A stretch of DNA of 64,000 bases from Tolypothrix bouteillei VB521301 (GTDB lineage: Bacteria; Cyanobacteriota; Cyanobacteriia; Cyanobacteriales; Nostocaceae): the NCBI RefSeq assembly GCF_000760695.4, contig NZ_JHEG04000001.1:519795-583794 (forward strand), written 5' to 3'. Shown piece after piece: positions 1-64,000 of this stretch. The notes under the pieces are model-generated. The model ran no database searches, had not been told where the DNA came from, and saw nothing but the letters and a program-made list of their open reading frames with translations. The stretch's first letter is position 1. Every line of letters begins with the position of its first letter. The position numbers and the translations under genes were made by a program.

Positions 1-1170
1 GATCTGTTTGATTATCTATTCGACTATAAAGATGAAAAGCAAGTATCCGGTTAAAATTAAAAGTTAACTGTTACTTGATGTTCATTTATACATATAAGCT
101 GGTCTAAAGCTAGAGGGTATGTCAATTGAAAAAATTGTTCGGATCGCTAGTAAATGTGGTTTGCTAGTGTGTCTGTGAATGGCGTATATGCAATACATAT
201 ATGCAATTGTGATTGGTATCCATATTTACTGGAACGACCAAGGTTCTCAACTGAATCCAACAGTTCATACTTAGTGTGAAGAATTGGATAAATTTTAAGA
301 AAAATCGGAGAGTATTAAATATGCCATGTTTTTTTATTTGGCATTTACTTAACCAACTTCAGATAAGATAATTTTATTGACTCCTTTTCCGCTTTAAAAT
401 TACCGAGCCTTGTAGGGTAGGCATTTCCTATCATCCTGTTTGGGTAATCTTTTCGCGTGAAGAGAGTAATAACTTAAAAATTAAGGTACAGATCCTTCTA
501 TCATCGGTATTTTAGAGTGTCAAAGATGTTTGCTCTGTCAAGGCAGCTTTGACAATAAAAGGAATAAAAACTTTACTGAGGTGGAACTAAAAATTTTCTT
601 AGTTCTACCTTTTCTCATAGCGTTCGCACGCACAGCAATCCATTAATAAATAATCTTGCAAGCCCTACATATTAATAGTAGGTATTAACTCAAAAAGTAA
701 GATAAGTAAGATAAGTAGAAAGAAATGAGAAAAGCTTTTATGAGTTCCCTTATCTGGGTTAAAATTTTTCAAAATTACTCTTACAACTATGCATTACGAG
801 TTTTTTCCAAATAAATCTCGATTGCAAGAGTATTCTGAAGATACAAAACCTACTTTTCATACTATTGATTGAAAATTTAATTTAAAGTGAATTAAGAAAG
901 TCAATTAAGAAAAATTTTAAAAAGAATAGGAAAAAATAGTATGTTTTATAGTTGCAAAATCAAGAGAAAATGATATTGTAAAATACAGGGGATTGTGATT
1001 GAGGTAAGTGTAAGAGCTTATTAACTAGCTTGGCACAACTACCATATCAACAGCCCTAAATTTTAGTTAATAGCGCACAGCAAAAGAATAATATCGTTGA
1101 ACTATTTGGTTGAGATAACTTTACGCAATAAAAAACTGATAACACATAAACCTGGAGTAACACAAAGTAA
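1..1170. other. AT-rich non-coding leader upstream of the cluster
   Basis: No convincing gene is visible on either strand in this 1.17 kb. It holds two hairpin-type inverted repeats: TGTCAAAG/CTTTGACA at 518-525 and 547-554, and a terminator-like stem at 580-613. The motif ACAAAACCTACTT occurs at about 843 and recurs in slightly altered form at about 1538 and 1581, on the other side of the truncated FAAL copy. The cluster promoter presumably lies here or in 1534-2061, but I cannot assign -35/-10 boxes with confidence. Confidence 0.6.
580..613 (+). terminator. Putative Rho-independent terminator
   Basis: An 11-bp stem is formed by GGTGGAACTAA (580-590) and TTAGTTCTACC (599-609), with one G-T wobble and an 8-nt loop. 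A T-rich tail starts at 610. It could end transcription of a gene left of the window and insulate the cluster. The stem is AT-rich, so its strength is uncertain. Confidence 0.5.
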
Positions 1171-1533
1171 ATGTTGCGACAATTTTATAATATCGTAGGT
1201 GTCTTAAGGGAAAGAGCCCTATATCAAAACGACCAAAGAGCTTATAGCTTTATAAAAAATGCAGACACAGAATTAGCTAGTTTGACTTATGAGGAATTAG
1301 AGCGACTGTCACGAGCGATCGCGGCAAAACTGCAGAGCATAGGAGCTAGCAGACAACGAGCCTTCCTGGTATATCCATCGGGGCTAAAATTTATTACTGC
1401 CTTTTTTAAATGTCTGTATGCAGGAGTGGTAGCGGTTCTAGCTTATCCATCCAGACGCAATCAAAAAATGTCGCGACCCGAAGCAATTGTCGCGGATGTC
1501 CAGCTTCAGGTGTTAGTAAAAATTGAGATTTAG
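1171..1533 (+). pseudogene. Truncated duplicate of the fatty acyl-AMP ligase N-terminus
   Basis: The 120-codon open frame matches the first roughly 115 codons of the intact FAAL at 2062. Shared landmarks are VLRERAL near the start, ADTELASLTYEEL, AIAAKLQSIGAS, and RRNQKMSR followed by EAIVAD. Homology stops abruptly near 1520 and the frame ends at TAG 1533. The copy lacks the P-loop, the acyl-binding region and the whole C-terminal subdomain, so it cannot be a working ligase. Scattered substitutions, such as Pro to Leu in the VAVPAYP stretch, fit decay after duplication. It may be transcribed because it lies just upstream of the cluster, but nothing points to a function. Confidence 0.85.
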
Positions 1534-2061
1534 ACTCTACAAAACCCACTTTTTTACTGGTTTCTAAAATGGAATTTAGAGTACACAAAACCTACTTCTC
1601 GTACAAAAAGGTTGAAATTTCATTTACCAGACTAAAAACAAATTTCTTAGAAAGGACTATACTTTAAGAAGTAAATATTTATCTACTTTAAGAGGTAGTT
1701 TCTAAATTAAAGTACAATGATAATGTTTACTTTAGGTGACATACATTAAGTGAATGTAAACTTAATACCGCTCGTTTAATGTGTGTCTTGACGTTAGTTA
1801 CATCTAATGTCAAAGCAAGAGTTTTGCATTAGTTTACAGTCTTGTACCGTTTCCATATGAAGATGCATAAAAAGAACTCCACCGCTTGCGGCATATGCGC
1901 GAAGAGCGGAGGGGTTAGGAGGGGTAAAAATCTTGTACAGCTTCATAGAAAATTGGTATTAAGCAAGCGCTATTGAGTGTAGAGCTTGTTACTTAAATAA
2001 GAGCATTTACCATATGGCTCCACTAAATTTTTAATGTCAAATAAATTACAAGAGTGAAACA
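1534..2061. other. Intergenic region between the FAAL fragment and the intact FAAL
   Basis: No gene is visible. The first 70 bases repeat the ACAAAACCYACTT motif twice (about 1538 and 1581), which also occurs upstream of the fragment. A GC-rich patch at about 1880-1927, with CCGCT and AGCGG arms, contrasts with the AT-rich surroundings and resembles a dispersed intergenic repeat. This is the immediate upstream region of the first intact gene, so it may carry the promoter. Confidence 0.45.
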
Positions 2062-3870
2062 ATGTTACAGAAATTTTGTACTATAGTAGACGTGTTAAGG
2101 GAAAGAGCTTTAGAGCAGAAAAGCCAAAGAGCTTATACCTTTATAAAAGATGCAGACACAGAATTAGCTAGTCTAACTTATGAAGAATTAGACCGACTGT
2201 CACGAGCGATCGCGGCAAAATTGCAGAGCATAGGAGCTAGCGGACAACGAGCCTTGCTGCTATATCCATCGGGGCTGGAATTTATTGCTGCCTTTTTCGG
2301 ATGTCTGTATGCAGGAGTGGTGGCGGTTCCAGCTTATCCACCCAGACGCAATCAAAAAATGTCCCGGCTTGAGGCAATTGTCGCGGATGCCCAGCCTCAG
2401 GTGTTACTGACAACAGAGGCTTTATTAAGTAACATCAAGAGTCGCTTTTCTGAGAATGAAGGACTAGCCGACTTGCAGTGTTTTGCTACAGATAGCATCG
2501 ACCGCTCTCAAGCAGAATCATGGCAAGAAACAGCTTTGTCCAGCAATACTCTAGCCTTTCTCCAGTACACTTCTGGCTCTACAGGAACTCCAAAAGGAGT
2601 GATGGTCAGTCACGGTAATGTGCTGCACAACGAACAGCTGATTCAGAAGGGATTTGAACAGAATTCACAATCTATTGTCGTTGGCTGGTTGCCTCTTTTT
2701 CATGACATGGGTCTTATTGGGAATTTACTTCAGCCTTTGTACTTGGGTATTCCATGCATTCTCATGTCTCCAGAGGCTTTTTTCCAACGCCCTTTGCGTT
2801 GGCTCCAGGCTATTTCCCACTACAAAGCTACTACCAGTGGCGGACCTAATTTTGCCTATGACTTGTGCGTACACAAGATTACTCCCGAAGAGAAGGCAAC
2901 TCTCGACCTCAGTAGTTGGCAAGTGGCTTTCAACGGAGCCGAACCAGTCCGCGCCGAGACAATGAAAAAATTTGCAGAGGCTTTTGCATCTTGTGGCTTT
3001 CGTCACGAAGCATTTTACCCATGTTATGGTATGGCGGAAACGACTTTAATTGTTTCTGGTGGTTGTGCAAGCGCTCCGCCCGTCTTACAAACTGTCCAAA
3101 AAGCAGCACTAGAGAAAAATCAGGTGGTTTTAGCTGACAGCACAAAAGACAATTTCACTCAAACAATAGTTGGTTGCGGTCAACCGTTGGAGGATCTAAA
3201 GGTTGTTATTGCCCATCCGGAAACTATGACCCGCTGCAAACCTAATGAGGTGGGTGAAATTTGGGTATCTGGTTCTAGCGTTGCCCAAGGCTATTGGAAT
3301 CGACCAGAACAGACCGAGGAAACGTTTCGAGCACAATTGCAAGATACTGGAGAAGGACCTTTTTTACGGACGGGGGACTTGGGATTTTTGCACGATGGCG
3401 AACTATTCGTCACCGGGCGTGTCAAAGATATGATTATCATCCGAGGGCAAAACCATTATCCTCAAGACATTGAACTGACCGTAGAAAAGAGCCATCCGGC
3501 ACTACGCGCTGGTTGTGGAGCGGTGTTTACAGTCGAGGTTAAGGGTGAAGAGCGATTGGTCGTTGTTCAAGAGGTAGAGCGTAATTATTTGAGAAAACTC
3601 AATGTGAATGAGGTAGTTGGAAGTATTAATCAGGCTGTAGCGGCGGAACACGGTCTACAGGTTTATGCCACCGTACTGGTTAAGACCGGGAGTATCCCTA
3701 AAACTTCCAGTGGTAAAATACAGCGCAATACCTGTCGGTCTGAGTTCCTTCGTGGAAGTTTGAATGTCTTGGAAGATTGGAGTGAGAATCCAGAGAGCAA
3801 AACGAAATTCTTGCATTTGCATACTGAAATTGAATCACTGTTGCAACAATTGCAAGCTTCCAAGCAATAA
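2062..3870 (+). CDS. Fatty acyl-AMP ligase (FAAL), pathway starter
   Basis: Activates a fatty acid as acyl-adenylate and passes it to the partner ACP without a CoA intermediate, which starts a lipopeptide. At 602 aa it has the usual FAAL length. Visible motifs are the P-loop YTSGSTGTPK (about 168-177), GWLPLFHDMGLIG (about 220), YGMAETT (about 322), a FAAL-type insertion (about 335-380), LRTGDLGF, the TGRVKDMIIIRG hinge and the C-terminal lysine in SSGKIQRN (about 548). The next gene is a free ACP, the normal partner. The start gives an N-terminus collinear with the truncated upstream copy; the ribosome site (AAGAGTG) is weak. The acyl chain length cannot be read from the sequence. Confidence 0.93.
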   Translation: MLQKFCTIVDVLRERALEQKSQRAYTFIKDADTELASLTYEELDRLSRAIAAKLQSIGASGQRALLLYPSGLEFIAAFFGCLYAGVVAVPAYPPRRNQKMSRLEAIVADAQPQVLLTTEALLSNIKSRFSENEGLADLQCFATDSIDRSQAESWQETALSSNTLAFLQYTSGSTGTPKGVMVSHGNVLHNEQLIQKGFEQNSQSIVVGWLPLFHDMGLIGNLLQPLYLGIPCILMSPEAFFQRPLRWLQAISHYKATTSGGPNFAYDLCVHKITPEEKATLDLSSWQVAFNGAEPVRAETMKKFAEAFASCGFRHEAFYPCYGMAETTLIVSGGCASAPPVLQTVQKAALEKNQVVLADSTKDNFTQTIVGCGQPLEDLKVVIAHPETMTRCKPNEVGEIWVSGSSVAQGYWNRPEQTEETFRAQLQDTGEGPFLRTGDLGFLHDGELFVTGRVKDMIIIRGQNHYPQDIELTVEKSHPALRAGCGAVFTVEVKGEERLVVVQEVERNYLRKLNVNEVVGSINQAVAAEHGLQVYATVLVKTGSIPKTSSGKIQRNTCRSEFLRGSLNVLEDWSENPESKTKFLHLHTEIESLLQQLQASKQ

Positions 3871-3964
3871 GATCTGTGTTAGCACATCAAAGTTTGTAAA
3901 AGTCAAACATCTATCAAACACCCTGTGAAAAAACGTTTTAGTTAAACCTGTAGAGACACGAGCG

Positions 3965-4285
3965 ATGGAAATGCTAAATGTTGAAGTCAAAGAGAATCTA
4001 ACGATTTCTCCTAAAAAGGATGCACAAAAGGAGCTACTAACTGTCAAAAAAATTCAAGCTTGGCTTGTATCTCGTTTAGCAGAACAACTGGAAATTAACT
4101 CAAATCAGATTGATGTCACGATTCCTTTTGAGCAGTATGGTGTGGATTCCTTGACAGCAGTCAGTTTGACTGGTGACTTAGAAAAGTGGCTTGGATGCGA
4201 GATCGATCCTACTCTACTCTACGATTACCCAACTATTAAGGCTCTGGCGCAGCATTTATTTGAGGAAGTCGCAGTCAAGGTGTAA
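3965..4285 (+). CDS. Free-standing acyl carrier protein
   Basis: This 106-aa carrier protein should accept the fatty acyl group from the FAAL and deliver it to the first ketosynthase. The phosphopantetheine serine is in the GVDSLTAVSL motif (around residue 60), preceded by the usual N-terminal helix and followed by YDYPTIKALAQHLFEE. The N-terminal 30 residues (MEMLNVEVKENLTI...) are a non-conserved extension. Another ATG six bases downstream is equally possible because no ribosome site decides the start. It lies 94 nt after the FAAL and 45 nt before the PKS, in one apparent operon. Confidence 0.92.
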   Translation: MEMLNVEVKENLTISPKKDAQKELLTVKKIQAWLVSRLAEQLEINSNQIDVTIPFEQYGVDSLTAVSLTGDLEKWLGCEIDPTLLYDYPTIKALAQHLFEEVAVKV

Positions 4286-4330
4286 GCCGTAATTCGTTGG
4301 CTGACACATTAGTAATGATATGTAAAGGAA

Positions 4331-7300
4331 ATGGAACCCATAGCAATTATCGGTATTGGCTGTCGTTTTCCCAGTGCTGACAACCCAGAAGTCTTTTGGC
4401 AAATCTTGCATAACAAAGTCGATGCCATCACTGAAGTACCAAAAGAGCGTTGGGATGTTGATGCCCTGTACGATCCAAAGCCAGCGACTCCAGAAAAAAT
4501 GAATACCCGTTGGGGTGGCTTTTTGGAGCAGGTAGATCGATTTGAACCCAGTTTCTTTAACATTTCCCCTCGTGAGGCAGAGCCAATAGACCCCCAACAA
4601 AGATTGTTGTTGGAGGTGGCTTGGGAAGCTCTAGAAAACGCGGGAATTGCACCACAAAAGTTAGCTGGCAGCAAGACTGGAGTTTTTATTGGCATCTGCA
4701 ACGCTGACTATCACAGGCTTCTCTATCAAAATTCCTCCTGCATAAATGCATATAGCGGCACGGGTACTGCTTCCTCCATTTCAGCTAACCGTATATCCTA
4801 CGTGCTGGATTTAAGAGGTCCAAGTGTCGCAATAGATACTGCTTGCTCTTCGTCCTTGGTCGCAGTCCACTTTGCCTGTCAAAGTTTGCGGAGTGGCGAG
4901 TCCAGTATGTGCTTGGTTGGAGGGGTCAACTTGATTTTGTCCCCCGATATGGGCATAACTTTTTCTCAAGCGCAGATGATGGCATCTGACGGTCGGTGTA
5001 AAACTTTTGATGCTAAGGCTGACGGTTATGTACGGGGGGAGGGCTGCGGTGTAGTCGTTCTGAAACTCCTAAAAGATGCAATTCGGGATAAAGACAATAT
5101 TCGGGCGATCGTCAAAGGCTCAGCAATTAACCAAGATGGTCTGAGCAATGGACTGACAGCACCCAATGCACTTGCCCAACAAGCGGTCATCCGTGAAGCT
5201 TTGAAAAATGCAGAAGTGACACCAGCGCAAATTAGCTACATTGAAGCTCACGGTAGTGCCACTTCTTTAGGAGATCCAATTGAATTTAAATCTTTAAAAG
5301 CTGTGCTCATGAAGGATCGTCAGCCAGACCAACCTTGTTGGATTGGCTCGGTTAAAACCAATATTGGTCATTTAGAAGCAGCGGCTGGAATTGCTGGGCT
5401 CATCAAAGTGGTACTTTCACTGCAACACGGGGAAATACTACCGAATCTACATTTGGTGCAGTTAAATCCTTATATTTCCCTCAAAGGAACAACTTTTTCT
5501 ATCCCTACTGAATGCCAGCCTTGGGTTGCTGGTACAGAAAAACGTTTGGCTGGGGTCAGCGCCTTTGGCTTTGGGGGTACAAATTGTCACGTCATTCTAG
5601 AAGAAGCACCTATCGATTTTAGATTGAGCGATGCTGGTAAGAATCCAAAATCTGAAATCCAAAATCCAAAATCCACAGAATGCCCCCTGCACCTTTTGAC
5701 GCTTTCGGCAAAAAGTGAGAAGGCGCTTGTGGAACTGGCCCAAAAGTATGTAAATTTCTTTGCATCTCATCCTGAAGTATCGCTTTTTGATGTTTGCTAT
5801 ACAGCCAATACGGGGCGATCGCATTTTAACCACCGCCTTGCTGTGATGGCTTCTTCTTGTGTACAAGCGCGAGAAAAACTAACAAACTTCTGCACTAAAC
5901 AAGAATCAGCACAAGTCTTCAAGGGACAGGGCAGTAGTTTACCAAAAGTAGCCTTTCTCTTCACGGGTCAGGGGTCTCAATATGTGGGTATGGGACGCCA
6001 ACTCTACGAAACTGCGCCCGTCTTCCGCACAGCCATCAATTGCTGCAATGAAATTTTGCGTCCCTATCTGGAAAAGCCTTTGCTATCGGTTCTTTACCCG
6101 GAACCAGGTCAGACTTCACCAATTAACCAAACCGCTTACACTCAACCCGCTTTATTTGCCATAGAGTATGCATTGGTACAATTGTGGCAATCCTGGGGAA
6201 TTCACCCTGATGCTGTCATGGGTCATAGTGTCGGGGAATACGTTGCCGCCACTGTAGCGGGAGTCTTGAGTTTGGAAGATGGTTTAAAGCTGATTGCTAA
6301 CAGAAGCCGCCTGATGCAGAGTCTACCGACCGGCGGTGAAATGGTAGCAGTGTTTGCTGATGAAAAATATATCCGTTTTGTTACTGAGATTGATAACAAA
6401 AGAGTCTCATTTGCTGCTTTTAATGGAGGGGGAAACACGGTAATTTCCGGTCAATCACAAGCAGTCCAAGAAATTTGTGCTGACCTAGAAGCAGCAGGAA
6501 TACCGACCAAAAAGCTACAAACCTCTCACGCCTTCCACTCACCACTGATGGAACCGATACTGGCTCAATTTCGGGAGGTTGCCGATCGGATAACCTATGG
6601 TGTTCCCGACATAACCATTATCTCCAATCTTACAGGAGAGCCACTCACTCAGGAGGAGATATCAGCTGATTACTGGTGTCGCCATTTGCGCTACCCAGTA
6701 CAATTTGCCAAAAGTCTCAAAGCACTTCACGCGGAAGGATACGAGGTGTTTGTGGAGATAGGGCCAAAACCAACATTGTTGGGGATGGGGCGTAACTGTT
6801 TGCCAGACAAGGTAGGAGTTTGGTTGCCTTCGTTGCGTCCGGGGCAAGAAGATTGGCAGGTATTACTCCAGAGTTTAGGGGAATTATACGTGCGTGGAGC
6901 AGAGGTAGATTGGTCTGGTTTTGACTGGGACTGCGGTCGTCGTCTGCAATTACCAACTTATCCTTTCCAACGACAGCGCTATTGGGTGGAGAGCGCCGCA
7001 AACGATAGTTCCCAAGCAGACAACTTATCCCAAGACAAGATTCAAAGCCCCATCGTGCAACTCCTAAACCAAGGAGATACCCAACACATAGTTCAAAATT
7101 TAGAAAAGACAGGAGAACTTTCAGAAGACGAGTTAAGAATGTTGCCAAAGCTATTAGAACTGTTAGTCAAACAAGACCGACAGTTGCTAGGAGCAGCATC
7201 TGTTAAAGATTGGCTTTACGAAGTAGAGTGGAAACAGTTGCCGCCTCAGGTAAAGGCTCAAGAGAAAAGCGGAATTCAAAAAATCGGTACTTGGCTAATT

Positions 7301-9178
7301 TTTGCTGACTTGGAGGGTGTGGGACAAAACCTGGCCAAACTTTTGCGATCGCAAGGTCACACCTGTATTTTAGTTCATCCGGGGAATACCTGTAATTTAA
7401 GAAAGGACGGAACTTGGTGCATTAGCCCTTCTAGCCCAGCAGATTTTAAATGTCTTTTCCAAGAAGTTTTAGAAACTCTAGAGCGTCCTTTACAAGGAAT
7501 TATCCACCTGTGGAGTTTAGAGGCACAATCGGCTTCATCTCTGACAATCTCCTCTCTAGAACAAGCTCAGACCCTTGGTGTTGGTAGCGTATTGTATTTG
7601 CTACAAGCTCTCATCAAAGAACTGGAAACTAAAAAGAATAGGGATTTTCCCGCATCAGTTTCCCCCCTACCCCAATTGTGGTTGGTGACACGGGGAGCGG
7701 TACCAGTCGGTTCGGAACTTCCTGGGGTGGCGCAATCTTCTTTATGGGGATTGGGCAAAGTCGTGGCTCTAGAACATCCCGAACTGTGGGGCGGAATGCT
7801 CGATTTAGCCCCAGAATTTACTGGTGATGAGGCAATAGAACTGCTAGCAGAAATTGAGAATTCTTGTGGGGAAGACCATATCGCCTTTCGCAACGGCAAT
7901 CGCTATGTCGCTCGCTTGGTGCCCAAACAACTGTCAGAATCCAAACAAGTGGCACTCCGCTCAGATAGCACTTACCTAATTACTGGAGGTTTGGGGGCTT
8001 TGGGATTGAGAGTAGCCCGTTGGATGGTGGCACAGGGGGCAAGACAATTGGTACTCACTGGACGCAGCAAAGCTTCAGATGAAGCGCAATCAATCCTCCG
8101 ACAACTCGAACAACTTGGAGCCAAGGTTTTCGTTGCTCAAGCAGATGTGTCTGATGAAGCGGATGTACTGAAGTTGCTTGAAGCGATCGACACATCAATG
8201 TCACCCCTGCGGGGAATTGTTCATGCTGCTGGAGTTTTAGATGACGGCATCTTGCTACAGCACTCCTGGGAGCGTTATAGTAAAGTGATGGCTCCAAAAG
8301 TGAAAGGGGCATGGAATCTACACGCGTTGACCCAAGGTCTGCCGTTAGACTTCTTTGTTTTATTTTCTTCAGCAGCTTCATTACTAGGCTCGCCCGGTCA
8401 AGGGAATTACGTTGCTGCCAACAGTTTCATGGATGCCCTAGCTCATCATCGCCGATTCCAAGGACTACCGGGATTAAGCATCAACTGGGGACTTTGGGCT
8501 GATGTGGGGATGGCAACTGGTTTGGTAAACCGTTACCAGGCTGCCAATGCGATGGGATTAAAGAGCATCGCTCCAGAGCAAGGATTGCAAGTTCTAGAAC
8601 AAGTTCTGGGACAAGCGACTTCACAGATTGGGGTATTACCAATCGATTGGTCGGTTTTGAGACAGCAATTAAGGGTTAGCGGTCAACTGCCATCGTTACT
8701 TGTTGAATTTGCTAACACAGAAGACCGGGCAGAAACTGCTCAGTCATCGGCTCTGCAGTCCGATATTCTACAAAAATTACAGGCGGCGGCGGCAAACGAA
8801 CGCCTCTCCCTATTAACGACCCACATTCAAGGAGAAGTCGCCAAGGTTCTGGGGCTTCCACCATCTGAATTGCCCGATCCAAAACAAAACTTCTTTGATA
8901 TGGGTATGGATTCTCTGATAGCAGTTGAGCTAAAAAACCAGTTGCAAAACCATTTAGGGCAATTCCTTCCCTCAACTCTAGCCTTTAACTATCCCAACAT
9001 CAATTCCCTTGCTCAATACCTATCTCAAGATGTTCTTTCTCTAGATATTTCTGCTCAGACAAGTCAGGATTTACCACAAAATCAAGAAGAACTGACTACT
9101 TCTTTGGAAGAAATTAAACAACTTTCAGAAAGGGAGGTTATGGCTTTAATAGCTCAAGAATTTGAAGCGTATAGATAA
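4331..9178 (+). CDS. Type I polyketide synthase, KS-AT-KR-ACP
   Basis: First extension module of 1615 aa. The KS has Cys in DTACSSS (about 171) and His in EAHGSAT (about 306) and [10 protein letters not shown]. The AT has [17 protein letters not shown] (about 630) and [10 protein letters not shown] (about 732), the pattern of malonyl-specific ATs. The KR has GGLGALG (about 1218), an LDD motif (B-type, predicting a D-configured alcohol) and Ser/Tyr/Asn in SSAAS and GNYVAAN. The ACP serine is in GMDSL (about 1526). There is no DH or ER, so the product should be a beta-hydroxyacyl chain. The C-terminus ([14 protein letters not shown]) looks like a docking helix for the next PKS, whose N-terminus is coiled-coil-like. 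The start has AAAGGA just upstream. An intergenic-type repeat sits in the KS-AT linker. Confidence 0.95.
5615..5674. repeat. Intergenic-type short repeat embedded in the PKS KS-AT linker
   Basis: GATTTTAGATTG (5615-5626) is followed by three AATCCAAAATC-like units (5642-5674). The first is nearly the inverse of the later ones, so the element can fold back. It encodes the unusual peptide [13 protein letters not shown] between the KS end (VILEEAP) and the AT linker. The sister PKS at 9196 lacks it at the same place. Such AATCCAAAATC runs are common between genes in cyanobacteria, so an in-frame insertion into coding sequence is the likely origin. Confidence 0.65.
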
Positions 9179-9195
9179 GGAGATTTTCTGTTGAT

Positions 9196-12100
9196 ATGAG
9201 TCAGTTGCCGTCAGATACCAGTCAACTCTCTGCACTGCAACAATCGCTTTTTGTAGTGCAGAAGTTAAAATCCAAACTTACTGAGATTGAGAATGCAAAA
9301 ACAGAGCCAATTGCTATTATCGGCATGAGTTGTCGCTTTCCTGGGGGAGCGAATGACCCGGAGAGATTCTGGCAGCTATTGCATGAAGGTGCAGACACCA
9401 TCTCTGAGGTACCAGCCCAGAGGTGGAACATTAACGATTATTACGATCCAAACCCCGATGCACTGGGGAAAATGTACACTCGGACTGCGGGTTTTTTAAA
9501 TGAGGTAGACCAGTTCGATCCCTTGTTCTTTGGGATTTCCCCTCGGGAAGCAGTCAGCTTAGACCCCCAGCAGCGCCTGCTACTAGAGGTGAGCTGGGAA
9601 GCTTTGGAAAATGCCGCACAGCCATCAAACCAGTTAAGTAGCAGTCAAACTGGCATTTTTGTGGGCATTGGACAAAATGACTACGCCCAATTGCAAATAA
9701 AGTTGGGTGACCCCACACGCATCGACGCTTACACCGGCACTGGAAATGGTTTTTGCTTTGCCTCTGGTCGGTTGTCCTACGTTCTGGGGCTACAGGGTCC
9801 CAACATGGCGATTGATACCGCTTGCTCTTCTTCCTTAGTCGCCGTTCATTTGGCTTGTCAGAGCCTGCGTGCAGGAGAATGCAATTTGGCGTTAGCAGGC
9901 GGCGTGCAGTTAATATTATCGCCAGAAACCACCATTTTTCTCTCTAAAGCACGCGCTCTTTCCCCAGACGGTCGATGCAAGACTTTTGATGCTGCTGCTG
10001 ATGGCTTTGGTCGGGGTGAGGGCTGCGGAGTGGTGGTGCTCAAACGCCTCTCGGATGCGATCGCCAACAAAGATAACATCTTAGCTGTGATTCGAGGTTC
10101 AGCAATCAACCACGATGGTCCTAGCAGTGGTCTAACAGTTCCCAATGGATTGGCTCAGCAAAAACTCATTCTTAAGGCTCTGGAGAATGCTAAGGTAGAA
10201 CCTTCCCAAGTGAGTTATGTAGAAACTCACGGCACGGGAACGGCACTGGGTGACCCCATTGAAGTGGAAAGTTTAGGGGCTATCTTTGGCAAAGGTCGTC
10301 AAGACAACCCTCTGATAATTGGTTCGGTAAAAACCAACATCGGTCACCTAGAACCAGCAGCAGGAGTTGCTGGTTTAATGAAGGTAGTGCTTTCTTTCCA
10401 ACACAACGAAATTCCACCACACCCGCACTTTAAACAGCCCAATCCTTACATCAACTGGGATGAACTACCAGTGGTGGTACCAACCTCATCAATACCTTGG
10501 TTTTCAGGAGAAAAGCGGCGGTTGGCTGGAGTCAGTTCTTTTGGTATGGGCGGTACGAATGCCCATATTGTGTTGGAAGAGCCACCGATACTAGAGACTG
10601 TGAGAGCGGAAGTAGAACGCCCGGTGCATCTGCTGACACTATCGGCAAAGACTGAAGTTGCCCTCAAGCAATTAGCACTTCGCTATAATAATTACCTAGC
10701 TGTCAATCCATCTGCAGACATAGGAGACATTTGCTATACCGCTAATGCAGGTCGAACTCATTTTCCCCATCGGTTGAGTGTAGTTGCCTCTTCTGGAGCA
10801 CAGTTGCGTGAAAAGCTAGCGAATTTCTCTGCCGGACAGACAACAGCAGAGGTATTTCAGGGACAAAGCAACAGTTTACCGAAGATAGCCTTTCTCTTCA
10901 CGGGTCAGGGGTCTCAATATGTGGGTATGGGACGCCAACTCTACGAAACTGCGCCCGTCTTCCGCGCCGCCATCGATCGCTGCGATGAAATTTTGCGTTC
11001 CTATCTGGAAAAGCCTTTGCTATCGGTTCTTTACCCGGAACCAGGTCAGACTTCACCAATTAACCAAACCGCTTACACTCAACCCGCTCTATTTGCCATA
11101 GAGTATGCGTTGGTGCAATTGTGGCAATCCTGGGGAATTCACCCTGATGCTGTCATGGGTCATAGTGTCGGGGAATACGTTGCCGCCACTGTAGCGGGAG
11201 TCTTGAGTTTGGAGGATGGCTTAAAACTGATTGCCAACAGAAGCCGCCTGATGCAGACTCTACCTCCAGGTGGTGAAATGGTGGCAGTGTTTTCTGATGA
11301 AGCTTATATAAGTAAATTTATTGATATATATACTAGAAAAGTATCATTTGCTGCTTTTAATGGAGATTCCAACACGGTAATTTCCGGCGACACACAAGCA
11401 ATTCAAGCAATTTGTGCTGACTTACAAGCAGCAGGAATATCGACTAAAAAGCTACAAACATCCCACGCCTTCCACTCACCACTGATGGAACCGATACTGG
11501 CTGAATTCCGTGAAGTAGCTGAACAAGTCACCTATGGTGCTCCTCAATTGACCATTATCTCCAATCTCACAGGAGAGCGACTGACTCCACAGGAAATATC
11601 GTCTGATTACTGGTGTCTCCATTTGCGCTGTCCGGTACAATTTGGCAAAAGTCTCAAAGCACTTCACGCAGAGGGATATGAGGTATTTGTGGAGATAGGA
11701 CCAAAACCAACATTGTTGGGGATGGGGCGCAACTGTTTGCCAGATAAGATAGGAGCTTGGCTGCCTTCATTACGTCCGGGACAAGAAGATTGGCGGGTAT
11801 TACTCCAGAGTTTGGGAGAACTATACGTGCGCGGAGCAGAGGTAGACTGGTCTGGCTTCGACCGGGGCTACGAGCGTCGGCGTGTAATGTTGCCCACCTA
11901 TCCCTTCCAACGACAGCGCTATTGGGTGCAAAAGGCTGAGAGCGAGCATCAACAAACAGAATTATCATCTCAACAGACAATCCAAACCTCTATTGTTAAC
12001 CTTCTGCAGCAAGGAAACATAGCACAGTTAACAAAGCAGCTGGAGACGGCAGGTAAGTTCTCACAAGAGCAGATGAAAATACTGCCCCAGATGCTAGAAG

Positions 12101-14085
12101 TTTTGGTTAAGCAACACCAACAAGAAATACAAACTACCGCTATCAAAGATTGGCTCTACGAAATAGAGTGGCAGCAGATGCCGCAGCAGACGGTGCAACA
12201 GAACACCCAAAGACAGGCACCAGGAACCTGGGTGGTTTTTGCCGATGCTAGCGGTGTCGGACAAGCACTGGGAGAACTTTTACAACAGCACGGACAGAGT
12301 TGTATTCTAGTTTACAATGGAAAAGCCTATCAAAACTTAAAACCGGGAATTTGGAGCATCAACCCCACCAGCCCTAAGGACTTTGAGCGTCTGTTTCAAG
12401 AGGTTTTAAGGGCTGAATTGCCACCGTTAAAGGGAATAGTCCATCTGTGGAGTTTAGAAGCAATGCCACCAAATGCCCTGACTATCCCAACTCTTGAGTC
12501 GGCTCAAAACCTTGGTTGCCTTAACGTATTGCATCTGGTGCAAACCCTGAGCCAGTACAATGAGTTAGCTTCATGCCAATTGTGGTTGGTGACTCGGGGA
12601 GCGATACCAGTCAAAGGCGATGTTACCTTGGCCGTTGCTCAAGCTCCATTATGGGGACTGGGTAAAGTTATTGCCCTGGAATATCCCGAACTCTGGGGCG
12701 GAATGTTTGATTTAGCACCGGAATCCACTGGTGATGAAGCAACACAACTGTTAGCAGAAATTGAGAATTCTCTTGGTGAAGACCATATCGCCTTTCGCGA
12801 GCGCAAACGGTATGTTCCTCGGTTAATACTTAAAGAAATATCAAAATTCAAACAAGTGGAGCTTTCCTCAGATAGCACTTACCTAATTACCGGGGGTTTG
12901 GGTGCTTTGGGACTGAGAGTAGCTCGTTGGATGGTGTCTCAGGGGGCGAGACAGTTGGTTTTGGTTGGACGAAGTGCGGCTTCAGATGCAGTGCAATCAA
13001 CCCTCAGGCAACTCGAACAACTTGGAGCCAAGGTTTTCGTTGCTCAAGCAGATGTGTCTGATGAAGCGGATGTGGTGAAACTGCTTGCAACAATGAACGC
13101 ATCCATGCCACCTCTCCGAGGAATTGTTCATGCTGCGGGGGTTTCTGGTTACAAACCCATCAAAGATATGGATTCGGATACCTTTGAATCAGTGGTGCGT
13201 CCTAAAGTGTTGGGGACATGGATACTGCATCAACTGACGCAGGACATGAAATTGGACTTTTTCGTCAACTTCTCCTCCATTGCATCAGTGTGGGGTTCCA
13301 AGGGACAGGCGCACTACGCAGCGGCAAACCACTTCCTTGATGTGTTGGCCCATCACCGTCAAGGACTCGGATTGCCTGGATTAACTGTGAATTGGGGTCC
13401 TTGGGCTGATGGTGGTATGGTCGTAGAGGAATTCCAGAGGTGGATGTCTCGAATGGGTGTAAGCGGCTTGCAGCCGGAGAATGCGATCGCTGCTTTGGAA
13501 TACCTAATGGCAGAGGGGTCTGTTCAGACAACGGTGGCTAATATCGATTGGAGTTTGTTCAAAGAGGTATATGAAGCCAGGGGAAAACGCCCACTCCTAG
13601 AACTGCTTGCAGGACAATCGCAGAAAGGGCAACAGCAGCCGTCAGTGCGACATTCCGATATCTTACCGCGATTGTTGCAAGCTCAAAGTGACGAGCGCTT
13701 GCATCTGTTGGTAGTTTATTTACAAGAGCAAATAACTAAAGTGTTGGGGTTTGACGAATCGTTAGTTTTAAATCCGCACCAAAGCTTGCTGGAATTAGGT
13801 CTTGATTCTTTAATGGCTGTTCAACTCAAAAATGCGATCGCAACCGACCTTGAGGTGAATGCTCCTGTAGAAAAAATCATTGATGGCTCCAGCATTATGC
13901 AACTGGCAGAACTATTACTGCAGGAATTAGCCATAGCAAACACAACACCGCCAGCACCCCCTTCTTCCTTAGAAAATGAATTAGAACTTATTAAACTACC
14001 AATAGAAGATGGTTCTACCTCCTTTGCATCTCTTGCATCAGCAACTAAATTAAGCCAGGACAATTGGATAGAGGGGGAATTATGA
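9196..14085 (+). CDS. Type I polyketide synthase, KS-AT-KR-ACP
   Basis: Second extension module of 1629 aa. An N-terminal helical segment of about 40 residues ([17 protein letters not shown]) precedes the KS and fits a docking coiled coil to the upstream PKS. The KS has DTACSSS (about 208) and ETHGTGT. The AT has GHSVGEY (about 656) and [10 protein letters not shown] (about 757), malonyl type. The KR has GGLGALG (about 1232) and no LDD, but has Trp eight residues before the catalytic Tyr ([11 protein letters not shown], Tyr about 1374). That is the A-type pattern, opposite stereochemistry to the first PKS. The ACP has GLDSL (about 1536). The acidic C-terminal tail ends in IEGEL and the stop overlaps the next start as ATGA, fitting transfer to the TubC docking domain of the next NRPS. 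The AT and parts of the KR are nearly identical in DNA to those of the first PKS. Confidence 0.95.
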
Positions 14086-17000
14086 ATTTAGTTGAGTTTT
14101 TACAAGAGCTTTCGGCAAAGAATGTAGAATTGTGGGTCGATGGTGGTAAACTGCGCTATCGAGGTCCTCAAGATGTATTAACCCCAGAATTATTAAACGA
14201 TATTAAGCGTTTTAAGGAAAAAATTATACTGCTGCTGCAAAAGGGCACCGAAACTGCTCAAACCATTAGCCTGCGCCCTATGGAACGGAACGGGCATATA
14301 CCGCTGTCCTTTGCCCAACAGCGTATGTGGTTTCTACAGCAGTTAGATGTGAATACTAGCTTTTACAACCTTCCTGCGGCTATGCGTTTTGTAGGGACCC
14401 TCGATGTCACTGCTCTAGAATACAGTTTCAATTACATCATCAGCCGTCACGAAACCCTACGTACTAACTTTATTCAGGTAAACGGGCAACCCTTTCAAGT
14501 CATCCACCCCAGACTTTCCTTGAAACTCACTGTTGTGGATTTGCGATCGGAAAGCGAACGAGAAAGCTATTGCCAGCAACTAGCCGTAGAAGAAACCCAA
14601 CGCCCATTTGACTTGGCAACTGACCCATTGGTGCGGGCTAGTTTGTTCAAGCTGACAGAGACAGAACACATTTTGCTACTGGTTATCCATCACATAGTAT
14701 CAGATGGTTGGTCAATGGGCGTACTTATCCGTGAGATAGCAGCAGCCTATCAAGCTGTATGCAGTCAAAAGCCAATTGCACTACCAAAGTTGTCGGTTCA
14801 ATATGCTGATTTTGCTATATGGCAGCAGCAGTGGTTGCAGCGGGAGGAACTGGCAAAGCAGCTAGCATACTGGAAGGAAAAACTGGCGGGTGCGACTGCT
14901 TTATTGGAACTGCCCACCGACCGACCGCGACCTGCGATTCAAACTTACCGGGGGAAAACCGAGAAATTTGCGCTTACAAAAGAACTGAGATCGGCGTTAG
15001 CGGTACTGAGTCAGCAACAGGGTGTGACGCTGTTCATGATGTTACTGGCAGCGTTTCAAACTTTACTCTATCGCTACAGCAACCAGACTGATATCTGCGT
15101 TGGCACACCCATTGGCAACCGCAATGGTAAAGAAATCGAGGGGTTAATTGGGTTATTCCTCAACACTTTAGTGCTGCGGAGCGATTTGTCTGCTAACCCA
15201 AGTTTTAGCGATTTACTGTCACAAGTGCGTCAAGTTGCACTTGACGCCTACGCCCATCAAGACCTGCCCTTTGAGCAGTTGGTGGAACAATTGCAGCCAG
15301 AGCGTTCTTTAAGTTATGCACCACTTTTCCAAGTGATGTTTGTGCTTCTCGTTGCGCCAACGTCACAGTTGCAACTTCCAGGCTTAACGCTGTCTCCGTT
15401 TCCCATCGAAAGCTTGACAGCCAAGTTTGATTTGACTTTATCACTAGAGAACACAGGCACTGGATTGATTGGTTATCTGGAATACAATACTGACCTGTTT
15501 GACGCAGCTACCATTGCGCGGATGGTAGAGCACTATCAAACTCTACTTGAGGCGGTGGTTGCTAATCCCCATCAGAAGATATCAGAACTCCCACTGCTTA
15601 CTGCCAAAGAAAAACACCAGATACTGGTGGAGTGGAACGATACTCAACTAGACTACCCCAAACAATTGTGTTTGCACTCTTTGTTTGAGCAACAAGTTGA
15701 AAAAACACCAGACGCTGTAGCCGTGGTGTTTGAAAATGAACAACTCACCTACACTCAGTTAAACGCCAAAGCTAACCAACTCGCACATCACCTACTCCAG
15801 TTGGGTGTCGGACCGGAAGTGTTGGTCGCCATTTGTGTCGAACGCTCAATCGAGATGTTAGTAGGACTGGTGGCAATTCTTAAAGCCGGTGGGGCCTATG
15901 TCCCCCTCGACCCCATTTACCCACCAGAGCGATTGGCGTACATCCTGGAAGACTCGGGTGCCAAAGTACTGCTCGCTCAGCAGGCGGTAGCAGAGCTTCT
16001 GCCAGAGACACACGGGCATGTTGTCTACTTAGACACAGATTGGCCAATTCACCAAAGTTCATCCAACCCCAACACTCATGTTTGCGCCGATAATTTAGCG
16101 TATGCCATCTACACCAGTGGCTCCACCGGACGACCTAAAGGAGTGCAAATTCCCCACAGGGCGGTAGTGAACTTTTTAAACTCAATGTCGGCTCAACCGG
16201 GGATAGGGTCAGAAGATGTACTGGTAGCGGTGACGACCATTACCTTTGATATTGCAGCGTTGGAGTTGTTCCTACCATTGAGTAGGGGCGCATGGGTCGT
16301 CCTCACCCGCGATTTGATTGCCGATGGCGGTCAAAGCACTGCGGCTTTGGGAACATCCAGCGCTACAGTTATGCAAGGCACTCCAGCCACTTGGCGAGCC
16401 CTCATGCAAGCAGGCTTCCTTGGCAATCCTCAATTGAAAATCCTTTGTGGTGGTGAAGCTCTCGATCGCGAACTCGCAGCACAATTGCTCGAGCGTGCCG
16501 ATAGCTTGTGGAATATGTACGGTCCAACGGAGACCACCATTTGGTCAGCCGTTTCTCAGGTGCAGCCCGATTCTGGCGCGGTGTCCATCGGCAGAGCGAT
16601 CGCCAACACCCAATTCTACATCCTCGATGTCAATTTACAACCAGTACCAGTGGGTGTGGCTGGGGAATTGCACATTGGCGGTGATGGCTTGGCGCGGGGC
16701 TATCTCAGCCGCCCTGAATTGACAGCCGAAAAGTTCATTCCCAACCCCTTTAGCAAAAAGCCCGGTGAAAGGCTCTACAAAACTGGAGATTTAGTTCGCT
16801 ACCTAAAAGATGGTAATATTGAGTATATCGGACGTATTGACCATCAGGTGAAAGTGCGCGGTTTCCGCATTGAATTAGCCGAAATTGAAGCACTCCTGAG
16901 CCAGCACCCAACTGTACAACATACCGTTGTCATAGCTAAAGACATTGCAGGGGACAAGCGCTTGGTTGCTTACTTAGTACCCCAGGCTCAGACAACACCA

Positions 17001-17513
17001 GCCCTTAGTGAGTTGCGCTCCTTCCTCAAACAGCAACTGCCCGAGTACATGGTGCCGTCTTATTTTATGGTGCTCGATGCCTTTCCGCTCACACCCAATG
17101 GCAAAGTTGACCGTAAAGCCCTGCCTACCCCCGACCAAACCCGAATAGAGGCCCAAGCATACGTTGCACCGCGAAACGAGGTGGAGCGAATTCTCAGCCA
17201 TGTCTGGCAAGAGGTGCTGAATCTCGAAAGAGTCGGTGTAAACGACAACTTCTTTGAACTCGGCGGTCATTCACTTCTGGTCGTTCAAGTCCATAGCAAA
17301 CTCAATCAAAAGTTACTTGGAAACATTAACAAAGAAATCTCAGTAGTTGACTTATTTAAATATCCAACTATAAGTACCTTGGCGCAATATCTCCGACAGG
17401 AGCAAAATGGGGCAACACCTGCAAGGCAGAAAATCAATGACCGCGCCAGCAAGCAAATAGAAGCTCTGAAACGACAACCACTGATGAAACAAAGGAAGAA
17501 GAACAATGGATAA
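14082..17513 (+). CDS. NRPS module TubC-C-A-PCP, predicted glycine
   Basis: Adds one amino acid to the polyketide. I chose ATG 14082, not the in-frame ATG 14064, because it forms an ATGA overlap with the PKS stop, has GGGGG before it, and aligns with the sister docking domains. Residues 1-60 are a TubC-type docking domain (LWVDGGKLRYRG). C domain 72-500 has canonical HHIVSDG (about 203). A domain about 520-1015 has YTSGSTGRPK (about 676) and MYGPTETT. By-eye specificity residues are D-I-L-Q-L-G-M-I-W, matching cyanobacterial glycine A domains. The PCP has ELGGHSLL (about 1062). The basic C-terminus KQRKKNNG is shared with the next NRPS, where it precedes a PKS; here it precedes only a 51-codon PKS remnant. 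Confidence 0.93.
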   Translation: MNLVEFLQELSAKNVELWVDGGKLRYRGPQDVLTPELLNDIKRFKEKIILLLQKGTETAQTISLRPMERNGHIPLSFAQQRMWFLQQLDVNTSFYNLPAAMRFVGTLDVTALEYSFNYIISRHETLRTNFIQVNGQPFQVIHPRLSLKLTVVDLRSESERESYCQQLAVEETQRPFDLATDPLVRASLFKLTETEHILLLVIHHIVSDGWSMGVLIREIAAAYQAVCSQKPIALPKLSVQYADFAIWQQQWLQREELAKQLAYWKEKLAGATALLELPTDRPRPAIQTYRGKTEKFALTKELRSALAVLSQQQGVTLFMMLLAAFQTLLYRYSNQTDICVGTPIGNRNGKEIEGLIGLFLNTLVLRSDLSANPSFSDLLSQVRQVALDAYAHQDLPFEQLVEQLQPERSLSYAPLFQVMFVLLVAPTSQLQLPGLTLSPFPIESLTAKFDLTLSLENTGTGLIGYLEYNTDLFDAATIARMVEHYQTLLEAVVANPHQKISELPLLTAKEKHQILVEWNDTQLDYPKQLCLHSLFEQQVEKTPDAVAVVFENEQLTYTQLNAKANQLAHHLLQLGVGPEVLVAICVERSIEMLVGLVAILKAGGAYVPLDPIYPPERLAYILEDSGAKVLLAQQAVAELLPETHGHVVYLDTDWPIHQSSSNPNTHVCADNLAYAIYTSGSTGRPKGVQIPHRAVVNFLNSMSAQPGIGSEDVLVAVTTITFDIAALELFLPLSRGAWVVLTRDLIADGGQSTAALGTSSATVMQGTPATWRALMQAGFLGNPQLKILCGGEALDRELAAQLLERADSLWNMYGPTETTIWSAVSQVQPDSGAVSIGRAIANTQFYILDVNLQPVPVGVAGELHIGGDGLARGYLSRPELTAEKFIPNPFSKKPGERLYKTGDLVRYLKDGNIEYIGRIDHQVKVRGFRIELAEIEALLSQHPTVQHTVVIAKDIAGDKRLVAYLVPQAQTTPALSELRSFLKQQLPEYMVPSYFMVLDAFPLTPNGKVDRKALPTPDQTRIEAQAYVAPRNEVERILSHVWQEVLNLERVGVNDNFFELGGHSLLVVQVHSKLNQKLLGNINKEISVVDLFKYPTISTLAQYLRQEQNGATPARQKINDRASKQIEALKRQPLMKQRKKNNG

Positions 17514-17661
17514 CCAGGAAACCAATGATGAAATGGAAGTGCTCGCCAGCATTGCTGGTCGTTTTCCAGGAGCCAAAAACGTTGATGAGTTTTGGCAGAA
17601 TCTGCGCGACGGTGTTGAGTTCATTTCATCAGTCGGTGAACAAGAGGAGATACAGCTATGA
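17506..17661 (+). pseudogene. 51-codon in-frame remnant of a deleted PKS gene (KS N-terminus fused to PKS C-terminal tail)
   Basis: ATG 17506 overlaps the end of the preceding NRPS by 8 nt, exactly as the PKS at 21118 overlaps its own upstream NRPS. The peptide starts MDNQETNDEM and contains AGRFPGAKNV and EFWQNLRDGVE, matching the first 42 or so residues of that PKS. After codon 43 it jumps to GEQEEIQL and stops, matching the last residues of the same PKS (NREEIEL). The stop again overlaps the next start as ATGA, and the next gene begins MKTIEEFL in both places. A 6-nt gap relative to the PKS keeps the frame. The simplest reading is tandem duplication of an NRPS+PKS pair followed by an in-frame internal deletion of one PKS. 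It could still be translated as a micro-protein carrying both docking ends. Confidence 0.85.
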
Positions 17662-20600
17662 AAACTATTGAGGAGTTTTTGTCTGACCTCTGCACATTAG
17701 ATGTAAAGCTGTGGGTGGATGGCGACCGTCTGCGGTGTAGCGCCCCTGAGGGAATACTCACACCGTCTCTGCGCCTTCAGTTACAAGAGCGCAAAGTAGA
17801 AATTCTCGCGTTTTTACAAAAAGCTAGTCTGACCTCAAGTTCCGCTCTAGCGACAATTCAGCCCGTTTCGCGATCGCTCAAACTACCACTGTCCTTTGCC
17901 CAACAACGCTTGTGGTTCCTGCAGCAATTAGAGCCTGAGAGTGGCTTTTACAACATTCACGTGCAAGTCCGTTTTCAGGGGAACCTCAATGTCACTGCTC
18001 TAGAATACAGTCTCAATCACATCATCAGCCGCCACGAAGTCCTACGTACCAACTTTGTTGTAGTAGATGGGCAACCGATACAAGTTATTGCTGACAGCAA
18101 GACCATAACCCTGGCAACTGTAGACTTGCAACACTTAGAGCCAACACAGCGAGAAAGCACCTGCCGCCAATTAATCCTTGAAGAAGCCGCACAACCTTTT
18201 GACTTGACAACTGACTCACTGGTGCGGGCGAGTTTGTTCAAGCTGACAGAGACAGAACACGTTCTGCTACTGATGATGCACCATATGGTTTCAGATTGGT
18301 GGTCAATGGGGGTATTGGTAAACGAGTTAGCAGCAATCTATCAAGCTGCGTATAACAATGTACCCATCGCCCTACCAAAGTTGCCGATTCAGTATGCTGA
18401 CTTTGCTGTTTGGCAGCGACAGTGGTTGCAGGGAGAGGAACTGACAAAGCAGGTGGGATACTGGAAGGAAAAACTCGCAGGTGCTCCCGCTTTGTTGGAA
18501 ATGCCCACCGATAGACCGCGACCCGCTATTCAAACATATAAGGGGGCGACTGAGAAATTTAAACTTTCTCAAGAGTTATGTGAAGCGCTAACTGCCCTAA
18601 GTCAGCGACAGGGCGTGACACTGTTCATGACGCTTTTAGCAGCATTTCAAATATTGCTGTATCGCTATAGCGGTCAGACTGACATTTGTGTGGGTACACC
18701 AATAGCTAACCGCAATCGTGCCGAAACAGAGGGGTTATTCGGGTTATTCCTCAACACTCTAGTGCTGCGGGGCAATTTGTCTGGCAATCCCAGTTTTGTT
18801 GATTTCCTCTTGCAAGTGCGCTCAGTTGCCCTTGGTGCTTACGCCCATCAAGACCTGCCCTTTGAGCAGTTGGTGGAACAATTGCAGCCAGAGCGTTCTT
18901 TAAGCCACACACCACTTTTCCAAGTGATGTTTGTGCTCCACAATACACCAATGCAAGTGTTGCAACTTCCCAACTTAACGCTCTCGCCATTGGAACTTGA
19001 AAGCTCAACTGCCAAGTTTGATTTGAACCTCACCTTAAAGAACACTGCCCAAGGATTCAGTGAAAATACAGATGTTGGATTGAGCGGCTTTCTTGATTAC
19101 AACACTGACTTGTTTGATGCTACTACCATTGCGCGGATGGCAGAGCACTATCTAACTCTACTCGAGGCGGTGGTTGCTAATCCCCATCAGAAGATATCAG
19201 AACTCCCACTGCTAAGCGATCGCGAACAACGCCAGATACTAGTGGAGTGGAACGATACTCAAGCAAACTACCCCAAACAATTGTGTTTGCATCAGTTGTT
19301 TGAACAACAAGTTGAAAAAACACCAGACGCTGTGGCAGTGGTGTTTGAAAATGAACAACTCACCTACACTCAGTTAAACGCCAAAGCCAATCAACTCGCA
19401 CATCACCTACTCCAGTTGGGTGTCGGACCGGAAGTGTTGGTCGCCATTTGTGTCGAACGCTCAATCGAGATGTTAGTGGGACTGTTGGCAATTCTCAAAG
19501 CCGGTGGGGCCTATGTCCCCCTCGACCCCATTTACCCACCAGAGCGATTGGCCTATATTTTGGAAAACTCAGGTGCCAAAGTACTGCTGAGTCAGCAGAC
19601 GGTAGCAAATCTTCTGCCTGAGATACACGGCCATATTGTCTACTTAGACAAAGATTTGCCGATTCACCAAAGTTCATCCAACCCCAACACTCATGTTTGC
19701 GCCGATAATTTAGCGTATGCCATTTACACCAGTGGCTCCACCGGACGACCCAAAGGAGTGCAAATTCCTCACCGGGCGGTGGTGAATTTCTTAAACTCAA
19801 TGTCGGCTCAACCGGGGATAGTATCAGAAGATGTACTGGTAGCAGTGACGACCATTACCTTTGATATTGCGGCGTTGGAGTTGTTCTTACCATTGAGCAG
19901 GGGCGCACGCCTCGTTCTCACCCGCGATTTGATTGCTGATGGCGGTCAAAGCACTGCTGCCTTGGGAACATCCAGCGCTACAGTTATGCAAGGCACTCCA
20001 GCCACTTGGCGAGCCCTCATGCAAGCAGGTTTTGTGGGCAATCCCCAATTGAAAATCCTTTGTGGCGGTGAAGCTCTCGATCGCGAACTCGCAGCACAAT
20101 TGCTCGAGCGTGCAGATAGTTTGTGGAATATGTACGGTCCAACGGAGACCACCATTTGGTCAGCGGTGTCTCAGGTGCAACCTGATTCTGGCGCGGTGTC
20201 CATCGGCAGAGCGATCGCCAACACCCAATTCTACATCCTGGATGCCAATTTACAACCAGTGCCAGTGGGTGTGGCTGGGGAATTGCACATTGGTGGTGAT
20301 GGCTTGGCGCGGGGCTACCTCAGCCGCCCTGAGTTGACAGCCGAAAAGTTCATTCCCAACCCCTTTGGTGATGCGAGTTCTCGCTTGTACAAAACCGGAG
20401 ATTTAGTCCGCTACAAGAGTAATGGTAACATTGAGTACATCGGACGAATTGACCATCAGGTAAAAGTGCGCGGTTTCCGGATTGAATTAGCCGAAATTGA
20501 GGCAATCTTAGGTCAGCACCCAACTGTAGAACAAGCCGTTGTCATAGCTAAAGACATTGCAGGGGACAAGCGCTTAGTTGCTTATCTGCTAGCCCAGAGT

Positions 20601-21125
20601 GAGGCAACACCAGTTGTGAGTGAGCTGCGCTCCTTCCTCAAACAACAACTGCCCGAGTACATGGTGCCATCTTATTTTGTGGTACTTGATGCCTTTCCGC
20701 TCACACCCAATGGCAAAGTTGACCGTAAAGCCCTGCCTACCCCCGACCAAACCCGAATAGAGGCCCAAGCATACGTTGCACCGCGAAACGAAGTGGAACG
20801 AATTCTCACTCATGTCTGGCAAGAGGTGCTGAATCTGGAAAAAGTCGGTGTGAACGACAACTTCTTTGAACTCGGCGGTCATTCACTTCTGGTCGTTCAA
20901 GTTCATAGCAAACTCAATCAAAAATTACTTGGCAACATTAACAAAGAAATTTCGGTAGTTGACTTATTTAAATATCCAACTATAAGTACTTTGGCGCAAT
21001 ATCTCGGACAGGAGCAGAATGGGGCAACACCTGCAAGACAGAAACTCAACGATCGTGCTAGCAAGCAAATAGAAGCTCTGAAACGACAACCACTGATGAA
21101 ACAAAGGAAGAAGAACAATGGATAA
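17658..21125 (+). CDS. NRPS module TubC-C-A-PCP, predicted glycine (near copy of the preceding NRPS)
   Basis: This 1155-aa protein has the same architecture as the preceding NRPS. The TubC-type docking domain (1-60, LWVDGDRLRCSAPEG) is closer to that of the NRPS at 25755 than to that of its neighbour. The C-domain motif reads HHMVSDWW (about 207), with Trp replacing the usual Gly of HHxxxDG. The A domain has YTSGSTGRPK (about 690) and the same Gly-like residues D-I-L-Q-L-G-M-I-W. PCP serine is in ELGGHSLL (about 1074). The C-terminus ends KQRKKNNG and its coding sequence overlaps the next PKS start by 8 nt, so it should pass glycyl intermediates to the KS at 21118. Large stretches of the A domain are almost identical in DNA to the genes at 14082 and 25755. 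Confidence 0.93.
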   Translation: MKTIEEFLSDLCTLDVKLWVDGDRLRCSAPEGILTPSLRLQLQERKVEILAFLQKASLTSSSALATIQPVSRSLKLPLSFAQQRLWFLQQLEPESGFYNIHVQVRFQGNLNVTALEYSLNHIISRHEVLRTNFVVVDGQPIQVIADSKTITLATVDLQHLEPTQRESTCRQLILEEAAQPFDLTTDSLVRASLFKLTETEHVLLLMMHHMVSDWWSMGVLVNELAAIYQAAYNNVPIALPKLPIQYADFAVWQRQWLQGEELTKQVGYWKEKLAGAPALLEMPTDRPRPAIQTYKGATEKFKLSQELCEALTALSQRQGVTLFMTLLAAFQILLYRYSGQTDICVGTPIANRNRAETEGLFGLFLNTLVLRGNLSGNPSFVDFLLQVRSVALGAYAHQDLPFEQLVEQLQPERSLSHTPLFQVMFVLHNTPMQVLQLPNLTLSPLELESSTAKFDLNLTLKNTAQGFSENTDVGLSGFLDYNTDLFDATTIARMAEHYLTLLEAVVANPHQKISELPLLSDREQRQILVEWNDTQANYPKQLCLHQLFEQQVEKTPDAVAVVFENEQLTYTQLNAKANQLAHHLLQLGVGPEVLVAICVERSIEMLVGLLAILKAGGAYVPLDPIYPPERLAYILENSGAKVLLSQQTVANLLPEIHGHIVYLDKDLPIHQSSSNPNTHVCADNLAYAIYTSGSTGRPKGVQIPHRAVVNFLNSMSAQPGIVSEDVLVAVTTITFDIAALELFLPLSRGARLVLTRDLIADGGQSTAALGTSSATVMQGTPATWRALMQAGFVGNPQLKILCGGEALDRELAAQLLERADSLWNMYGPTETTIWSAVSQVQPDSGAVSIGRAIANTQFYILDANLQPVPVGVAGELHIGGDGLARGYLSRPELTAEKFIPNPFGDASSRLYKTGDLVRYKSNGNIEYIGRIDHQVKVRGFRIELAEIEAILGQHPTVEQAVVIAKDIAGDKRLVAYLLAQSEATPVVSELRSFLKQQLPEYMVPSYFVVLDAFPLTPNGKVDRKALPTPDQTRIEAQAYVAPRNEVERILTHVWQEVLNLEKVGVNDNFFELGGHSLLVVQVHSKLNQKLLGNINKEISVVDLFKYPTISTLAQYLGQEQNGATPARQKLNDRASKQIEALKRQPLMKQRKKNNG

Positions 21126-24100
21126 CTGGGAAACACACGAGGGAATGGATGCGATCGCGATCGTTGGCATTGCTGGTCGTTTTCCCGGAGCCAAGAACGT
21201 TAATGAGTTTTGGCAGAATCTACGCGACGGTGTTGAGTCCATTTCATTTTTTACTGATGAGGAATTAGAAGCTGCAGGCATAGACCGGGCATTATTAAAT
21301 CATCAAAACTATGTCAAAGCAAATGGTTTGTTAGAAGACGTAGAGATGTTTGATGCGTCATTCTTCGGGTTTACACCCAGAGAAGCGGAAGTTATGGACC
21401 CCCAACACCGCCTGTTTCTAGAGTGTGCTTGGGAGGTTTTGGAAAATGCTGGTTATGACCCTGAAATATATGACGGTCAGATTGGTGTTTATGCGGGTGC
21501 TGGTCTAAATAGTTACTTACTCTATAACCTCATCTCAAACCGCGATAAAATCGAATCCGTAGGCACATATCAAGTTTTCATCAGTAATGATAAAGATTTT
21601 GTACCTACGCGAGTTTCCTACAAACTCAACCTCACCGGACCCAGCGTTAACGTCAGCACTGCCTGCTCTACTTCATTAGTGGCTGTTCAAATGGGGTGCC
21701 AGAGCTTGCTGAATTACCAATGTGATATGGTATTGGCTGGTGGAGTTTCTGTTGGCATAACACAAAAAACAGGTTATCTGTACCAAGAAGGCATGATTCT
21801 GTCTCCAGATGGACACTGCCGAGCCTTTGATGCCCGCTCTCAGGGAACTATTGGTGGCAACGGTGTCGGAATTGTGCTTCTCAAGCGCCTATCAGATGCC
21901 CTTGCTGATGGAGACAACATCCATGCCGTCATCAGGGGAGCGGCTATCAACAACGACGGTTCGTTAAAAGTTGGTTATACCGCCCCCAGCGTGGAAGGTC
22001 AAGCAGCCGTGATATCGGAAGCTCAGGCTATAGCTGGGATTGAAGCAGAAACAATTACTTACGTAGAAGCCCACGGAACCGGAACAGTTTTGGGAGACCC
22101 AATTGAAATCACCGCCCTAACACAAGCTTTTAGTGGCACAACCCAAAAGAAGGGCTTCTGTGCCATCGGTTCGGTGAAAACAAATATTGGACACTTAGAT
22201 ACAGCTGCTGGTGTAGCCGGTCTCATTAAGACAGTCATGGCACTTAAAAACAAAGCAATACCACCAAGCCTGCATTTTGAAAAGCCCAATCCCAAGATTG
22301 ATTTTGCCAATAGTCCTTTCTTCGTCAATACGACTCTGCGAGAATGGAAAACCAACGGAACTAAGCGTCGGGCTGGGGTCAGTTCTTTTGGTATCGGAGG
22401 TACTAATGCCCATGTCATCCTAGAAGAAGCCCCTACTCTTAAGTCTTCTGGAGAATCCAGACCTTGGCAGCTGTTGGTTCTCTCCGCCAAAACTGATTCT
22501 GCACTCGCTCGCGCAACTGTCAATCTAGCCGAACACCTAAAAGAGCATCCCGAAGTTAACCTTGCTGATGTTGCCTACACCCAAAGCATCGGTCGCCGTG
22601 CTTTCGAGCATCGACGGATGCTGGTGTGTCAAGATATTAACGAAGCAGCGAGCGCACTGAATCCCATAGATCCAAAACAAGTTCTGACGAGCTTTATAGA
22701 ACCCAAAGCCCGACCCGTGGTATTTATGTTTTCGGGGCAGGGAGCGCAGTATGTTAATATGGGTCGAGAACTTTACCAGACCGAACCGACATTTCGCGAT
22801 CGGGTAGATACTTGCGCGGAACTCCTCAAGCCTCACCTGGGATTAGACCTGCGCGATGTGCTGTTCCCAAGGGAAGAACTCACCGCAGTTGCTACAGAGC
22901 AAATCAGACGGACAGCGATCGCACAACCAGCGCTCTTTGTCATTGAGTACGCCCTAGCACAATTGTGGATGGAATGGGGAGTGCGCCCTCAGGCAGCGAT
23001 CGGTCATAGCATCGGTGAATACGTTGCTGCATGTTTGGCGGGTGTTTTCTCCTTGGAAGATGCCCTAGCGTTAGTTGCTGCACGGGGACATTTGATGCAA
23101 CAACTGCCCGCAGGGGCAATGCTTTCGGTTCCCCTGCCAGAAAAGAAGGTGCAAACTCTCTTGGGCAAGGAACTTTCCTTAGCTGCAGTCAACGGACCCA
23201 GCTTTTGCGTGGTTGCAGGTACCTTCGAGGCTGTAGAGGCATTAGAGAAGCAGTTAGCAGAACAAGGAGTAGAGTGCCGTCGCCTGCATACCTCCCATGC
23301 CTTCCATTCAAAAATGATGGATCCCATACTTGAGTCCTTCACTGAACGGGTCAAAAAAGTCAGCTTAACACCCCCACAAATTCCATATATATCCAACGTC
23401 ACGGGGACTTGGATTACTGCCGCAGAAGCAACAAATCCAGAGTATTGGGCAAAGCATTTACGCTCTACAGTACGCTTTGCCGAAGGTGTCCAACAGTTAT
23501 TACATGAATCAGAGCAGATTCTGCTGGAGGTCGGTCCCGGACGCACATTAAGTACCTTAGTCAGACAGCATCCAAATAAGGCAGTTCAGCAAGTCGTGTT
23601 GACTTCCTTACGCCATCCCCAAGATCGCCAATCGGATGTTGCTTTCGTGCTGAGTACATTAGGAAAGCTTTGGCTTGCAGGCGTACAGGTGGATTGGTCG
23701 GGATTTTATGCCAGCGAGCAGCGTCATCGCCTCCCCTTGCCAACGTATCCTTTTGAGCGTCAGCGTTACTGGATTGAACCCCGAAAACAAGCAGATGTTG
23801 TCAAGACCGATGTCGAAATGTTGTCTTCAACATCCATACCAGATAAAAAGCCAATTGCTGATTGGTTTTACATTCCTTCCTGGAAACGCTCTCCGCTTAG
23901 CACCCGTAAACTAGATGAGAGACCAGTTCAGTCCAATACACTCGTGTTTATTGATGAGTGTGGCTTGGGTTCTCAACTTGTGAAAAAACTCGAACTTGAG
24001 GGACAAAATGTCATTACGGTAAAGGTAGGGTCGGAATTTATCAAGCTGAGGGACGATGTATATACCTTAAACCCCAGAGAAGAAAATAACTACAATGCCC

Positions 24101-25758
24101 TGCTTAATGAACTACGCACCCAAGGAAAAACGCCACAAACAATTGTTCATTTATGGAATGTCACGTCGGAGGGTGAAGCAGAATCAGGGCCCGAATCGAT
24201 TGACAAATCTCAAGATTTAGGATTTTACAGTCTGCTGTTTCTAGCACAAGCTCTCGGGCAACAGACTGTCAGTGAGAAGCTACGAATTGCTGTTGTTTCC
24301 AACAATATGCAGGAAGTTACGGGCGTTGAGGCGCTGTGTCCGGAGAAAGCAACTCTACTTGGACCGGTTAAGGTGATAGCGCAAGAATACCCAAATATAA
24401 GCTGTTGCAGTATTGATATTGCGAGCGCTCCACAAAGAAGTTGGCAAGAGGAAAAACTGATAGACCAGTTGCTGCACGAGCTACAAACTCAATTCAGTGA
24501 CCGGGTTATTGCTTATCGCGGTTCTCACCGTTGGGTACAAACCTTTGAGCCAGTTCAGTTAGATAAGCCTAACGAAGCGACACCAGGGTTCAGGAAAGGA
24601 GGAGTCTATCTGATTACGGGTGGACTTGGGGGCATTGGACTTGTGCTGGCGGAATATTTGGCGACAACCGCACAGGCCAAACTCATCCTTATCGGGCGAT
24701 CGGCTTTACCCCCCACAGAGGAGTGGGAACAATGGCTTGATAGTCATGAGGCTGAGGATAGCGTGAGTTTAAAGATTCGGAAAGTTCGGAAACTGGAAGA
24801 ACTGGGTGCTGAAGTTTTGGCGATCGCCGCAGATGTCAGTAATCTTCAACAAATGCAAGAAGCTATTGCAAAGGCAAAGGCGCGATTTGGTCAGATTCAT
24901 GGAGTGCTCCATGCCGCAGGAGTTCCAGGCGGTGGCGCAATTATAGGCAAAACTCGAGATAGTGTAGAGAAAATCCTAGCACCCAAAGTGAAAGGCACTT
25001 TAGTTCTCGATTCAATCTTTAAAGATACTCCTTTAGATTTTTTTGTTCTCACATCATCAATTACTTCAATCATCGGAGGATTTGGTCAGGTAGACTATAC
25101 TAGTGCAAATGCCTTTCTTGACGCCTTTACTCACTACAAGAATTCCCAAGGTGACAATTTTACCGTATGTACTAATTGGGATACATGGCAAGAAGTAGGT
25201 ATGGCAGTCAACGTCTCGCTACCCGACGTACTCCAGAAATTGCGTAATGAAATGCTGAAGCTAGCGATATTGCCCGCTGAAGGTGTAGATGCCTTTAGCC
25301 GCATTTTAGGAACTCAATTGTCCCAAGTTGTGATATGTCCCCGAGATTTGCACCTTCGGGAAGCCTGGGAAAACACTCCAAAAGATTTCTTGGAACCTTC
25401 AGAGAATACAATCTCATCAAGACCATCACATCCAAGACCCGAACTCAGTAATGCTTACGTTGCTCCTCGCAATGAACTCGAGCAAACCATTGCCAACATC
25501 TGGCAACAATTACTTGGAATTGAGCAAGTAGGCGTTTACGATAACTTCTTTGAATTAGGGGGGCATTCCTTGCTAGCGACTCAACTCATTTCTAGGATGC
25601 GTGAAACTTTCCAAGTTGAGTTACCCTTAAACAGCTTGTTTGAGGAGTCTAGTGTAGCAGGACTGGCAGAGCGCATTGATAAGATTCGTTCGATAGTACA
25701 ACAAATACATGCTCTTCCCAACGATACAGCAGACAACAGAGAGGAGATAGAGTTATGA
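21118..25758 (+). CDS. Type I polyketide synthase, KS-AT-KR-PCP-like carrier
   Basis: Third PKS of 1546 aa. It extends an aminoacyl chain by a malonyl unit and reduces it; after glycine this would give a 4-amino-3-hydroxybutanoate unit. The KS has STACSTS (Cys about 180, Ser replacing the usual Asp, as in KSs that follow NRPSs), EAHGTGT and NIGHLDTAAG. The AT has FSGQGAQYVNMG, GHSIGEY (about 630) and HAFHSKMMDP (about 728), malonyl type. The KR has GGLGGIG (about 1166), SSITS and Tyr in GQVDYTSAN (about 1325), with no LDD and no A-type Trp. The carrier reads ELGGHSLLATQL (about 1481), NRPS-like. The acidic tail NREEIEL and ATGA overlap lead into the TubC domain of the next NRPS. Both ends of this gene are mirrored in the micro-ORF at 17506. 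Confidence 0.95.
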   Translation: MDNWETHEGMDAIAIVGIAGRFPGAKNVNEFWQNLRDGVESISFFTDEELEAAGIDRALLNHQNYVKANGLLEDVEMFDASFFGFTPREAEVMDPQHRLFLECAWEVLENAGYDPEIYDGQIGVYAGAGLNSYLLYNLISNRDKIESVGTYQVFISNDKDFVPTRVSYKLNLTGPSVNVSTACSTSLVAVQMGCQSLLNYQCDMVLAGGVSVGITQKTGYLYQEGMILSPDGHCRAFDARSQGTIGGNGVGIVLLKRLSDALADGDNIHAVIRGAAINNDGSLKVGYTAPSVEGQAAVISEAQAIAGIEAETITYVEAHGTGTVLGDPIEITALTQAFSGTTQKKGFCAIGSVKTNIGHLDTAAGVAGLIKTVMALKNKAIPPSLHFEKPNPKIDFANSPFFVNTTLREWKTNGTKRRAGVSSFGIGGTNAHVILEEAPTLKSSGESRPWQLLVLSAKTDSALARATVNLAEHLKEHPEVNLADVAYTQSIGRRAFEHRRMLVCQDINEAASALNPIDPKQVLTSFIEPKARPVVFMFSGQGAQYVNMGRELYQTEPTFRDRVDTCAELLKPHLGLDLRDVLFPREELTAVATEQIRRTAIAQPALFVIEYALAQLWMEWGVRPQAAIGHSIGEYVAACLAGVFSLEDALALVAARGHLMQQLPAGAMLSVPLPEKKVQTLLGKELSLAAVNGPSFCVVAGTFEAVEALEKQLAEQGVECRRLHTSHAFHSKMMDPILESFTERVKKVSLTPPQIPYISNVTGTWITAAEATNPEYWAKHLRSTVRFAEGVQQLLHESEQILLEVGPGRTLSTLVRQHPNKAVQQVVLTSLRHPQDRQSDVAFVLSTLGKLWLAGVQVDWSGFYASEQRHRLPLPTYPFERQRYWIEPRKQADVVKTDVEMLSSTSIPDKKPIADWFYIPSWKRSPLSTRKLDERPVQSNTLVFIDECGLGSQLVKKLELEGQNVITVKVGSEFIKLRDDVYTLNPREENNYNALLNELRTQGKTPQTIVHLWNVTSEGEAESGPESIDKSQDLGFYSLLFLAQALGQQTVSEKLRIAVVSNNMQEVTGVEALCPEKATLLGPVKVIAQEYPNISCCSIDIASAPQRSWQEEKLIDQLLHELQTQFSDRVIAYRGSHRWVQTFEPVQLDKPNEATPGFRKGGVYLITGGLGGIGLVLAEYLATTAQAKLILIGRSALPPTEEWEQWLDSHEAEDSVSLKIRKVRKLEELGAEVLAIAADVSNLQQMQEAIAKAKARFGQIHGVLHAAGVPGGGAIIGKTRDSVEKILAPKVKGTLVLDSIFKDTPLDFFVLTSSITSIIGGFGQVDYTSANAFLDAFTHYKNSQGDNFTVCTNWDTWQEVGMAVNVSLPDVLQKLRNEMLKLAILPAEGVDAFSRILGTQLSQVVICPRDLHLREAWENTPKDFLEPSENTISSRPSHPRPELSNAYVAPRNELEQTIANIWQQLLGIEQVGVYDNFFELGGHSLLATQLISRMRETFQVELPLNSLFEESSVAGLAERIDKIRSIVQQIHALPNDTADNREEIEL

Positions 25759-28700
25759 AAACTATCGAGGAATTTTTGTCTTACTTATGCAGTTTGGATA
25801 TAAAACTGTGGGTTGATGGCGAACGCTTGCGGTGTAGCGCCCCCGAAGGAACATTGTCCCCATCCCTGCGCCTTCAGTTACAAGAGCGCAAAGCAGAAAT
25901 CCTCGCGTTTCTGCAAAAGGCGAACCAGACCTCAAGTGCCCCTCTCCCTCCGATTTCCTCCGTTTCACGAGCAGGAAAGCTGCCTCTGTCCTTTGCCCAA
26001 CAACGTTTGTGGTTCTTACAGCAGTTAGAAGTTAATAGTGGCTTTTACAACATTGCGGCGGCTGTGCGTTTTGAAGGTCGTCTCCACAACATCGCTGCCC
26101 TTGAAAGCAGTCTCAATTACATCATCAACCGCCATGAAGTTCTACGTACCAACTTTATAGGAGTAGATGGGCAACCGATACAGGCGATCGCCAACAGCAA
26201 GACTGTAGAATTAGCAGTCATAGACTTACAACAGCTACATCCCACTGAGCGAGAAAGCACTTGCCAACAGTTGAGAATCGAAGAAGTCGCGCAACCGTTT
26301 GACCTTGTAAATAACACGTTGTTGCGGGCGAGTTTGTTCAAGCTGACAGAGACAGAACATATCTTGCTACTGGTGATGCACCATATCGTATCAGATTGGT
26401 GGTCAATGAGCGTACTGGTACGCGAGCTAGCAGCAGTTTACCACGCTAAGTGCAACGATCTACCACTCGCGCTGCCAGAATTGCCGATTCAGTATGCCGA
26501 TTTTGCTCATTGGCAGCAGCAATGGTTGCAGGAGGAGGTACTAACAAAGCAGCTAGTATACTGGAAAGAACAACTGGCAGGTGTTCCCGCTTTGTTGGAA
26601 CTGCCTACAGACCGACCGCGACCTGCCATTCAAACTTACAGAGGGGCAATTGAAAAATTCTCACTCTCAAAAGAACTGAGCGAGACGCTGGCTGCTTTGA
26701 GTCAGAAACAAGGAGCGACGCTGTTCATGACGCTCTTGGCGGCGTTTCAATCATTGCTGTATCGCTATAGTGGGCAGACCGACATTTGTGTAGGTACGCC
26801 GATTGCCAACCGCAATCGTAACGAAATCGAGGGGTTAATTGGGTTATTTGCCAACACTTTAGTGCTGCGGAGTAATTTATCTGGTAACCCCAGTTTTAGC
26901 GATTTACTGTCGCAAGTACGAGAAGTTGCCCTTGGTGCTTATGCCCATCAGGACTTGCCCTTTGAGCAGTTGGTCGAGCAATTGCAGCCAGAGCGTTCTT
27001 TAAGCCACACGCCACTGTTCCAAGTGATGTTTACTCTGCAAGCGGCGCTATCAGAGTTGCAATTTCCTGGCTTAAAAGGAAGCCTATTACCAGCTGAAAG
27101 CTCCACAGCCAAGTTTGATTTGACTCTAGTTCTGGAGAACACAAGCGCTGGATTGATGGGGGTTGTTGAATACAACACCGACTTGTTTGATGCCACTACC
27201 ATTGCGCGGATGGTAGAGCACTATCAAACTCTACTCGAGGCAGTAGTTGCTAATCCCCATCAGAAACTATCGGAACTCCCACTGCTTGGCGATCGCGAAC
27301 AACACCAGATGCTAGTGGAGTGGAACGATACTCAAGCAAACTACCCCAAACAATTGTGTTTGCACTCTTTGTTTGAGCAACAAGTTCAGAAAACACCCGA
27401 TGCTGTGGCAGTGGTGTTTGAAGATAAACAACTCACCTACACTCAGTTAAACGCCAAAGCCAATCAACTCGCACATCACCTACTCCAGTTGGGTGTCGGA
27501 CCGGAAGTGCTGGTTGCCATTTGTGTCGAACGCTCAATCGAGATGTTAGTGGGACTGGTGGCAATTCTCAAAGCCGGTGGGGCCTATGTCCCCCTCGACC
27601 CCATTTACCCACCAGAGCGATTGGCGTACATCCTGGAAGACTCTCGTGCTTCAATCGTACTGACTCAACAGGCGGTAGCAGAGCTTCTGCCAGAGATGCA
27701 CGGGAGCGTTGTTTACTTAGACACATTTTGGCCGAACTCTCAAAGTTCATCCAACCCCAACACTCATGTTTGCGCCGATAATTTAGCGTATGCCATTTAC
27801 ACGAGTGGTTCTACCGGACGACCTAAAGGAGTGCAAATTCCCCACAGGGCGGTAGTGAACTTTTTAAACTCAATGTCGGCTCAACCGGGGATAGTATCAG
27901 AAGATGTACTGGTAGCAGTGACAACCATTACCTTTGATATTGCGGCGTTGGAGTTGTTCTTACCATTAAGCAAAGGCGCACGGGTTGTGCTTACCTGCGA
28001 TTTGATTGCCGATGGCGGTCGCAGCACTGCGGCTCTGGGAACATCCAGCGCTACAATTATGCAAGGCACTCCAGCCACTTGGCGAGCCCTCATGCAAGCA
28101 GGCTTCCTTGGCAATCCCCAATTGAAAATCCTTTGTGGTGGTGAAGCTCTCGATCGCGAACTCGCAGCACAATTGCTTGAGCGTGCCGATAGCTTGTGGA
28201 ATATGTACGGTCCAACGGAGACCACCATTTGGTCAGCCGTTTCTCAGGTGCAGCCCGATTTTGGCGCGGTGTCCATCGGCAGAGCGATCGCCAACACCCA
28301 ATTCTACATCCTGGATGCCAATTTACAACCAGTCCCGGTGGGTGTGGCTGGGGAATTGCACATTGGTGGTGATGGCTTGGCGCGGGGCTATCTCAGCCGC
28401 CCTGAGTTGACAGCTGAAAAGTTCATTCCCAACCCCTTTAGCAACCAGCCCGGTGAAAGGCTCTACAAAACTGGGGACTTAGTTCGCTACAAAAGCAATG
28501 GTACCATTGAATACATCGGACGCATTGACCATCAGGTGAAAGTGCGCGGTTTCCGCATTGAATTGGGTGAAATTGAAGCACTTCTAAGCCAGTACCCAAC
28601 TGTACAACAAGCTGTTGTCATTGCCAAAGAGATTGGGGGCGACAAGCGCTTGGTTGGCTACCTAGTACCCCAGACTCAGACAACACCAGTCGTGAGTGAG

Positions 28701-31700
28701 TTGCGCTCCTTCCTCAAACAGCAACTACCCGAGTACATGGTGCCGTCTTATTTTGTGGTGCTCGATGCCTTTCCACTCACACCCAATGGCAAAGTTGACC
28801 GTAAAGCACTACCAGACCCCTCTGGACAATCTCAAGTATCGCAGGACTTCGTTGCTCCCAGAACACCCATTGAAGAAATGCTAGCCAGCATTTGGGCTTC
28901 CCTGCTGCAACTCGATCGCGTGGGTATTCATGACAACTTTTTTACCTTGGGAGGACATTCCTTACTGGCAACGCAACTGATGTCACGGGTGCAAAGTACT
29001 TTTGCAGTGGAGTTACCATTGCGTAGCTTGTTTGAGTTACCGACTGTCGCTACCCTAGCTGAGTCCATTGCCACTGCCCAGCAAAGCGAACCATCTCAAC
29101 AAACTCTCCCTATCGTGAGAGTGCCACGGCAGATGGAAATGCCAGTGTCATTCGCCCAACAGCGCTTGTGGTTTCTACAGCAGTTTGAACCAGAAAGCGG
29201 CTTTTATAATATTCCAGTAGCTGTACGTTTTCAAGGTCAACTCAATATAATAGCACTGGAGCAGAGCCTCAATTACATCATCAGCCGCCACGAAGCCTTG
29301 CGAACCAACTTTGTTCGGGTAGATGGGCAACCCATGCAGGTTATTGCTAGCAGTATGCCGCTCTCACTGAGAGTAGTAGACTTGCAGCAGATGGATGCCA
29401 CCGATGGCGAAATCACTTGTCAGCAATTGATAGCAGTAGACGCAGTGCGTCCGTTTGACTTAGCAACCGATTTGTTAGTGCGGGCTAGTTTGTTCCAGTT
29501 TCAACCCACAGAACACGTCCTGCTACTGGTGATGCACCACATAGTTTCGGATGCGTGGTCAATGGGCGTGCTGGTGCGTGAGTTAGCAACAGTCTACCAA
29601 GCTATTTGCAACGAGCTACCTATTGCATTGCCCGAGCTACCGATTCAGTATGCCGACTTTACCCTGTGGCAGCAGCAGTGGTTGCAGGGAGAGGTACTGG
29701 CAAAGCAGTTAGAATACTGGCAGCAACAACTTGCGGGTGCTCCATCGCTGTTGGAATTACCAACCGACCGATCGCGACCTGCAATTCAAACTTACACTGG
29801 AGCAACTGAAAGATTCTTACTCTCTCAACAACTGAGTGAGAAGCTAGTTGTCTTGAGCCAGAAGCAAGAGGTGACGCTGTTTATGACCCTCTTAGCAGCG
29901 TTTCAAACATTGCTTTACCGCTACAGCGGACAGACTGACATCTGCGTGGGTACGCCGATTGCCAACCGCAATCGCAAAGAAACCGAGGAGTTAATCGGTT
30001 TATTTGTCAACACCCTAGTGCTGCGTAGCAATTTATCTGGTAACCCCAGTTTTAGCGATTTACTATCACGAGTGCGGGAAGTTGCCCTTGGTGCTTACGC
30101 CCATCAAGACTTACCCTTTGAACAGTTAGTCGAGCAATTGCAGCCAGAGCGTTCTTTAAGCTATACACCACTATTTCAAGTGATGTTTGTGCTGCAAAAT
30201 GCGCCGATGCCTGAGTTGGAACTGGCTGATTTAACCTTGGCGAGCTTGGCAATTGAAAGCTCCACAGCTAAGTTTGATTTAACTCTGTTTCTGGAGAATA
30301 CAAATGCCGGATTGATGGGGGCGATCGAATACAACACTGATTTGTTTGATGCTAGTACCATTGCGCGGATGGTAGAGCACTATCAGACTTTACTAGAAGC
30401 AGTCGTTGCCAATGCGGACCAAAAGCTATCAGAACTACCACTGCTAGGAGCGAGGCAACTGCACCAGTATTTGGTGGAATGGAACAAAACCGAAGCGGTT
30501 TACCCCCAAAATGTGTGTCTGCACGCTTTGTTTGAGCAGCAAGTTGAGAGAACACCGAATGCGGAGGCACTGGTATATGAAGAGCAACGGCTCACCTACA
30601 GCGAACTGAACGCAAAAGCCAATCAATTGGCACACTATTTACTCTCATTGGGCGTGGGACCGGAAGTGTTTGTGGGGGTGTGTGTCGAGCGCTCAGTAGA
30701 CATGGTGGTAGGATTGCTGGGCATACTCAAGGCAGGTGGGGCTTACGTGCCTCTAGACCCAGCATACCCGAGTGGACGCTTGAGTTACATGCTGTCGGAT
30801 TCGCAGGTGTCGGTGCTACTGACACAAGCGCAATTGCTCGCGAAGTTACCCGCACACCAAGCCCGTGTGGTAGCTTTGGATACCGACTGGTCGGAGATTG
30901 CCCAATACAGCCCGGACAATTGTGCCACCTCAGTCACACCAGACAACTTAGCATACGTCATCTACACTTCTGGCTCTACAGGTAACCCCAAGGGAGTGGC
31001 CATCTGCCACCACAGCCCGGTCACCTTGGTACAATGGGCGCAAGAAGTGTTTACGCCACAGCAGTGTGCGGGGGTTCTGGCTTCTACCTCAATTTGCTTT
31101 GACCTTTCGGTGTTCGAGTTGTTTGTGCCCCTGAGTTGCGGTGGCAAGATTGTGTTAGCCCAAAATGCTTTGCATCTACCCAATTTAGCTGCATCTGATG
31201 AGGTGACCTTAATCAACACCGTACCGAGTGCGATCGCCGAACTACAGAGAATGAACGGCATACCAGCCACTGTACAAACGGTGAACTTGGCGGGTGAGGC
31301 GCTGCAAAATCAACTCGTGCAGAAGATTTACGAGCAGCAAACCATCCAACAGGTATTCAATCTCTACGGACCATCGGAAGACACCACTTACTCGACATTT
31401 GCCTTGGTAGAAAAAGGCGCAACTGGGACACCCAGCATTGGCAGAGCGATCGCCAACACGCAAGTGTATATACTTGATGCCCAGATGCAACCAGTACCAA
31501 TCGGTGTGGCGGGAGAGTTGTACATTGCGGGTGAAGGTTTAGCACGGGGCTACCTCAACCGTCCGGAATTGACGGCAGAAAAATTTGTTCCCAACCCCTT
31601 TGCTGCGGATAAATCGAGTCAACGGCTTTACAGAACGGGAGATTTAGTTCGCTACCGAGCCGATGGCAACATCGAATACATCGGGCGCATCGACCATCAG

Positions 31701-34700
31701 GTGAAAGTGCGCGGCTTCCGCATCGAGTTGGGAGAAATTGAGGCGGTACTGAGCCAACATCCAAACGTGCGACAAGTTGTGGTCATCGCCACACAAGAGA
31801 TGGTAGGGGCGACGCGGTTGGTGGCATACTTGGTGGCAAATCAGCAACCCGCACCCACAATCAGCGAGTTGCGAGCGTTCCTCAAACAAAAGTTGCCAGA
31901 ATACATGGTACCAAGTGCGTTTGTAGTACTTGATGCCCTACCACTTACACCCAATGGTAAATTAGACCGCAAAGCACTACCCAAACCATCTTGGCAACCC
32001 GAACTCTCGAACCGCTTTGTTGCGCCGAGAACACCAATCGAAGAAACACTGGCAAACATTTGGGCAACGGTGTTGGGTCTTGAGTCAGTGGGAATCCATG
32101 ACAACTTCTTTGAACTCGGTGGTGATTCGATTCTCAGTCTGCAAATCATTGCCAAAGCCAGTAGTGCAGGGGTGCAACTGAGTGCCAAGCAGATGTTTGA
32201 GTATCAAACGATTGCTGAGTTGGCAGCAGTCGCCGACACAACTGAGGCAATTACGGCACAACAAGGTGTGGTGAGCGGCACATTGCCACTGACACCGATT
32301 CAGCAGTGGTTCTTCCTTGAGAATTTTGCCGTATCGGCATACTGGAACCAAGCAGTACTGCTAGAAATGCCACAGGGTATACAGCCACATCTTTTAGAGC
32401 AAGTGGTGCGGGAGTTGTTAGTGCATCATGATGCCTTGCGCTTGCGTTTTGAGAAAACCGATTCTGGTTGGCAACAAATCAATGCAGGAGTTGAGGCTGC
32501 TGTACCGTTTACAGTTGTGGATTTATCTGCACTTTCACAAGCGCAACAACAAGCAGCGATTGAAGCAAAAGCCGCCGAACTCCAAGGGAGTTTAAATTTA
32601 GCAAGCGGACCACTGCTGCAAGTGGCGTGGTTCAATCTCGGCGAGGAGTTAAACTCAAGAGTGTTGGTGGTCGTTCACCACTTGGCAGTGGATGGGGTGT
32701 CATGGCGGATTTTATTAGAAGATTTGCAACTCGCCTACAGGCAACTAAGTGCGGGTAGGGCGATACAACTGCCTGCCAAAACCACATCCTTCAAAGATTG
32801 GGCGCAATTGCAGTGGGAGTACGTGCGATCGCAAAACCTGCAACGCCAGTGCGATTTTTGGCTGGTGCAATCACACCAACCAGTGGCAAACATGCCAGTT
32901 GACTCTCCAGGCGGTGCAAACACCGAAGCATCCGCACGTACAGTGTCGATGTCGCTGTCAGTTGAAGAAACCCGTGCATTACTCCAAGAAGTGCCACAAG
33001 CTTACAACACCCAAATCAACGATGTGTTGCTTGCTGCCTTGGTGCAGGTGTTAGCTCATTGGATGCAATCCACCCACGTGCTGTTCGACCTCGAAGGACA
33101 CGGACGCGAAGAGATTTTGGAAAATATTAATATCTCGCGCACGGTGGGATGGTTTACCACCATCTTTCCAGTGGTATTGCATCACACCTGTGACCATCCA
33201 GGGGAGACTTTAAAGTCAATCAAAGAACAACTTCGTCGCATCCCGAATCAAGGGATAAGCTATGGCTGGTTGCGCTATCTCCTTGATGACCAAGAAACTA
33301 TCGCCCAACTCTCTGCCCAAAGACCAGCCGAAATCGTCTTCAACCATTTGGGTCAATTTGACTCGGTGCTACAGACAAGTGAGATTTTCCAACTTGCCAA
33401 CGAATCAACTGGTCCGAGCCGCAGTCCCCTGAATCACCGCACTCATCTGCTTGAGGTCAATAGCATTATCTTTGACTCTCAGTTGCGCGTGGATTGGACC
33501 TACAGTCAGAACTTACACCACTCCAGCACCATCGAGCGGATCGCACACGAGTTTTTGCAAGCCTTGCGCGGGCTGATAAATCATTGCTTGGCTCCTGAGG
33601 CTGGCGGTTATACTCCTACTGATTTTCCACTCGTACAACTAAATAACATTGAACTTGACAAATTGTTGAGCAATGTTTTGTATACACAAGGGATAACCAA
33701 AAATAAGAAACCGATTGCCGATCTCTATCCATTATCCTCAGTGCAGCAGGGGATGCTGTTCCATACCCTTTATACACCTTCTTCAGGGGTGTATTGCCAG
33801 CAATTTAGCTGTACTTTTATAGGAGGTCTGGATGTAGGGGCATTCATTGCCGCATGGCAGCAAGTCGTAGAACGACACGTAGTTTTGCGAACTGCTTTCA
33901 CATGGGAGCACTCCGAGCAGCCGCTACAGGTGGTATTCCGGCAAGTGAAACTACCACTAGAGATTTATTCTTGGACTGGGCTAACGAGCGAACAACAGCA
34001 GCAACAATTGGTGAGTTTCATAGAACAAGATCGAAAACTTGGTTTTCAACTGTCTAAAGCACCACTGATGCGTCTGACCCTGATTCAAATGTCTGATGAT
34101 GTCTACCAGTTTATCTGGAGTTATCATCACATCTTGCTAGATGGGTGGTCGCTGCCGTTGGTATTTAAGGAAGTGCTGGGCTATTATCAAGCATTGTCGG
34201 TGGGGCAAGAGTTACAACTGCCATCAAGTCGTTCTTACCGCAAGTACATTGCCTGGTTACAAAAGCAAAACTTGGAAGTTGCCGAACAATTTTGGCGGCA
34301 AACACTTCACGGCATAACAGCACCAACGCCACTCGTCGTCGATACACACTACGTATCCGAGCCACAAAGCTACAGCGAGGAAATTCTGACACTATCAAGT
34401 GAAACAACTTCCGCGCTGGTGTCGTTCGCACGACAGCATCAACTGACGTTGAACACCTTAGTACAAGCAGCTTGGGCTTTACTGCTCTCACGATACAGTG
34501 GAGAAACTGATGTGGTGTTCGGCGTAATTGTCTCGGGTCGTTCCCCAGCTATCAAAGGTGTGGAGTCGATAGTTGGACTATTTATCAATACCCTACCAAT
34601 GCGGGTGGAAGTCTCTCATGAGGACACAATTCTACCAAAGCTCAAGCAGATACAAAAGCTACAGGTGGAAATGAGTGCTTACGAGTACACCCCACTGCTA

Positions 34701-37700
34701 CAGATTCAGGGCTGGAGTGATGTGCCGAAAGGGCTGCCGTTGTTTGAAAGCATTGTGGTATTTGAGAATTATCCGGTAGATGCGGCTTTAGAGGAGCACT
34801 CACAAAACTTACAGATCGGTGATGTTCGTACCTTTGAAAGGACTAACTATCCACTCACTCTTATCGCTCAGCCCGGAGTGGAATTGTCGTTGCGCTTCAT
34901 CTACGATTCTCAGCGCTTTGAGAGTGAGAGTGTCACAAGAATGATGGGGCATTTCCAAACTCTGCTACAGGGTCTAGTCGCCAATCCCAACCAAAAGCTA
35001 TCAGAACTACCACTGTTAGGAGCGAGGGAACTGCACCAGTATTTGGTGGAATGGAACAAAACCGAAGCGGTTTACCCCCAAAATGTGTGTCTGCACGCTT
35101 TGTTTGAGCAGCAAGTTGAGAGAACACCGAATGCGGAGGCACTGGTATATGAAGAGCAACGGCTCACCTACAGCGAACTGAACGCAAAAGCCAATCAATT
35201 GGCACACTATTTACTCTCATTGGGCGTGGGACCGGAAGTGTTTGTGGGGGTGTGTGTCGAGCGCTCAGTAGACATGGTGGTAGGATTGCTGGGCATACTC
35301 AAGGCAGGTGGGGCTTACGTGCCTCTAGACCCAGCATACCCGAGTGGACGCTTGAGTTACATGCTGTCGGATTCGCAGGTGTCGGTGCTACTGACACAAG
35401 CGCAATTGCTCGCGAAGTTACCCGCACACCAAGCCCGTGTGGTAGCTTTGGATACCGACTGGTCGGAGATTGCCCAATACAGCCCGGACAATTGTGCCAC
35501 CTCAGTCACACCAGACAACTTAGCATACGTCATCTACACTTCTGGCTCTACAGGTAACCCCAAGGGAGTGGCCATCTGCCACCACAGCCCGGTCACCTTG
35601 GTACAATGGGCGCAAGAAGTGTTTACGCCACAGCAGTGTGCGGGGGTTCTGGCTTCTACCTCAATTTGCTTTGACCTTTCGGTGTTCGAGTTGTTTGTGC
35701 CCCTGAGTTGCGGTGGCAAGATTGTGTTAGCCCAAAATGCTTTGCATCTACCCAATTTAGCTGCATCTGATGAGGTGACCTTAATCAACACCGTACCGAG
35801 TGCGATCGCGGAATTACATCGCATCAATGGCATACCAGCCACTGTGCAAACGGTGAACTTGGCGGGTGAGGCGCTGCAAAATCAACTCGTGCAGAAGATT
35901 TATCAGCTTGATAACATCCAACAGGTATTCAATCTCTACGGGCCCTCGGAAGACACCACTTACTCGACATTTGCCTTGGTGGAAAAAGGCGCAACTGAGG
36001 AACCCTCAATTGGGCGACCAATTGCCAATACACAAGTGTATATACTGGATGCTCAGATGCAACCAGTACCAATCGGTGTGGCGGGCGAGTTGTATCTCTC
36101 TGGAGAGGGTTTAGCAAGAGGCTACCTCAACCGTCCGGAGTTGACAGCAGAAAAATTTGTGTCCAATCCATTTGCCACGGACAAATCGAATCAACGCCTT
36201 TACAAAACTGGAGACCTCGCTCGATATTTACCAGATGGTAACATTGGGTACATTGGTAGGATAGACCATCAGGTGAAAGTGCGCGGCTTCCGCATCGAGT
36301 TGGGAGAAATTGAGGCGGTACTGAGCCAACACCCAAATGTGCGACAAGTTGTGGTCATCGCCACACAAGAGATGGTAGGGGCGACGCGGTTGGTGGCATA
36401 CCTGGTGGCAAATCAGCAACCCGCACCCACAATCAGCGAGTTGCGAGCGTTCCTCAAACAAAAGTTGCCAGAATACATGGTACCAAGTGCTTTCATGGTG
36501 CTCGATGCCCTACCACTCACGCCCAATGGCAAATTAGACCGCAAAGCACTACCCAAACCATCTTGGCAAGCGGAACTCTCGCACCGCTTTGTTGCGCCGA
36601 GAACACCAATCGAAGAAACACTGGCAAACATTTGGGCATCGGTGTTGGCTGTGGAGTCGGTGGGAATCCATGACAACTTCTTTGAACTCGGTGGCGATTC
36701 GATTCTCAGTCTGCAAATCATTGCCAAAGCCAGTAATGCTGGGGTGCAACTGAGTGCCAAGCAGATGTTTGAGTATCAAACAATTGCTGAGTTGGCAGCA
36801 GTCGCCGACACAACAGGGGCAATTACGGCACAACAAGGTGTGGTGAGCGGGGTACTACCACTGACACCGATTCAGCAGTGGTTCTTCGAGAAGAATTTTG
36901 CCGTATCGGCACACTGGAACCAAGCAGTACTGCTGGAAATGCCACAGGGGATACAGCCACACCTTTTAGAGCCAGTGGTGCGGGAGTTGTTAGTGCATCA
37001 TGATGCCTTGCGCTTGCGTTTTGAGAAAACCGATTCTGGTTGGCAACAAATCAATGCCCTTGTGGATGAGACGGTGCCATTTACGATGGTAGATTTATCC
37101 GCACTCCCACAAGCTCAACAAGTCGCTGCAATCGAAGCAAAAGCCGCCGAACTCCAAGCGAGTTTAGATTTAGCAAGCGGACCACTCGTGCAAGTGGCAT
37201 GGTTCAATCTCGGCGAGGAGTTAAACTCAAGAGTGTTGGTGGTCGTTCACCACTTGGCAGTGGATGGGGTGTCGTGGCGGATTTTGTTGGAAGATTTGCA
37301 AGTTGCCTACGGGCAACTGAGTACTGGTAGGGCGATACAACTGCCTGCCAAAACCACATCGTTTAAAGATTGGGCACAATTGCAGTGGGAGTACGTACAA
37401 TCGCAAAACCTGCAACGCCAGTACGATTTTTGGCTGGTGCAATCGCACCAGCCAGTAGCAAACATCCCAGTTGACTATCTAGGCGGTGCAAACACCGAAG
37501 CATCCGCACGTACAGTGTCGATGTCGCTGTCAGTTGAAGAAACCCGTGCATTACTCCAAGAAGTGCCACAAGCTTACAACACCCAAATCAACGACGTGTT
37601 ACTCACAGCCTTGGTGCAGGTGTTAGCTCATTGGACGCAATCCACCCACGTGCTGTTCAACTTGGAAGGACACGGACGCGAAGAGATTTTGGAAAATATT

Positions 37701-38267
37701 AATATCTCGCGCACGGTGGGATGGTTTACTACTATCTTTCCGGTAGTATTACATCATACTACAGACGTTTCTGGAGAGGCGTTAAAGTCTGTTAAAGAGC
37801 AACTGCGTCGCATTCCGCAACAAGGGATAAGCTATGGCTGGTTGCGCTATCTCCTTGATGACAAAGAAACTATCGCCCAACTCTCTGCCCAAAGACCAGC
37901 CGAAATCGTCTTCAACCATTTGGGTCAATTTGACTCGGTGCTACAGACAAGTGAGATTTTCCAACTTGCCAACGAATCAACTGGTCCGAGCCGCAGTCCC
38001 CTGAATCACCGCACTCATCTGCTTGAGGTCAATAGCATTATCTTTGACTCTCAGTTGCGCGTGGATTGGACCTACAGTCAGAACTTACACCACTCCAGCA
38101 CCATCGAGCGGATCGCACACGAGTTTTTGCAAGCCTTGCGCGGGTTGATAAATCATTGCTTGGCTCCTGAGGCTGGCGGTTATACTCCTACTGATTTTCC
38201 CGCAGCAGGCTTAAGCCAAACAGACCTTGACGACTTATTTGCACAACTGGAGGAGATAGAAAGCTAA
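25755..38267 (+). CDS. Trimodular NRPS: TubC-C-A-T / C-A-T-E / C-A-T-E (predicted Gly, D-Ala, D-Ala)
   Basis: A 4170-aa synthetase. TubC docking domain 1-60. Module 1: C with HHIVSDWW (about 209), A with YTSGSTGRPK (about 682) and Gly-like residues D-I-L-Q-L-G-M-I-W, T about 1068. Module 2: C with HHIVSDAW (about 1261), A P-loop YTSGSTGNPK (about 1737) with D-L-F-N-N-A-L-T-Y, the Ala-type code known from McyA, T with GGDSI (about 2122), E with HHLAVDG (about 2306) and EGHGRE. Module 3: C with HHILLDG (about 2790), A about 3261 with the same Ala-type residues, T about 3646, E about 3831. The C-terminus LSQTDLDDLFAQLEE is a donor COM-type helix as found after E domains. Modules 2 and 3 share a 3.2 kb near-identical block. 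The start forms an ATGA overlap with the upstream PKS stop. Confidence 0.95.
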   Translation: MKTIEEFLSYLCSLDIKLWVDGERLRCSAPEGTLSPSLRLQLQERKAEILAFLQKANQTSSAPLPPISSVSRAGKLPLSFAQQRLWFLQQLEVNSGFYNIAAAVRFEGRLHNIAALESSLNYIINRHEVLRTNFIGVDGQPIQAIANSKTVELAVIDLQQLHPTERESTCQQLRIEEVAQPFDLVNNTLLRASLFKLTETEHILLLVMHHIVSDWWSMSVLVRELAAVYHAKCNDLPLALPELPIQYADFAHWQQQWLQEEVLTKQLVYWKEQLAGVPALLELPTDRPRPAIQTYRGAIEKFSLSKELSETLAALSQKQGATLFMTLLAAFQSLLYRYSGQTDICVGTPIANRNRNEIEGLIGLFANTLVLRSNLSGNPSFSDLLSQVREVALGAYAHQDLPFEQLVEQLQPERSLSHTPLFQVMFTLQAALSELQFPGLKGSLLPAESSTAKFDLTLVLENTSAGLMGVVEYNTDLFDATTIARMVEHYQTLLEAVVANPHQKLSELPLLGDREQHQMLVEWNDTQANYPKQLCLHSLFEQQVQKTPDAVAVVFEDKQLTYTQLNAKANQLAHHLLQLGVGPEVLVAICVERSIEMLVGLVAILKAGGAYVPLDPIYPPERLAYILEDSRASIVLTQQAVAELLPEMHGSVVYLDTFWPNSQSSSNPNTHVCADNLAYAIYTSGSTGRPKGVQIPHRAVVNFLNSMSAQPGIVSEDVLVAVTTITFDIAALELFLPLSKGARVVLTCDLIADGGRSTAALGTSSATIMQGTPATWRALMQAGFLGNPQLKILCGGEALDRELAAQLLERADSLWNMYGPTETTIWSAVSQVQPDFGAVSIGRAIANTQFYILDANLQPVPVGVAGELHIGGDGLARGYLSRPELTAEKFIPNPFSNQPGERLYKTGDLVRYKSNGTIEYIGRIDHQVKVRGFRIELGEIEALLSQYPTVQQAVVIAKEIGGDKRLVGYLVPQTQTTPVVSELRSFLKQQLPEYMVPSYFVVLDAFPLTPNGKVDRKALPDPSGQSQVSQDFVAPRTPIEEMLASIWASLLQLDRVGIHDNFFTLGGHSLLATQLMSRVQSTFAVELPLRSLFELPTVATLAESIATAQQSEPSQQTLPIVRVPRQMEMPVSFAQQRLWFLQQFEPESGFYNIPVAVRFQGQLNIIALEQSLNYIISRHEALRTNFVRVDGQPMQVIASSMPLSLRVVDLQQMDATDGEITCQQLIAVDAVRPFDLATDLLVRASLFQFQPTEHVLLLVMHHIVSDAWSMGVLVRELATVYQAICNELPIALPELPIQYADFTLWQQQWLQGEVLAKQLEYWQQQLAGAPSLLELPTDRSRPAIQTYTGATERFLLSQQLSEKLVVLSQKQEVTLFMTLLAAFQTLLYRYSGQTDICVGTPIANRNRKETEELIGLFVNTLVLRSNLSGNPSFSDLLSRVREVALGAYAHQDLPFEQLVEQLQPERSLSYTPLFQVMFVLQNAPMPELELADLTLASLAIESSTAKFDLTLFLENTNAGLMGAIEYNTDLFDASTIARMVEHYQTLLEAVVANADQKLSELPLLGARQLHQYLVEWNKTEAVYPQNVCLHALFEQQVERTPNAEALVYEEQRLTYSELNAKANQLAHYLLSLGVGPEVFVGVCVERSVDMVVGLLGILKAGGAYVPLDPAYPSGRLSYMLSDSQVSVLLTQAQLLAKLPAHQARVVALDTDWSEIAQYSPDNCATSVTPDNLAYVIYTSGSTGNPKGVAICHHSPVTLVQWAQEVFTPQQCAGVLASTSICFDLSVFELFVPLSCGGKIVLAQNALHLPNLAASDEVTLINTVPSAIAELQRMNGIPATVQTVNLAGEALQNQLVQKIYEQQTIQQVFNLYGPSEDTTYSTFALVEKGATGTPSIGRAIANTQVYILDAQMQPVPIGVAGELYIAGEGLARGYLNRPELTAEKFVPNPFAADKSSQRLYRTGDLVRYRADGNIEYIGRIDHQVKVRGFRIELGEIEAVLSQHPNVRQVVVIATQEMVGATRLVAYLVANQQPAPTISELRAFLKQKLPEYMVPSAFVVLDALPLTPNGKLDRKALPKPSWQPELSNRFVAPRTPIEETLANIWATVLGLESVGIHDNFFELGGDSILSLQIIAKASSAGVQLSAKQMFEYQTIAELAAVADTTEAITAQQGVVSGTLPLTPIQQWFFLENFAVSAYWNQAVLLEMPQGIQPHLLEQVVRELLVHHDALRLRFEKTDSGWQQINAGVEAAVPFTVVDLSALSQAQQQAAIEAKAAELQGSLNLASGPLLQVAWFNLGEELNSRVLVVVHHLAVDGVSWRILLEDLQLAYRQLSAGRAIQLPAKTTSFKDWAQLQWEYVRSQNLQRQCDFWLVQSHQPVANMPVDSPGGANTEASARTVSMSLSVEETRALLQEVPQAYNTQINDVLLAALVQVLAHWMQSTHVLFDLEGHGREEILENINISRTVGWFTTIFPVVLHHTCDHPGETLKSIKEQLRRIPNQGISYGWLRYLLDDQETIAQLSAQRPAEIVFNHLGQFDSVLQTSEIFQLANESTGPSRSPLNHRTHLLEVNSIIFDSQLRVDWTYSQNLHHSSTIERIAHEFLQALRGLINHCLAPEAGGYTPTDFPLVQLNNIELDKLLSNVLYTQGITKNKKPIADLYPLSSVQQGMLFHTLYTPSSGVYCQQFSCTFIGGLDVGAFIAAWQQVVERHVVLRTAFTWEHSEQPLQVVFRQVKLPLEIYSWTGLTSEQQQQQLVSFIEQDRKLGFQLSKAPLMRLTLIQMSDDVYQFIWSYHHILLDGWSLPLVFKEVLGYYQALSVGQELQLPSSRSYRKYIAWLQKQNLEVAEQFWRQTLHGITAPTPLVVDTHYVSEPQSYSEEILTLSSETTSALVSFARQHQLTLNTLVQAAWALLLSRYSGETDVVFGVIVSGRSPAIKGVESIVGLFINTLPMRVEVSHEDTILPKLKQIQKLQVEMSAYEYTPLLQIQGWSDVPKGLPLFESIVVFENYPVDAALEEHSQNLQIGDVRTFERTNYPLTLIAQPGVELSLRFIYDSQRFESESVTRMMGHFQTLLQGLVANPNQKLSELPLLGARELHQYLVEWNKTEAVYPQNVCLHALFEQQVERTPNAEALVYEEQRLTYSELNAKANQLAHYLLSLGVGPEVFVGVCVERSVDMVVGLLGILKAGGAYVPLDPAYPSGRLSYMLSDSQVSVLLTQAQLLAKLPAHQARVVALDTDWSEIAQYSPDNCATSVTPDNLAYVIYTSGSTGNPKGVAICHHSPVTLVQWAQEVFTPQQCAGVLASTSICFDLSVFELFVPLSCGGKIVLAQNALHLPNLAASDEVTLINTVPSAIAELHRINGIPATVQTVNLAGEALQNQLVQKIYQLDNIQQVFNLYGPSEDTTYSTFALVEKGATEEPSIGRPIANTQVYILDAQMQPVPIGVAGELYLSGEGLARGYLNRPELTAEKFVSNPFATDKSNQRLYKTGDLARYLPDGNIGYIGRIDHQVKVRGFRIELGEIEAVLSQHPNVRQVVVIATQEMVGATRLVAYLVANQQPAPTISELRAFLKQKLPEYMVPSAFMVLDALPLTPNGKLDRKALPKPSWQAELSHRFVAPRTPIEETLANIWASVLAVESVGIHDNFFELGGDSILSLQIIAKASNAGVQLSAKQMFEYQTIAELAAVADTTGAITAQQGVVSGVLPLTPIQQWFFEKNFAVSAHWNQAVLLEMPQGIQPHLLEPVVRELLVHHDALRLRFEKTDSGWQQINALVDETVPFTMVDLSALPQAQQVAAIEAKAAELQASLDLASGPLVQVAWFNLGEELNSRVLVVVHHLAVDGVSWRILLEDLQVAYGQLSTGRAIQLPAKTTSFKDWAQLQWEYVQSQNLQRQYDFWLVQSHQPVANIPVDYLGGANTEASARTVSMSLSVEETRALLQEVPQAYNTQINDVLLTALVQVLAHWTQSTHVLFNLEGHGREEILENINISRTVGWFTTIFPVVLHHTTDVSGEALKSVKEQLRRIPQQGISYGWLRYLLDDKETIAQLSAQRPAEIVFNHLGQFDSVLQTSEIFQLANESTGPSRSPLNHRTHLLEVNSIIFDSQLRVDWTYSQNLHHSSTIERIAHEFLQALRGLINHCLAPEAGGYTPTDFPAAGLSQTDLDDLFAQLEEIES
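30426..33628 (+). repeat. Internal duplication, copy 1 (A-T-E of module 2)
   Basis: This 3.2 kb block matches 34998-38200 at a constant offset of 4572 nt (1524 codons) with no net insertion or deletion. Anchor points checked were GGAACAAAAC at 30481/35053, ACACCACTTAC at 31381/35953 and GCTCCTGAGG at 33591/38163. Long runs, for example in about 30480-31230, are identical by eye. It covers the A, T and E domains, while the C domains of modules 2 and 3 differ in type. Confidence 0.85.
34998..38200 (+). repeat. Internal duplication, copy 2 (A-T-E of module 3)
   Basis: Second copy of the block at 30426-33628. Identity breaks down upstream where the C domains belong to different subtypes (HHIVSDAW in module 2, HHILLDG in module 3) and stops downstream just after the shared GATTTTCC. 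The divergence is patchy: around 35810-35910 and 36000-36260 there are clusters of differences between stretches that are identical, which suggests partial gene conversion. Confidence 0.85.
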
Positions 38268-38361
38268 AAAAATAACTAGGCACACCAAACGACCAAGTTC
38301 TGGCAGAACATATGAAACGCTGCATTACGCAGGCACGGGCAGATAATTAAGTAACCAAAAA

Positions 38362-39648
38362 ATGCAGACCTTTATCATCCTTTGGTTTGGACAACTGGTA
38401 TCCCTCCTTGGCTCTGGCTTAACTGGCTTTGCCTTAAGTTTATGGGTCTACAAAAATACCAACTCAGTTACTCAGTTTGCGCTGATTTCTGTGCTAACTA
38501 TGCTACCAAACATCATCATCTCCCCGCTTGCGGGTGCGCTTGGCGATCGGTGGAACAGGCGCTGGCTAATGATTTTAGGCAATTGCGGAGCTGGGTTGAG
38601 CATCCTTTCGATGACACTGCTACTTTTCATTGGACATCTTGAACTTTGGCATATCTACGTCGCTACAACTGCTAGTTCCGCTTTCAACGCCTTGCAGTGG
38701 CCTGCTTATGATGCGACGATCGCACAGATTGTACCACCGCAGCATTTAGTTCGTGCCAATGGAATGTTCCAACTAGGGTTAGCTATTGCACAGCTAATTT
38801 CGCCAGTGCTAGGAGGCTTTCTGCTAGTAACCATTCAGATTCAAGGTGTCCTCATACTTGACGGAATTAGCTTTGTTTTCTGCCTTGTGATGCTCTTGCT
38901 CGTTCGGTTACCCAAACCTGGAACTACAACAAAAGCCGAAGTGTCGAAAAACTTTGTGTGGAAAGATAGCTTGGTAGGGTGGAATTATATCACAACTCGC
39001 CCTGGGTTGTTTTGGTTATTAATTCTTAACTGTATCTACCATTTTGTTGAGGGAATTGCTGTTGTGCTATCGACACCGCTGTTCCTTTCCTTTACCTCGA
39101 CCACCGTACTTGGCACGATGCTGTCCATCGGTGGCAGCGGCATGATACTTGGCACAGCATTCATCAGCACTTGGGGTGGAGGGAAGCGTCGCATCTATAA
39201 CGTACTCGGGTTTATGCTATTAGGTGGGTTATGCATGCTGCTAGCTGGGTTACGTCGTGATGTTGTGTTGTGTACTGTTGCCATTTTCGTTCACTTTTTC
39301 AGTCTGCCGATCGTTGTCAGTTCCAGGCAAGCCATTTTTCAGAGCAAAATTGCGTCTGATGTGCGGGCAAGAGTCTTTGCTGTCAACCGAATGCTGATTA
39401 ATTTATCCCTGCTGCTTGCTTACCTAGTTGCTGGACCACTAGCTGACCGTGTGTTTGAGCCACTGCTTACCGTTAATGGACCATTAGCTGGAAGTGTTGG
39501 AAAGATAATTGGTGTCGGACCGGGACGTGGCATTGGCTTGCTATTCATCATCATGGGAATGCTCTTGATAGCAGCAATTGTTACTAGCTATCTTTCTCCA
39601 CGCTTGCGACGGGTAGAATCGGATATCCCAAATGTTATCTCCTACTAA
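38362..39648 (+). CDS. MFS transporter, probable product exporter
   Basis: A 428-aa integral membrane protein with about 12 hydrophobic segments spread over its length. GDRWNRR after the second segment is the typical MFS loop motif, and the overall layout resembles MFS drug or siderophore exporters (EntS-like family). It sits inside the cluster between two NRPS genes and just before MbtH, which points to export of the peptide across the inner membrane. The gene starts 94 nt after the large NRPS. ATG 38362 gives an N-terminus that enters the first membrane segment directly ([20 protein letters not shown]). The substrate cannot be told from sequence. Confidence 0.88.
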
Positions 39649-39728
39649 ATAACTGCCTGTGCATGCAAGTCAATAGCGTACACAGTGCTGAAACAAGCAA
39701 ACTAACTGTCAATTTTTTTGGAGTGATT

Positions 39729-39953
39729 ATGAATTGGAATGACCTTGAAGACAAAACTATCTACAAAGTTGTTGTCAATCACGAACAACAGTACTCAATT
39801 TGGCCGAGCGAGCGGGAAAATGCTTTGGGTTGGAAAGATGTTGGTAAAAGCGGGACAAAGGCAGAATGCCTAGATTACATCAAGGAAGTATGGACTGATA
39901 TGAGACCACTTAGCTTGCGTCAGCAAATGGAAAAATTAGCACAATCAAGCTAA
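39729..39953 (+). CDS. MbtH-like NRPS chaperone (copy 1)
   Basis: A 74-aa MbtH-family protein that binds A domains and is often needed for their folding or activity. Family landmarks are visible: SIWP, ALGW and [16 protein letters not shown] chose ATG 39729, not the upstream in-frame ATG 39663, because GGAG lies just before it, the family starts with MNW, and the second copy at 55118 has the same leader (CAATTTTTTGGAG) and start. It precedes the NRPS at 40077. It differs from the second copy at only a few residues. Confidence 0.95.
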
Positions 39954-39993
39954 GTACTACATTTGATAAATTCGTATCGCAATAAAAACCTGT

Positions 39994-40021
39994 AGTTGCG
40001 CTTTAGCGCTAAAGCGCAACT
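39994..40021. repeat. 28-bp perfect palindrome between MbtH and NRPS
   Basis: AGTTGCGCTTTAGC is followed directly by its exact reverse complement, centred between 40007 and 40008. There is no T-run after it, so it is not a standard terminator. It is GC-rich in AT-rich surroundings and looks like a dispersed cyanobacterial palindromic repeat. It could act as an attenuator or RNA processing site between the MbtH gene and the NRPS. Confidence 0.7.
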
Positions 40022-40045
40022 GCGAACTTGTGCAATTTTGTACTA

Positions 40046-40069
40046 AATATTAAATTTAACTTAAGATAA
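40046..40069 (+). other. Fossil of a reductase-gene 3-prime end
   Basis: These 24 bases read N-I-K-F-N-L-R-stop and match the last seven codons plus stop of the NRPS that ends at 49058 (49035-49058) at 23 of 24 positions. In both places a start codon for a protein beginning MKKNNV follows within a few bases. The sequence upstream does not match, so only the tail survives. It suggests that the NRPS at 40077 once followed another copy of the reductase end. Confidence 0.65.
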
Positions 40070-40076
40070 ACGTTAA

Positions 40077-43000
40077 ATGAAAAAGAATAACGTTAAAGAT
40101 ATTTATCAACTATCCCCAACGCAGCAGGGGATGCTGTTCCACACCCTTTACGCTCCTTCTTCTGGGGTGTATTGTCAGCAATTCAGTTGTACTTTTACAG
40201 GCTCTCTAGATGTGGAGGCTTTTAACGCAGCATGGCAGCAAGTCGTAGCACGGCATGTCGTCTTGCGAACTGCTTTCATTTGGGAACGCGAAGATGTGCC
40301 GCTACAGGTGGTGTACCGACAGGTGAAACTACCACTAGAGATCCATTCTTGGCTGGCACTATCTCCGGATGAACAGCAACAGCAGCTACAAGACTTTCTA
40401 GCGTCGGATTGCCAGCACGGCTTTCAACTGACCAAAGCACCACTGATGCGCCTGAGCCTGATTCAAATGTCAGAGGATGTCTACCACTTTGTATGGAGTT
40501 ATCACCATATACTTCTAGATGGGTGGTCGCTGCCTTTGGTACTTAAAGAAGTGCTGGGCTATTACCAAGCGTTGTCTTTGGGGCAAGAGTTACAACTGCC
40601 ACCAAGTCGTTCCTACCGCGAGTACATTGCTTGGTTACAGAAGCAGAAATTGGAAGTTGCCGAACAATTCTGGCGACAAACACTTCACGGGGTGAGTACA
40701 CCAACACCCCTGGGAGTCGATAAACCTCACCACAGCAAGTCTTTGGAACAAAGCTACAGCGAGCATTGTCTTACGCTATCAACTCCAGCAACTTTTGCTC
40801 TAGTGTCGTTTGCACGACAGCATCAACTGACGTTGAACACCTTAGTGCAAGCAGCTTGGGCTTTACTGCTATCACGATACAGTGGCGAAAGCGACGTGGT
40901 TTTCGGCGTGACTGTCTCAGGTCGTACAACTGCCATCAAAGGTGTGGAGTCCATAGTTGGGCTATTTATCAATACCCTGCCAATGCGGGTGGGAGTGTCT
41001 CCTGAGGACACAGTTCTACCAAAGCTCAAGCAGATACAGAAGCTACAGGTGGAAATGAGTACTTACGAGTACACGCCACTGGTAGAGATTCAACAGATGA
41101 GTGATATGCCCAGAGGGCTGCCGTTGTTTGAAAGCATCGTGGTGTTTGAGAATTATCCGGTAGATGCGGCTTTACAAGAGCATTCACAGAATTTGCACGT
41201 TAGTGATGTTCGTGCTTTTGAGAGGAACAACTATCCACTCACTCTCATAGCCCAGCCCGGAGTGCAATTGTCGTTGCGGTTCATCTACGATTCTCAGCGT
41301 TTTGATAGTGCAACTGTCACACGGATGATGGGGCATTTCCTTTCTCTGCTACAGGGTTTAGTCGCCAATCCCAACCAAAAGCTGTCGTGCATACCACTGT
41401 TAAGTGCCGCCGAACAAAATCAAATACTGAGCGAATGGAACAAAACTCAAGCAAATTATCCCCAAGATTTGTGTCTGCATACTTTGTTTGAGCAACAAGT
41501 CCAGAAGACACCCAATGCGGTGGCAGTAGTGTTTGAAGACCAACGCCTCACCTACTGTGAGTTGAACACAAGAGCTAATCAATTGGCGCACTACCTAGTC
41601 TCATTGGGAGTGGGACCGGAAGTGTTGGTCGGTGTGTGTCTAGAGCGATCGGTGTCCATGGTTGTAGGATTGCTGGGCATTCTCAAAGCAGGTGGAGCAT
41701 ATGTGCCTTTAGACTCAGAGTATCCGCCAGAACGTTTGACATATATGCTCGAAGACAGCCACGTTAAGGTGCTGTTGACCCAGGAAAAATTCGTAGCCTC
41801 ACTGGCACACCAGCAGGCACACTTGGTATGTTTGGATACAGACTGGCAAGCGCTCGCTCACTTTAGCACAGAAAATACACGCTCAGGAGTGTTACCCCAT
41901 CACCTCGCTTATACGATTTACACTTCGGGATCTACAGGTAAGCCAAAAGGAGCGATGAACACTCATCAAGGAGTTTGCAATCGCCTGCTATGGATGCAGC
42001 AAGCTTATCAAATTGCACAGGGCGATCGCGTCTTACAGAAAACCCCCTTCAGCTTTGATGTGTCGGTGTGGGAATTCTTTTGGCCATTAATGACTGGAGC
42101 AAGTTTGGTGGTGGCGCAACCAGGAGGACACCGCGACAGTGCTTATCTGGTAAAGCTCATTGCCCAACACCAAATTACCACACTGCATTTCGTCCCCTCA
42201 ATGCTACGGGTATTCTTAGAAGAACAGAATCTGGAAAGTTGCACGAGCTTGCGGCAAGTATTTTGTAGTGGCGAAGCACTACCAAAAGAACTGCAAGACA
42301 GCTTTTTTGCACGGCTCGGATGCAGTTTGCACAATCTCTATGGACCAACAGAAGCAGCAATAGACGTGACATATTGGCAATGCCAACAAGACAGCGAACT
42401 ATTGAGTGTGCCGATTGGTCGCCCGATCGCCAATACACAAATTTACATCCTCGATCGCTACAATCAACCAGTACCAGTGGGTGTGGCTGGCGAGTTGCAC
42501 ATCTCTGGTGTGGGTTTAGCACGAGGATACCTCAACCGTCCGGAGTTAACGGCAGAAAAATTTGTTCCCAACCCGTTTGTGGGCAAAGGCGAACGCCTTT
42601 ATAAAACTGGAGATTTAGTCCGCTACAAAGCTGATGGCAACATCGAATACATCGGACGCATCGACCATCAGGTGAAGATCCGTGGCTTCCGCATTGAGTT
42701 GGGCGAAATTGAGGCGGTACTGAGCCAACACCCAAACGTGCAACAAACTGTAGTCATCGCCACACAAGAGATGGTGGGCGCTCAACGTTTGGTCGCATAC
42801 TTAGTAGCAAATGAACAATCCGCACCCACGATCGGCGAGTTGCGTGCTTTCCTCAAACAAAAGTTGCCAGAATATATGCTTCCAAGTGCTTTCATGGTAC
42901 TTGATGCCCTACCACTCACACCCAATGGTAAACTCGACCGGAAAGCACTACCCAAACCATCTTGGCAACCCGAACTCGACCGCAGTTTTGTCGCCCCGCG

Positions 43001-46000
43001 AACACCGACTGAAGAAAGACTGGCAAACATTTGGGCATCGGTGTTGGGCATTGAGTTGGTGGGCATCCATGACAACTTCTTTGAACTCGGTGGCGATTCG
43101 ATTCTCAGTCTGCAAATCATTGCCAAAGCCAACAGTGTCGGCATACAACTGAGTGCCAAGCAGATGTTTGAGTATCAAACGATTGCTGAGTTGGCAACAG
43201 TCGTAGGAACAACTGAGGCAATTACGGCGCAACAAGGTGTGGTGAGCGGCACATTGCCACTGACACCGATTCAGCAGTGGTTTTTCCTTGAGAATTTCAG
43301 CGCCCCAGCACACTGGAACCAAGCAGTACTGCTGGAAATGCCACAGGGTATACAGCCACATCTTTTAGAGCAAGTGGTGCGGGAGTTGTTAGTGCATCAT
43401 GATGCTTTGCGCTTGCGTTTTGAGAAAACCGATTCTGGTTGGCAACAAATCAATGCCCCTGTGGATGATAAGGTGCCATTGGCGATCGTAGATTTATCTA
43501 CAGTTCCACAAGCTCAACAACAAGTTGCCATTGAAGCAAAAGCGGCTCAACTCCAAGGGAGTTTAAATTTGTCAAGCGGACTACTGGTGCGAGTAGCATG
43601 GTTCAATCTCGGTGGTGAGTTAAACTCAAGACTGTTGGTAGTCATCCATCACTTGGCAGTGGATGGGGTGTCATGGCGGATTTTGTTAGAAGATTTGCAA
43701 GTTGCCTACTCGCAACTGAGTGCGGGTAGGGCGATACAACTACCAGCCAAAACCACATCATTCAAAGATTGGGCGCAACTGCAGTGGGAGTACGTACAAT
43801 CGCTCGATTTGCAACGCCAGTGCGATTTTTGGCTCTTACAATCACTTGAGCCAGTGGCAAACATCCCACTCGACTATCCTTCTGGTGCAAACACCGAGGC
43901 ATCCGCACGCACAGTGTCGATGTCGTTGTCAGTTGAAGAAACCCGTGCATTACTGCAAGAGGTACCAAAAGCGTACAACACCCAAATCAACGACGTATTG
44001 CTCACAGCCTTAGTGCAGGTGTTATCTGATTGGACACAATCAACTCACGTGCTGTTCAACTTGGAAGGACACGGACGCGAAGAGATATTGGATCGGGTGA
44101 ATATCTCGCGCACGGTGGGATGGTTTACCACTATCTTTCCCGTTGTGCTACAATATGCTACAAATACTCCAGGAGAAGCGTTAAAGTCAATTAAAGAGCA
44201 ACTGCGTCGCATTCCGCAACAAGGGATAAGCTATGGCTGGTTGCGCTATCTACTTGATGACAAAGAAACCATCGCCCAACTCACTCATTCTCGACCAGCC
44301 CAGATCGTCTTCAACCATTTAGGTCAATTTGACTTGGTGCTACAAACATCAGCACTGTTCAAACTTGCCAACGAATCGAGCGGTCCTAGCCGCAGCCCCC
44401 TCAACCACCGCAGCCATCTACTTGAGGTTAATAGCATTATCTTCGGCTCTCAGTTGCGCCTGGATTGGACTTACAGTGAGAACTTACATCACTCCAGCAC
44501 CATTGAGCGTCTAGCTCACGAGTTTTTGCAAGCGTTGCGCGGGCTAATTGCTCACTGCTTGGCTCCTGAGGCTGGTGGTTATACTCCAAGCGATTTTCCC
44601 CTCGCACGACTCAACGATGTTGAACTCGAGCAAATGTTGAGCAACGTTGTGCCAAGGCAAGGGATTGGCAAAACCAATTGGCAAAATCTTGCCGATATTT
44701 ATCCATTATCCTCAGTGCAGCAGGGGATGCTGTTCCACACCCTTTATGCTTCACAATCAGGGGTGTATTGTCAGCAATTCAGTTGTACTTTTACAGGCGC
44801 TCTAAATGTGGAGGCTTTTAACGCAGCATGGCAGCAAGTCGTAGCGCGGCATGTCGTCTTGCGGACTGCTTTCATTTGGGAACGCCAAGATGTGCCGCTA
44901 CAGGTAGTGTATCGGCAGGTGAAACTACCACTAGAGATTCATTCTTGGCTCGGTTTATCTCCACACGAGCAGCAGCAACAACTGGCGAGTTTTATAGAAC
45001 AAGACCAACACAGGGGCTTCCAACTGACCAAAGCACCACTGATGCGCCTGAGCCTGATTCAAATGTCAGAGGATGTCTACCAATTTGTGTGGAGTTATCA
45101 CCATATACTTTTAGATGGGTGGTCACTACCGTTGGTATTCACCGAAGTGCTGGGCTATTACCAAGCATTGTCTGTGGGGAAAGAGTTACTCCTGCCACCA
45201 AGTCGTTCCTACCGCGAGTACATTGCCTGGTTACAAAAGCAGAAGTTGGAAACTGCCGAACAATTTTGGCAGCAAACACTCCAGGGTGTGACAGCGCCAA
45301 CGCCACTCGTAGTCGATAGAGCACACCATACATCCAAGAAACAAAGCTACAGCGAGCACTTTGTTGAGCTATCAACTCAAGCAACTTCTGCTCTAGTGTC
45401 GTTTGCACGACAGCATCAACTGACGTTGAACACTTTAGTACAAGCAGCTTGGGCTTTACTGCTGTCACGATACAGTGGCGAAAGCGACGTGGTTTTCGGC
45501 GTGACTGTCTCAGGTCGTACAACTGCCATCAAAGGTGTGGAATCGATAGTTGGACTGTTTATCAATACCCTGCCGATGCGGGTGGTAATGTCTCCTGAGG
45601 ACACAGTTCTACCAAAGCTCAAGCAGATACAGAAGCTACAGGTGGAAATGAGTACTTACGAGTACACGCCACTGGTAGAGATTCAACGGCTGAGTGATGT
45701 GCCGCCAGGGCTGCCGTTGTTTGAAAGCATCGTGGTGTTTGAGAATTATCCGGTAGATGCGGCTTTACAGGAGCATTCGCAGAATTTGCACATTAGTGAT
45801 GTTCGTACCTTTGAGAGGACTAACTATCCATTGACGGTCATAGCCCAGCCCGGAGTGCAATTGTCGTTGCGGTTCATCTACGATTCTCAACGTTTTGAAA
45901 GTGCAACTGTCACACGGATGATGGGGCATTTCCTTTCTCTGCTACAGGGTCTCGTCGCCAATCCCCACCAAAAGCTATCGCACCTGCAAATGTTAAGTGC

Positions 46001-49000
46001 CGCCGAACAAAATCAAATACTGAGCGAATGGAACAATACGCAGGCGGATTATCCAAAACATTTGTGTATTCATGAATTGTTTGAGCAACAAGTCCAGAAG
46101 ACACCCAATGCGGTGGCAGTGGTGTTTGAAGACCAACGCCTCACCTACAGCGAACTGAACGCAAAAGCTAATCAATTGGCGCACCACCTACAGAGATTAG
46201 GTGTGGAACCAGAAGTGTTAGTCGGTCTGTGTGTAGAACGCTCGTTGTCCATGGTCGTGGGACTTCTGGGTATTCTTAAGGCGGGTGGAGCTTACGTGCC
46301 TTTAGACCCCGCCTACCCGCGCGATCGCTTAGCATTTATGCTAGAAGAGGCCAGTGTGCCAGTGCTGCTAACCCAAGAGCGGTTGATGGCAACATTGCCA
46401 GAACTTAAAGCTCAGGTAGTATGCTTGGATGCCGACTGGCAAGAGATTGCTCGAGAAAGCGAAGGCAATTCTCAAAGCAAGGTTACACCCGAACACTTGG
46501 CTTATGTGATTTACACAAGCGGCTCCACTGGCAAACCAAAAGGAGTTCAAATTCTGCATGGTGCTTTGGTTAACTTCTTAAATAGCATGCACCTGACTCT
46601 AGGGCTGAGCCAGAGAGATATCCTTTTATCAGTCACCACATTATCTTTTGATATTGCCGGACTGGAATTGTACTTACCGCTGATTGTGGGCGCAAGTATA
46701 GTCGTAGTCAGCCGCGAAGTTGCTACTGATGGAACCGAGTTGTTAAAGCGTTTGTCATCCTCCGGTGCTACAGTTATGCAAGCTACTCCAGCAACTTGGC
46801 GGCTACTTCTAGCATCAGGATGGCACGACAGTAGGCAATTGAAAATTCTCTGTGGCGGTGAAGCACTCAAGCGCGAACTCGCCGAGCAGTTGCTAGAACG
46901 ATGCACTGAACTGTGGAATCTATACGGTCCTACAGAAACCACCATTTGGTCAGCTGCTCACAAGCTGGAAACTCTCAACAGTGCTTCTTCAGCTGACAGC
47001 ATCATCTCTATCGGTCGCCCAATTGCCAACACGCAATTTTACGTTTTAGACAAACACTTACAGCCAGTTCCTGTGGGAGTTCCTGGAGAACTACACATCG
47101 GTGGTGTATCCTTAGCTCGTGGTTATCTCAATCGACCACAACTTACATCTGAAAAGTTCATTGAAAACCCTTTTATTAATAAGGCTGGGGAACGCTTGTA
47201 TAAAACTGGGGACTTGGTTCGCTTCAAAAGAGATGGCAATTTGGAATACCTGGGACGAATTGACGAACAAGTGAAAATACGGGGCTTTCGGATCGAGTTG
47301 GGGGAAATTGAAGCTTTACTTAACCAACACCCGAATGTGCGAGAAACTGCGGTCATCGCCAAAGAAGACATCGGGGACGACAAACGTTTAGTAGCTTATA
47401 TTACCCCACATCAAGATCTCGTACCCACAATGAGTGACCTGCGCTCCTTCCTCAAACAAAAGCTACCGGAATATATGCTTCCGAGTGCTTTCGTGGTGCT
47501 CGATGCCCTACCACTCACACCCAATGGTAAACTCGACCGCAAGGCACTACCAAACCCTGAGTCGGCACAACCGGAACTAAAAACAACTTTTGTCGCTCCC
47601 CGCACACCAACTGAGGAAGTACTCGCTGAAATCTGGACTCAAGTGCTTCGGCTCGAGCAAGTTGGTGTTGATGACAATTTCTTTGACCTTGGTGGTCATT
47701 CCCTAACAGCAACTCAATTGGTCTTCCGCGTCCGAAATACGTTCAAACTAGAATTGCCCTTACACGCCCTGCTTGAAACACCTACAGTTGCAGCAATGGC
47801 TGAAGTGGTTGATAATGTTCGTAACTGCAAACCGACTGCTACTGCCACAACATCTGTCAGAGATCTCAATGCAGAAGCCGTTTTGGATCAGACAATCCGC
47901 CCGGAAGGCATAGCTTTTGAGCAGAGCGCACAGCCAGCACGCATCTTTCTAACTGGGGCAACAGGTTTTCTGGGAGCTTTTCTACTGAGTGAACTCCTAC
48001 AGCAGACTGATGCTGACATTTATTGCTTGGTACGCTCCTCTAATGTGGAACAAGGCTTAAAGAAGATCCAAGCAAATCTTCAATCCTACTTACTCTGGAA
48101 TGAATGTTTTAGTTCCAGAATTATCTCAGTTACCGGCGATTTATCGCAACCACTTTTTGGTTTAGACGAGCGACAGTTTCAAACATTAGCAAGTACGATA
48201 GATGTCATTTATCATAATGGGGCATTAGTTAATTTCATCGACCCGTACCCGAAACTGAAGGCAGCTAATGTTCTTGGAACTCAGGAAGTCCTGAGATTGG
48301 CAAGCCAAATTAAACTCAAATCCCTACATTATATTTCTACCTTTTCCGTTTTCCCCTGGGAGGAAGGCTTGTCTAAAGAGCATATCTTCCGAGAAAATGA
48401 CTCTTTAGATCGTGGTAATCTTGCAGGTGGCTACGAGCAGAGTAAATGGGTGGCGGAAAAGTTAGTCACAATTGCACGCTCTAGAGGACTTCCTGTGAGT
48501 ATTTATCGACCAGGAAGAGTATCAGGACACAGCCAAACCGGAACCTCTAATACAAATGACCTCCTCTTTAGAATGCTCAAAGGTTGTATTCAACTTGGGA
48601 GTTTTCCGGATTTCAACATGGTGATGGACCTGACTCCTGTGGACTATGTAAGCAAATGTATCGTTTATTTATCAAGGCAAAAAAAATTTCTGGGGGAAAA
48701 TTTTCATGTGGTTAATCCCCATCCAGCCCTTTGGAGCAACGTTATGACTTGGCTGTGGTCTTTTGGTTACTCGCTTGAGGTCATTTCCTACGATCGATGG
48801 CGAGCACGTCTGCTTGAGGTTGCAGAGCATTCCTCAGACAATGCATTATACCCATTAATACCTTTTTTTGCAGAGTCAGCACCCAATGATTTAGTAACGT
48901 TCGACTGTCAGAATACGCTGAGTGGGCTTGCGGGAACCTCTATCAACTGTCCATCAGTCAGTGCAGAATTGCTGAGCACTTACTTGTCATACTACATTCG

Positions 49001-49058
49001 TAGTGGTTACCTAGAGGCTCCGCAGCAGAAAGCTAATATTAAATTTAACTTGAGATAA
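40077..49058 (+). CDS. Dimodular NRPS with terminal reductase: C-A-T-E / C-A-T-R (predicted D-Ser, Gly)
   Basis: A 2993-aa synthetase. The N-terminus MKKNNVKDIYQLSPTQQG is an acceptor COM-type start leading into a C domain with HHILLDG (about 143). A1 has YTSGSTGKPK (about 615) and D-V-W-H-F-S-L-I-D, a Ser code. T is at about 1004, E at about 1191 (HHLAVDG), C2 at about 1675. A2 (about 2146) has D-I-L-Q-L-G-L-I-W, a Gly code, and T2 is GGHSLTATQL (about 2538). From about 2620 comes a thioester reductase domain: NADPH motif TGATGFLG (about 2626) and catalytic YEQSK (about 2786). It should release the peptide as an aldehyde, or as an alcohol after a second reduction. No docking element follows the reductase, so the line should end here. 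Confidence 0.95.
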   Translation: MKKNNVKDIYQLSPTQQGMLFHTLYAPSSGVYCQQFSCTFTGSLDVEAFNAAWQQVVARHVVLRTAFIWEREDVPLQVVYRQVKLPLEIHSWLALSPDEQQQQLQDFLASDCQHGFQLTKAPLMRLSLIQMSEDVYHFVWSYHHILLDGWSLPLVLKEVLGYYQALSLGQELQLPPSRSYREYIAWLQKQKLEVAEQFWRQTLHGVSTPTPLGVDKPHHSKSLEQSYSEHCLTLSTPATFALVSFARQHQLTLNTLVQAAWALLLSRYSGESDVVFGVTVSGRTTAIKGVESIVGLFINTLPMRVGVSPEDTVLPKLKQIQKLQVEMSTYEYTPLVEIQQMSDMPRGLPLFESIVVFENYPVDAALQEHSQNLHVSDVRAFERNNYPLTLIAQPGVQLSLRFIYDSQRFDSATVTRMMGHFLSLLQGLVANPNQKLSCIPLLSAAEQNQILSEWNKTQANYPQDLCLHTLFEQQVQKTPNAVAVVFEDQRLTYCELNTRANQLAHYLVSLGVGPEVLVGVCLERSVSMVVGLLGILKAGGAYVPLDSEYPPERLTYMLEDSHVKVLLTQEKFVASLAHQQAHLVCLDTDWQALAHFSTENTRSGVLPHHLAYTIYTSGSTGKPKGAMNTHQGVCNRLLWMQQAYQIAQGDRVLQKTPFSFDVSVWEFFWPLMTGASLVVAQPGGHRDSAYLVKLIAQHQITTLHFVPSMLRVFLEEQNLESCTSLRQVFCSGEALPKELQDSFFARLGCSLHNLYGPTEAAIDVTYWQCQQDSELLSVPIGRPIANTQIYILDRYNQPVPVGVAGELHISGVGLARGYLNRPELTAEKFVPNPFVGKGERLYKTGDLVRYKADGNIEYIGRIDHQVKIRGFRIELGEIEAVLSQHPNVQQTVVIATQEMVGAQRLVAYLVANEQSAPTIGELRAFLKQKLPEYMLPSAFMVLDALPLTPNGKLDRKALPKPSWQPELDRSFVAPRTPTEERLANIWASVLGIELVGIHDNFFELGGDSILSLQIIAKANSVGIQLSAKQMFEYQTIAELATVVGTTEAITAQQGVVSGTLPLTPIQQWFFLENFSAPAHWNQAVLLEMPQGIQPHLLEQVVRELLVHHDALRLRFEKTDSGWQQINAPVDDKVPLAIVDLSTVPQAQQQVAIEAKAAQLQGSLNLSSGLLVRVAWFNLGGELNSRLLVVIHHLAVDGVSWRILLEDLQVAYSQLSAGRAIQLPAKTTSFKDWAQLQWEYVQSLDLQRQCDFWLLQSLEPVANIPLDYPSGANTEASARTVSMSLSVEETRALLQEVPKAYNTQINDVLLTALVQVLSDWTQSTHVLFNLEGHGREEILDRVNISRTVGWFTTIFPVVLQYATNTPGEALKSIKEQLRRIPQQGISYGWLRYLLDDKETIAQLTHSRPAQIVFNHLGQFDLVLQTSALFKLANESSGPSRSPLNHRSHLLEVNSIIFGSQLRLDWTYSENLHHSSTIERLAHEFLQALRGLIAHCLAPEAGGYTPSDFPLARLNDVELEQMLSNVVPRQGIGKTNWQNLADIYPLSSVQQGMLFHTLYASQSGVYCQQFSCTFTGALNVEAFNAAWQQVVARHVVLRTAFIWERQDVPLQVVYRQVKLPLEIHSWLGLSPHEQQQQLASFIEQDQHRGFQLTKAPLMRLSLIQMSEDVYQFVWSYHHILLDGWSLPLVFTEVLGYYQALSVGKELLLPPSRSYREYIAWLQKQKLETAEQFWQQTLQGVTAPTPLVVDRAHHTSKKQSYSEHFVELSTQATSALVSFARQHQLTLNTLVQAAWALLLSRYSGESDVVFGVTVSGRTTAIKGVESIVGLFINTLPMRVVMSPEDTVLPKLKQIQKLQVEMSTYEYTPLVEIQRLSDVPPGLPLFESIVVFENYPVDAALQEHSQNLHISDVRTFERTNYPLTVIAQPGVQLSLRFIYDSQRFESATVTRMMGHFLSLLQGLVANPHQKLSHLQMLSAAEQNQILSEWNNTQADYPKHLCIHELFEQQVQKTPNAVAVVFEDQRLTYSELNAKANQLAHHLQRLGVEPEVLVGLCVERSLSMVVGLLGILKAGGAYVPLDPAYPRDRLAFMLEEASVPVLLTQERLMATLPELKAQVVCLDADWQEIARESEGNSQSKVTPEHLAYVIYTSGSTGKPKGVQILHGALVNFLNSMHLTLGLSQRDILLSVTTLSFDIAGLELYLPLIVGASIVVVSREVATDGTELLKRLSSSGATVMQATPATWRLLLASGWHDSRQLKILCGGEALKRELAEQLLERCTELWNLYGPTETTIWSAAHKLETLNSASSADSIISIGRPIANTQFYVLDKHLQPVPVGVPGELHIGGVSLARGYLNRPQLTSEKFIENPFINKAGERLYKTGDLVRFKRDGNLEYLGRIDEQVKIRGFRIELGEIEALLNQHPNVRETAVIAKEDIGDDKRLVAYITPHQDLVPTMSDLRSFLKQKLPEYMLPSAFVVLDALPLTPNGKLDRKALPNPESAQPELKTTFVAPRTPTEEVLAEIWTQVLRLEQVGVDDNFFDLGGHSLTATQLVFRVRNTFKLELPLHALLETPTVAAMAEVVDNVRNCKPTATATTSVRDLNAEAVLDQTIRPEGIAFEQSAQPARIFLTGATGFLGAFLLSELLQQTDADIYCLVRSSNVEQGLKKIQANLQSYLLWNECFSSRIISVTGDLSQPLFGLDERQFQTLASTIDVIYHNGALVNFIDPYPKLKAANVLGTQEVLRLASQIKLKSLHYISTFSVFPWEEGLSKEHIFRENDSLDRGNLAGGYEQSKWVAEKLVTIARSRGLPVSIYRPGRVSGHSQTGTSNTNDLLFRMLKGCIQLGSFPDFNMVMDLTPVDYVSKCIVYLSRQKKFLGENFHVVNPHPALWSNVMTWLWSFGYSLEVISYDRWRARLLEVAEHSSDNALYPLIPFFAESAPNDLVTFDCQNTLSGLAGTSINCPSVSAELLSTYLSYYIRSGYLEAPQQKANIKFNLR

Positions 49059-49062
49059 ATAA

Positions 49063-52000
49063 ATGAAAAAGAATAACGTTCAAGATATTTATCAATTATC
49101 TCCAGTGCAGCAGGGAATGCTGTTCCACACCCTTTATGCTCCTTCTTCAGGCATATATTGCCAGCAGTTTAGCTGTACTTTTACAGGACATTTGGACGTT
49201 GAGGCTTTCAGTGCTGCATGGCAGCAAGTTATAGCACGCCATGTTGTCTTGCGGACAGCTTTCATTTGGGAAGGTCAAAACCTGCCGCTACAGGTAGTGT
49301 ATCGGCAGGTGAAATTACCAATAGAAATCCATTCTTGGACTGGGCTAACGAGCGAACAGCAGCAGCAACAACTGGCGGCTTTCTTAGAACAAGACCAGCA
49401 GCGTGGTTTCCAAGTGTCCAAGGCTCCACTGATGCGCCTGACACTCATTCAAATGTCAAGTGATGTCTACCAATTTGTCTGGAGTTATCACCATATACTT
49501 CTAGATGGGTGGTCACTACCGTTAGTGTTTAAGGAAGTGCTGGGCTTTTATGAAGCATTGTCTGTGGGGCAAGAGTTACAACTGCCACCGAGTCGTTCCT
49601 ACCGCGAGTACATCGTCTGGTTACAGAATCAGAAGTTGGAAACTAGCGAACAATTTTGGCGGCAAACACTTCAAGGTGTGACTTCCCCAACGCCACTCGT
49701 AGTTGATAAGGCACACTACAGTAAGTCCTTGCAACAAAATTACAGCGAAGAGATTTTTTTACTACCAAGAGCAGCAACTTCCGCGCTAGTGTCGTTTGCA
49801 CGACAGCATCAAGTGACGTTAAACACCTTAGTGCAAGCAGCTTGGGCTTTATTGCTCTCACGATACAGTGGCGAAACTGACGTGGTGTTTGGAGTGACTG
49901 TCTCAGGTCGTACAACTGCCATCAAAGGTGTGGAGTCCATAGTTGGGCTATTTATCAATACCCTGCCAATGCGGGTGGGAGTGTCTCCTGAAGACACAGT
50001 TTTACCAAAGCTCAAGCAGATACAGAAGCTACAGGTAGAAATGAGTACTTACGAGTACACTTCACTGGTAGAGATTCAACGAATGAGTGATATGCCCAGA
50101 GGGTTACCGTTGTTTGAAAGCATTGTGGTGTTTGAGAATTATCCGGTAGATGCGGCTTTACAGGAGCACTCACAGAATTTGCAGATCGGTGATGTTCGTT
50201 CCTTCGAGAAGAACAACTACCCACTTACAGTCATCGCTCAACCTGGAGAGGAATTGTCATTGCGCTTCATCTACAATTCTCAACGCTTTGAAAGTGCGAG
50301 TATCACACGGATGATAGGGCATTTCCAAACCCTGCTACAGGGTCTAGTCGCCAATCCACAGCAAAAGCTGTCGCACATCTCGCTGTTAAATGCTGCTGAA
50401 CAACACCAGCTACTGGTGGAATGGAACAATACGCTTTTTGATTTTCCTCAAGAAAAGTGTATCCATTCCTTGTTTGAGCAACAGGTGCAGAAGACACCAT
50501 CAGATGTGGCACTGGTATTTGAAGACCAATGTCTCACATACAGCGAATTGAACGCAAAAGCTAATCAATTGGCGCACTATTTACAGACGTTGGGAGTGGG
50601 ACCGGAAGTGTTGGTAGGTTTGTGTGTCGAGCGCTCAGTCTCCATGGTTGTAGGATTGCTGGGCATTCTCAAAGCAGGTGGAGCATATGTGCCTTTAGAC
50701 CCAGAGTATCCGCCAGAACGTTTGGCATATATGCTCGAAGATAGCTGCGTCAAGGTACTGTTAACCCAGGAAAAATTCGTAGCCTCACTGGCACACCAGC
50801 AGGCACATTTGGTATGTTTGGATACAGACTGGCAAGCGCTCGCTCACTTTAGCACAGAAAATACACGCTCAGGAGTGTTACCCCATCACCTCGCTTATAC
50901 GATTTACACTTCAGGATCTACTGGTAAGCCAAAAGGAGCGATGAACACTCATCAAGGAGTTTGCAATCGCCTGCTATGGATGCAGCAAGCTTATCAAATT
51001 ACACAGCGCGATCGCGTCTTACAGAAAACCCCCTTCAGCTTTGATGTCTCGGTGTGGGAATTCTTTTGGCCATTAATGACTGGAGCACGTTTGGTGGTGG
51101 TGCAACCAGGAGGACATCGCGATAGTGCAAATCTTGTGAAGCTCATTGCCCAACACCAAATTACCACACTGCATTTCGTCCCCTCAATGCTACGGGTATT
51201 CTTAGAAGAACAGAATCTGGAAAGTTGCACGAGCTTGCGGCAAGTATTTTGTAGTGGCGAAGCACTACCAAAAGAACTGCAAGACAGCTTTTTTGCACGG
51301 CTCGGATGCAGTTTGCACAATCTCTATGGACCAACAGAAGCAGCAATAGACGTGACATATTGGCAATGCCAAAAAGACAGCGAACTATTGAGTGTGCCGA
51401 TTGGTCGCTCAATTGCCAATACACAGATTTACATCCTCGATCGCTACAATCAACCAGTACCTACTGGAGTACCGGGAGAACTGCACATTGGTGGTGTGGG
51501 TTTAGCTCGAGGATACCTCAACCGCCCGGAAACGACAGCTGAAAAATTCATCCCCAACCCCTTTAGTGCAGAACCAGGTTCTCGCCTTTACAAAACTGGT
51601 GACTTAGTCCGGTACTTAAGCGATGGCAATATAGAGTATCTCGGTCGCATTGACTTCCAAGTAAAAATACGTGGTTTCCGCATTGAGCTAGGAGAAATCG
51701 AAGCAGTACTCACTCAACACCCTGATGTCAACTGTTGCGTCACTATCGTTCGCGAGGATGCTCCAGGAGACAAACGCTTAGTCGCATATGTCGTAGCCAA
51801 TACACGCACAGCAGTCACAATCAGCGAGTTGCGCTCCTTCCTCAAAGAGAAACTGCCAGATTACATGGTACCAACAGTATTTGTGATGTTAGATGCCCTG
51901 CCTCTTACCCCTAGTGGTAAAATAGATCGTCGGGCGCTACCAAAACCCAGTACAGCACGTCATGAACTAGAAACAGCTCTCGTCGCACCCCGCACAGAGA

Positions 52001-54993
52001 CTGAAGAAATACTAACCCAAATCTGGCGTGAGGTTCTACGCCTCAAGCAAGTTGGAATCTACGATAACTTTTTTGAACTGGGCGGAGATTCCATTCTTAG
52101 CATTCAAATTATTTTTAAAGCTAAAAAAGCAGGATTGCAACTAACTGCTAAGCAGATATTTGAACACCAGACAATTGCTGAGTTGGCAGCAGCAGCAAAC
52201 GTTACTCAAACGGCGAAGGCAGAACAAGGGCCGGTCAGTGGTTTGATACCTCTGACACCTATCCAACATTGGTTTTTTGAGCAAAATCTACCAGAACCTC
52301 ATCACTTCAACCAGTCATTTCTACTAGAAGTACCGCAAACATTCGACCCCGCTCTGCTGTCACAAGTGGTGCAACAATTATTGGTACATCATGATGCGCT
52401 GCGCTTACGTTTTGTACACTCCGGCTCCGGTTGGGAACAAATTAATGCTAACCCTGATGATACCATTCCTTTTTCCCATGTAAATCTATCAACAATACCA
52501 GACGCAGAGCAAAAAGCTGCTATTGAAGCCACTGCTGCTTCCCTACAAACTAGCTTGAACCTCTCTTCTGGACCAATAATGCGAGTAGCGCTTTTTACTT
52601 TGGGTACTAACAAACTCAGCCGATTACTAATAGTCATCCACCACCTAGCAGTAGACGGCGTTTCTTGGCGGATTTTGTTAGAAGATTTGCTTTCCGCTTA
52701 CCAGCAGATCGGTCGCGGTGAAGCGATTAAGTTTCCCTCCAAGACGACGTCTTTTAAACACTGGGCTACGCAACTCACTTCTTACGCACGCTCAGACACC
52801 GCACAGAAAGAACTGACTTATTGGCAAGGCATTTCACACACACGCATAAGCCGATTACCAGTGGACTATGCGTTCGGTGCTAACACTGTAGCATCTGCCA
52901 GCACAGTATTTGTGTCGCTCTCACCTGAAGAAACCCGCGTTCTGTTGCAAGAAGTTCCTAAAGCTTATAAAACTCAGATCAATGATATCCTTCTGACTGC
53001 TCTCGTGCAGGTTTTATGTAAGTGGACTGGCAATAACTCTGTGTTGCTTGACCTCGAAGGTCATGGGCGGGAAAATATTCTTGAAGATGTAGACTTGTCG
53101 CGCACAGTTGGTTGGTTTACGACAATCTTCCCCGTGCTTTTAATATTAAAAGCAACAGACAATTTAGGAGACAGCTTAAAGTCTATCAAAGAACAACTTC
53201 GTGCCGTACCCAAACGAGGTATCGGCTACGGTTTGCTGCGTTATTTAAGTGGGGATGCGGAAATTACCTCCACATTGCAAGCAACACCACAAGCTGAGAT
53301 AAGTTTCAACTACCTAGGGCAATTAGATTGGGGAATGGAAGAAAATTCTTTATTCAAACTAGCCCCGGAATCAGTCGGTTCACAACAAAGCCACCAAGGA
53401 AGTCGCAGTCATTTGCTAGCTATTAACGGACTCGTAGTAGAAAGTCAGTTACAACTAGATTGGACATACAGCGAAAACTTTCACAAACGTGCTACGATTG
53501 ACGGCTTAGCTCAAGAATTTGCTAAAGCATTGCGATCGCTGATTGCTCATTGTTTATCTACCGATGCAGGAGGCGACACACCCGATCTATCTGAACGGAT
53601 CGTTCATAGCTTTGGTCAACAAGTAAATAATTACCAGCATCAAGAAAATGACGCTTCTGTACCCCTACACTTATTAGAACTTCCAGAGGGAATCTCTGAG
53701 TTACTTCCCTCAGATATAGAATCAGCATATCCTCTTGCAAAAATGCAGGAGTTTATGTTGCATCACTACGCAAATAACCATCAAAAGATGGGGGTTTACC
53801 ATTACCAGCAATCATACGATGTATATGATGAAAATCTTTCTTTAGTTGCCTTTAAGAGGTCACTAGAAATATGCGTGCAAAAGCATCCGGCTTTGAGAAC
53901 GGTATTTATCAATAAGAACGGAAAACCTGCAGTTCAAGTAGTCAAAAAACATCTGAAATTTGCCATCAATGAGCATGACATTAGTAAGATGAATGCAGAC
54001 GAACAAGAATATTATGTTGATGATGTCGTGAAGAAAGATAGGCAAAACTTATTCGACGTAGAAAATTTTAATGAACCCCTTTTTAGATTCAATATTTTTC
54101 AAAAATCAAAGAATCAATTTGAATTTTTTATGTCAATTCATCATGCAATTATAGATGGTTGGAGCAATATTGAATTTCTCAATCAACTGTATAATTCTTA
54201 TTTAGCTCTCAAGAAAGGAAAAGAAATAACAGTAAGCTCTTCAGCTAATGTGCATCAGGAATTTGTGGCATTAGAGAAAGAGATGATTCGCTCATCAGAC
54301 GCATTAAATTTCTGGAAGTTCCACTTACGAAACCATACATATAAACCATTAAAGCCGTTAACCACTTTAGTAGTTCAAGTAGAAGCTGTTGCGGAAGAAT
54401 ACAATTTAAACTCAGAAATTACTGCTGACTTACTTGAATTCAGTCGGAAATTGAAAGTTTCACCGAAAGCAATTTTCCTAAGTACCTACCTTGACCTCAT
54501 TGGTACTGTGATGAAAGAAAATATGGTTTCTGTAGGGATTATCTCAAATGGTAGAACAGAAAGATTATCCGATCCGTTTGGAGCTTTGGGCTTGTTCTGG
54601 AATATTGTTCCGCTCTGCCAGCAAGTTATAGAAGATAAAGAGGTACAAATTAAAAATGTGCAGCAATCTCTAATTGATATCGAACCCTATGTTAGATACC
54701 CACTTCTCCAAATTTTATCAGACCAACAAAAACAGGAGTTATTTTTTGCTACATTTAATTTCATGTCTTTCCATAATGTCAAAGATATTTTCGAGCAGAC
54801 CGACTTGAAAGTGAATGCACGAATGTCTCATGACAAGTTTAACTTTCCTTTAAATTTTGCTATTTCAATGAACTCATCTTCAGAAAATGTAAGCATACGT
54901 GTGGAATATGACCAGATGTATTTTAACTGCAAAGATATTCGTTCAATGCTTCAGAGTTATGTGGAAATCTTATACGCAGTTCCCAGACTTTAG
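49063..54993 (+). CDS. NRPS C-A-T-E plus a terminal C domain (predicted D-Ser)
   Basis: A 1976-aa synthetase starting 4 nt after the preceding gene. The N-terminus MKKNNVQDIYQLSPVQQG is almost the same as that of the NRPS at 40077. C has HHILLDG (about 143), A (about 616) has the Ser-type code D-V-W-H-F-S-L-I-D, T is GGDSI (about 1008), E has HHLAVDG (about 1193). From about 1545 to the end a further condensation domain follows with intact HHAIIDG (about 1692) but no A or T. It therefore needs a carrier on another protein, most simply the A-KR-T protein at 55404. The last C domain is visibly more AT-rich than the rest of the gene and not a close copy of any other C domain here, so it may have been acquired separately. 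Confidence 0.93.
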   Translation: MKKNNVQDIYQLSPVQQGMLFHTLYAPSSGIYCQQFSCTFTGHLDVEAFSAAWQQVIARHVVLRTAFIWEGQNLPLQVVYRQVKLPIEIHSWTGLTSEQQQQQLAAFLEQDQQRGFQVSKAPLMRLTLIQMSSDVYQFVWSYHHILLDGWSLPLVFKEVLGFYEALSVGQELQLPPSRSYREYIVWLQNQKLETSEQFWRQTLQGVTSPTPLVVDKAHYSKSLQQNYSEEIFLLPRAATSALVSFARQHQVTLNTLVQAAWALLLSRYSGETDVVFGVTVSGRTTAIKGVESIVGLFINTLPMRVGVSPEDTVLPKLKQIQKLQVEMSTYEYTSLVEIQRMSDMPRGLPLFESIVVFENYPVDAALQEHSQNLQIGDVRSFEKNNYPLTVIAQPGEELSLRFIYNSQRFESASITRMIGHFQTLLQGLVANPQQKLSHISLLNAAEQHQLLVEWNNTLFDFPQEKCIHSLFEQQVQKTPSDVALVFEDQCLTYSELNAKANQLAHYLQTLGVGPEVLVGLCVERSVSMVVGLLGILKAGGAYVPLDPEYPPERLAYMLEDSCVKVLLTQEKFVASLAHQQAHLVCLDTDWQALAHFSTENTRSGVLPHHLAYTIYTSGSTGKPKGAMNTHQGVCNRLLWMQQAYQITQRDRVLQKTPFSFDVSVWEFFWPLMTGARLVVVQPGGHRDSANLVKLIAQHQITTLHFVPSMLRVFLEEQNLESCTSLRQVFCSGEALPKELQDSFFARLGCSLHNLYGPTEAAIDVTYWQCQKDSELLSVPIGRSIANTQIYILDRYNQPVPTGVPGELHIGGVGLARGYLNRPETTAEKFIPNPFSAEPGSRLYKTGDLVRYLSDGNIEYLGRIDFQVKIRGFRIELGEIEAVLTQHPDVNCCVTIVREDAPGDKRLVAYVVANTRTAVTISELRSFLKEKLPDYMVPTVFVMLDALPLTPSGKIDRRALPKPSTARHELETALVAPRTETEEILTQIWREVLRLKQVGIYDNFFELGGDSILSIQIIFKAKKAGLQLTAKQIFEHQTIAELAAAANVTQTAKAEQGPVSGLIPLTPIQHWFFEQNLPEPHHFNQSFLLEVPQTFDPALLSQVVQQLLVHHDALRLRFVHSGSGWEQINANPDDTIPFSHVNLSTIPDAEQKAAIEATAASLQTSLNLSSGPIMRVALFTLGTNKLSRLLIVIHHLAVDGVSWRILLEDLLSAYQQIGRGEAIKFPSKTTSFKHWATQLTSYARSDTAQKELTYWQGISHTRISRLPVDYAFGANTVASASTVFVSLSPEETRVLLQEVPKAYKTQINDILLTALVQVLCKWTGNNSVLLDLEGHGRENILEDVDLSRTVGWFTTIFPVLLILKATDNLGDSLKSIKEQLRAVPKRGIGYGLLRYLSGDAEITSTLQATPQAEISFNYLGQLDWGMEENSLFKLAPESVGSQQSHQGSRSHLLAINGLVVESQLQLDWTYSENFHKRATIDGLAQEFAKALRSLIAHCLSTDAGGDTPDLSERIVHSFGQQVNNYQHQENDASVPLHLLELPEGISELLPSDIESAYPLAKMQEFMLHHYANNHQKMGVYHYQQSYDVYDENLSLVAFKRSLEICVQKHPALRTVFINKNGKPAVQVVKKHLKFAINEHDISKMNADEQEYYVDDVVKKDRQNLFDVENFNEPLFRFNIFQKSKNQFEFFMSIHHAIIDGWSNIEFLNQLYNSYLALKKGKEITVSSSANVHQEFVALEKEMIRSSDALNFWKFHLRNHTYKPLKPLTTLVVQVEAVAEEYNLNSEITADLLEFSRKLKVSPKAIFLSTYLDLIGTVMKENMVSVGIISNGRTERLSDPFGALGLFWNIVPLCQQVIEDKEVQIKNVQQSLIDIEPYVRYPLLQILSDQQKQELFFATFNFMSFHNVKDIFEQTDLKVNARMSHDKFNFPLNFAISMNSSSENVSIRVEYDQMYFNCKDIRSMLQSYVEILYAVPRL

Positions 54994-55028
54994 ACATTGA
55001 GTCTGTACCCTTGTAAAATCATGTAATA

Positions 55029-55065
55029 TGGTTGAAAAAGCATTATACTATCTAGTTTTCAACCA
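55029..55065. other. Inverted repeat in the spacer before the second MbtH
   Basis: TGGTTGAAAA (55029-55038) and TTTTCAACCA (55056-55065) can form a 10-bp stem with a 17-nt loop, between the NRPS stop at 54993 and the MbtH start at 55118. No T-run follows, so it is not a clear terminator. It might be an operator or mRNA processing hairpin. Confidence 0.35.
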
Positions 55066-55117
55066 CGACTCAAATTTGAAAATCTGCAAAGTTTAGTGTC
55101 AATTTTTTGGAGGAATT

Positions 55118-55342
55118 ATGAGTTGGAATGACCTTGAAGACAAAACTATCTACAAAGTTGTCGTCAATCACGAACAACAGTACTCAATTTGGCCGAGTGA
55201 GCGGGAAAATGCTCTTGGTTGGACAGATGTTGGTAAAAGCGGAACAAAGGCAGAATGCCTGGATTACATCAAGGAAGTATGGACTGATATGAGACCACTT
55301 AGCTTGCGTCAGCAAATGGAAAACTCAGCACAATCAAACTAA
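55118..55342 (+). CDS. MbtH-like NRPS chaperone (copy 2)
   Basis: A 74-aa MbtH-family protein nearly identical to the copy at 39729, with SIWP, ALGW and [15 protein letters not shown]. It has a strong ribosome site (GGAGGA) seven bases before ATG. The leader of about 20 bases is also shared with copy 1, so the duplicated unit includes its ribosome binding site. Two intact copies in one cluster are unusual. Each sits beside one of the two alternative end-game branches, and this one lies between the C-A-T-E-C synthetase and the A-KR-T gene. Confidence 0.95.
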
Positions 55343-55403
55343 ATATTAAATCTAAACAACAAAGCAGCAAAATCTTAGTAAATGCGATCGCAATTTTTCA
55401 CAT

Positions 55404-58400
55404 ATGAATTTACTAGAAATGGAAAAACATTCTTTTAATCTTATAGATCGATCGCTCCACGAGTATTTACAAAATACTACAAACATAGTGGAATCTGTTT
55501 TATTAGAACATATTTCTGTTGAAGATTGTGCTGTGCTAATTCGGGAAACAGAAATATCTCGCCCTGAATTAGTTGCCTATATCGTCTCACAGCAGCCTCT
55601 AGAATCAGAACAATTACAATTCCACCTGCAAGAAGTCATACCATTGCCTTTACTGCCCAAAGCTTACGTACAAGTATCTAACCTACCGTTGACTCCTACA
55701 GGAGAAGTAGATAAACAGGCTTTGATAAGTCTGCCAGTGTTAGATTTTCAATTAGCTGGACAAATAGAAAAGCAACTCCAGTCAAAGCCAGAAATTGAGC
55801 AGTTAGCAGTAATCTTGCAAGAAGACTCCCTAAGGCTTCCCCGATTGCACATAACAGATTTACTTCCAGAAAGACAAAGATTAAATACTCCTGTTATTAA
55901 ACAATTAATTTCCTCTGATACTGAGTTAAAAACACAATTACAAAGCTCGCAAACCAAGCAATTGGCTATTAGCTATGGCACTTCTTTACCAAAAGAATCT
56001 TATATACCCTCGACTTTGCCAGAGATTTTGCAAACAGCAGCTCGACAGGCAAAAGGAGAACGGATAATTTATTTATTGCCTGATGGAACAGAACTGCGTC
56101 AATCCTACACCGATTTACTGGTACAAGCACAGCGAATTCTTGGTGGTTTGAGAAAGCTAGGGCTGAAACCACAAGATAAAGTCATTTTACAATTAGAACT
56201 TAATTACGATATACTCGCCGCGTTCTGGGGTTGCCTTTTGGGAGGCTTTATTCCCCTAATTACTGAAGTTCCTCCAACCTATAAAGAATCGAACAAGGGA
56301 GTAGATAAGCTAGTTCATATATGGAACTTCTTAGATAGCCCAATCATTTTAACTACACAAGCACAACAACAAGAAATCGAGTTTTTAGCTCAATGGCTAC
56401 CAGCAGAAAAGTTAAAATTTGCTTTTATTGAAGCTTTAAAAAATAACTTTCCTGACAAATCGTGTTACTCGAGTCAGTCAAATGACGTAGCGTTTTTTAA
56501 TCTAACATCTGGCTCAACAGGCATCCCAAAATGCATTCAATTGACCCACCGCAATCTCATCGCTAACGCTATAGGAGAAAATCTACTCAATCAACACGAT
56601 CGCGAAGATGCAATCTTGAATTGGTTGCCATTGGACCATATTGGCGGTATTTCCATGTGTCATATTCGTGGAGTGGTGTTAGGTTGCACTCTGGTTTACG
56701 CGCAAAAAGAGTATGTATTAGGTAATATCCTCAATTGGTTAGACTTAATTGATAAATATCGCATTACCCATAGCTGGGCACCTAACTTTGCATATGCCTT
56801 AATCAACGAAGCCTTGAAGCGAGAATCATCACAGAATTGGGACTTGTCTTGCGTGAAATTCTTAGTCACGGGTGGGGAAGCAGTTGCTCCTAAAACAGTA
56901 GAGACTTTTCTAGAGAATACGCTCGCTTATGGACTGAAAAAAACAGCAATCCGAGCGGCATTTGGTATGGCAGAGATGGCTTCGGCGATTACTTTTTACC
57001 AGCCAACTGAAAGAGCACCAATAAAATTTCACAGGTTAGACAAATCCTGCTTGCAGGGAACCATCAGACGAGTTGAAACCGAGCATCCCAATAGTGTTGC
57101 CTTTACAGACTTAGGAGCAGTCATTCCCGGAGTAACCATTCGGATTGTAGACAGTGAGAACAATCTTGTACCAGAAGATACTATTGGTCGTTTCCAAGTA
57201 AAAGGTGATGCTGTTTCACCGGGATACTACAAAAACCCACAGGCTAATTCTGAAGCTTTTTTAGCAGACGGTTGGTTCGATACTGGAGATAATGGTTTTA
57301 TTGCTAATGGGCATTTAGTACTCACTGGTCGTGCTAAGGAAACCATTATTATTAATGGAGCCAACTACTACAGCCATGAAATCGAAGCGATAGTTGAAGA
57401 AATTGAACAAGTAGAAGCATCGTACACTGCTGCCTGTGCGGTTAAAGATGCCGATAGTGTCACAGAGAAATTAGCCATCTTTTTCCATTCGCCGCTTGTA
57501 GAAGACGAAGCACTGCAAAAACTACTTCAGAAAATTCAGCAGACCGTTGTTAACAAAGTAGGATTGAATCCAGATTATTTGATTCTAGTGGCTAAGGAAG
57601 ATATTCCCAAAACCGCTATCGGTAAAATCCAGCGCCGCCAATTGAGTCAACGTTTTCAAGCCGGGGAGTTTGACACAATTCTCAAACGACTCGACATCCT
57701 AATGGGCGATCGCAATACCTTACCTGACTGGTTTTACCACAAAATTTGGCGATCGCAAAAAGCTATCTGGCAAGACTGGCAACCCATAAGCGGACACACG
57801 GTGGTATTTCTCGACTCTTCGGGATTAGGGTCAATATTGTGTCAACACTTACAGTCGGTTAATCGCTCATGTATTCGCGTTCAAATAGGGCAAGAGTTTA
57901 GCTCACTTGGCGATAACAGCTATTGCATCAACCCGCAAAATCCCGACCACTATCAACAACTGTTTAGATCCATCCTCTATGACGGTCAACCTGTTAGTGA
58001 GATTATACATTTGTGGACTTATGACTCATTGACAGCAGATACCCCCTCTTTAGACGCACTCCAACCAGCTCAAGAACGAGGCATTTACAGTCTCTTGTAC
58101 TTAATCCAAGCATTAGCCAAGGTTCAAGGTTCTCAGCAGTCGGTGCGCTTACTATGCGTTGGGAGCCAAACCCAAGCTACTTCATCCACAGATAAAATTG
58201 CTCCTGCCAAGTCATTGATATTAGGCTTGCTCAAAACTATTCCCCAGGAAATGCCGACTTTACGCGTCCGCCATGTGGATCTTCTGCTAGAGGAAGAAGA
58301 GAACAATGCAGCTTATATTCTCCAAGAACTCCAAACAAACTCAAAAGCTTTGGAGGTTGCTTATCGTCAGAGACAGCGTTTGGTTCCTCGCTTACAAAAA

Positions 58401-59765
58401 GTAGATTGGAAACAACAACTCAAGGGAGAATTACCTTTTAAGCAAGGAGGTATTTATCTGCTGAGTGGTGGACTTGGCGGTGTAGGAGCGGAGATTGCTA
58501 AGTATCTGCTGCAAAATTACCAAGCAAAGCTGTTATTGCTGGGGAGAAGTCCTTTATCTGAAAAAATCGAGGTCTATCGAGAATTAGAGCAATTACCAGG
58601 AGAAATTAGCTATCAACAAGTAGATATTTGCCAGTACGAGCAAGTACAACAGGCACTCACACAAGCTTTATCTCAATGGCAAGGAGAATTAGCTGGAATC
58701 ATTCACCTAGCAGTAGTATATGGGCAGAATTTGCTTTTAGAAGAAACTCGCGACAACTTAGAGGCGGTGCTGCGTCCGAAGGTACAAGGAACCTGGGTAT
58801 TGCATCAACTCTTGCAAGATTATCCCAATAGCTTGTTTATTAGCTTCTCTTCTTTAGCCGATTTATTTGGCGGTGCTAATATCGGTGCATATATTGCTGC
58901 TAACTCCTTTCTAGAACGCTTTACGCACTATCAACGCCATCAACAGGGACGGCAGAGTTATTGCTTCGTTTGGGGTAACTGGGATAACTTAGGCATCAGC
59001 CAAGATAATCCTGCACAATCTTGGCTTCATCGGCGAGGGTCTTGCAGTATTTCCACCACCCAAGGTCTCTATTCTTTGCTGACAGGTTTGTACCATGACC
59101 AAGAACATTTATTAATAGGTTTGGATGGCAGCAAACCGTATATCCAGAAGTATTTGGAAATAGAAGCTAGTGGGTTGCAGAAATTAACTGCTTATTTCAC
59201 CACGAAGGGCATTGGTGCTACTGTTTCAGACTTAATTGTAAAAATACAGAACTATGGGATTGTGGATTACTTTGGCACGCCAGTCACTTGTGACTTCGTA
59301 CAGCTTGCACAAATGCCCTTGACAGTGACAGGGGAAATCGACCGGGAGCAGTTACAGCTTCTTAGTGCTGGTAGAGACACCCAAACACGGATTATGCCTC
59401 GCAATGAGTTAGAGCGGCAAATATCACTTGTTTGGCAGGAAGTTTTAGGAATTGGACAAATTGACATTCACAGCAACTTTTTTGAACTGGGTGGGAGTTC
59501 TATCAAGGCAATTATTTTGGTTAATAAATTAGAAAAGCAACTGGGACGAAACTTTCATTTCACACTGATGATTGAAGCTCCAACTATTGCTCAATTTTCA
59601 TCGTACATTCAGAACAATTATTTAGAACTGAATTCTAGAGCGCAAGGTTCTAATGTGAGTACAACAAACAGCAAAACAACGGTGCTATCTGGAAAAAATA
59701 ACGTCACACCAATTGCGGAAACACTAATTACTGTTACAACCGATATAGAGGAGGGAGAAATTTGA
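55404..59765 (+). CDS. A-KR-T protein (keto-acid activating and reducing module, AerA-like architecture)
   Basis: A 1453-aa protein. Residues about 30-115 resemble the small C-terminal subdomain of an A domain (LTPTGEVDKQAL) but with no large subdomain before it. A complete acyl-AMP-ligase-type adenylation domain follows, about 200-760: P-loop LTSGSTGIPK (about 366), FGMAEM, FDTGDNGF, TGRAKETIII and lysine in AIGKIQRR. KR about 1010-1230 has GGLGGVG (about 1020), SSLAD and Tyr/Asn in GAYIAAN. A second small-subdomain remnant (LTVTGEIDREQL, about 1310) precedes a T domain, ELGGSSIKA (about 1361). No KS or AT. The layout resembles keto-acid modules such as AerA (aeruginosin) and depsipeptide synthetases, so a 2-hydroxy acid product is likely; the substrate is not readable. 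The C-terminal tail EEGEI suits the TubC domain of the next protein. Confidence 0.85.
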   Translation: MNLLEMEKHSFNLIDRSLHEYLQNTTNIVESVLLEHISVEDCAVLIRETEISRPELVAYIVSQQPLESEQLQFHLQEVIPLPLLPKAYVQVSNLPLTPTGEVDKQALISLPVLDFQLAGQIEKQLQSKPEIEQLAVILQEDSLRLPRLHITDLLPERQRLNTPVIKQLISSDTELKTQLQSSQTKQLAISYGTSLPKESYIPSTLPEILQTAARQAKGERIIYLLPDGTELRQSYTDLLVQAQRILGGLRKLGLKPQDKVILQLELNYDILAAFWGCLLGGFIPLITEVPPTYKESNKGVDKLVHIWNFLDSPIILTTQAQQQEIEFLAQWLPAEKLKFAFIEALKNNFPDKSCYSSQSNDVAFFNLTSGSTGIPKCIQLTHRNLIANAIGENLLNQHDREDAILNWLPLDHIGGISMCHIRGVVLGCTLVYAQKEYVLGNILNWLDLIDKYRITHSWAPNFAYALINEALKRESSQNWDLSCVKFLVTGGEAVAPKTVETFLENTLAYGLKKTAIRAAFGMAEMASAITFYQPTERAPIKFHRLDKSCLQGTIRRVETEHPNSVAFTDLGAVIPGVTIRIVDSENNLVPEDTIGRFQVKGDAVSPGYYKNPQANSEAFLADGWFDTGDNGFIANGHLVLTGRAKETIIINGANYYSHEIEAIVEEIEQVEASYTAACAVKDADSVTEKLAIFFHSPLVEDEALQKLLQKIQQTVVNKVGLNPDYLILVAKEDIPKTAIGKIQRRQLSQRFQAGEFDTILKRLDILMGDRNTLPDWFYHKIWRSQKAIWQDWQPISGHTVVFLDSSGLGSILCQHLQSVNRSCIRVQIGQEFSSLGDNSYCINPQNPDHYQQLFRSILYDGQPVSEIIHLWTYDSLTADTPSLDALQPAQERGIYSLLYLIQALAKVQGSQQSVRLLCVGSQTQATSSTDKIAPAKSLILGLLKTIPQEMPTLRVRHVDLLLEEEENNAAYILQELQTNSKALEVAYRQRQRLVPRLQKVDWKQQLKGELPFKQGGIYLLSGGLGGVGAEIAKYLLQNYQAKLLLLGRSPLSEKIEVYRELEQLPGEISYQQVDICQYEQVQQALTQALSQWQGELAGIIHLAVVYGQNLLLEETRDNLEAVLRPKVQGTWVLHQLLQDYPNSLFISFSSLADLFGGANIGAYIAANSFLERFTHYQRHQQGRQSYCFVWGNWDNLGISQDNPAQSWLHRRGSCSISTTQGLYSLLTGLYHDQEHLLIGLDGSKPYIQKYLEIEASGLQKLTAYFTTKGIGATVSDLIVKIQNYGIVDYFGTPVTCDFVQLAQMPLTVTGEIDREQLQLLSAGRDTQTRIMPRNELERQISLVWQEVLGIGQIDIHSNFFELGGSSIKAIILVNKLEKQLGRNFHFTLMIEAPTIAQFSSYIQNNYLELNSRAQGSNVSTTNSKTTVLSGKNNVTPIAETLITVTTDIEEGEI

Positions 59766-60796
59766 AAACAGTTAATCGATTGTTAACTGACCTAGAAAAG
59801 TTGGAAATTCAACTTTGGCTAGATGAAGAAGTTCGTCTGCGCTACAGCGCCCCCAAGGGAGCTTTATCTTCACAGTTACGCGACGAATTGCGAGAACGTA
59901 AAGCGGAAATTATCGAATACCTGCATTACAAACATCGGGTAGCAAAGTTCCCACCTATTGAGTCTATCTTGGTCAAGATCCAGCCTATCGGAAGTAAACC
60001 GCCTTTGTTTTGCATTCACCCAGCTGGTGGTAATGTCTTCTGCTATTTAGAATTATCCCGTCATCTGGGTTTGGACCAGCCTTTGTATGGCTTGCGACCA
60101 CCTAATTTATACGGGGAAGAAGAACCTTTAAACTCTATCGAGGATATGGCTACAGCTTATATCAAAGCGATGCAATCCGTTCAGCCCCAGGGACCTTATC
60201 ACCTTGCAGGTTCTTCTTTTGGTGGACTTGTAATTTATGAGATAGCACAGCAATTGCAAGCTAGCGGTCAAGAAGTTTCTTTTCTAGGAATGCTAGATAT
60301 GGCTTTACTCACATCTACAGATCTAAAAAACCAAATAGAAAGAGTGGGGAATGAATACTATCTAGTGTTAACCGCTTTTGCTGATAGTACAGCAGGTGCT
60401 TTAGGTGAGTATGTGCAGCAAATAACAGTTGATGAATTGCGAACTTTTTCTGAGTTAGACGCGCAATTAAACTATATTTTGCAGAAATTAATCGAGCTTA
60501 AACTTTTACCTACTGAATTTACATTTGAGCAGTTTCGCCATCTTTTTGATGTGTTTGAAGGCAATGTTATAGCTGGAATGCGCTACACAATCAAAACATA
60601 CCCTGGTAAAGTTGTTTTCTTCCATGCAACAGAAGACATAATCGACTTATTTCACGAACATCAAGACCCAACAAGAGGTTGGTCAAAATTCGCACTGGGT
60701 GGGGTAGATGTTCATGAGATAGAAGGGAACCATTACTCTATGCTTCGCAGTCAGGTTTTAGCCGAAAAAATCAAGCCTTATCTGATAAAATCTTAG
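59762..60796 (+). CDS. Stand-alone thioesterase with an N-terminal TubC-type docking domain
   Basis: A 344-aa protein. Residues 1-60 form a docking domain like those on the NRPSs (LWLDEEVRLRYSAPKG). The rest is an alpha/beta-hydrolase thioesterase of the type I NRPS/PKS family: CIHPAGGNVFCY near residue 85, nucleophile Ser in GSSFGG (about 152), Asp in FLGMLDMA (about 177) and His in EGNHYS (about 328). The start is TTG at 59762, forming a TTGA overlap with the upstream stop, behind GAGGAGGGAG; no ATG would include the conserved docking domain. It most likely docks onto the acidic tail (EEGEI) of the A-KR-T protein and releases the chain by hydrolysis or macrocyclisation. A proofreading type II role is less likely given the docking domain. 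Confidence 0.92.
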   Translation: MKTVNRLLTDLEKLEIQLWLDEEVRLRYSAPKGALSSQLRDELRERKAEIIEYLHYKHRVAKFPPIESILVKIQPIGSKPPLFCIHPAGGNVFCYLELSRHLGLDQPLYGLRPPNLYGEEEPLNSIEDMATAYIKAMQSVQPQGPYHLAGSSFGGLVIYEIAQQLQASGQEVSFLGMLDMALLTSTDLKNQIERVGNEYYLVLTAFADSTAGALGEYVQQITVDELRTFSELDAQLNYILQKLIELKLLPTEFTFEQFRHLFDVFEGNVIAGMRYTIKTYPGKVVFFHATEDIIDLFHEHQDPTRGWSKFALGGVDVHEIEGNHYSMLRSQVLAEKIKPYLIKS

Positions 60797-60829
60797 CCTC
60801 AGCGTCAATTATCCGTCTTTTGTGCCTCT

Positions 60830-60940
60830 TTGGGAAAAGCGGGACAAAGGCAGAATGCCTGGTTTACATAAAATGAAGTATGGACTGATATGAGACTGCT
60901 CAGTCTCCGGCTGAAGATGGAAGAAGCTGCTTGCAATTAG
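60830..60940 (+). pseudogene. Degenerate third MbtH gene fragment (C-terminal half)
   Basis: The stretch GGGACAAAGGCAGAATGCCT near 60841 and TATGGACTGATATGAGAC near 60879 match the 3-prime half of both intact MbtH genes. A one-base shift and an in-frame stop (the AAATGAAGTATGG stretch near 60870) break the frame between them. The fragment ends at TAG 60938-60940, the counterpart of the MbtH stop. The 5-prime half, including the start, is missing. It lies 33 nt after the thioesterase gene and marks a former MbtH locus at the cluster edge. Confidence 0.85.
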
Positions 60941-60990
60941 CTGTAGCAAAGAGATAAGGGATGAGGGAAACAGCGATAAGCAAAGCTTAA

Positions 60991-61004
60991 ACGCCTTAAG
61001 GCGT
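60991..61004. terminator. Palindrome between convergent genes, possible terminator
   Basis: ACGCCTTAAGGCGT is a perfect 14-bp palindrome between the convergent thioesterase (+) and TPR (-) genes. It lacks a clear T-run on either side, so a terminator role is only suggested by position. Confidence 0.3.
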
Positions 61005-61027
61005 ATCGCACCTTCCCCTCTCCCATC

Positions 61028-62296
61028 TTATCTACCCCAATCGCGTTCCAAATCATGAATCACTTTTTCGAGATACCAGTCCTCGGGCATTCCAGGATAG
61101 TCATATCTTGCTTGGTCAATCAGTCGTTCGGCGATTTCCCAATGTCCCCCAACGAGTCTTAACAAGCGCTGGCGCAGCAAGTTGTTCGTTGTTTTTTTAG
61201 ATTCGGAAGTAGATGAATGAATTTTTTTTAAACTATCTATGACTTGTTGGTAATTTACCCAATCTTCTTTTTCACACAACATACTAGCCGCACGCTGGTA
61301 ATCTTCAATAGCGCGATGCATCTCTTCTATGCAAGTATAGGCAATACCGCGATTGTAATAAGCTGTTGCATCATTGGGATTAATTTCTAGTGCTTGAGTG
61401 TAATCTTTAATTGCACCCAGGTGGTTACCCATTTCCCGGAAAACATTCCCTCTAGCAACATAAAGTAATGCGTCTTGCGGCTGTATTTGAAGTGCTTGAT
61501 TAAAATCTGCGATCGCTCCAGTATGGTCTCCCATATGAAATCGTGCTTTTCCTCGGTTGCGGTAAACAATTGCGTCTTGAAAATTCAATTGCAATGCTCG
61601 GTTAAAGTCGGAGATAGCATCTTGGTAGTTACCTTGTTTGCACCGGACGACTCCCCGACAACAATAAGCATATGCATCTTGCGGGTCAGCTTGCAACACC
61701 CAGTTTAAGTCTTCCATTGCATCTCGGGTGTTACCTTTCTCTGCTTTATCGAGTAATTGGATAAAATAAGAGCTTTCAGATTTTAAAGGCGCGATCGTGG
61801 GAGTCGGAGATTTTACAGTGGTAGGTTTTTCTTTTGGCTGTAACTGTCTGATTTTTGCAAGGCATTGACGGCAGTTTTCTGTATCTTTTTGGTTTAGGTA
61901 CAGTTCTGCTGCCTTTTTAAAGCTAGCGATCGCATCAGGAATATAACCTTGTTTGCGGAGTACTGTTCCCCGCAAATTATGTGCAGCGGCGTAGTTAATA
62001 TTATGGCGAATAGCTTGCTCTACATCTGCAAGCGCTCCTGGTAAATTTTTCAATGACACTCGTGCTAGTGCTCGGCTATAGTAAGCTTCAACACTTTGAG
62101 CCAGATCGATGGCTGTGGTGAAGTCAGAAACAGCCTTGTGTATTTCTCCGAGATCGTAGTACGCCAAGCCTCTTCGATAATATGCTTCAGCAAAATAAGG
62201 TGCTAGCTGCAAAGCATGGGTAAATTCCTCAATAGCTCCAGCGTAATCTTTTTGCTTGGCTTTCTCTATTCCTTTATTATAAGATTCGTTATTCAT
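61028..62296 (-). CDS. Tetratricopeptide repeat protein
   Basis: A 422-aa protein made mainly of TPR units with the typical spacing (A.EEFT.AL.L.P, AY..RG.A..., A..DF..AI). One block covers about residues 1-150 and a second about 185-350, separated by a Lys/Pro/Thr-rich linker (KEKPTTVKSPTPT). The C-terminal 50 residues (HWEIAERLIDQARYDYPGMPEDWYLEKVI) form a non-TPR helical cap. TPRs mediate protein-protein contacts; the partner is unknown. I took ATG at 62296 instead of the TTG 21 bases further upstream. It is convergent with the biosynthetic cluster and is probably a neighbouring chromosomal gene, not part of it. Confidence 0.85.
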   Translation of the reverse strand: MNNESYNKGIEKAKQKDYAGAIEEFTHALQLAPYFAEAYYRRGLAYYDLGEIHKAVSDFTTAIDLAQSVEAYYSRALARVSLKNLPGALADVEQAIRHNINYAAAHNLRGTVLRKQGYIPDAIASFKKAAELYLNQKDTENCRQCLAKIRQLQPKEKPTTVKSPTPTIAPLKSESSYFIQLLDKAEKGNTRDAMEDLNWVLQADPQDAYAYCCRGVVRCKQGNYQDAISDFNRALQLNFQDAIVYRNRGKARFHMGDHTGAIADFNQALQIQPQDALLYVARGNVFREMGNHLGAIKDYTQALEINPNDATAYYNRGIAYTCIEEMHRAIEDYQRAASMLCEKEDWVNYQQVIDSLKKIHSSTSESKKTTNNLLRQRLLRLVGGHWEIAERLIDQARYDYPGMPEDWYLEKVIHDLERDWGR

Positions 62297-62421
62297 AGTA
62301 TTTATTGAGAGGAGCAAGTATCGAGAGTAAAGGTTAAGTAGGAGAGATCCTTTATACTTTATACTTCAGCCTTTAATTCACTCATTTCCAATTTTCGTTG
62401 AAATAGAATAAATTTGCCACT

Positions 62422-63210
62422 ATGGACTACCTCTATCGCTATCCACCTTTGTACCCCGGTATTCTGCTGAAACGCTACAAGAGGTTTTTTGCTGACGTTG
62501 AACTTGCTTCTGGAGAAGTTGTCACAGCCCACTGTCCAAATACCGGACCCATGACGGGTGTTTGTACTCCTGGTAGTTTAGTGCAACTTTCCTACAGCGA
62601 TCGTCCCAATCGTAAATTGTCCTATACTTGGGAAATGATTCAGGTACATGACAGCGAGCCCACCTGGGTTGGTATAAATACTATATTGCCTAATAAAATA
62701 ACCAAGTTGGCTTTAGAAAAATATCTTTTTTTAGAATTGGGCAAGTATACTCATCTTCTAACCGAAGTCGCATATGGTCAAGATAAAAAAAGCCGTGTAG
62801 ATTTTCTCTTATATGAATCCCAAGAGAACAAAAACACCGTTCCCTCTAGTGGCTCTTTAGCAAGAAAGCGGGAATTACTACTCGAGCAAAGCATTCCTAG
62901 AATTTATCTTGAAGTTAAAAATACAACTTTGGCACAGGGTAGAATAGCTCTGTTTCCCGATACAGAAACAACACGGGGACAAAAACATCTCCGAGAATTG
63001 ATGGCACTTCTGCCTCAACATCGTGCAGTGATGCTTTACTTTATTAACAGAGGTGATTGTACAGCATTTGCCCCTGGTGATGCTACAGATCCAATATATG
63101 GGAAATTGTTAAGAGATGCTATCAACGTTGGGTTAGAAATTTTACCTTGTAGATTTGAAACGACTCCTGAAGGAGTACGTTATTTAGGTTTTGCAGAATG
63201 CAAATTTTAA
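62422..63210 (+). CDS. SfsA family protein (sugar fermentation stimulation / nuclease-like)
   Basis: A 262-aa protein matching the SfsA family in length and motifs: RYKRFFADVEL, HCPNTGPMTG, SRVDFLL, YLEVKNTTL, FPDTETTRGQKHL and ALLPQHRAVMLYFI. The Asp and Glu-x-Lys in SRVDF and LEVKN form a PD-(D/E)XK-like arrangement, in line with proposals that the family are nucleases. The C-terminus is also conserved. It is transcribed away from the TPR gene and towards the rRNA operon, and is a common cyanobacterial housekeeping gene unrelated to the cluster. Confidence 0.93.
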   Translation: MDYLYRYPPLYPGILLKRYKRFFADVELASGEVVTAHCPNTGPMTGVCTPGSLVQLSYSDRPNRKLSYTWEMIQVHDSEPTWVGINTILPNKITKLALEKYLFLELGKYTHLLTEVAYGQDKKSRVDFLLYESQENKNTVPSSGSLARKRELLLEQSIPRIYLEVKNTTLAQGRIALFPDTETTRGQKHLRELMALLPQHRAVMLYFINRGDCTAFAPGDATDPIYGKLLRDAINVGLEILPCRFETTPEGVRYLGFAECKF

Positions 63211-63440
63211 AATTCAGGTTACGAAAATTCAAGAAATATAACAATCAAAATACTGTCAATCACACATAGTCCCCAAGTTAAATTATTATGTACTGGAAAT
63301 AGTGTATGAGATGCTAGATGTAGAATTAAACACAGAAAAAATTGCAGCGATCGATATTGTTAACTAAACCGTATTGGATTAACAAGTGAGATGAATTGAA
63401 GAATTGTCTAGAGCTAATAAGGCATTTGCTCTCAAAGACC

Positions 63441-63482
63441 AAAAACAAAGCCCCAGTCCTGACATAGAGGAACGGGGCTTTG
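63441..63482 (-). terminator. rRNA operon terminator
   Basis: Read on the minus strand, AAAGCCCC and GGGGCTTT form an 8-bp GC-rich stem around a 19-nt loop, followed by a T-rich tail (TGTTTTTGG). It lies directly downstream of the 5S gene, where transcription of the ribosomal operon should end. Confidence 0.85.
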
Positions 63483-63494
63483 CTGGATTTATGA

Positions 63495-63613
63495 ACCTGG
63501 CACCGAGCTATTTTAGCAGGCGGCAACCCGCCAACTATCGTCGCCGCATCAATGTTTCACAACTGAGTTCGGGATGGAATCAGAGTGGGACCACTGAGCC
63601 ATAGGCACCAGGA
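63495..63613 (-). rRNA. 5S ribosomal RNA
   Basis: The minus strand starts TCCTGGTGCCTATGGC, continues with CCACTCTGATTCCATCCCGAACTCAG-type 5S core sequence and ends near GCTCGGTGCCAGGTT. The ends pair as expected for helix I. The length of about 119 nt and the sequence fit cyanobacterial 5S. It follows the 23S gene, with a terminator downstream. Confidence 0.95.
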
Positions 63614-63773
63614 ATGAATGATGAATGATGAATTATGAATGATGAACTTCATCAAAAGGAAGGCTCATCGTGGAATTCAAAACCCTGAAGACTGCACAGA
63701 AAAGCGAAACAAGTGTGAATTGTGAATTGAAGAAGATTGTCATCATTCATCATTCAGAATTCATCATTGAGAT
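63614..63773. repeat. 23S-5S spacer with inverted tandem heptamer-like repeats
   Basis: The left arm (63614-63651) has several GAATGAT/GATGAAT units in tandem. The right arm (63741-63769) has the complementary CATCATTCATCATT units. The two arms could pair into a long AT-rich stem enclosing about 90 nt. Such short tandem repeats are typical of filamentous cyanobacteria, and the stem could be an rRNA processing site. Confidence 0.6.

Positions 63774-64000
<227 letters not shown>

Follow-up and report, generated by a model that had tools for sequence, protein, structure and literature searches.

A collapsed polyketide synthase gene persists as a 51-codon open frame between two NRPS genes and may couple their translation

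The 64,000-nucleotide stretch of Tolypothrix bouteillei DNA analysed here, which we call the window, holds a hybrid PKS-NRPS cluster in which a 51-codon open reading frame (the micro-ORF) lies between two NRPS genes. What is this frame, how did it arise, and why does it stay open? The cluster runs from an AMP-ligase (2062-3870), which we take to be FAAL-like, through PKS B, PKS C, NRPS D, the micro-ORF, NRPS E, PKS F and NRPS G, and after G come an MFS transporter, NRPS I, NRPS J, the KR-bearing protein K and the TubC_N-thioesterase L. The genes nearest the micro-ORF all lie on the forward strand. C (9196..14085) is a KS-AT-KR-ACP PKS with an acidic tail ending in WIEGEL. D (14082..17513) is a single-module NRPS (TubC_N-C-A-PCP) with the basic C-terminal tail KRQPLMKQRKKNNG; its start was taken as the ATG at 14082, which overlaps the stop of C, the gene call having begun at a TTG at 14064. 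E (17658..21125) is likewise a single TubC_N-C-A-PCP module, F (21118..25758) is an intact KS-AT-KR-ACP PKS and the homologue of the micro-ORF, and G (25755..38267) is an NRPS whose N-terminal TubC_N is of the same class as that of E. D and E share 85% nucleotide identity, each is 83-85% identical to the first module of G, and in the window the last 25 residues of D are those of E. Their specificity residues are also alike (DIL..LG..MIW, one position unread), a signature that presumably denotes glycine. Further downstream, I (40077-49058) and J (49063-54993) share near-identical starts, and since I terminates in a reductase-type domain and L (59762-60796) is a separate TubC_N-thioesterase, the cluster seems to have two chain-release ends.

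The micro-ORF (17506..17661, forward strand) reads MDNQETNDEMEVLASIAGRFPGAKNVDEFWQNLRDGVEFISSVGEQEEIQL before its stop, a PKS head fused to a PKS tail. Its start shares the 8 nt ATGGATAA (17506..17513) with the stop of D, its end shares the 4 nt ATGA with the start of E, and the frame between is intact, all as the initial annotation had described; both overlaps recur in six genomes. Residues 1-41 align with the head of F, the PKS at 21118, with a single 6-nt gap, in agreement with the head match proposed earlier, and the last 60 nt of D up to the overlap are identical to the corresponding 60 nt of E. Pfam finds a ketosynthase start in the product (PF00109, profile positions 8-38 of 252, E 1.1e-5), short of a complete ketosynthase fold, and this free 51-residue ORF has no carrier domain. 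Within it we distinguish a presumed docking head (residues 4-22, alignment codons 4-24; 17515..17571), the first KS helix (residues 23-41, alignment codons 25-43; 17572..17628) and a SLiM-like tail, EQEEIQL (17638..17658), whose codons also contain the Shine-Dalgarno-like AGAGGAG (17643..17649) that lies 5' of E. A structure model, too uncertain for interpretation, gives two helices (pLDDT 71.5, pTM 0.38), with a helix at 26-46 predicted at low confidence.

A six-frame search placed the micro-ORF at the same junction in 6 of 217 family genomes, spread over four genera. All six clusters share the order C-D-micro-ORF-E-F-G (parts of D and E are masked in the L114 cluster), and all six micro-ORFs are open, each beginning with ATGGATAA shared with the stop of D and ending in ATGA shared with the start of E. 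As the six-frame search reads through stops, these DNA loci are less biased towards open frames, although a copy in advanced decay could fall too low in the ranking to be listed. Among the matches listed, the six are the only short open frames that match a PKS head, the next shortest exceeding 400 residues. An order-wide search of 388 genomes yielded no further short ORF among the matches listed, the other five carriers lying, on the same matches, outside that sample. A chance ORF was ruled out by the six syntenic copies and an assembly slip by the agreement of separate genomes; a programmed frameshift fusing D, micro-ORF and E was set aside on consideration of reading frames alone.

A protein search restricted to similar lengths, and so biased towards open frames, returned more variants, the named ones mostly annotated as hypothetical protein or beta-ketoacyl synthase. 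In an alignment of the 18 sequences that we accepted as micro-ORF variants, 16 have an EEIxL or EEIL end, P0016 stops short of the tail and P0043 ends in EEMSYENY. Ten of the 16 (P0003, P0004, P0006, P0009-P0013, P0017 and P0024), like P0016 and P0043, are represented by protein alone. Judged from its protein, the last residues of P0043 read like a run-over into the start of E, which would keep the two frames coupled. A search for this tail-shifted variant in 208 genomes, run with no positive control, gave no match at E <= 1e-14. Variant P0004 is a copy from the HK-05 plasmid, seen as protein only, and plasmids yielded no match to a near search. P0006 and P0010 carry a 35-residue in-frame insert in the head (105 nt, as deduced from protein), and this insert, like the indels of relatives, falls in residues 4-22. 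It matches a palindromic dispersed repeat, present in 8 of 99 searched genomes and flanked by GCGATCGC sites, which we take to be HIP1. The repeat with its GCGATCGC flanks occurs at several places in Nostocaceae genomes, including L170-L175. Random decay in relatives, which had been named as an outcome that would count against a working peptide, is for the most part not what we see: all six DNA loci are open, while the tail is gone from 2 of 18 protein variants.

How did such a frame arise? The proposal that an NRPS-PKS pair was duplicated and the PKS body then lost is well supported, as both ends have homologues in F, the same scar is present in six genomes and the change preserved the frame. 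E has a G-like TubC_N start on a D-like body, and for this reason we infer that the duplicated unit was D-F. The tail match to F that had been claimed stands in part. In protein it is confined to EEI-L, but in DNA, comparing the L114 micro-ORF with the tail of F in L118, it extends beyond the coding match, and the stretch before GAGGAGATA aligns with gaps of 1 and 4 nt, a match equalled by 0 of 2000 shuffles. Before the 4-nt gap, however, the micro-ORF reads this stretch in a frame other than that of F; it would follow from this difference that the tail frame was lost and then regained, or that only a net in-frame product survived. Of three genomes examined for it, two (L114 and L118, but not the window) have a 7-nt word common to the head and tail of F, and it is tempting to speculate that this word served the deletion. 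The initial annotation had proposed looking for an intact PKS at this locus in related clusters; none was found at the junction in the six clusters examined, and the next best relative of E is only 60% identical. In P0024 and P0043 more of the PKS tail survives (DMVNN/DVVNN), still read in its original frame, and these two may reflect an earlier stage or a deletion that occurred independently a second time.

The two ends of the micro-ORF can be compared with docking ends elsewhere. We read 40 loci with PKS heads, drawn from family and order-wide searches. At 11 of them the PKS starts 8 nt inside the upstream stop, and in 11 of 11 the upstream tail carries a charge of +5 to +9 over 25 residues; L127 and L135 offer such a start only as an alternative, with upstream tail charges of +9 and -1. 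The micro-ORF shares this feature of NRPS-facing PKS N-termini, since its start too lies 8 nt within the stop of a basic-tailed NRPS, and the view that the tail of D is of the type that meets a PKS N-terminus is borne out. At L090-L093, L095, L096, L102, L124, L125, L128 and L131, the 8-nt overlap and basic upstream tail are accompanied by about 10 residues before the ketosynthase. Pairs of this kind, with an 8-nt overlap and a short PKS head, do not look like the docking classes described in the available parts of PMC9113145.

For the other end we read 90 TubC_N loci, 30 matches of one search and another 60 picked along its ranking, with most entries from micro-ORF clusters skipped. A long upstream ORF is present at 78, and its tail is acidic in 76 (the exceptions are L204 and L231), upholding the claim that a TubC_N start is of the type that meets an acidic tail. 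The other 12 have no long upstream ORF, and among these only the G026 micro-ORF is a short ORF with an EEIxL tail. One of the loci with no long upstream ORF, L187, has a 23-codon open stretch that ends in EELEVMFL and overlaps the TubC_N gene by 4 nt; it is perhaps a broken or truncated upstream gene. Among 62 tails adjoining TubC_N starts, 61 end in L, I, V or F and 61 have at least two acidic residues in the last six, a short, acidic, hydrophobic-ended pattern that EEIQL fits. The TubC_N of E (PF18563, E 4.1e-21), directly 3' of the micro-ORF, has as its nearest neighbours domains preceded by REEIEL tails, beginning with the G copy in one of the micro-ORF clusters, and the TubC_N of D is nearest to one that follows a LEAGEL tail. 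Since the domain of E groups with the EEI type and that of D with LEAGEL, the WIEGEL tail of C is a poor match for E; by this comparison the micro-ORF tail is predicted to be of the right class for E, and that of C is not. More broadly, the upstream tail classes REEIEL, YEEGEL, YEEDYL and RVEIEL at the 90 loci seem to be paired with TubC_N classes, which could be made into a pairing code.

The fit is less good in detail. An acidic penultimate residue, which we use as an empirical mark of E[IV]x[LIVF] tails, is present in 35 of 36 tails of that class (32 of 33 distinct) versus 4 of 16 micro-ORF variants, a contrast whose Fisher p of 2e-7 is rough because the sequences are related. In the window this residue is Q. 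The head in the window also lacks W4, though the tail of D is still identical to that of E.

Has the peptide been under selection? Codon tests on six related genomes, with a tree scaled by F, gave an omega of 0.59 for the micro-ORF (2dlnL 2.99 against 1, p about 0.08), so that the expected dN/dS below 1 was not significantly supported. Omega for the head of F (codons 1-43) is 0.15, and that of the micro-ORF head is higher (p 0.0067). The parts differ, as judged by Poisson tests that ignore gene conversion. Codons 4-24, with 36 changes in 63 nt and an omega of 0.79, evolve as fast as third positions of F do (882 in 1553); amino-acid constraint on the presumed docking head is not seen. The helix, codons 25-43, has 14 changes in 57 nt, slower than the neutral rate (p 2e-4). 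The tail, codons 44-53, has 9 changes in 30 nt against 17.1 expected (p 0.025), and its omega, 0.81-0.88, is not below 1. Within it, E45, Q46, I49 and L51 show 1 change in 12 nt against 6.8 expected (p 0.008), for codons chosen after seeing the alignment and with L51 overlapping the start codon of E.

The reading frame is better preserved than the peptide sequence. Three indel differences separate the six micro-ORFs, each a multiple of 3. In neutral simulations the probability of no stop in any of the six was 0.017 and 0.066 at the estimated rates (scales 0.74 and 0.51), while the slowest rate tried gave 0.113 and the fastest 0.002; on a base of six related genomes, these frame statistics are suggestive, not overwhelming. 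On either side, the tail of D (omega 0.17, p 0.001, n=5) and the TubC_N of E (omega 0.31, p 0.001, n=5) are constrained, L114, whose D and E are masked in places, having for that reason been excluded from both tests. Pairwise dN/dS is 0.17-0.22 for D and 0.13-0.18 for E.

We think there is about an even chance that the micro-ORF is kept open to couple translation of E to that of D, its peptide being mostly a by-product. The NRPS-PKS duplication would have given D-F'-E-F-G, and deletion of the F' body would have left its start and last codons as the micro-ORF. Ribosomes finishing D would then restart at the overlapping micro-ORF ATG and be carried through to the ATGA overlap and the Shine-Dalgarno sequence, so that E would be made in step with D. 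The peptide would be mostly a by-product with a head free to drift, and hand-over from D to E would use contacts independent of the peptide, such as the TubC of E taking hold of the carrier protein itself; alternatively, D and E would work in parallel. This explanation fits best because the frame is kept better than the peptide, and it gains support because the tail DNA has small frame-changing gaps relative to that of F and yet the frame is whole; the overlaps with both neighbours, the mark of a coupled ORF, are kept in 6 of 6. The translational-coupling relic that the initial annotation held in reserve thus fits better than the adaptor it preferred. Nonetheless, coupling may be unnecessary given the Shine-Dalgarno-like sequence that E itself has, and in P0016 the frame ends short of the tail. 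Nor would a slow helix or a slow tail be expected from coupling alone, although gene conversion from F together with the Shine-Dalgarno sequence can explain part of that slowness.

The annotation had favoured a free docking adaptor, whose head would bind the basic tail of D while its EEIxL tail adds a strand to the TubC beta-hairpin of E, so bridging two NRPSs whose ends are otherwise mismatched. We regard this as somewhat unlikely, and so far it is not supported: omega is not significantly below 1, the presumed docking head is neutral, the tail omega is not below 1, the penultimate acid is gone in 12 of 16 variants, two variants have no tail, and W4 is gone from the window head opposite a D tail still identical to that of E. 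On the other hand, purifying selection acts on either side of the D/E junction, E has the class of TubC_N that suits an EEI-type tail and matches C poorly, the tail keeps the general acidic, hydrophobic-ended pattern, and helix and tail evolve slowly. Serial use of D and E is also the better guess, since both show the same specificity residues and parallel use would be redundant. According to the available part of PMC6195595, a rhabdopeptide NRPS tail peptide binds equally with or without its T domain. In another docking class, tight binding by the tail needs its T domain (PMC8251938, in part), and excess free SLiM peptide can inhibit (PMC9113145, in part). E may moreover need no adaptor, because a beta-hairpin domain can grasp the carrier protein and the SLiM is dispensable in vivo in the accessible portion of PMC13324335. 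In a weaker form the helix and tail alone would count, either donating a SLiM or plugging E against other tails. That the collapsed PKS became a free bipartite docking peptide, with helix and tail as its working part and the head a tolerant spacer, we hold to be unlikely.

It is also possible, though distinctly unlikely in our estimation, that the micro-ORF is under no selection at all, the scar being too young for decay and its head refreshed by gene conversion from the nearly identical E/F junction. Conversion does seem to occur at the head, since the L115 micro-ORF head nests among F heads in the tree; the first 43 residues of P0003 are those of the L114 F head. Exchange within the cluster is likely as well, because D and E are 85% identical in the window (14082-17513, 17658-21125) when D in the window is only 75% identical to D in L117. 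P0016 and P0043 look decayed at the tail, and at the lowest rate simulated the chance of no stop reaches 0.113. Against such passive persistence, the frame has stayed open in 6 of 6 at D synonymous distances of up to about 1.0, indels are in-frame only, and the slow tail has no donor in the head of F. Improbable, in turn, is a scheme in which D and E are alternative modules, C feeding either and both feeding F, with the micro-ORF irrelevant to transfer. The shared last 25 residues would suit both to the F head, which as partner would explain the constraint on the D tail, but the TubC_N class of E is mismatched to the tail of C, and two modules with the same specificity residues are both strongly constrained. 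The probabilities of these explanations overlap, as parallel modules are compatible with coupling.

Beyond the origin of one small frame, the locus is a clear case in which a hybrid assembly line may lose a module while the surrounding genes stay intact around the scar, its remnant readable in four genera. For enzyme engineers it poses the question of whether a physical adaptor is required between two mismatched synthetases or whether co-ordinated translation is enough. Were the adaptor reading true, D, with its PKS-facing tail, would pass the chain through the peptide to E, with its SLiM-reading TubC; gene collapse would then have given rise to a natural in-trans docking adaptor, a free bipartite peptide synthesised in step with both enzymes, whose 51 residues could serve to link enzymes that do not match.

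Translationally coupled overlapping genes are a known type, and the micro-ORF likewise overlaps its neighbours at both ends; it differs in being a deletion scar, where the ORF of usual coupled genes is an enzyme gene. E begins with a TubC_N, as in the SLiM/beta-hairpin (TubC_N, PF18563) pairs of epothilone, tubulysin, rhabdopeptide and enacyloxin, and its relatives in the PDB are AerJ (8aqq), TubC (2jug) and EpoB (5t7z). The micro-ORF tail is short, acidic and hydrophobic-ended like SLiM tails, but departs from their class at the penultimate residue, and whereas known SLiMs are, in the sources as far as available, joined to a carrier protein or enzyme domain, this one sits on a free 51-residue peptide. 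A free docking micro-ORF between megasynthases did not appear in titles and abstract beginnings of the open-licence literature, among the matches listed; the stand-alone docking domain in the available part of PMC7551626 belongs to NcpA, of which it forms the N-terminal domain, and is no free peptide. A parallel in evolutionary history is found in the cyanobacterial megasynthases of nostopeptolide/minutumamide, where, according to the available part of PMC12184294, modules were likewise duplicated and deleted at PKS/NRPS borders and docking ends adjusted or kept. That part of the source describes no open remnant ORF at the junction, whereas here one has remained.
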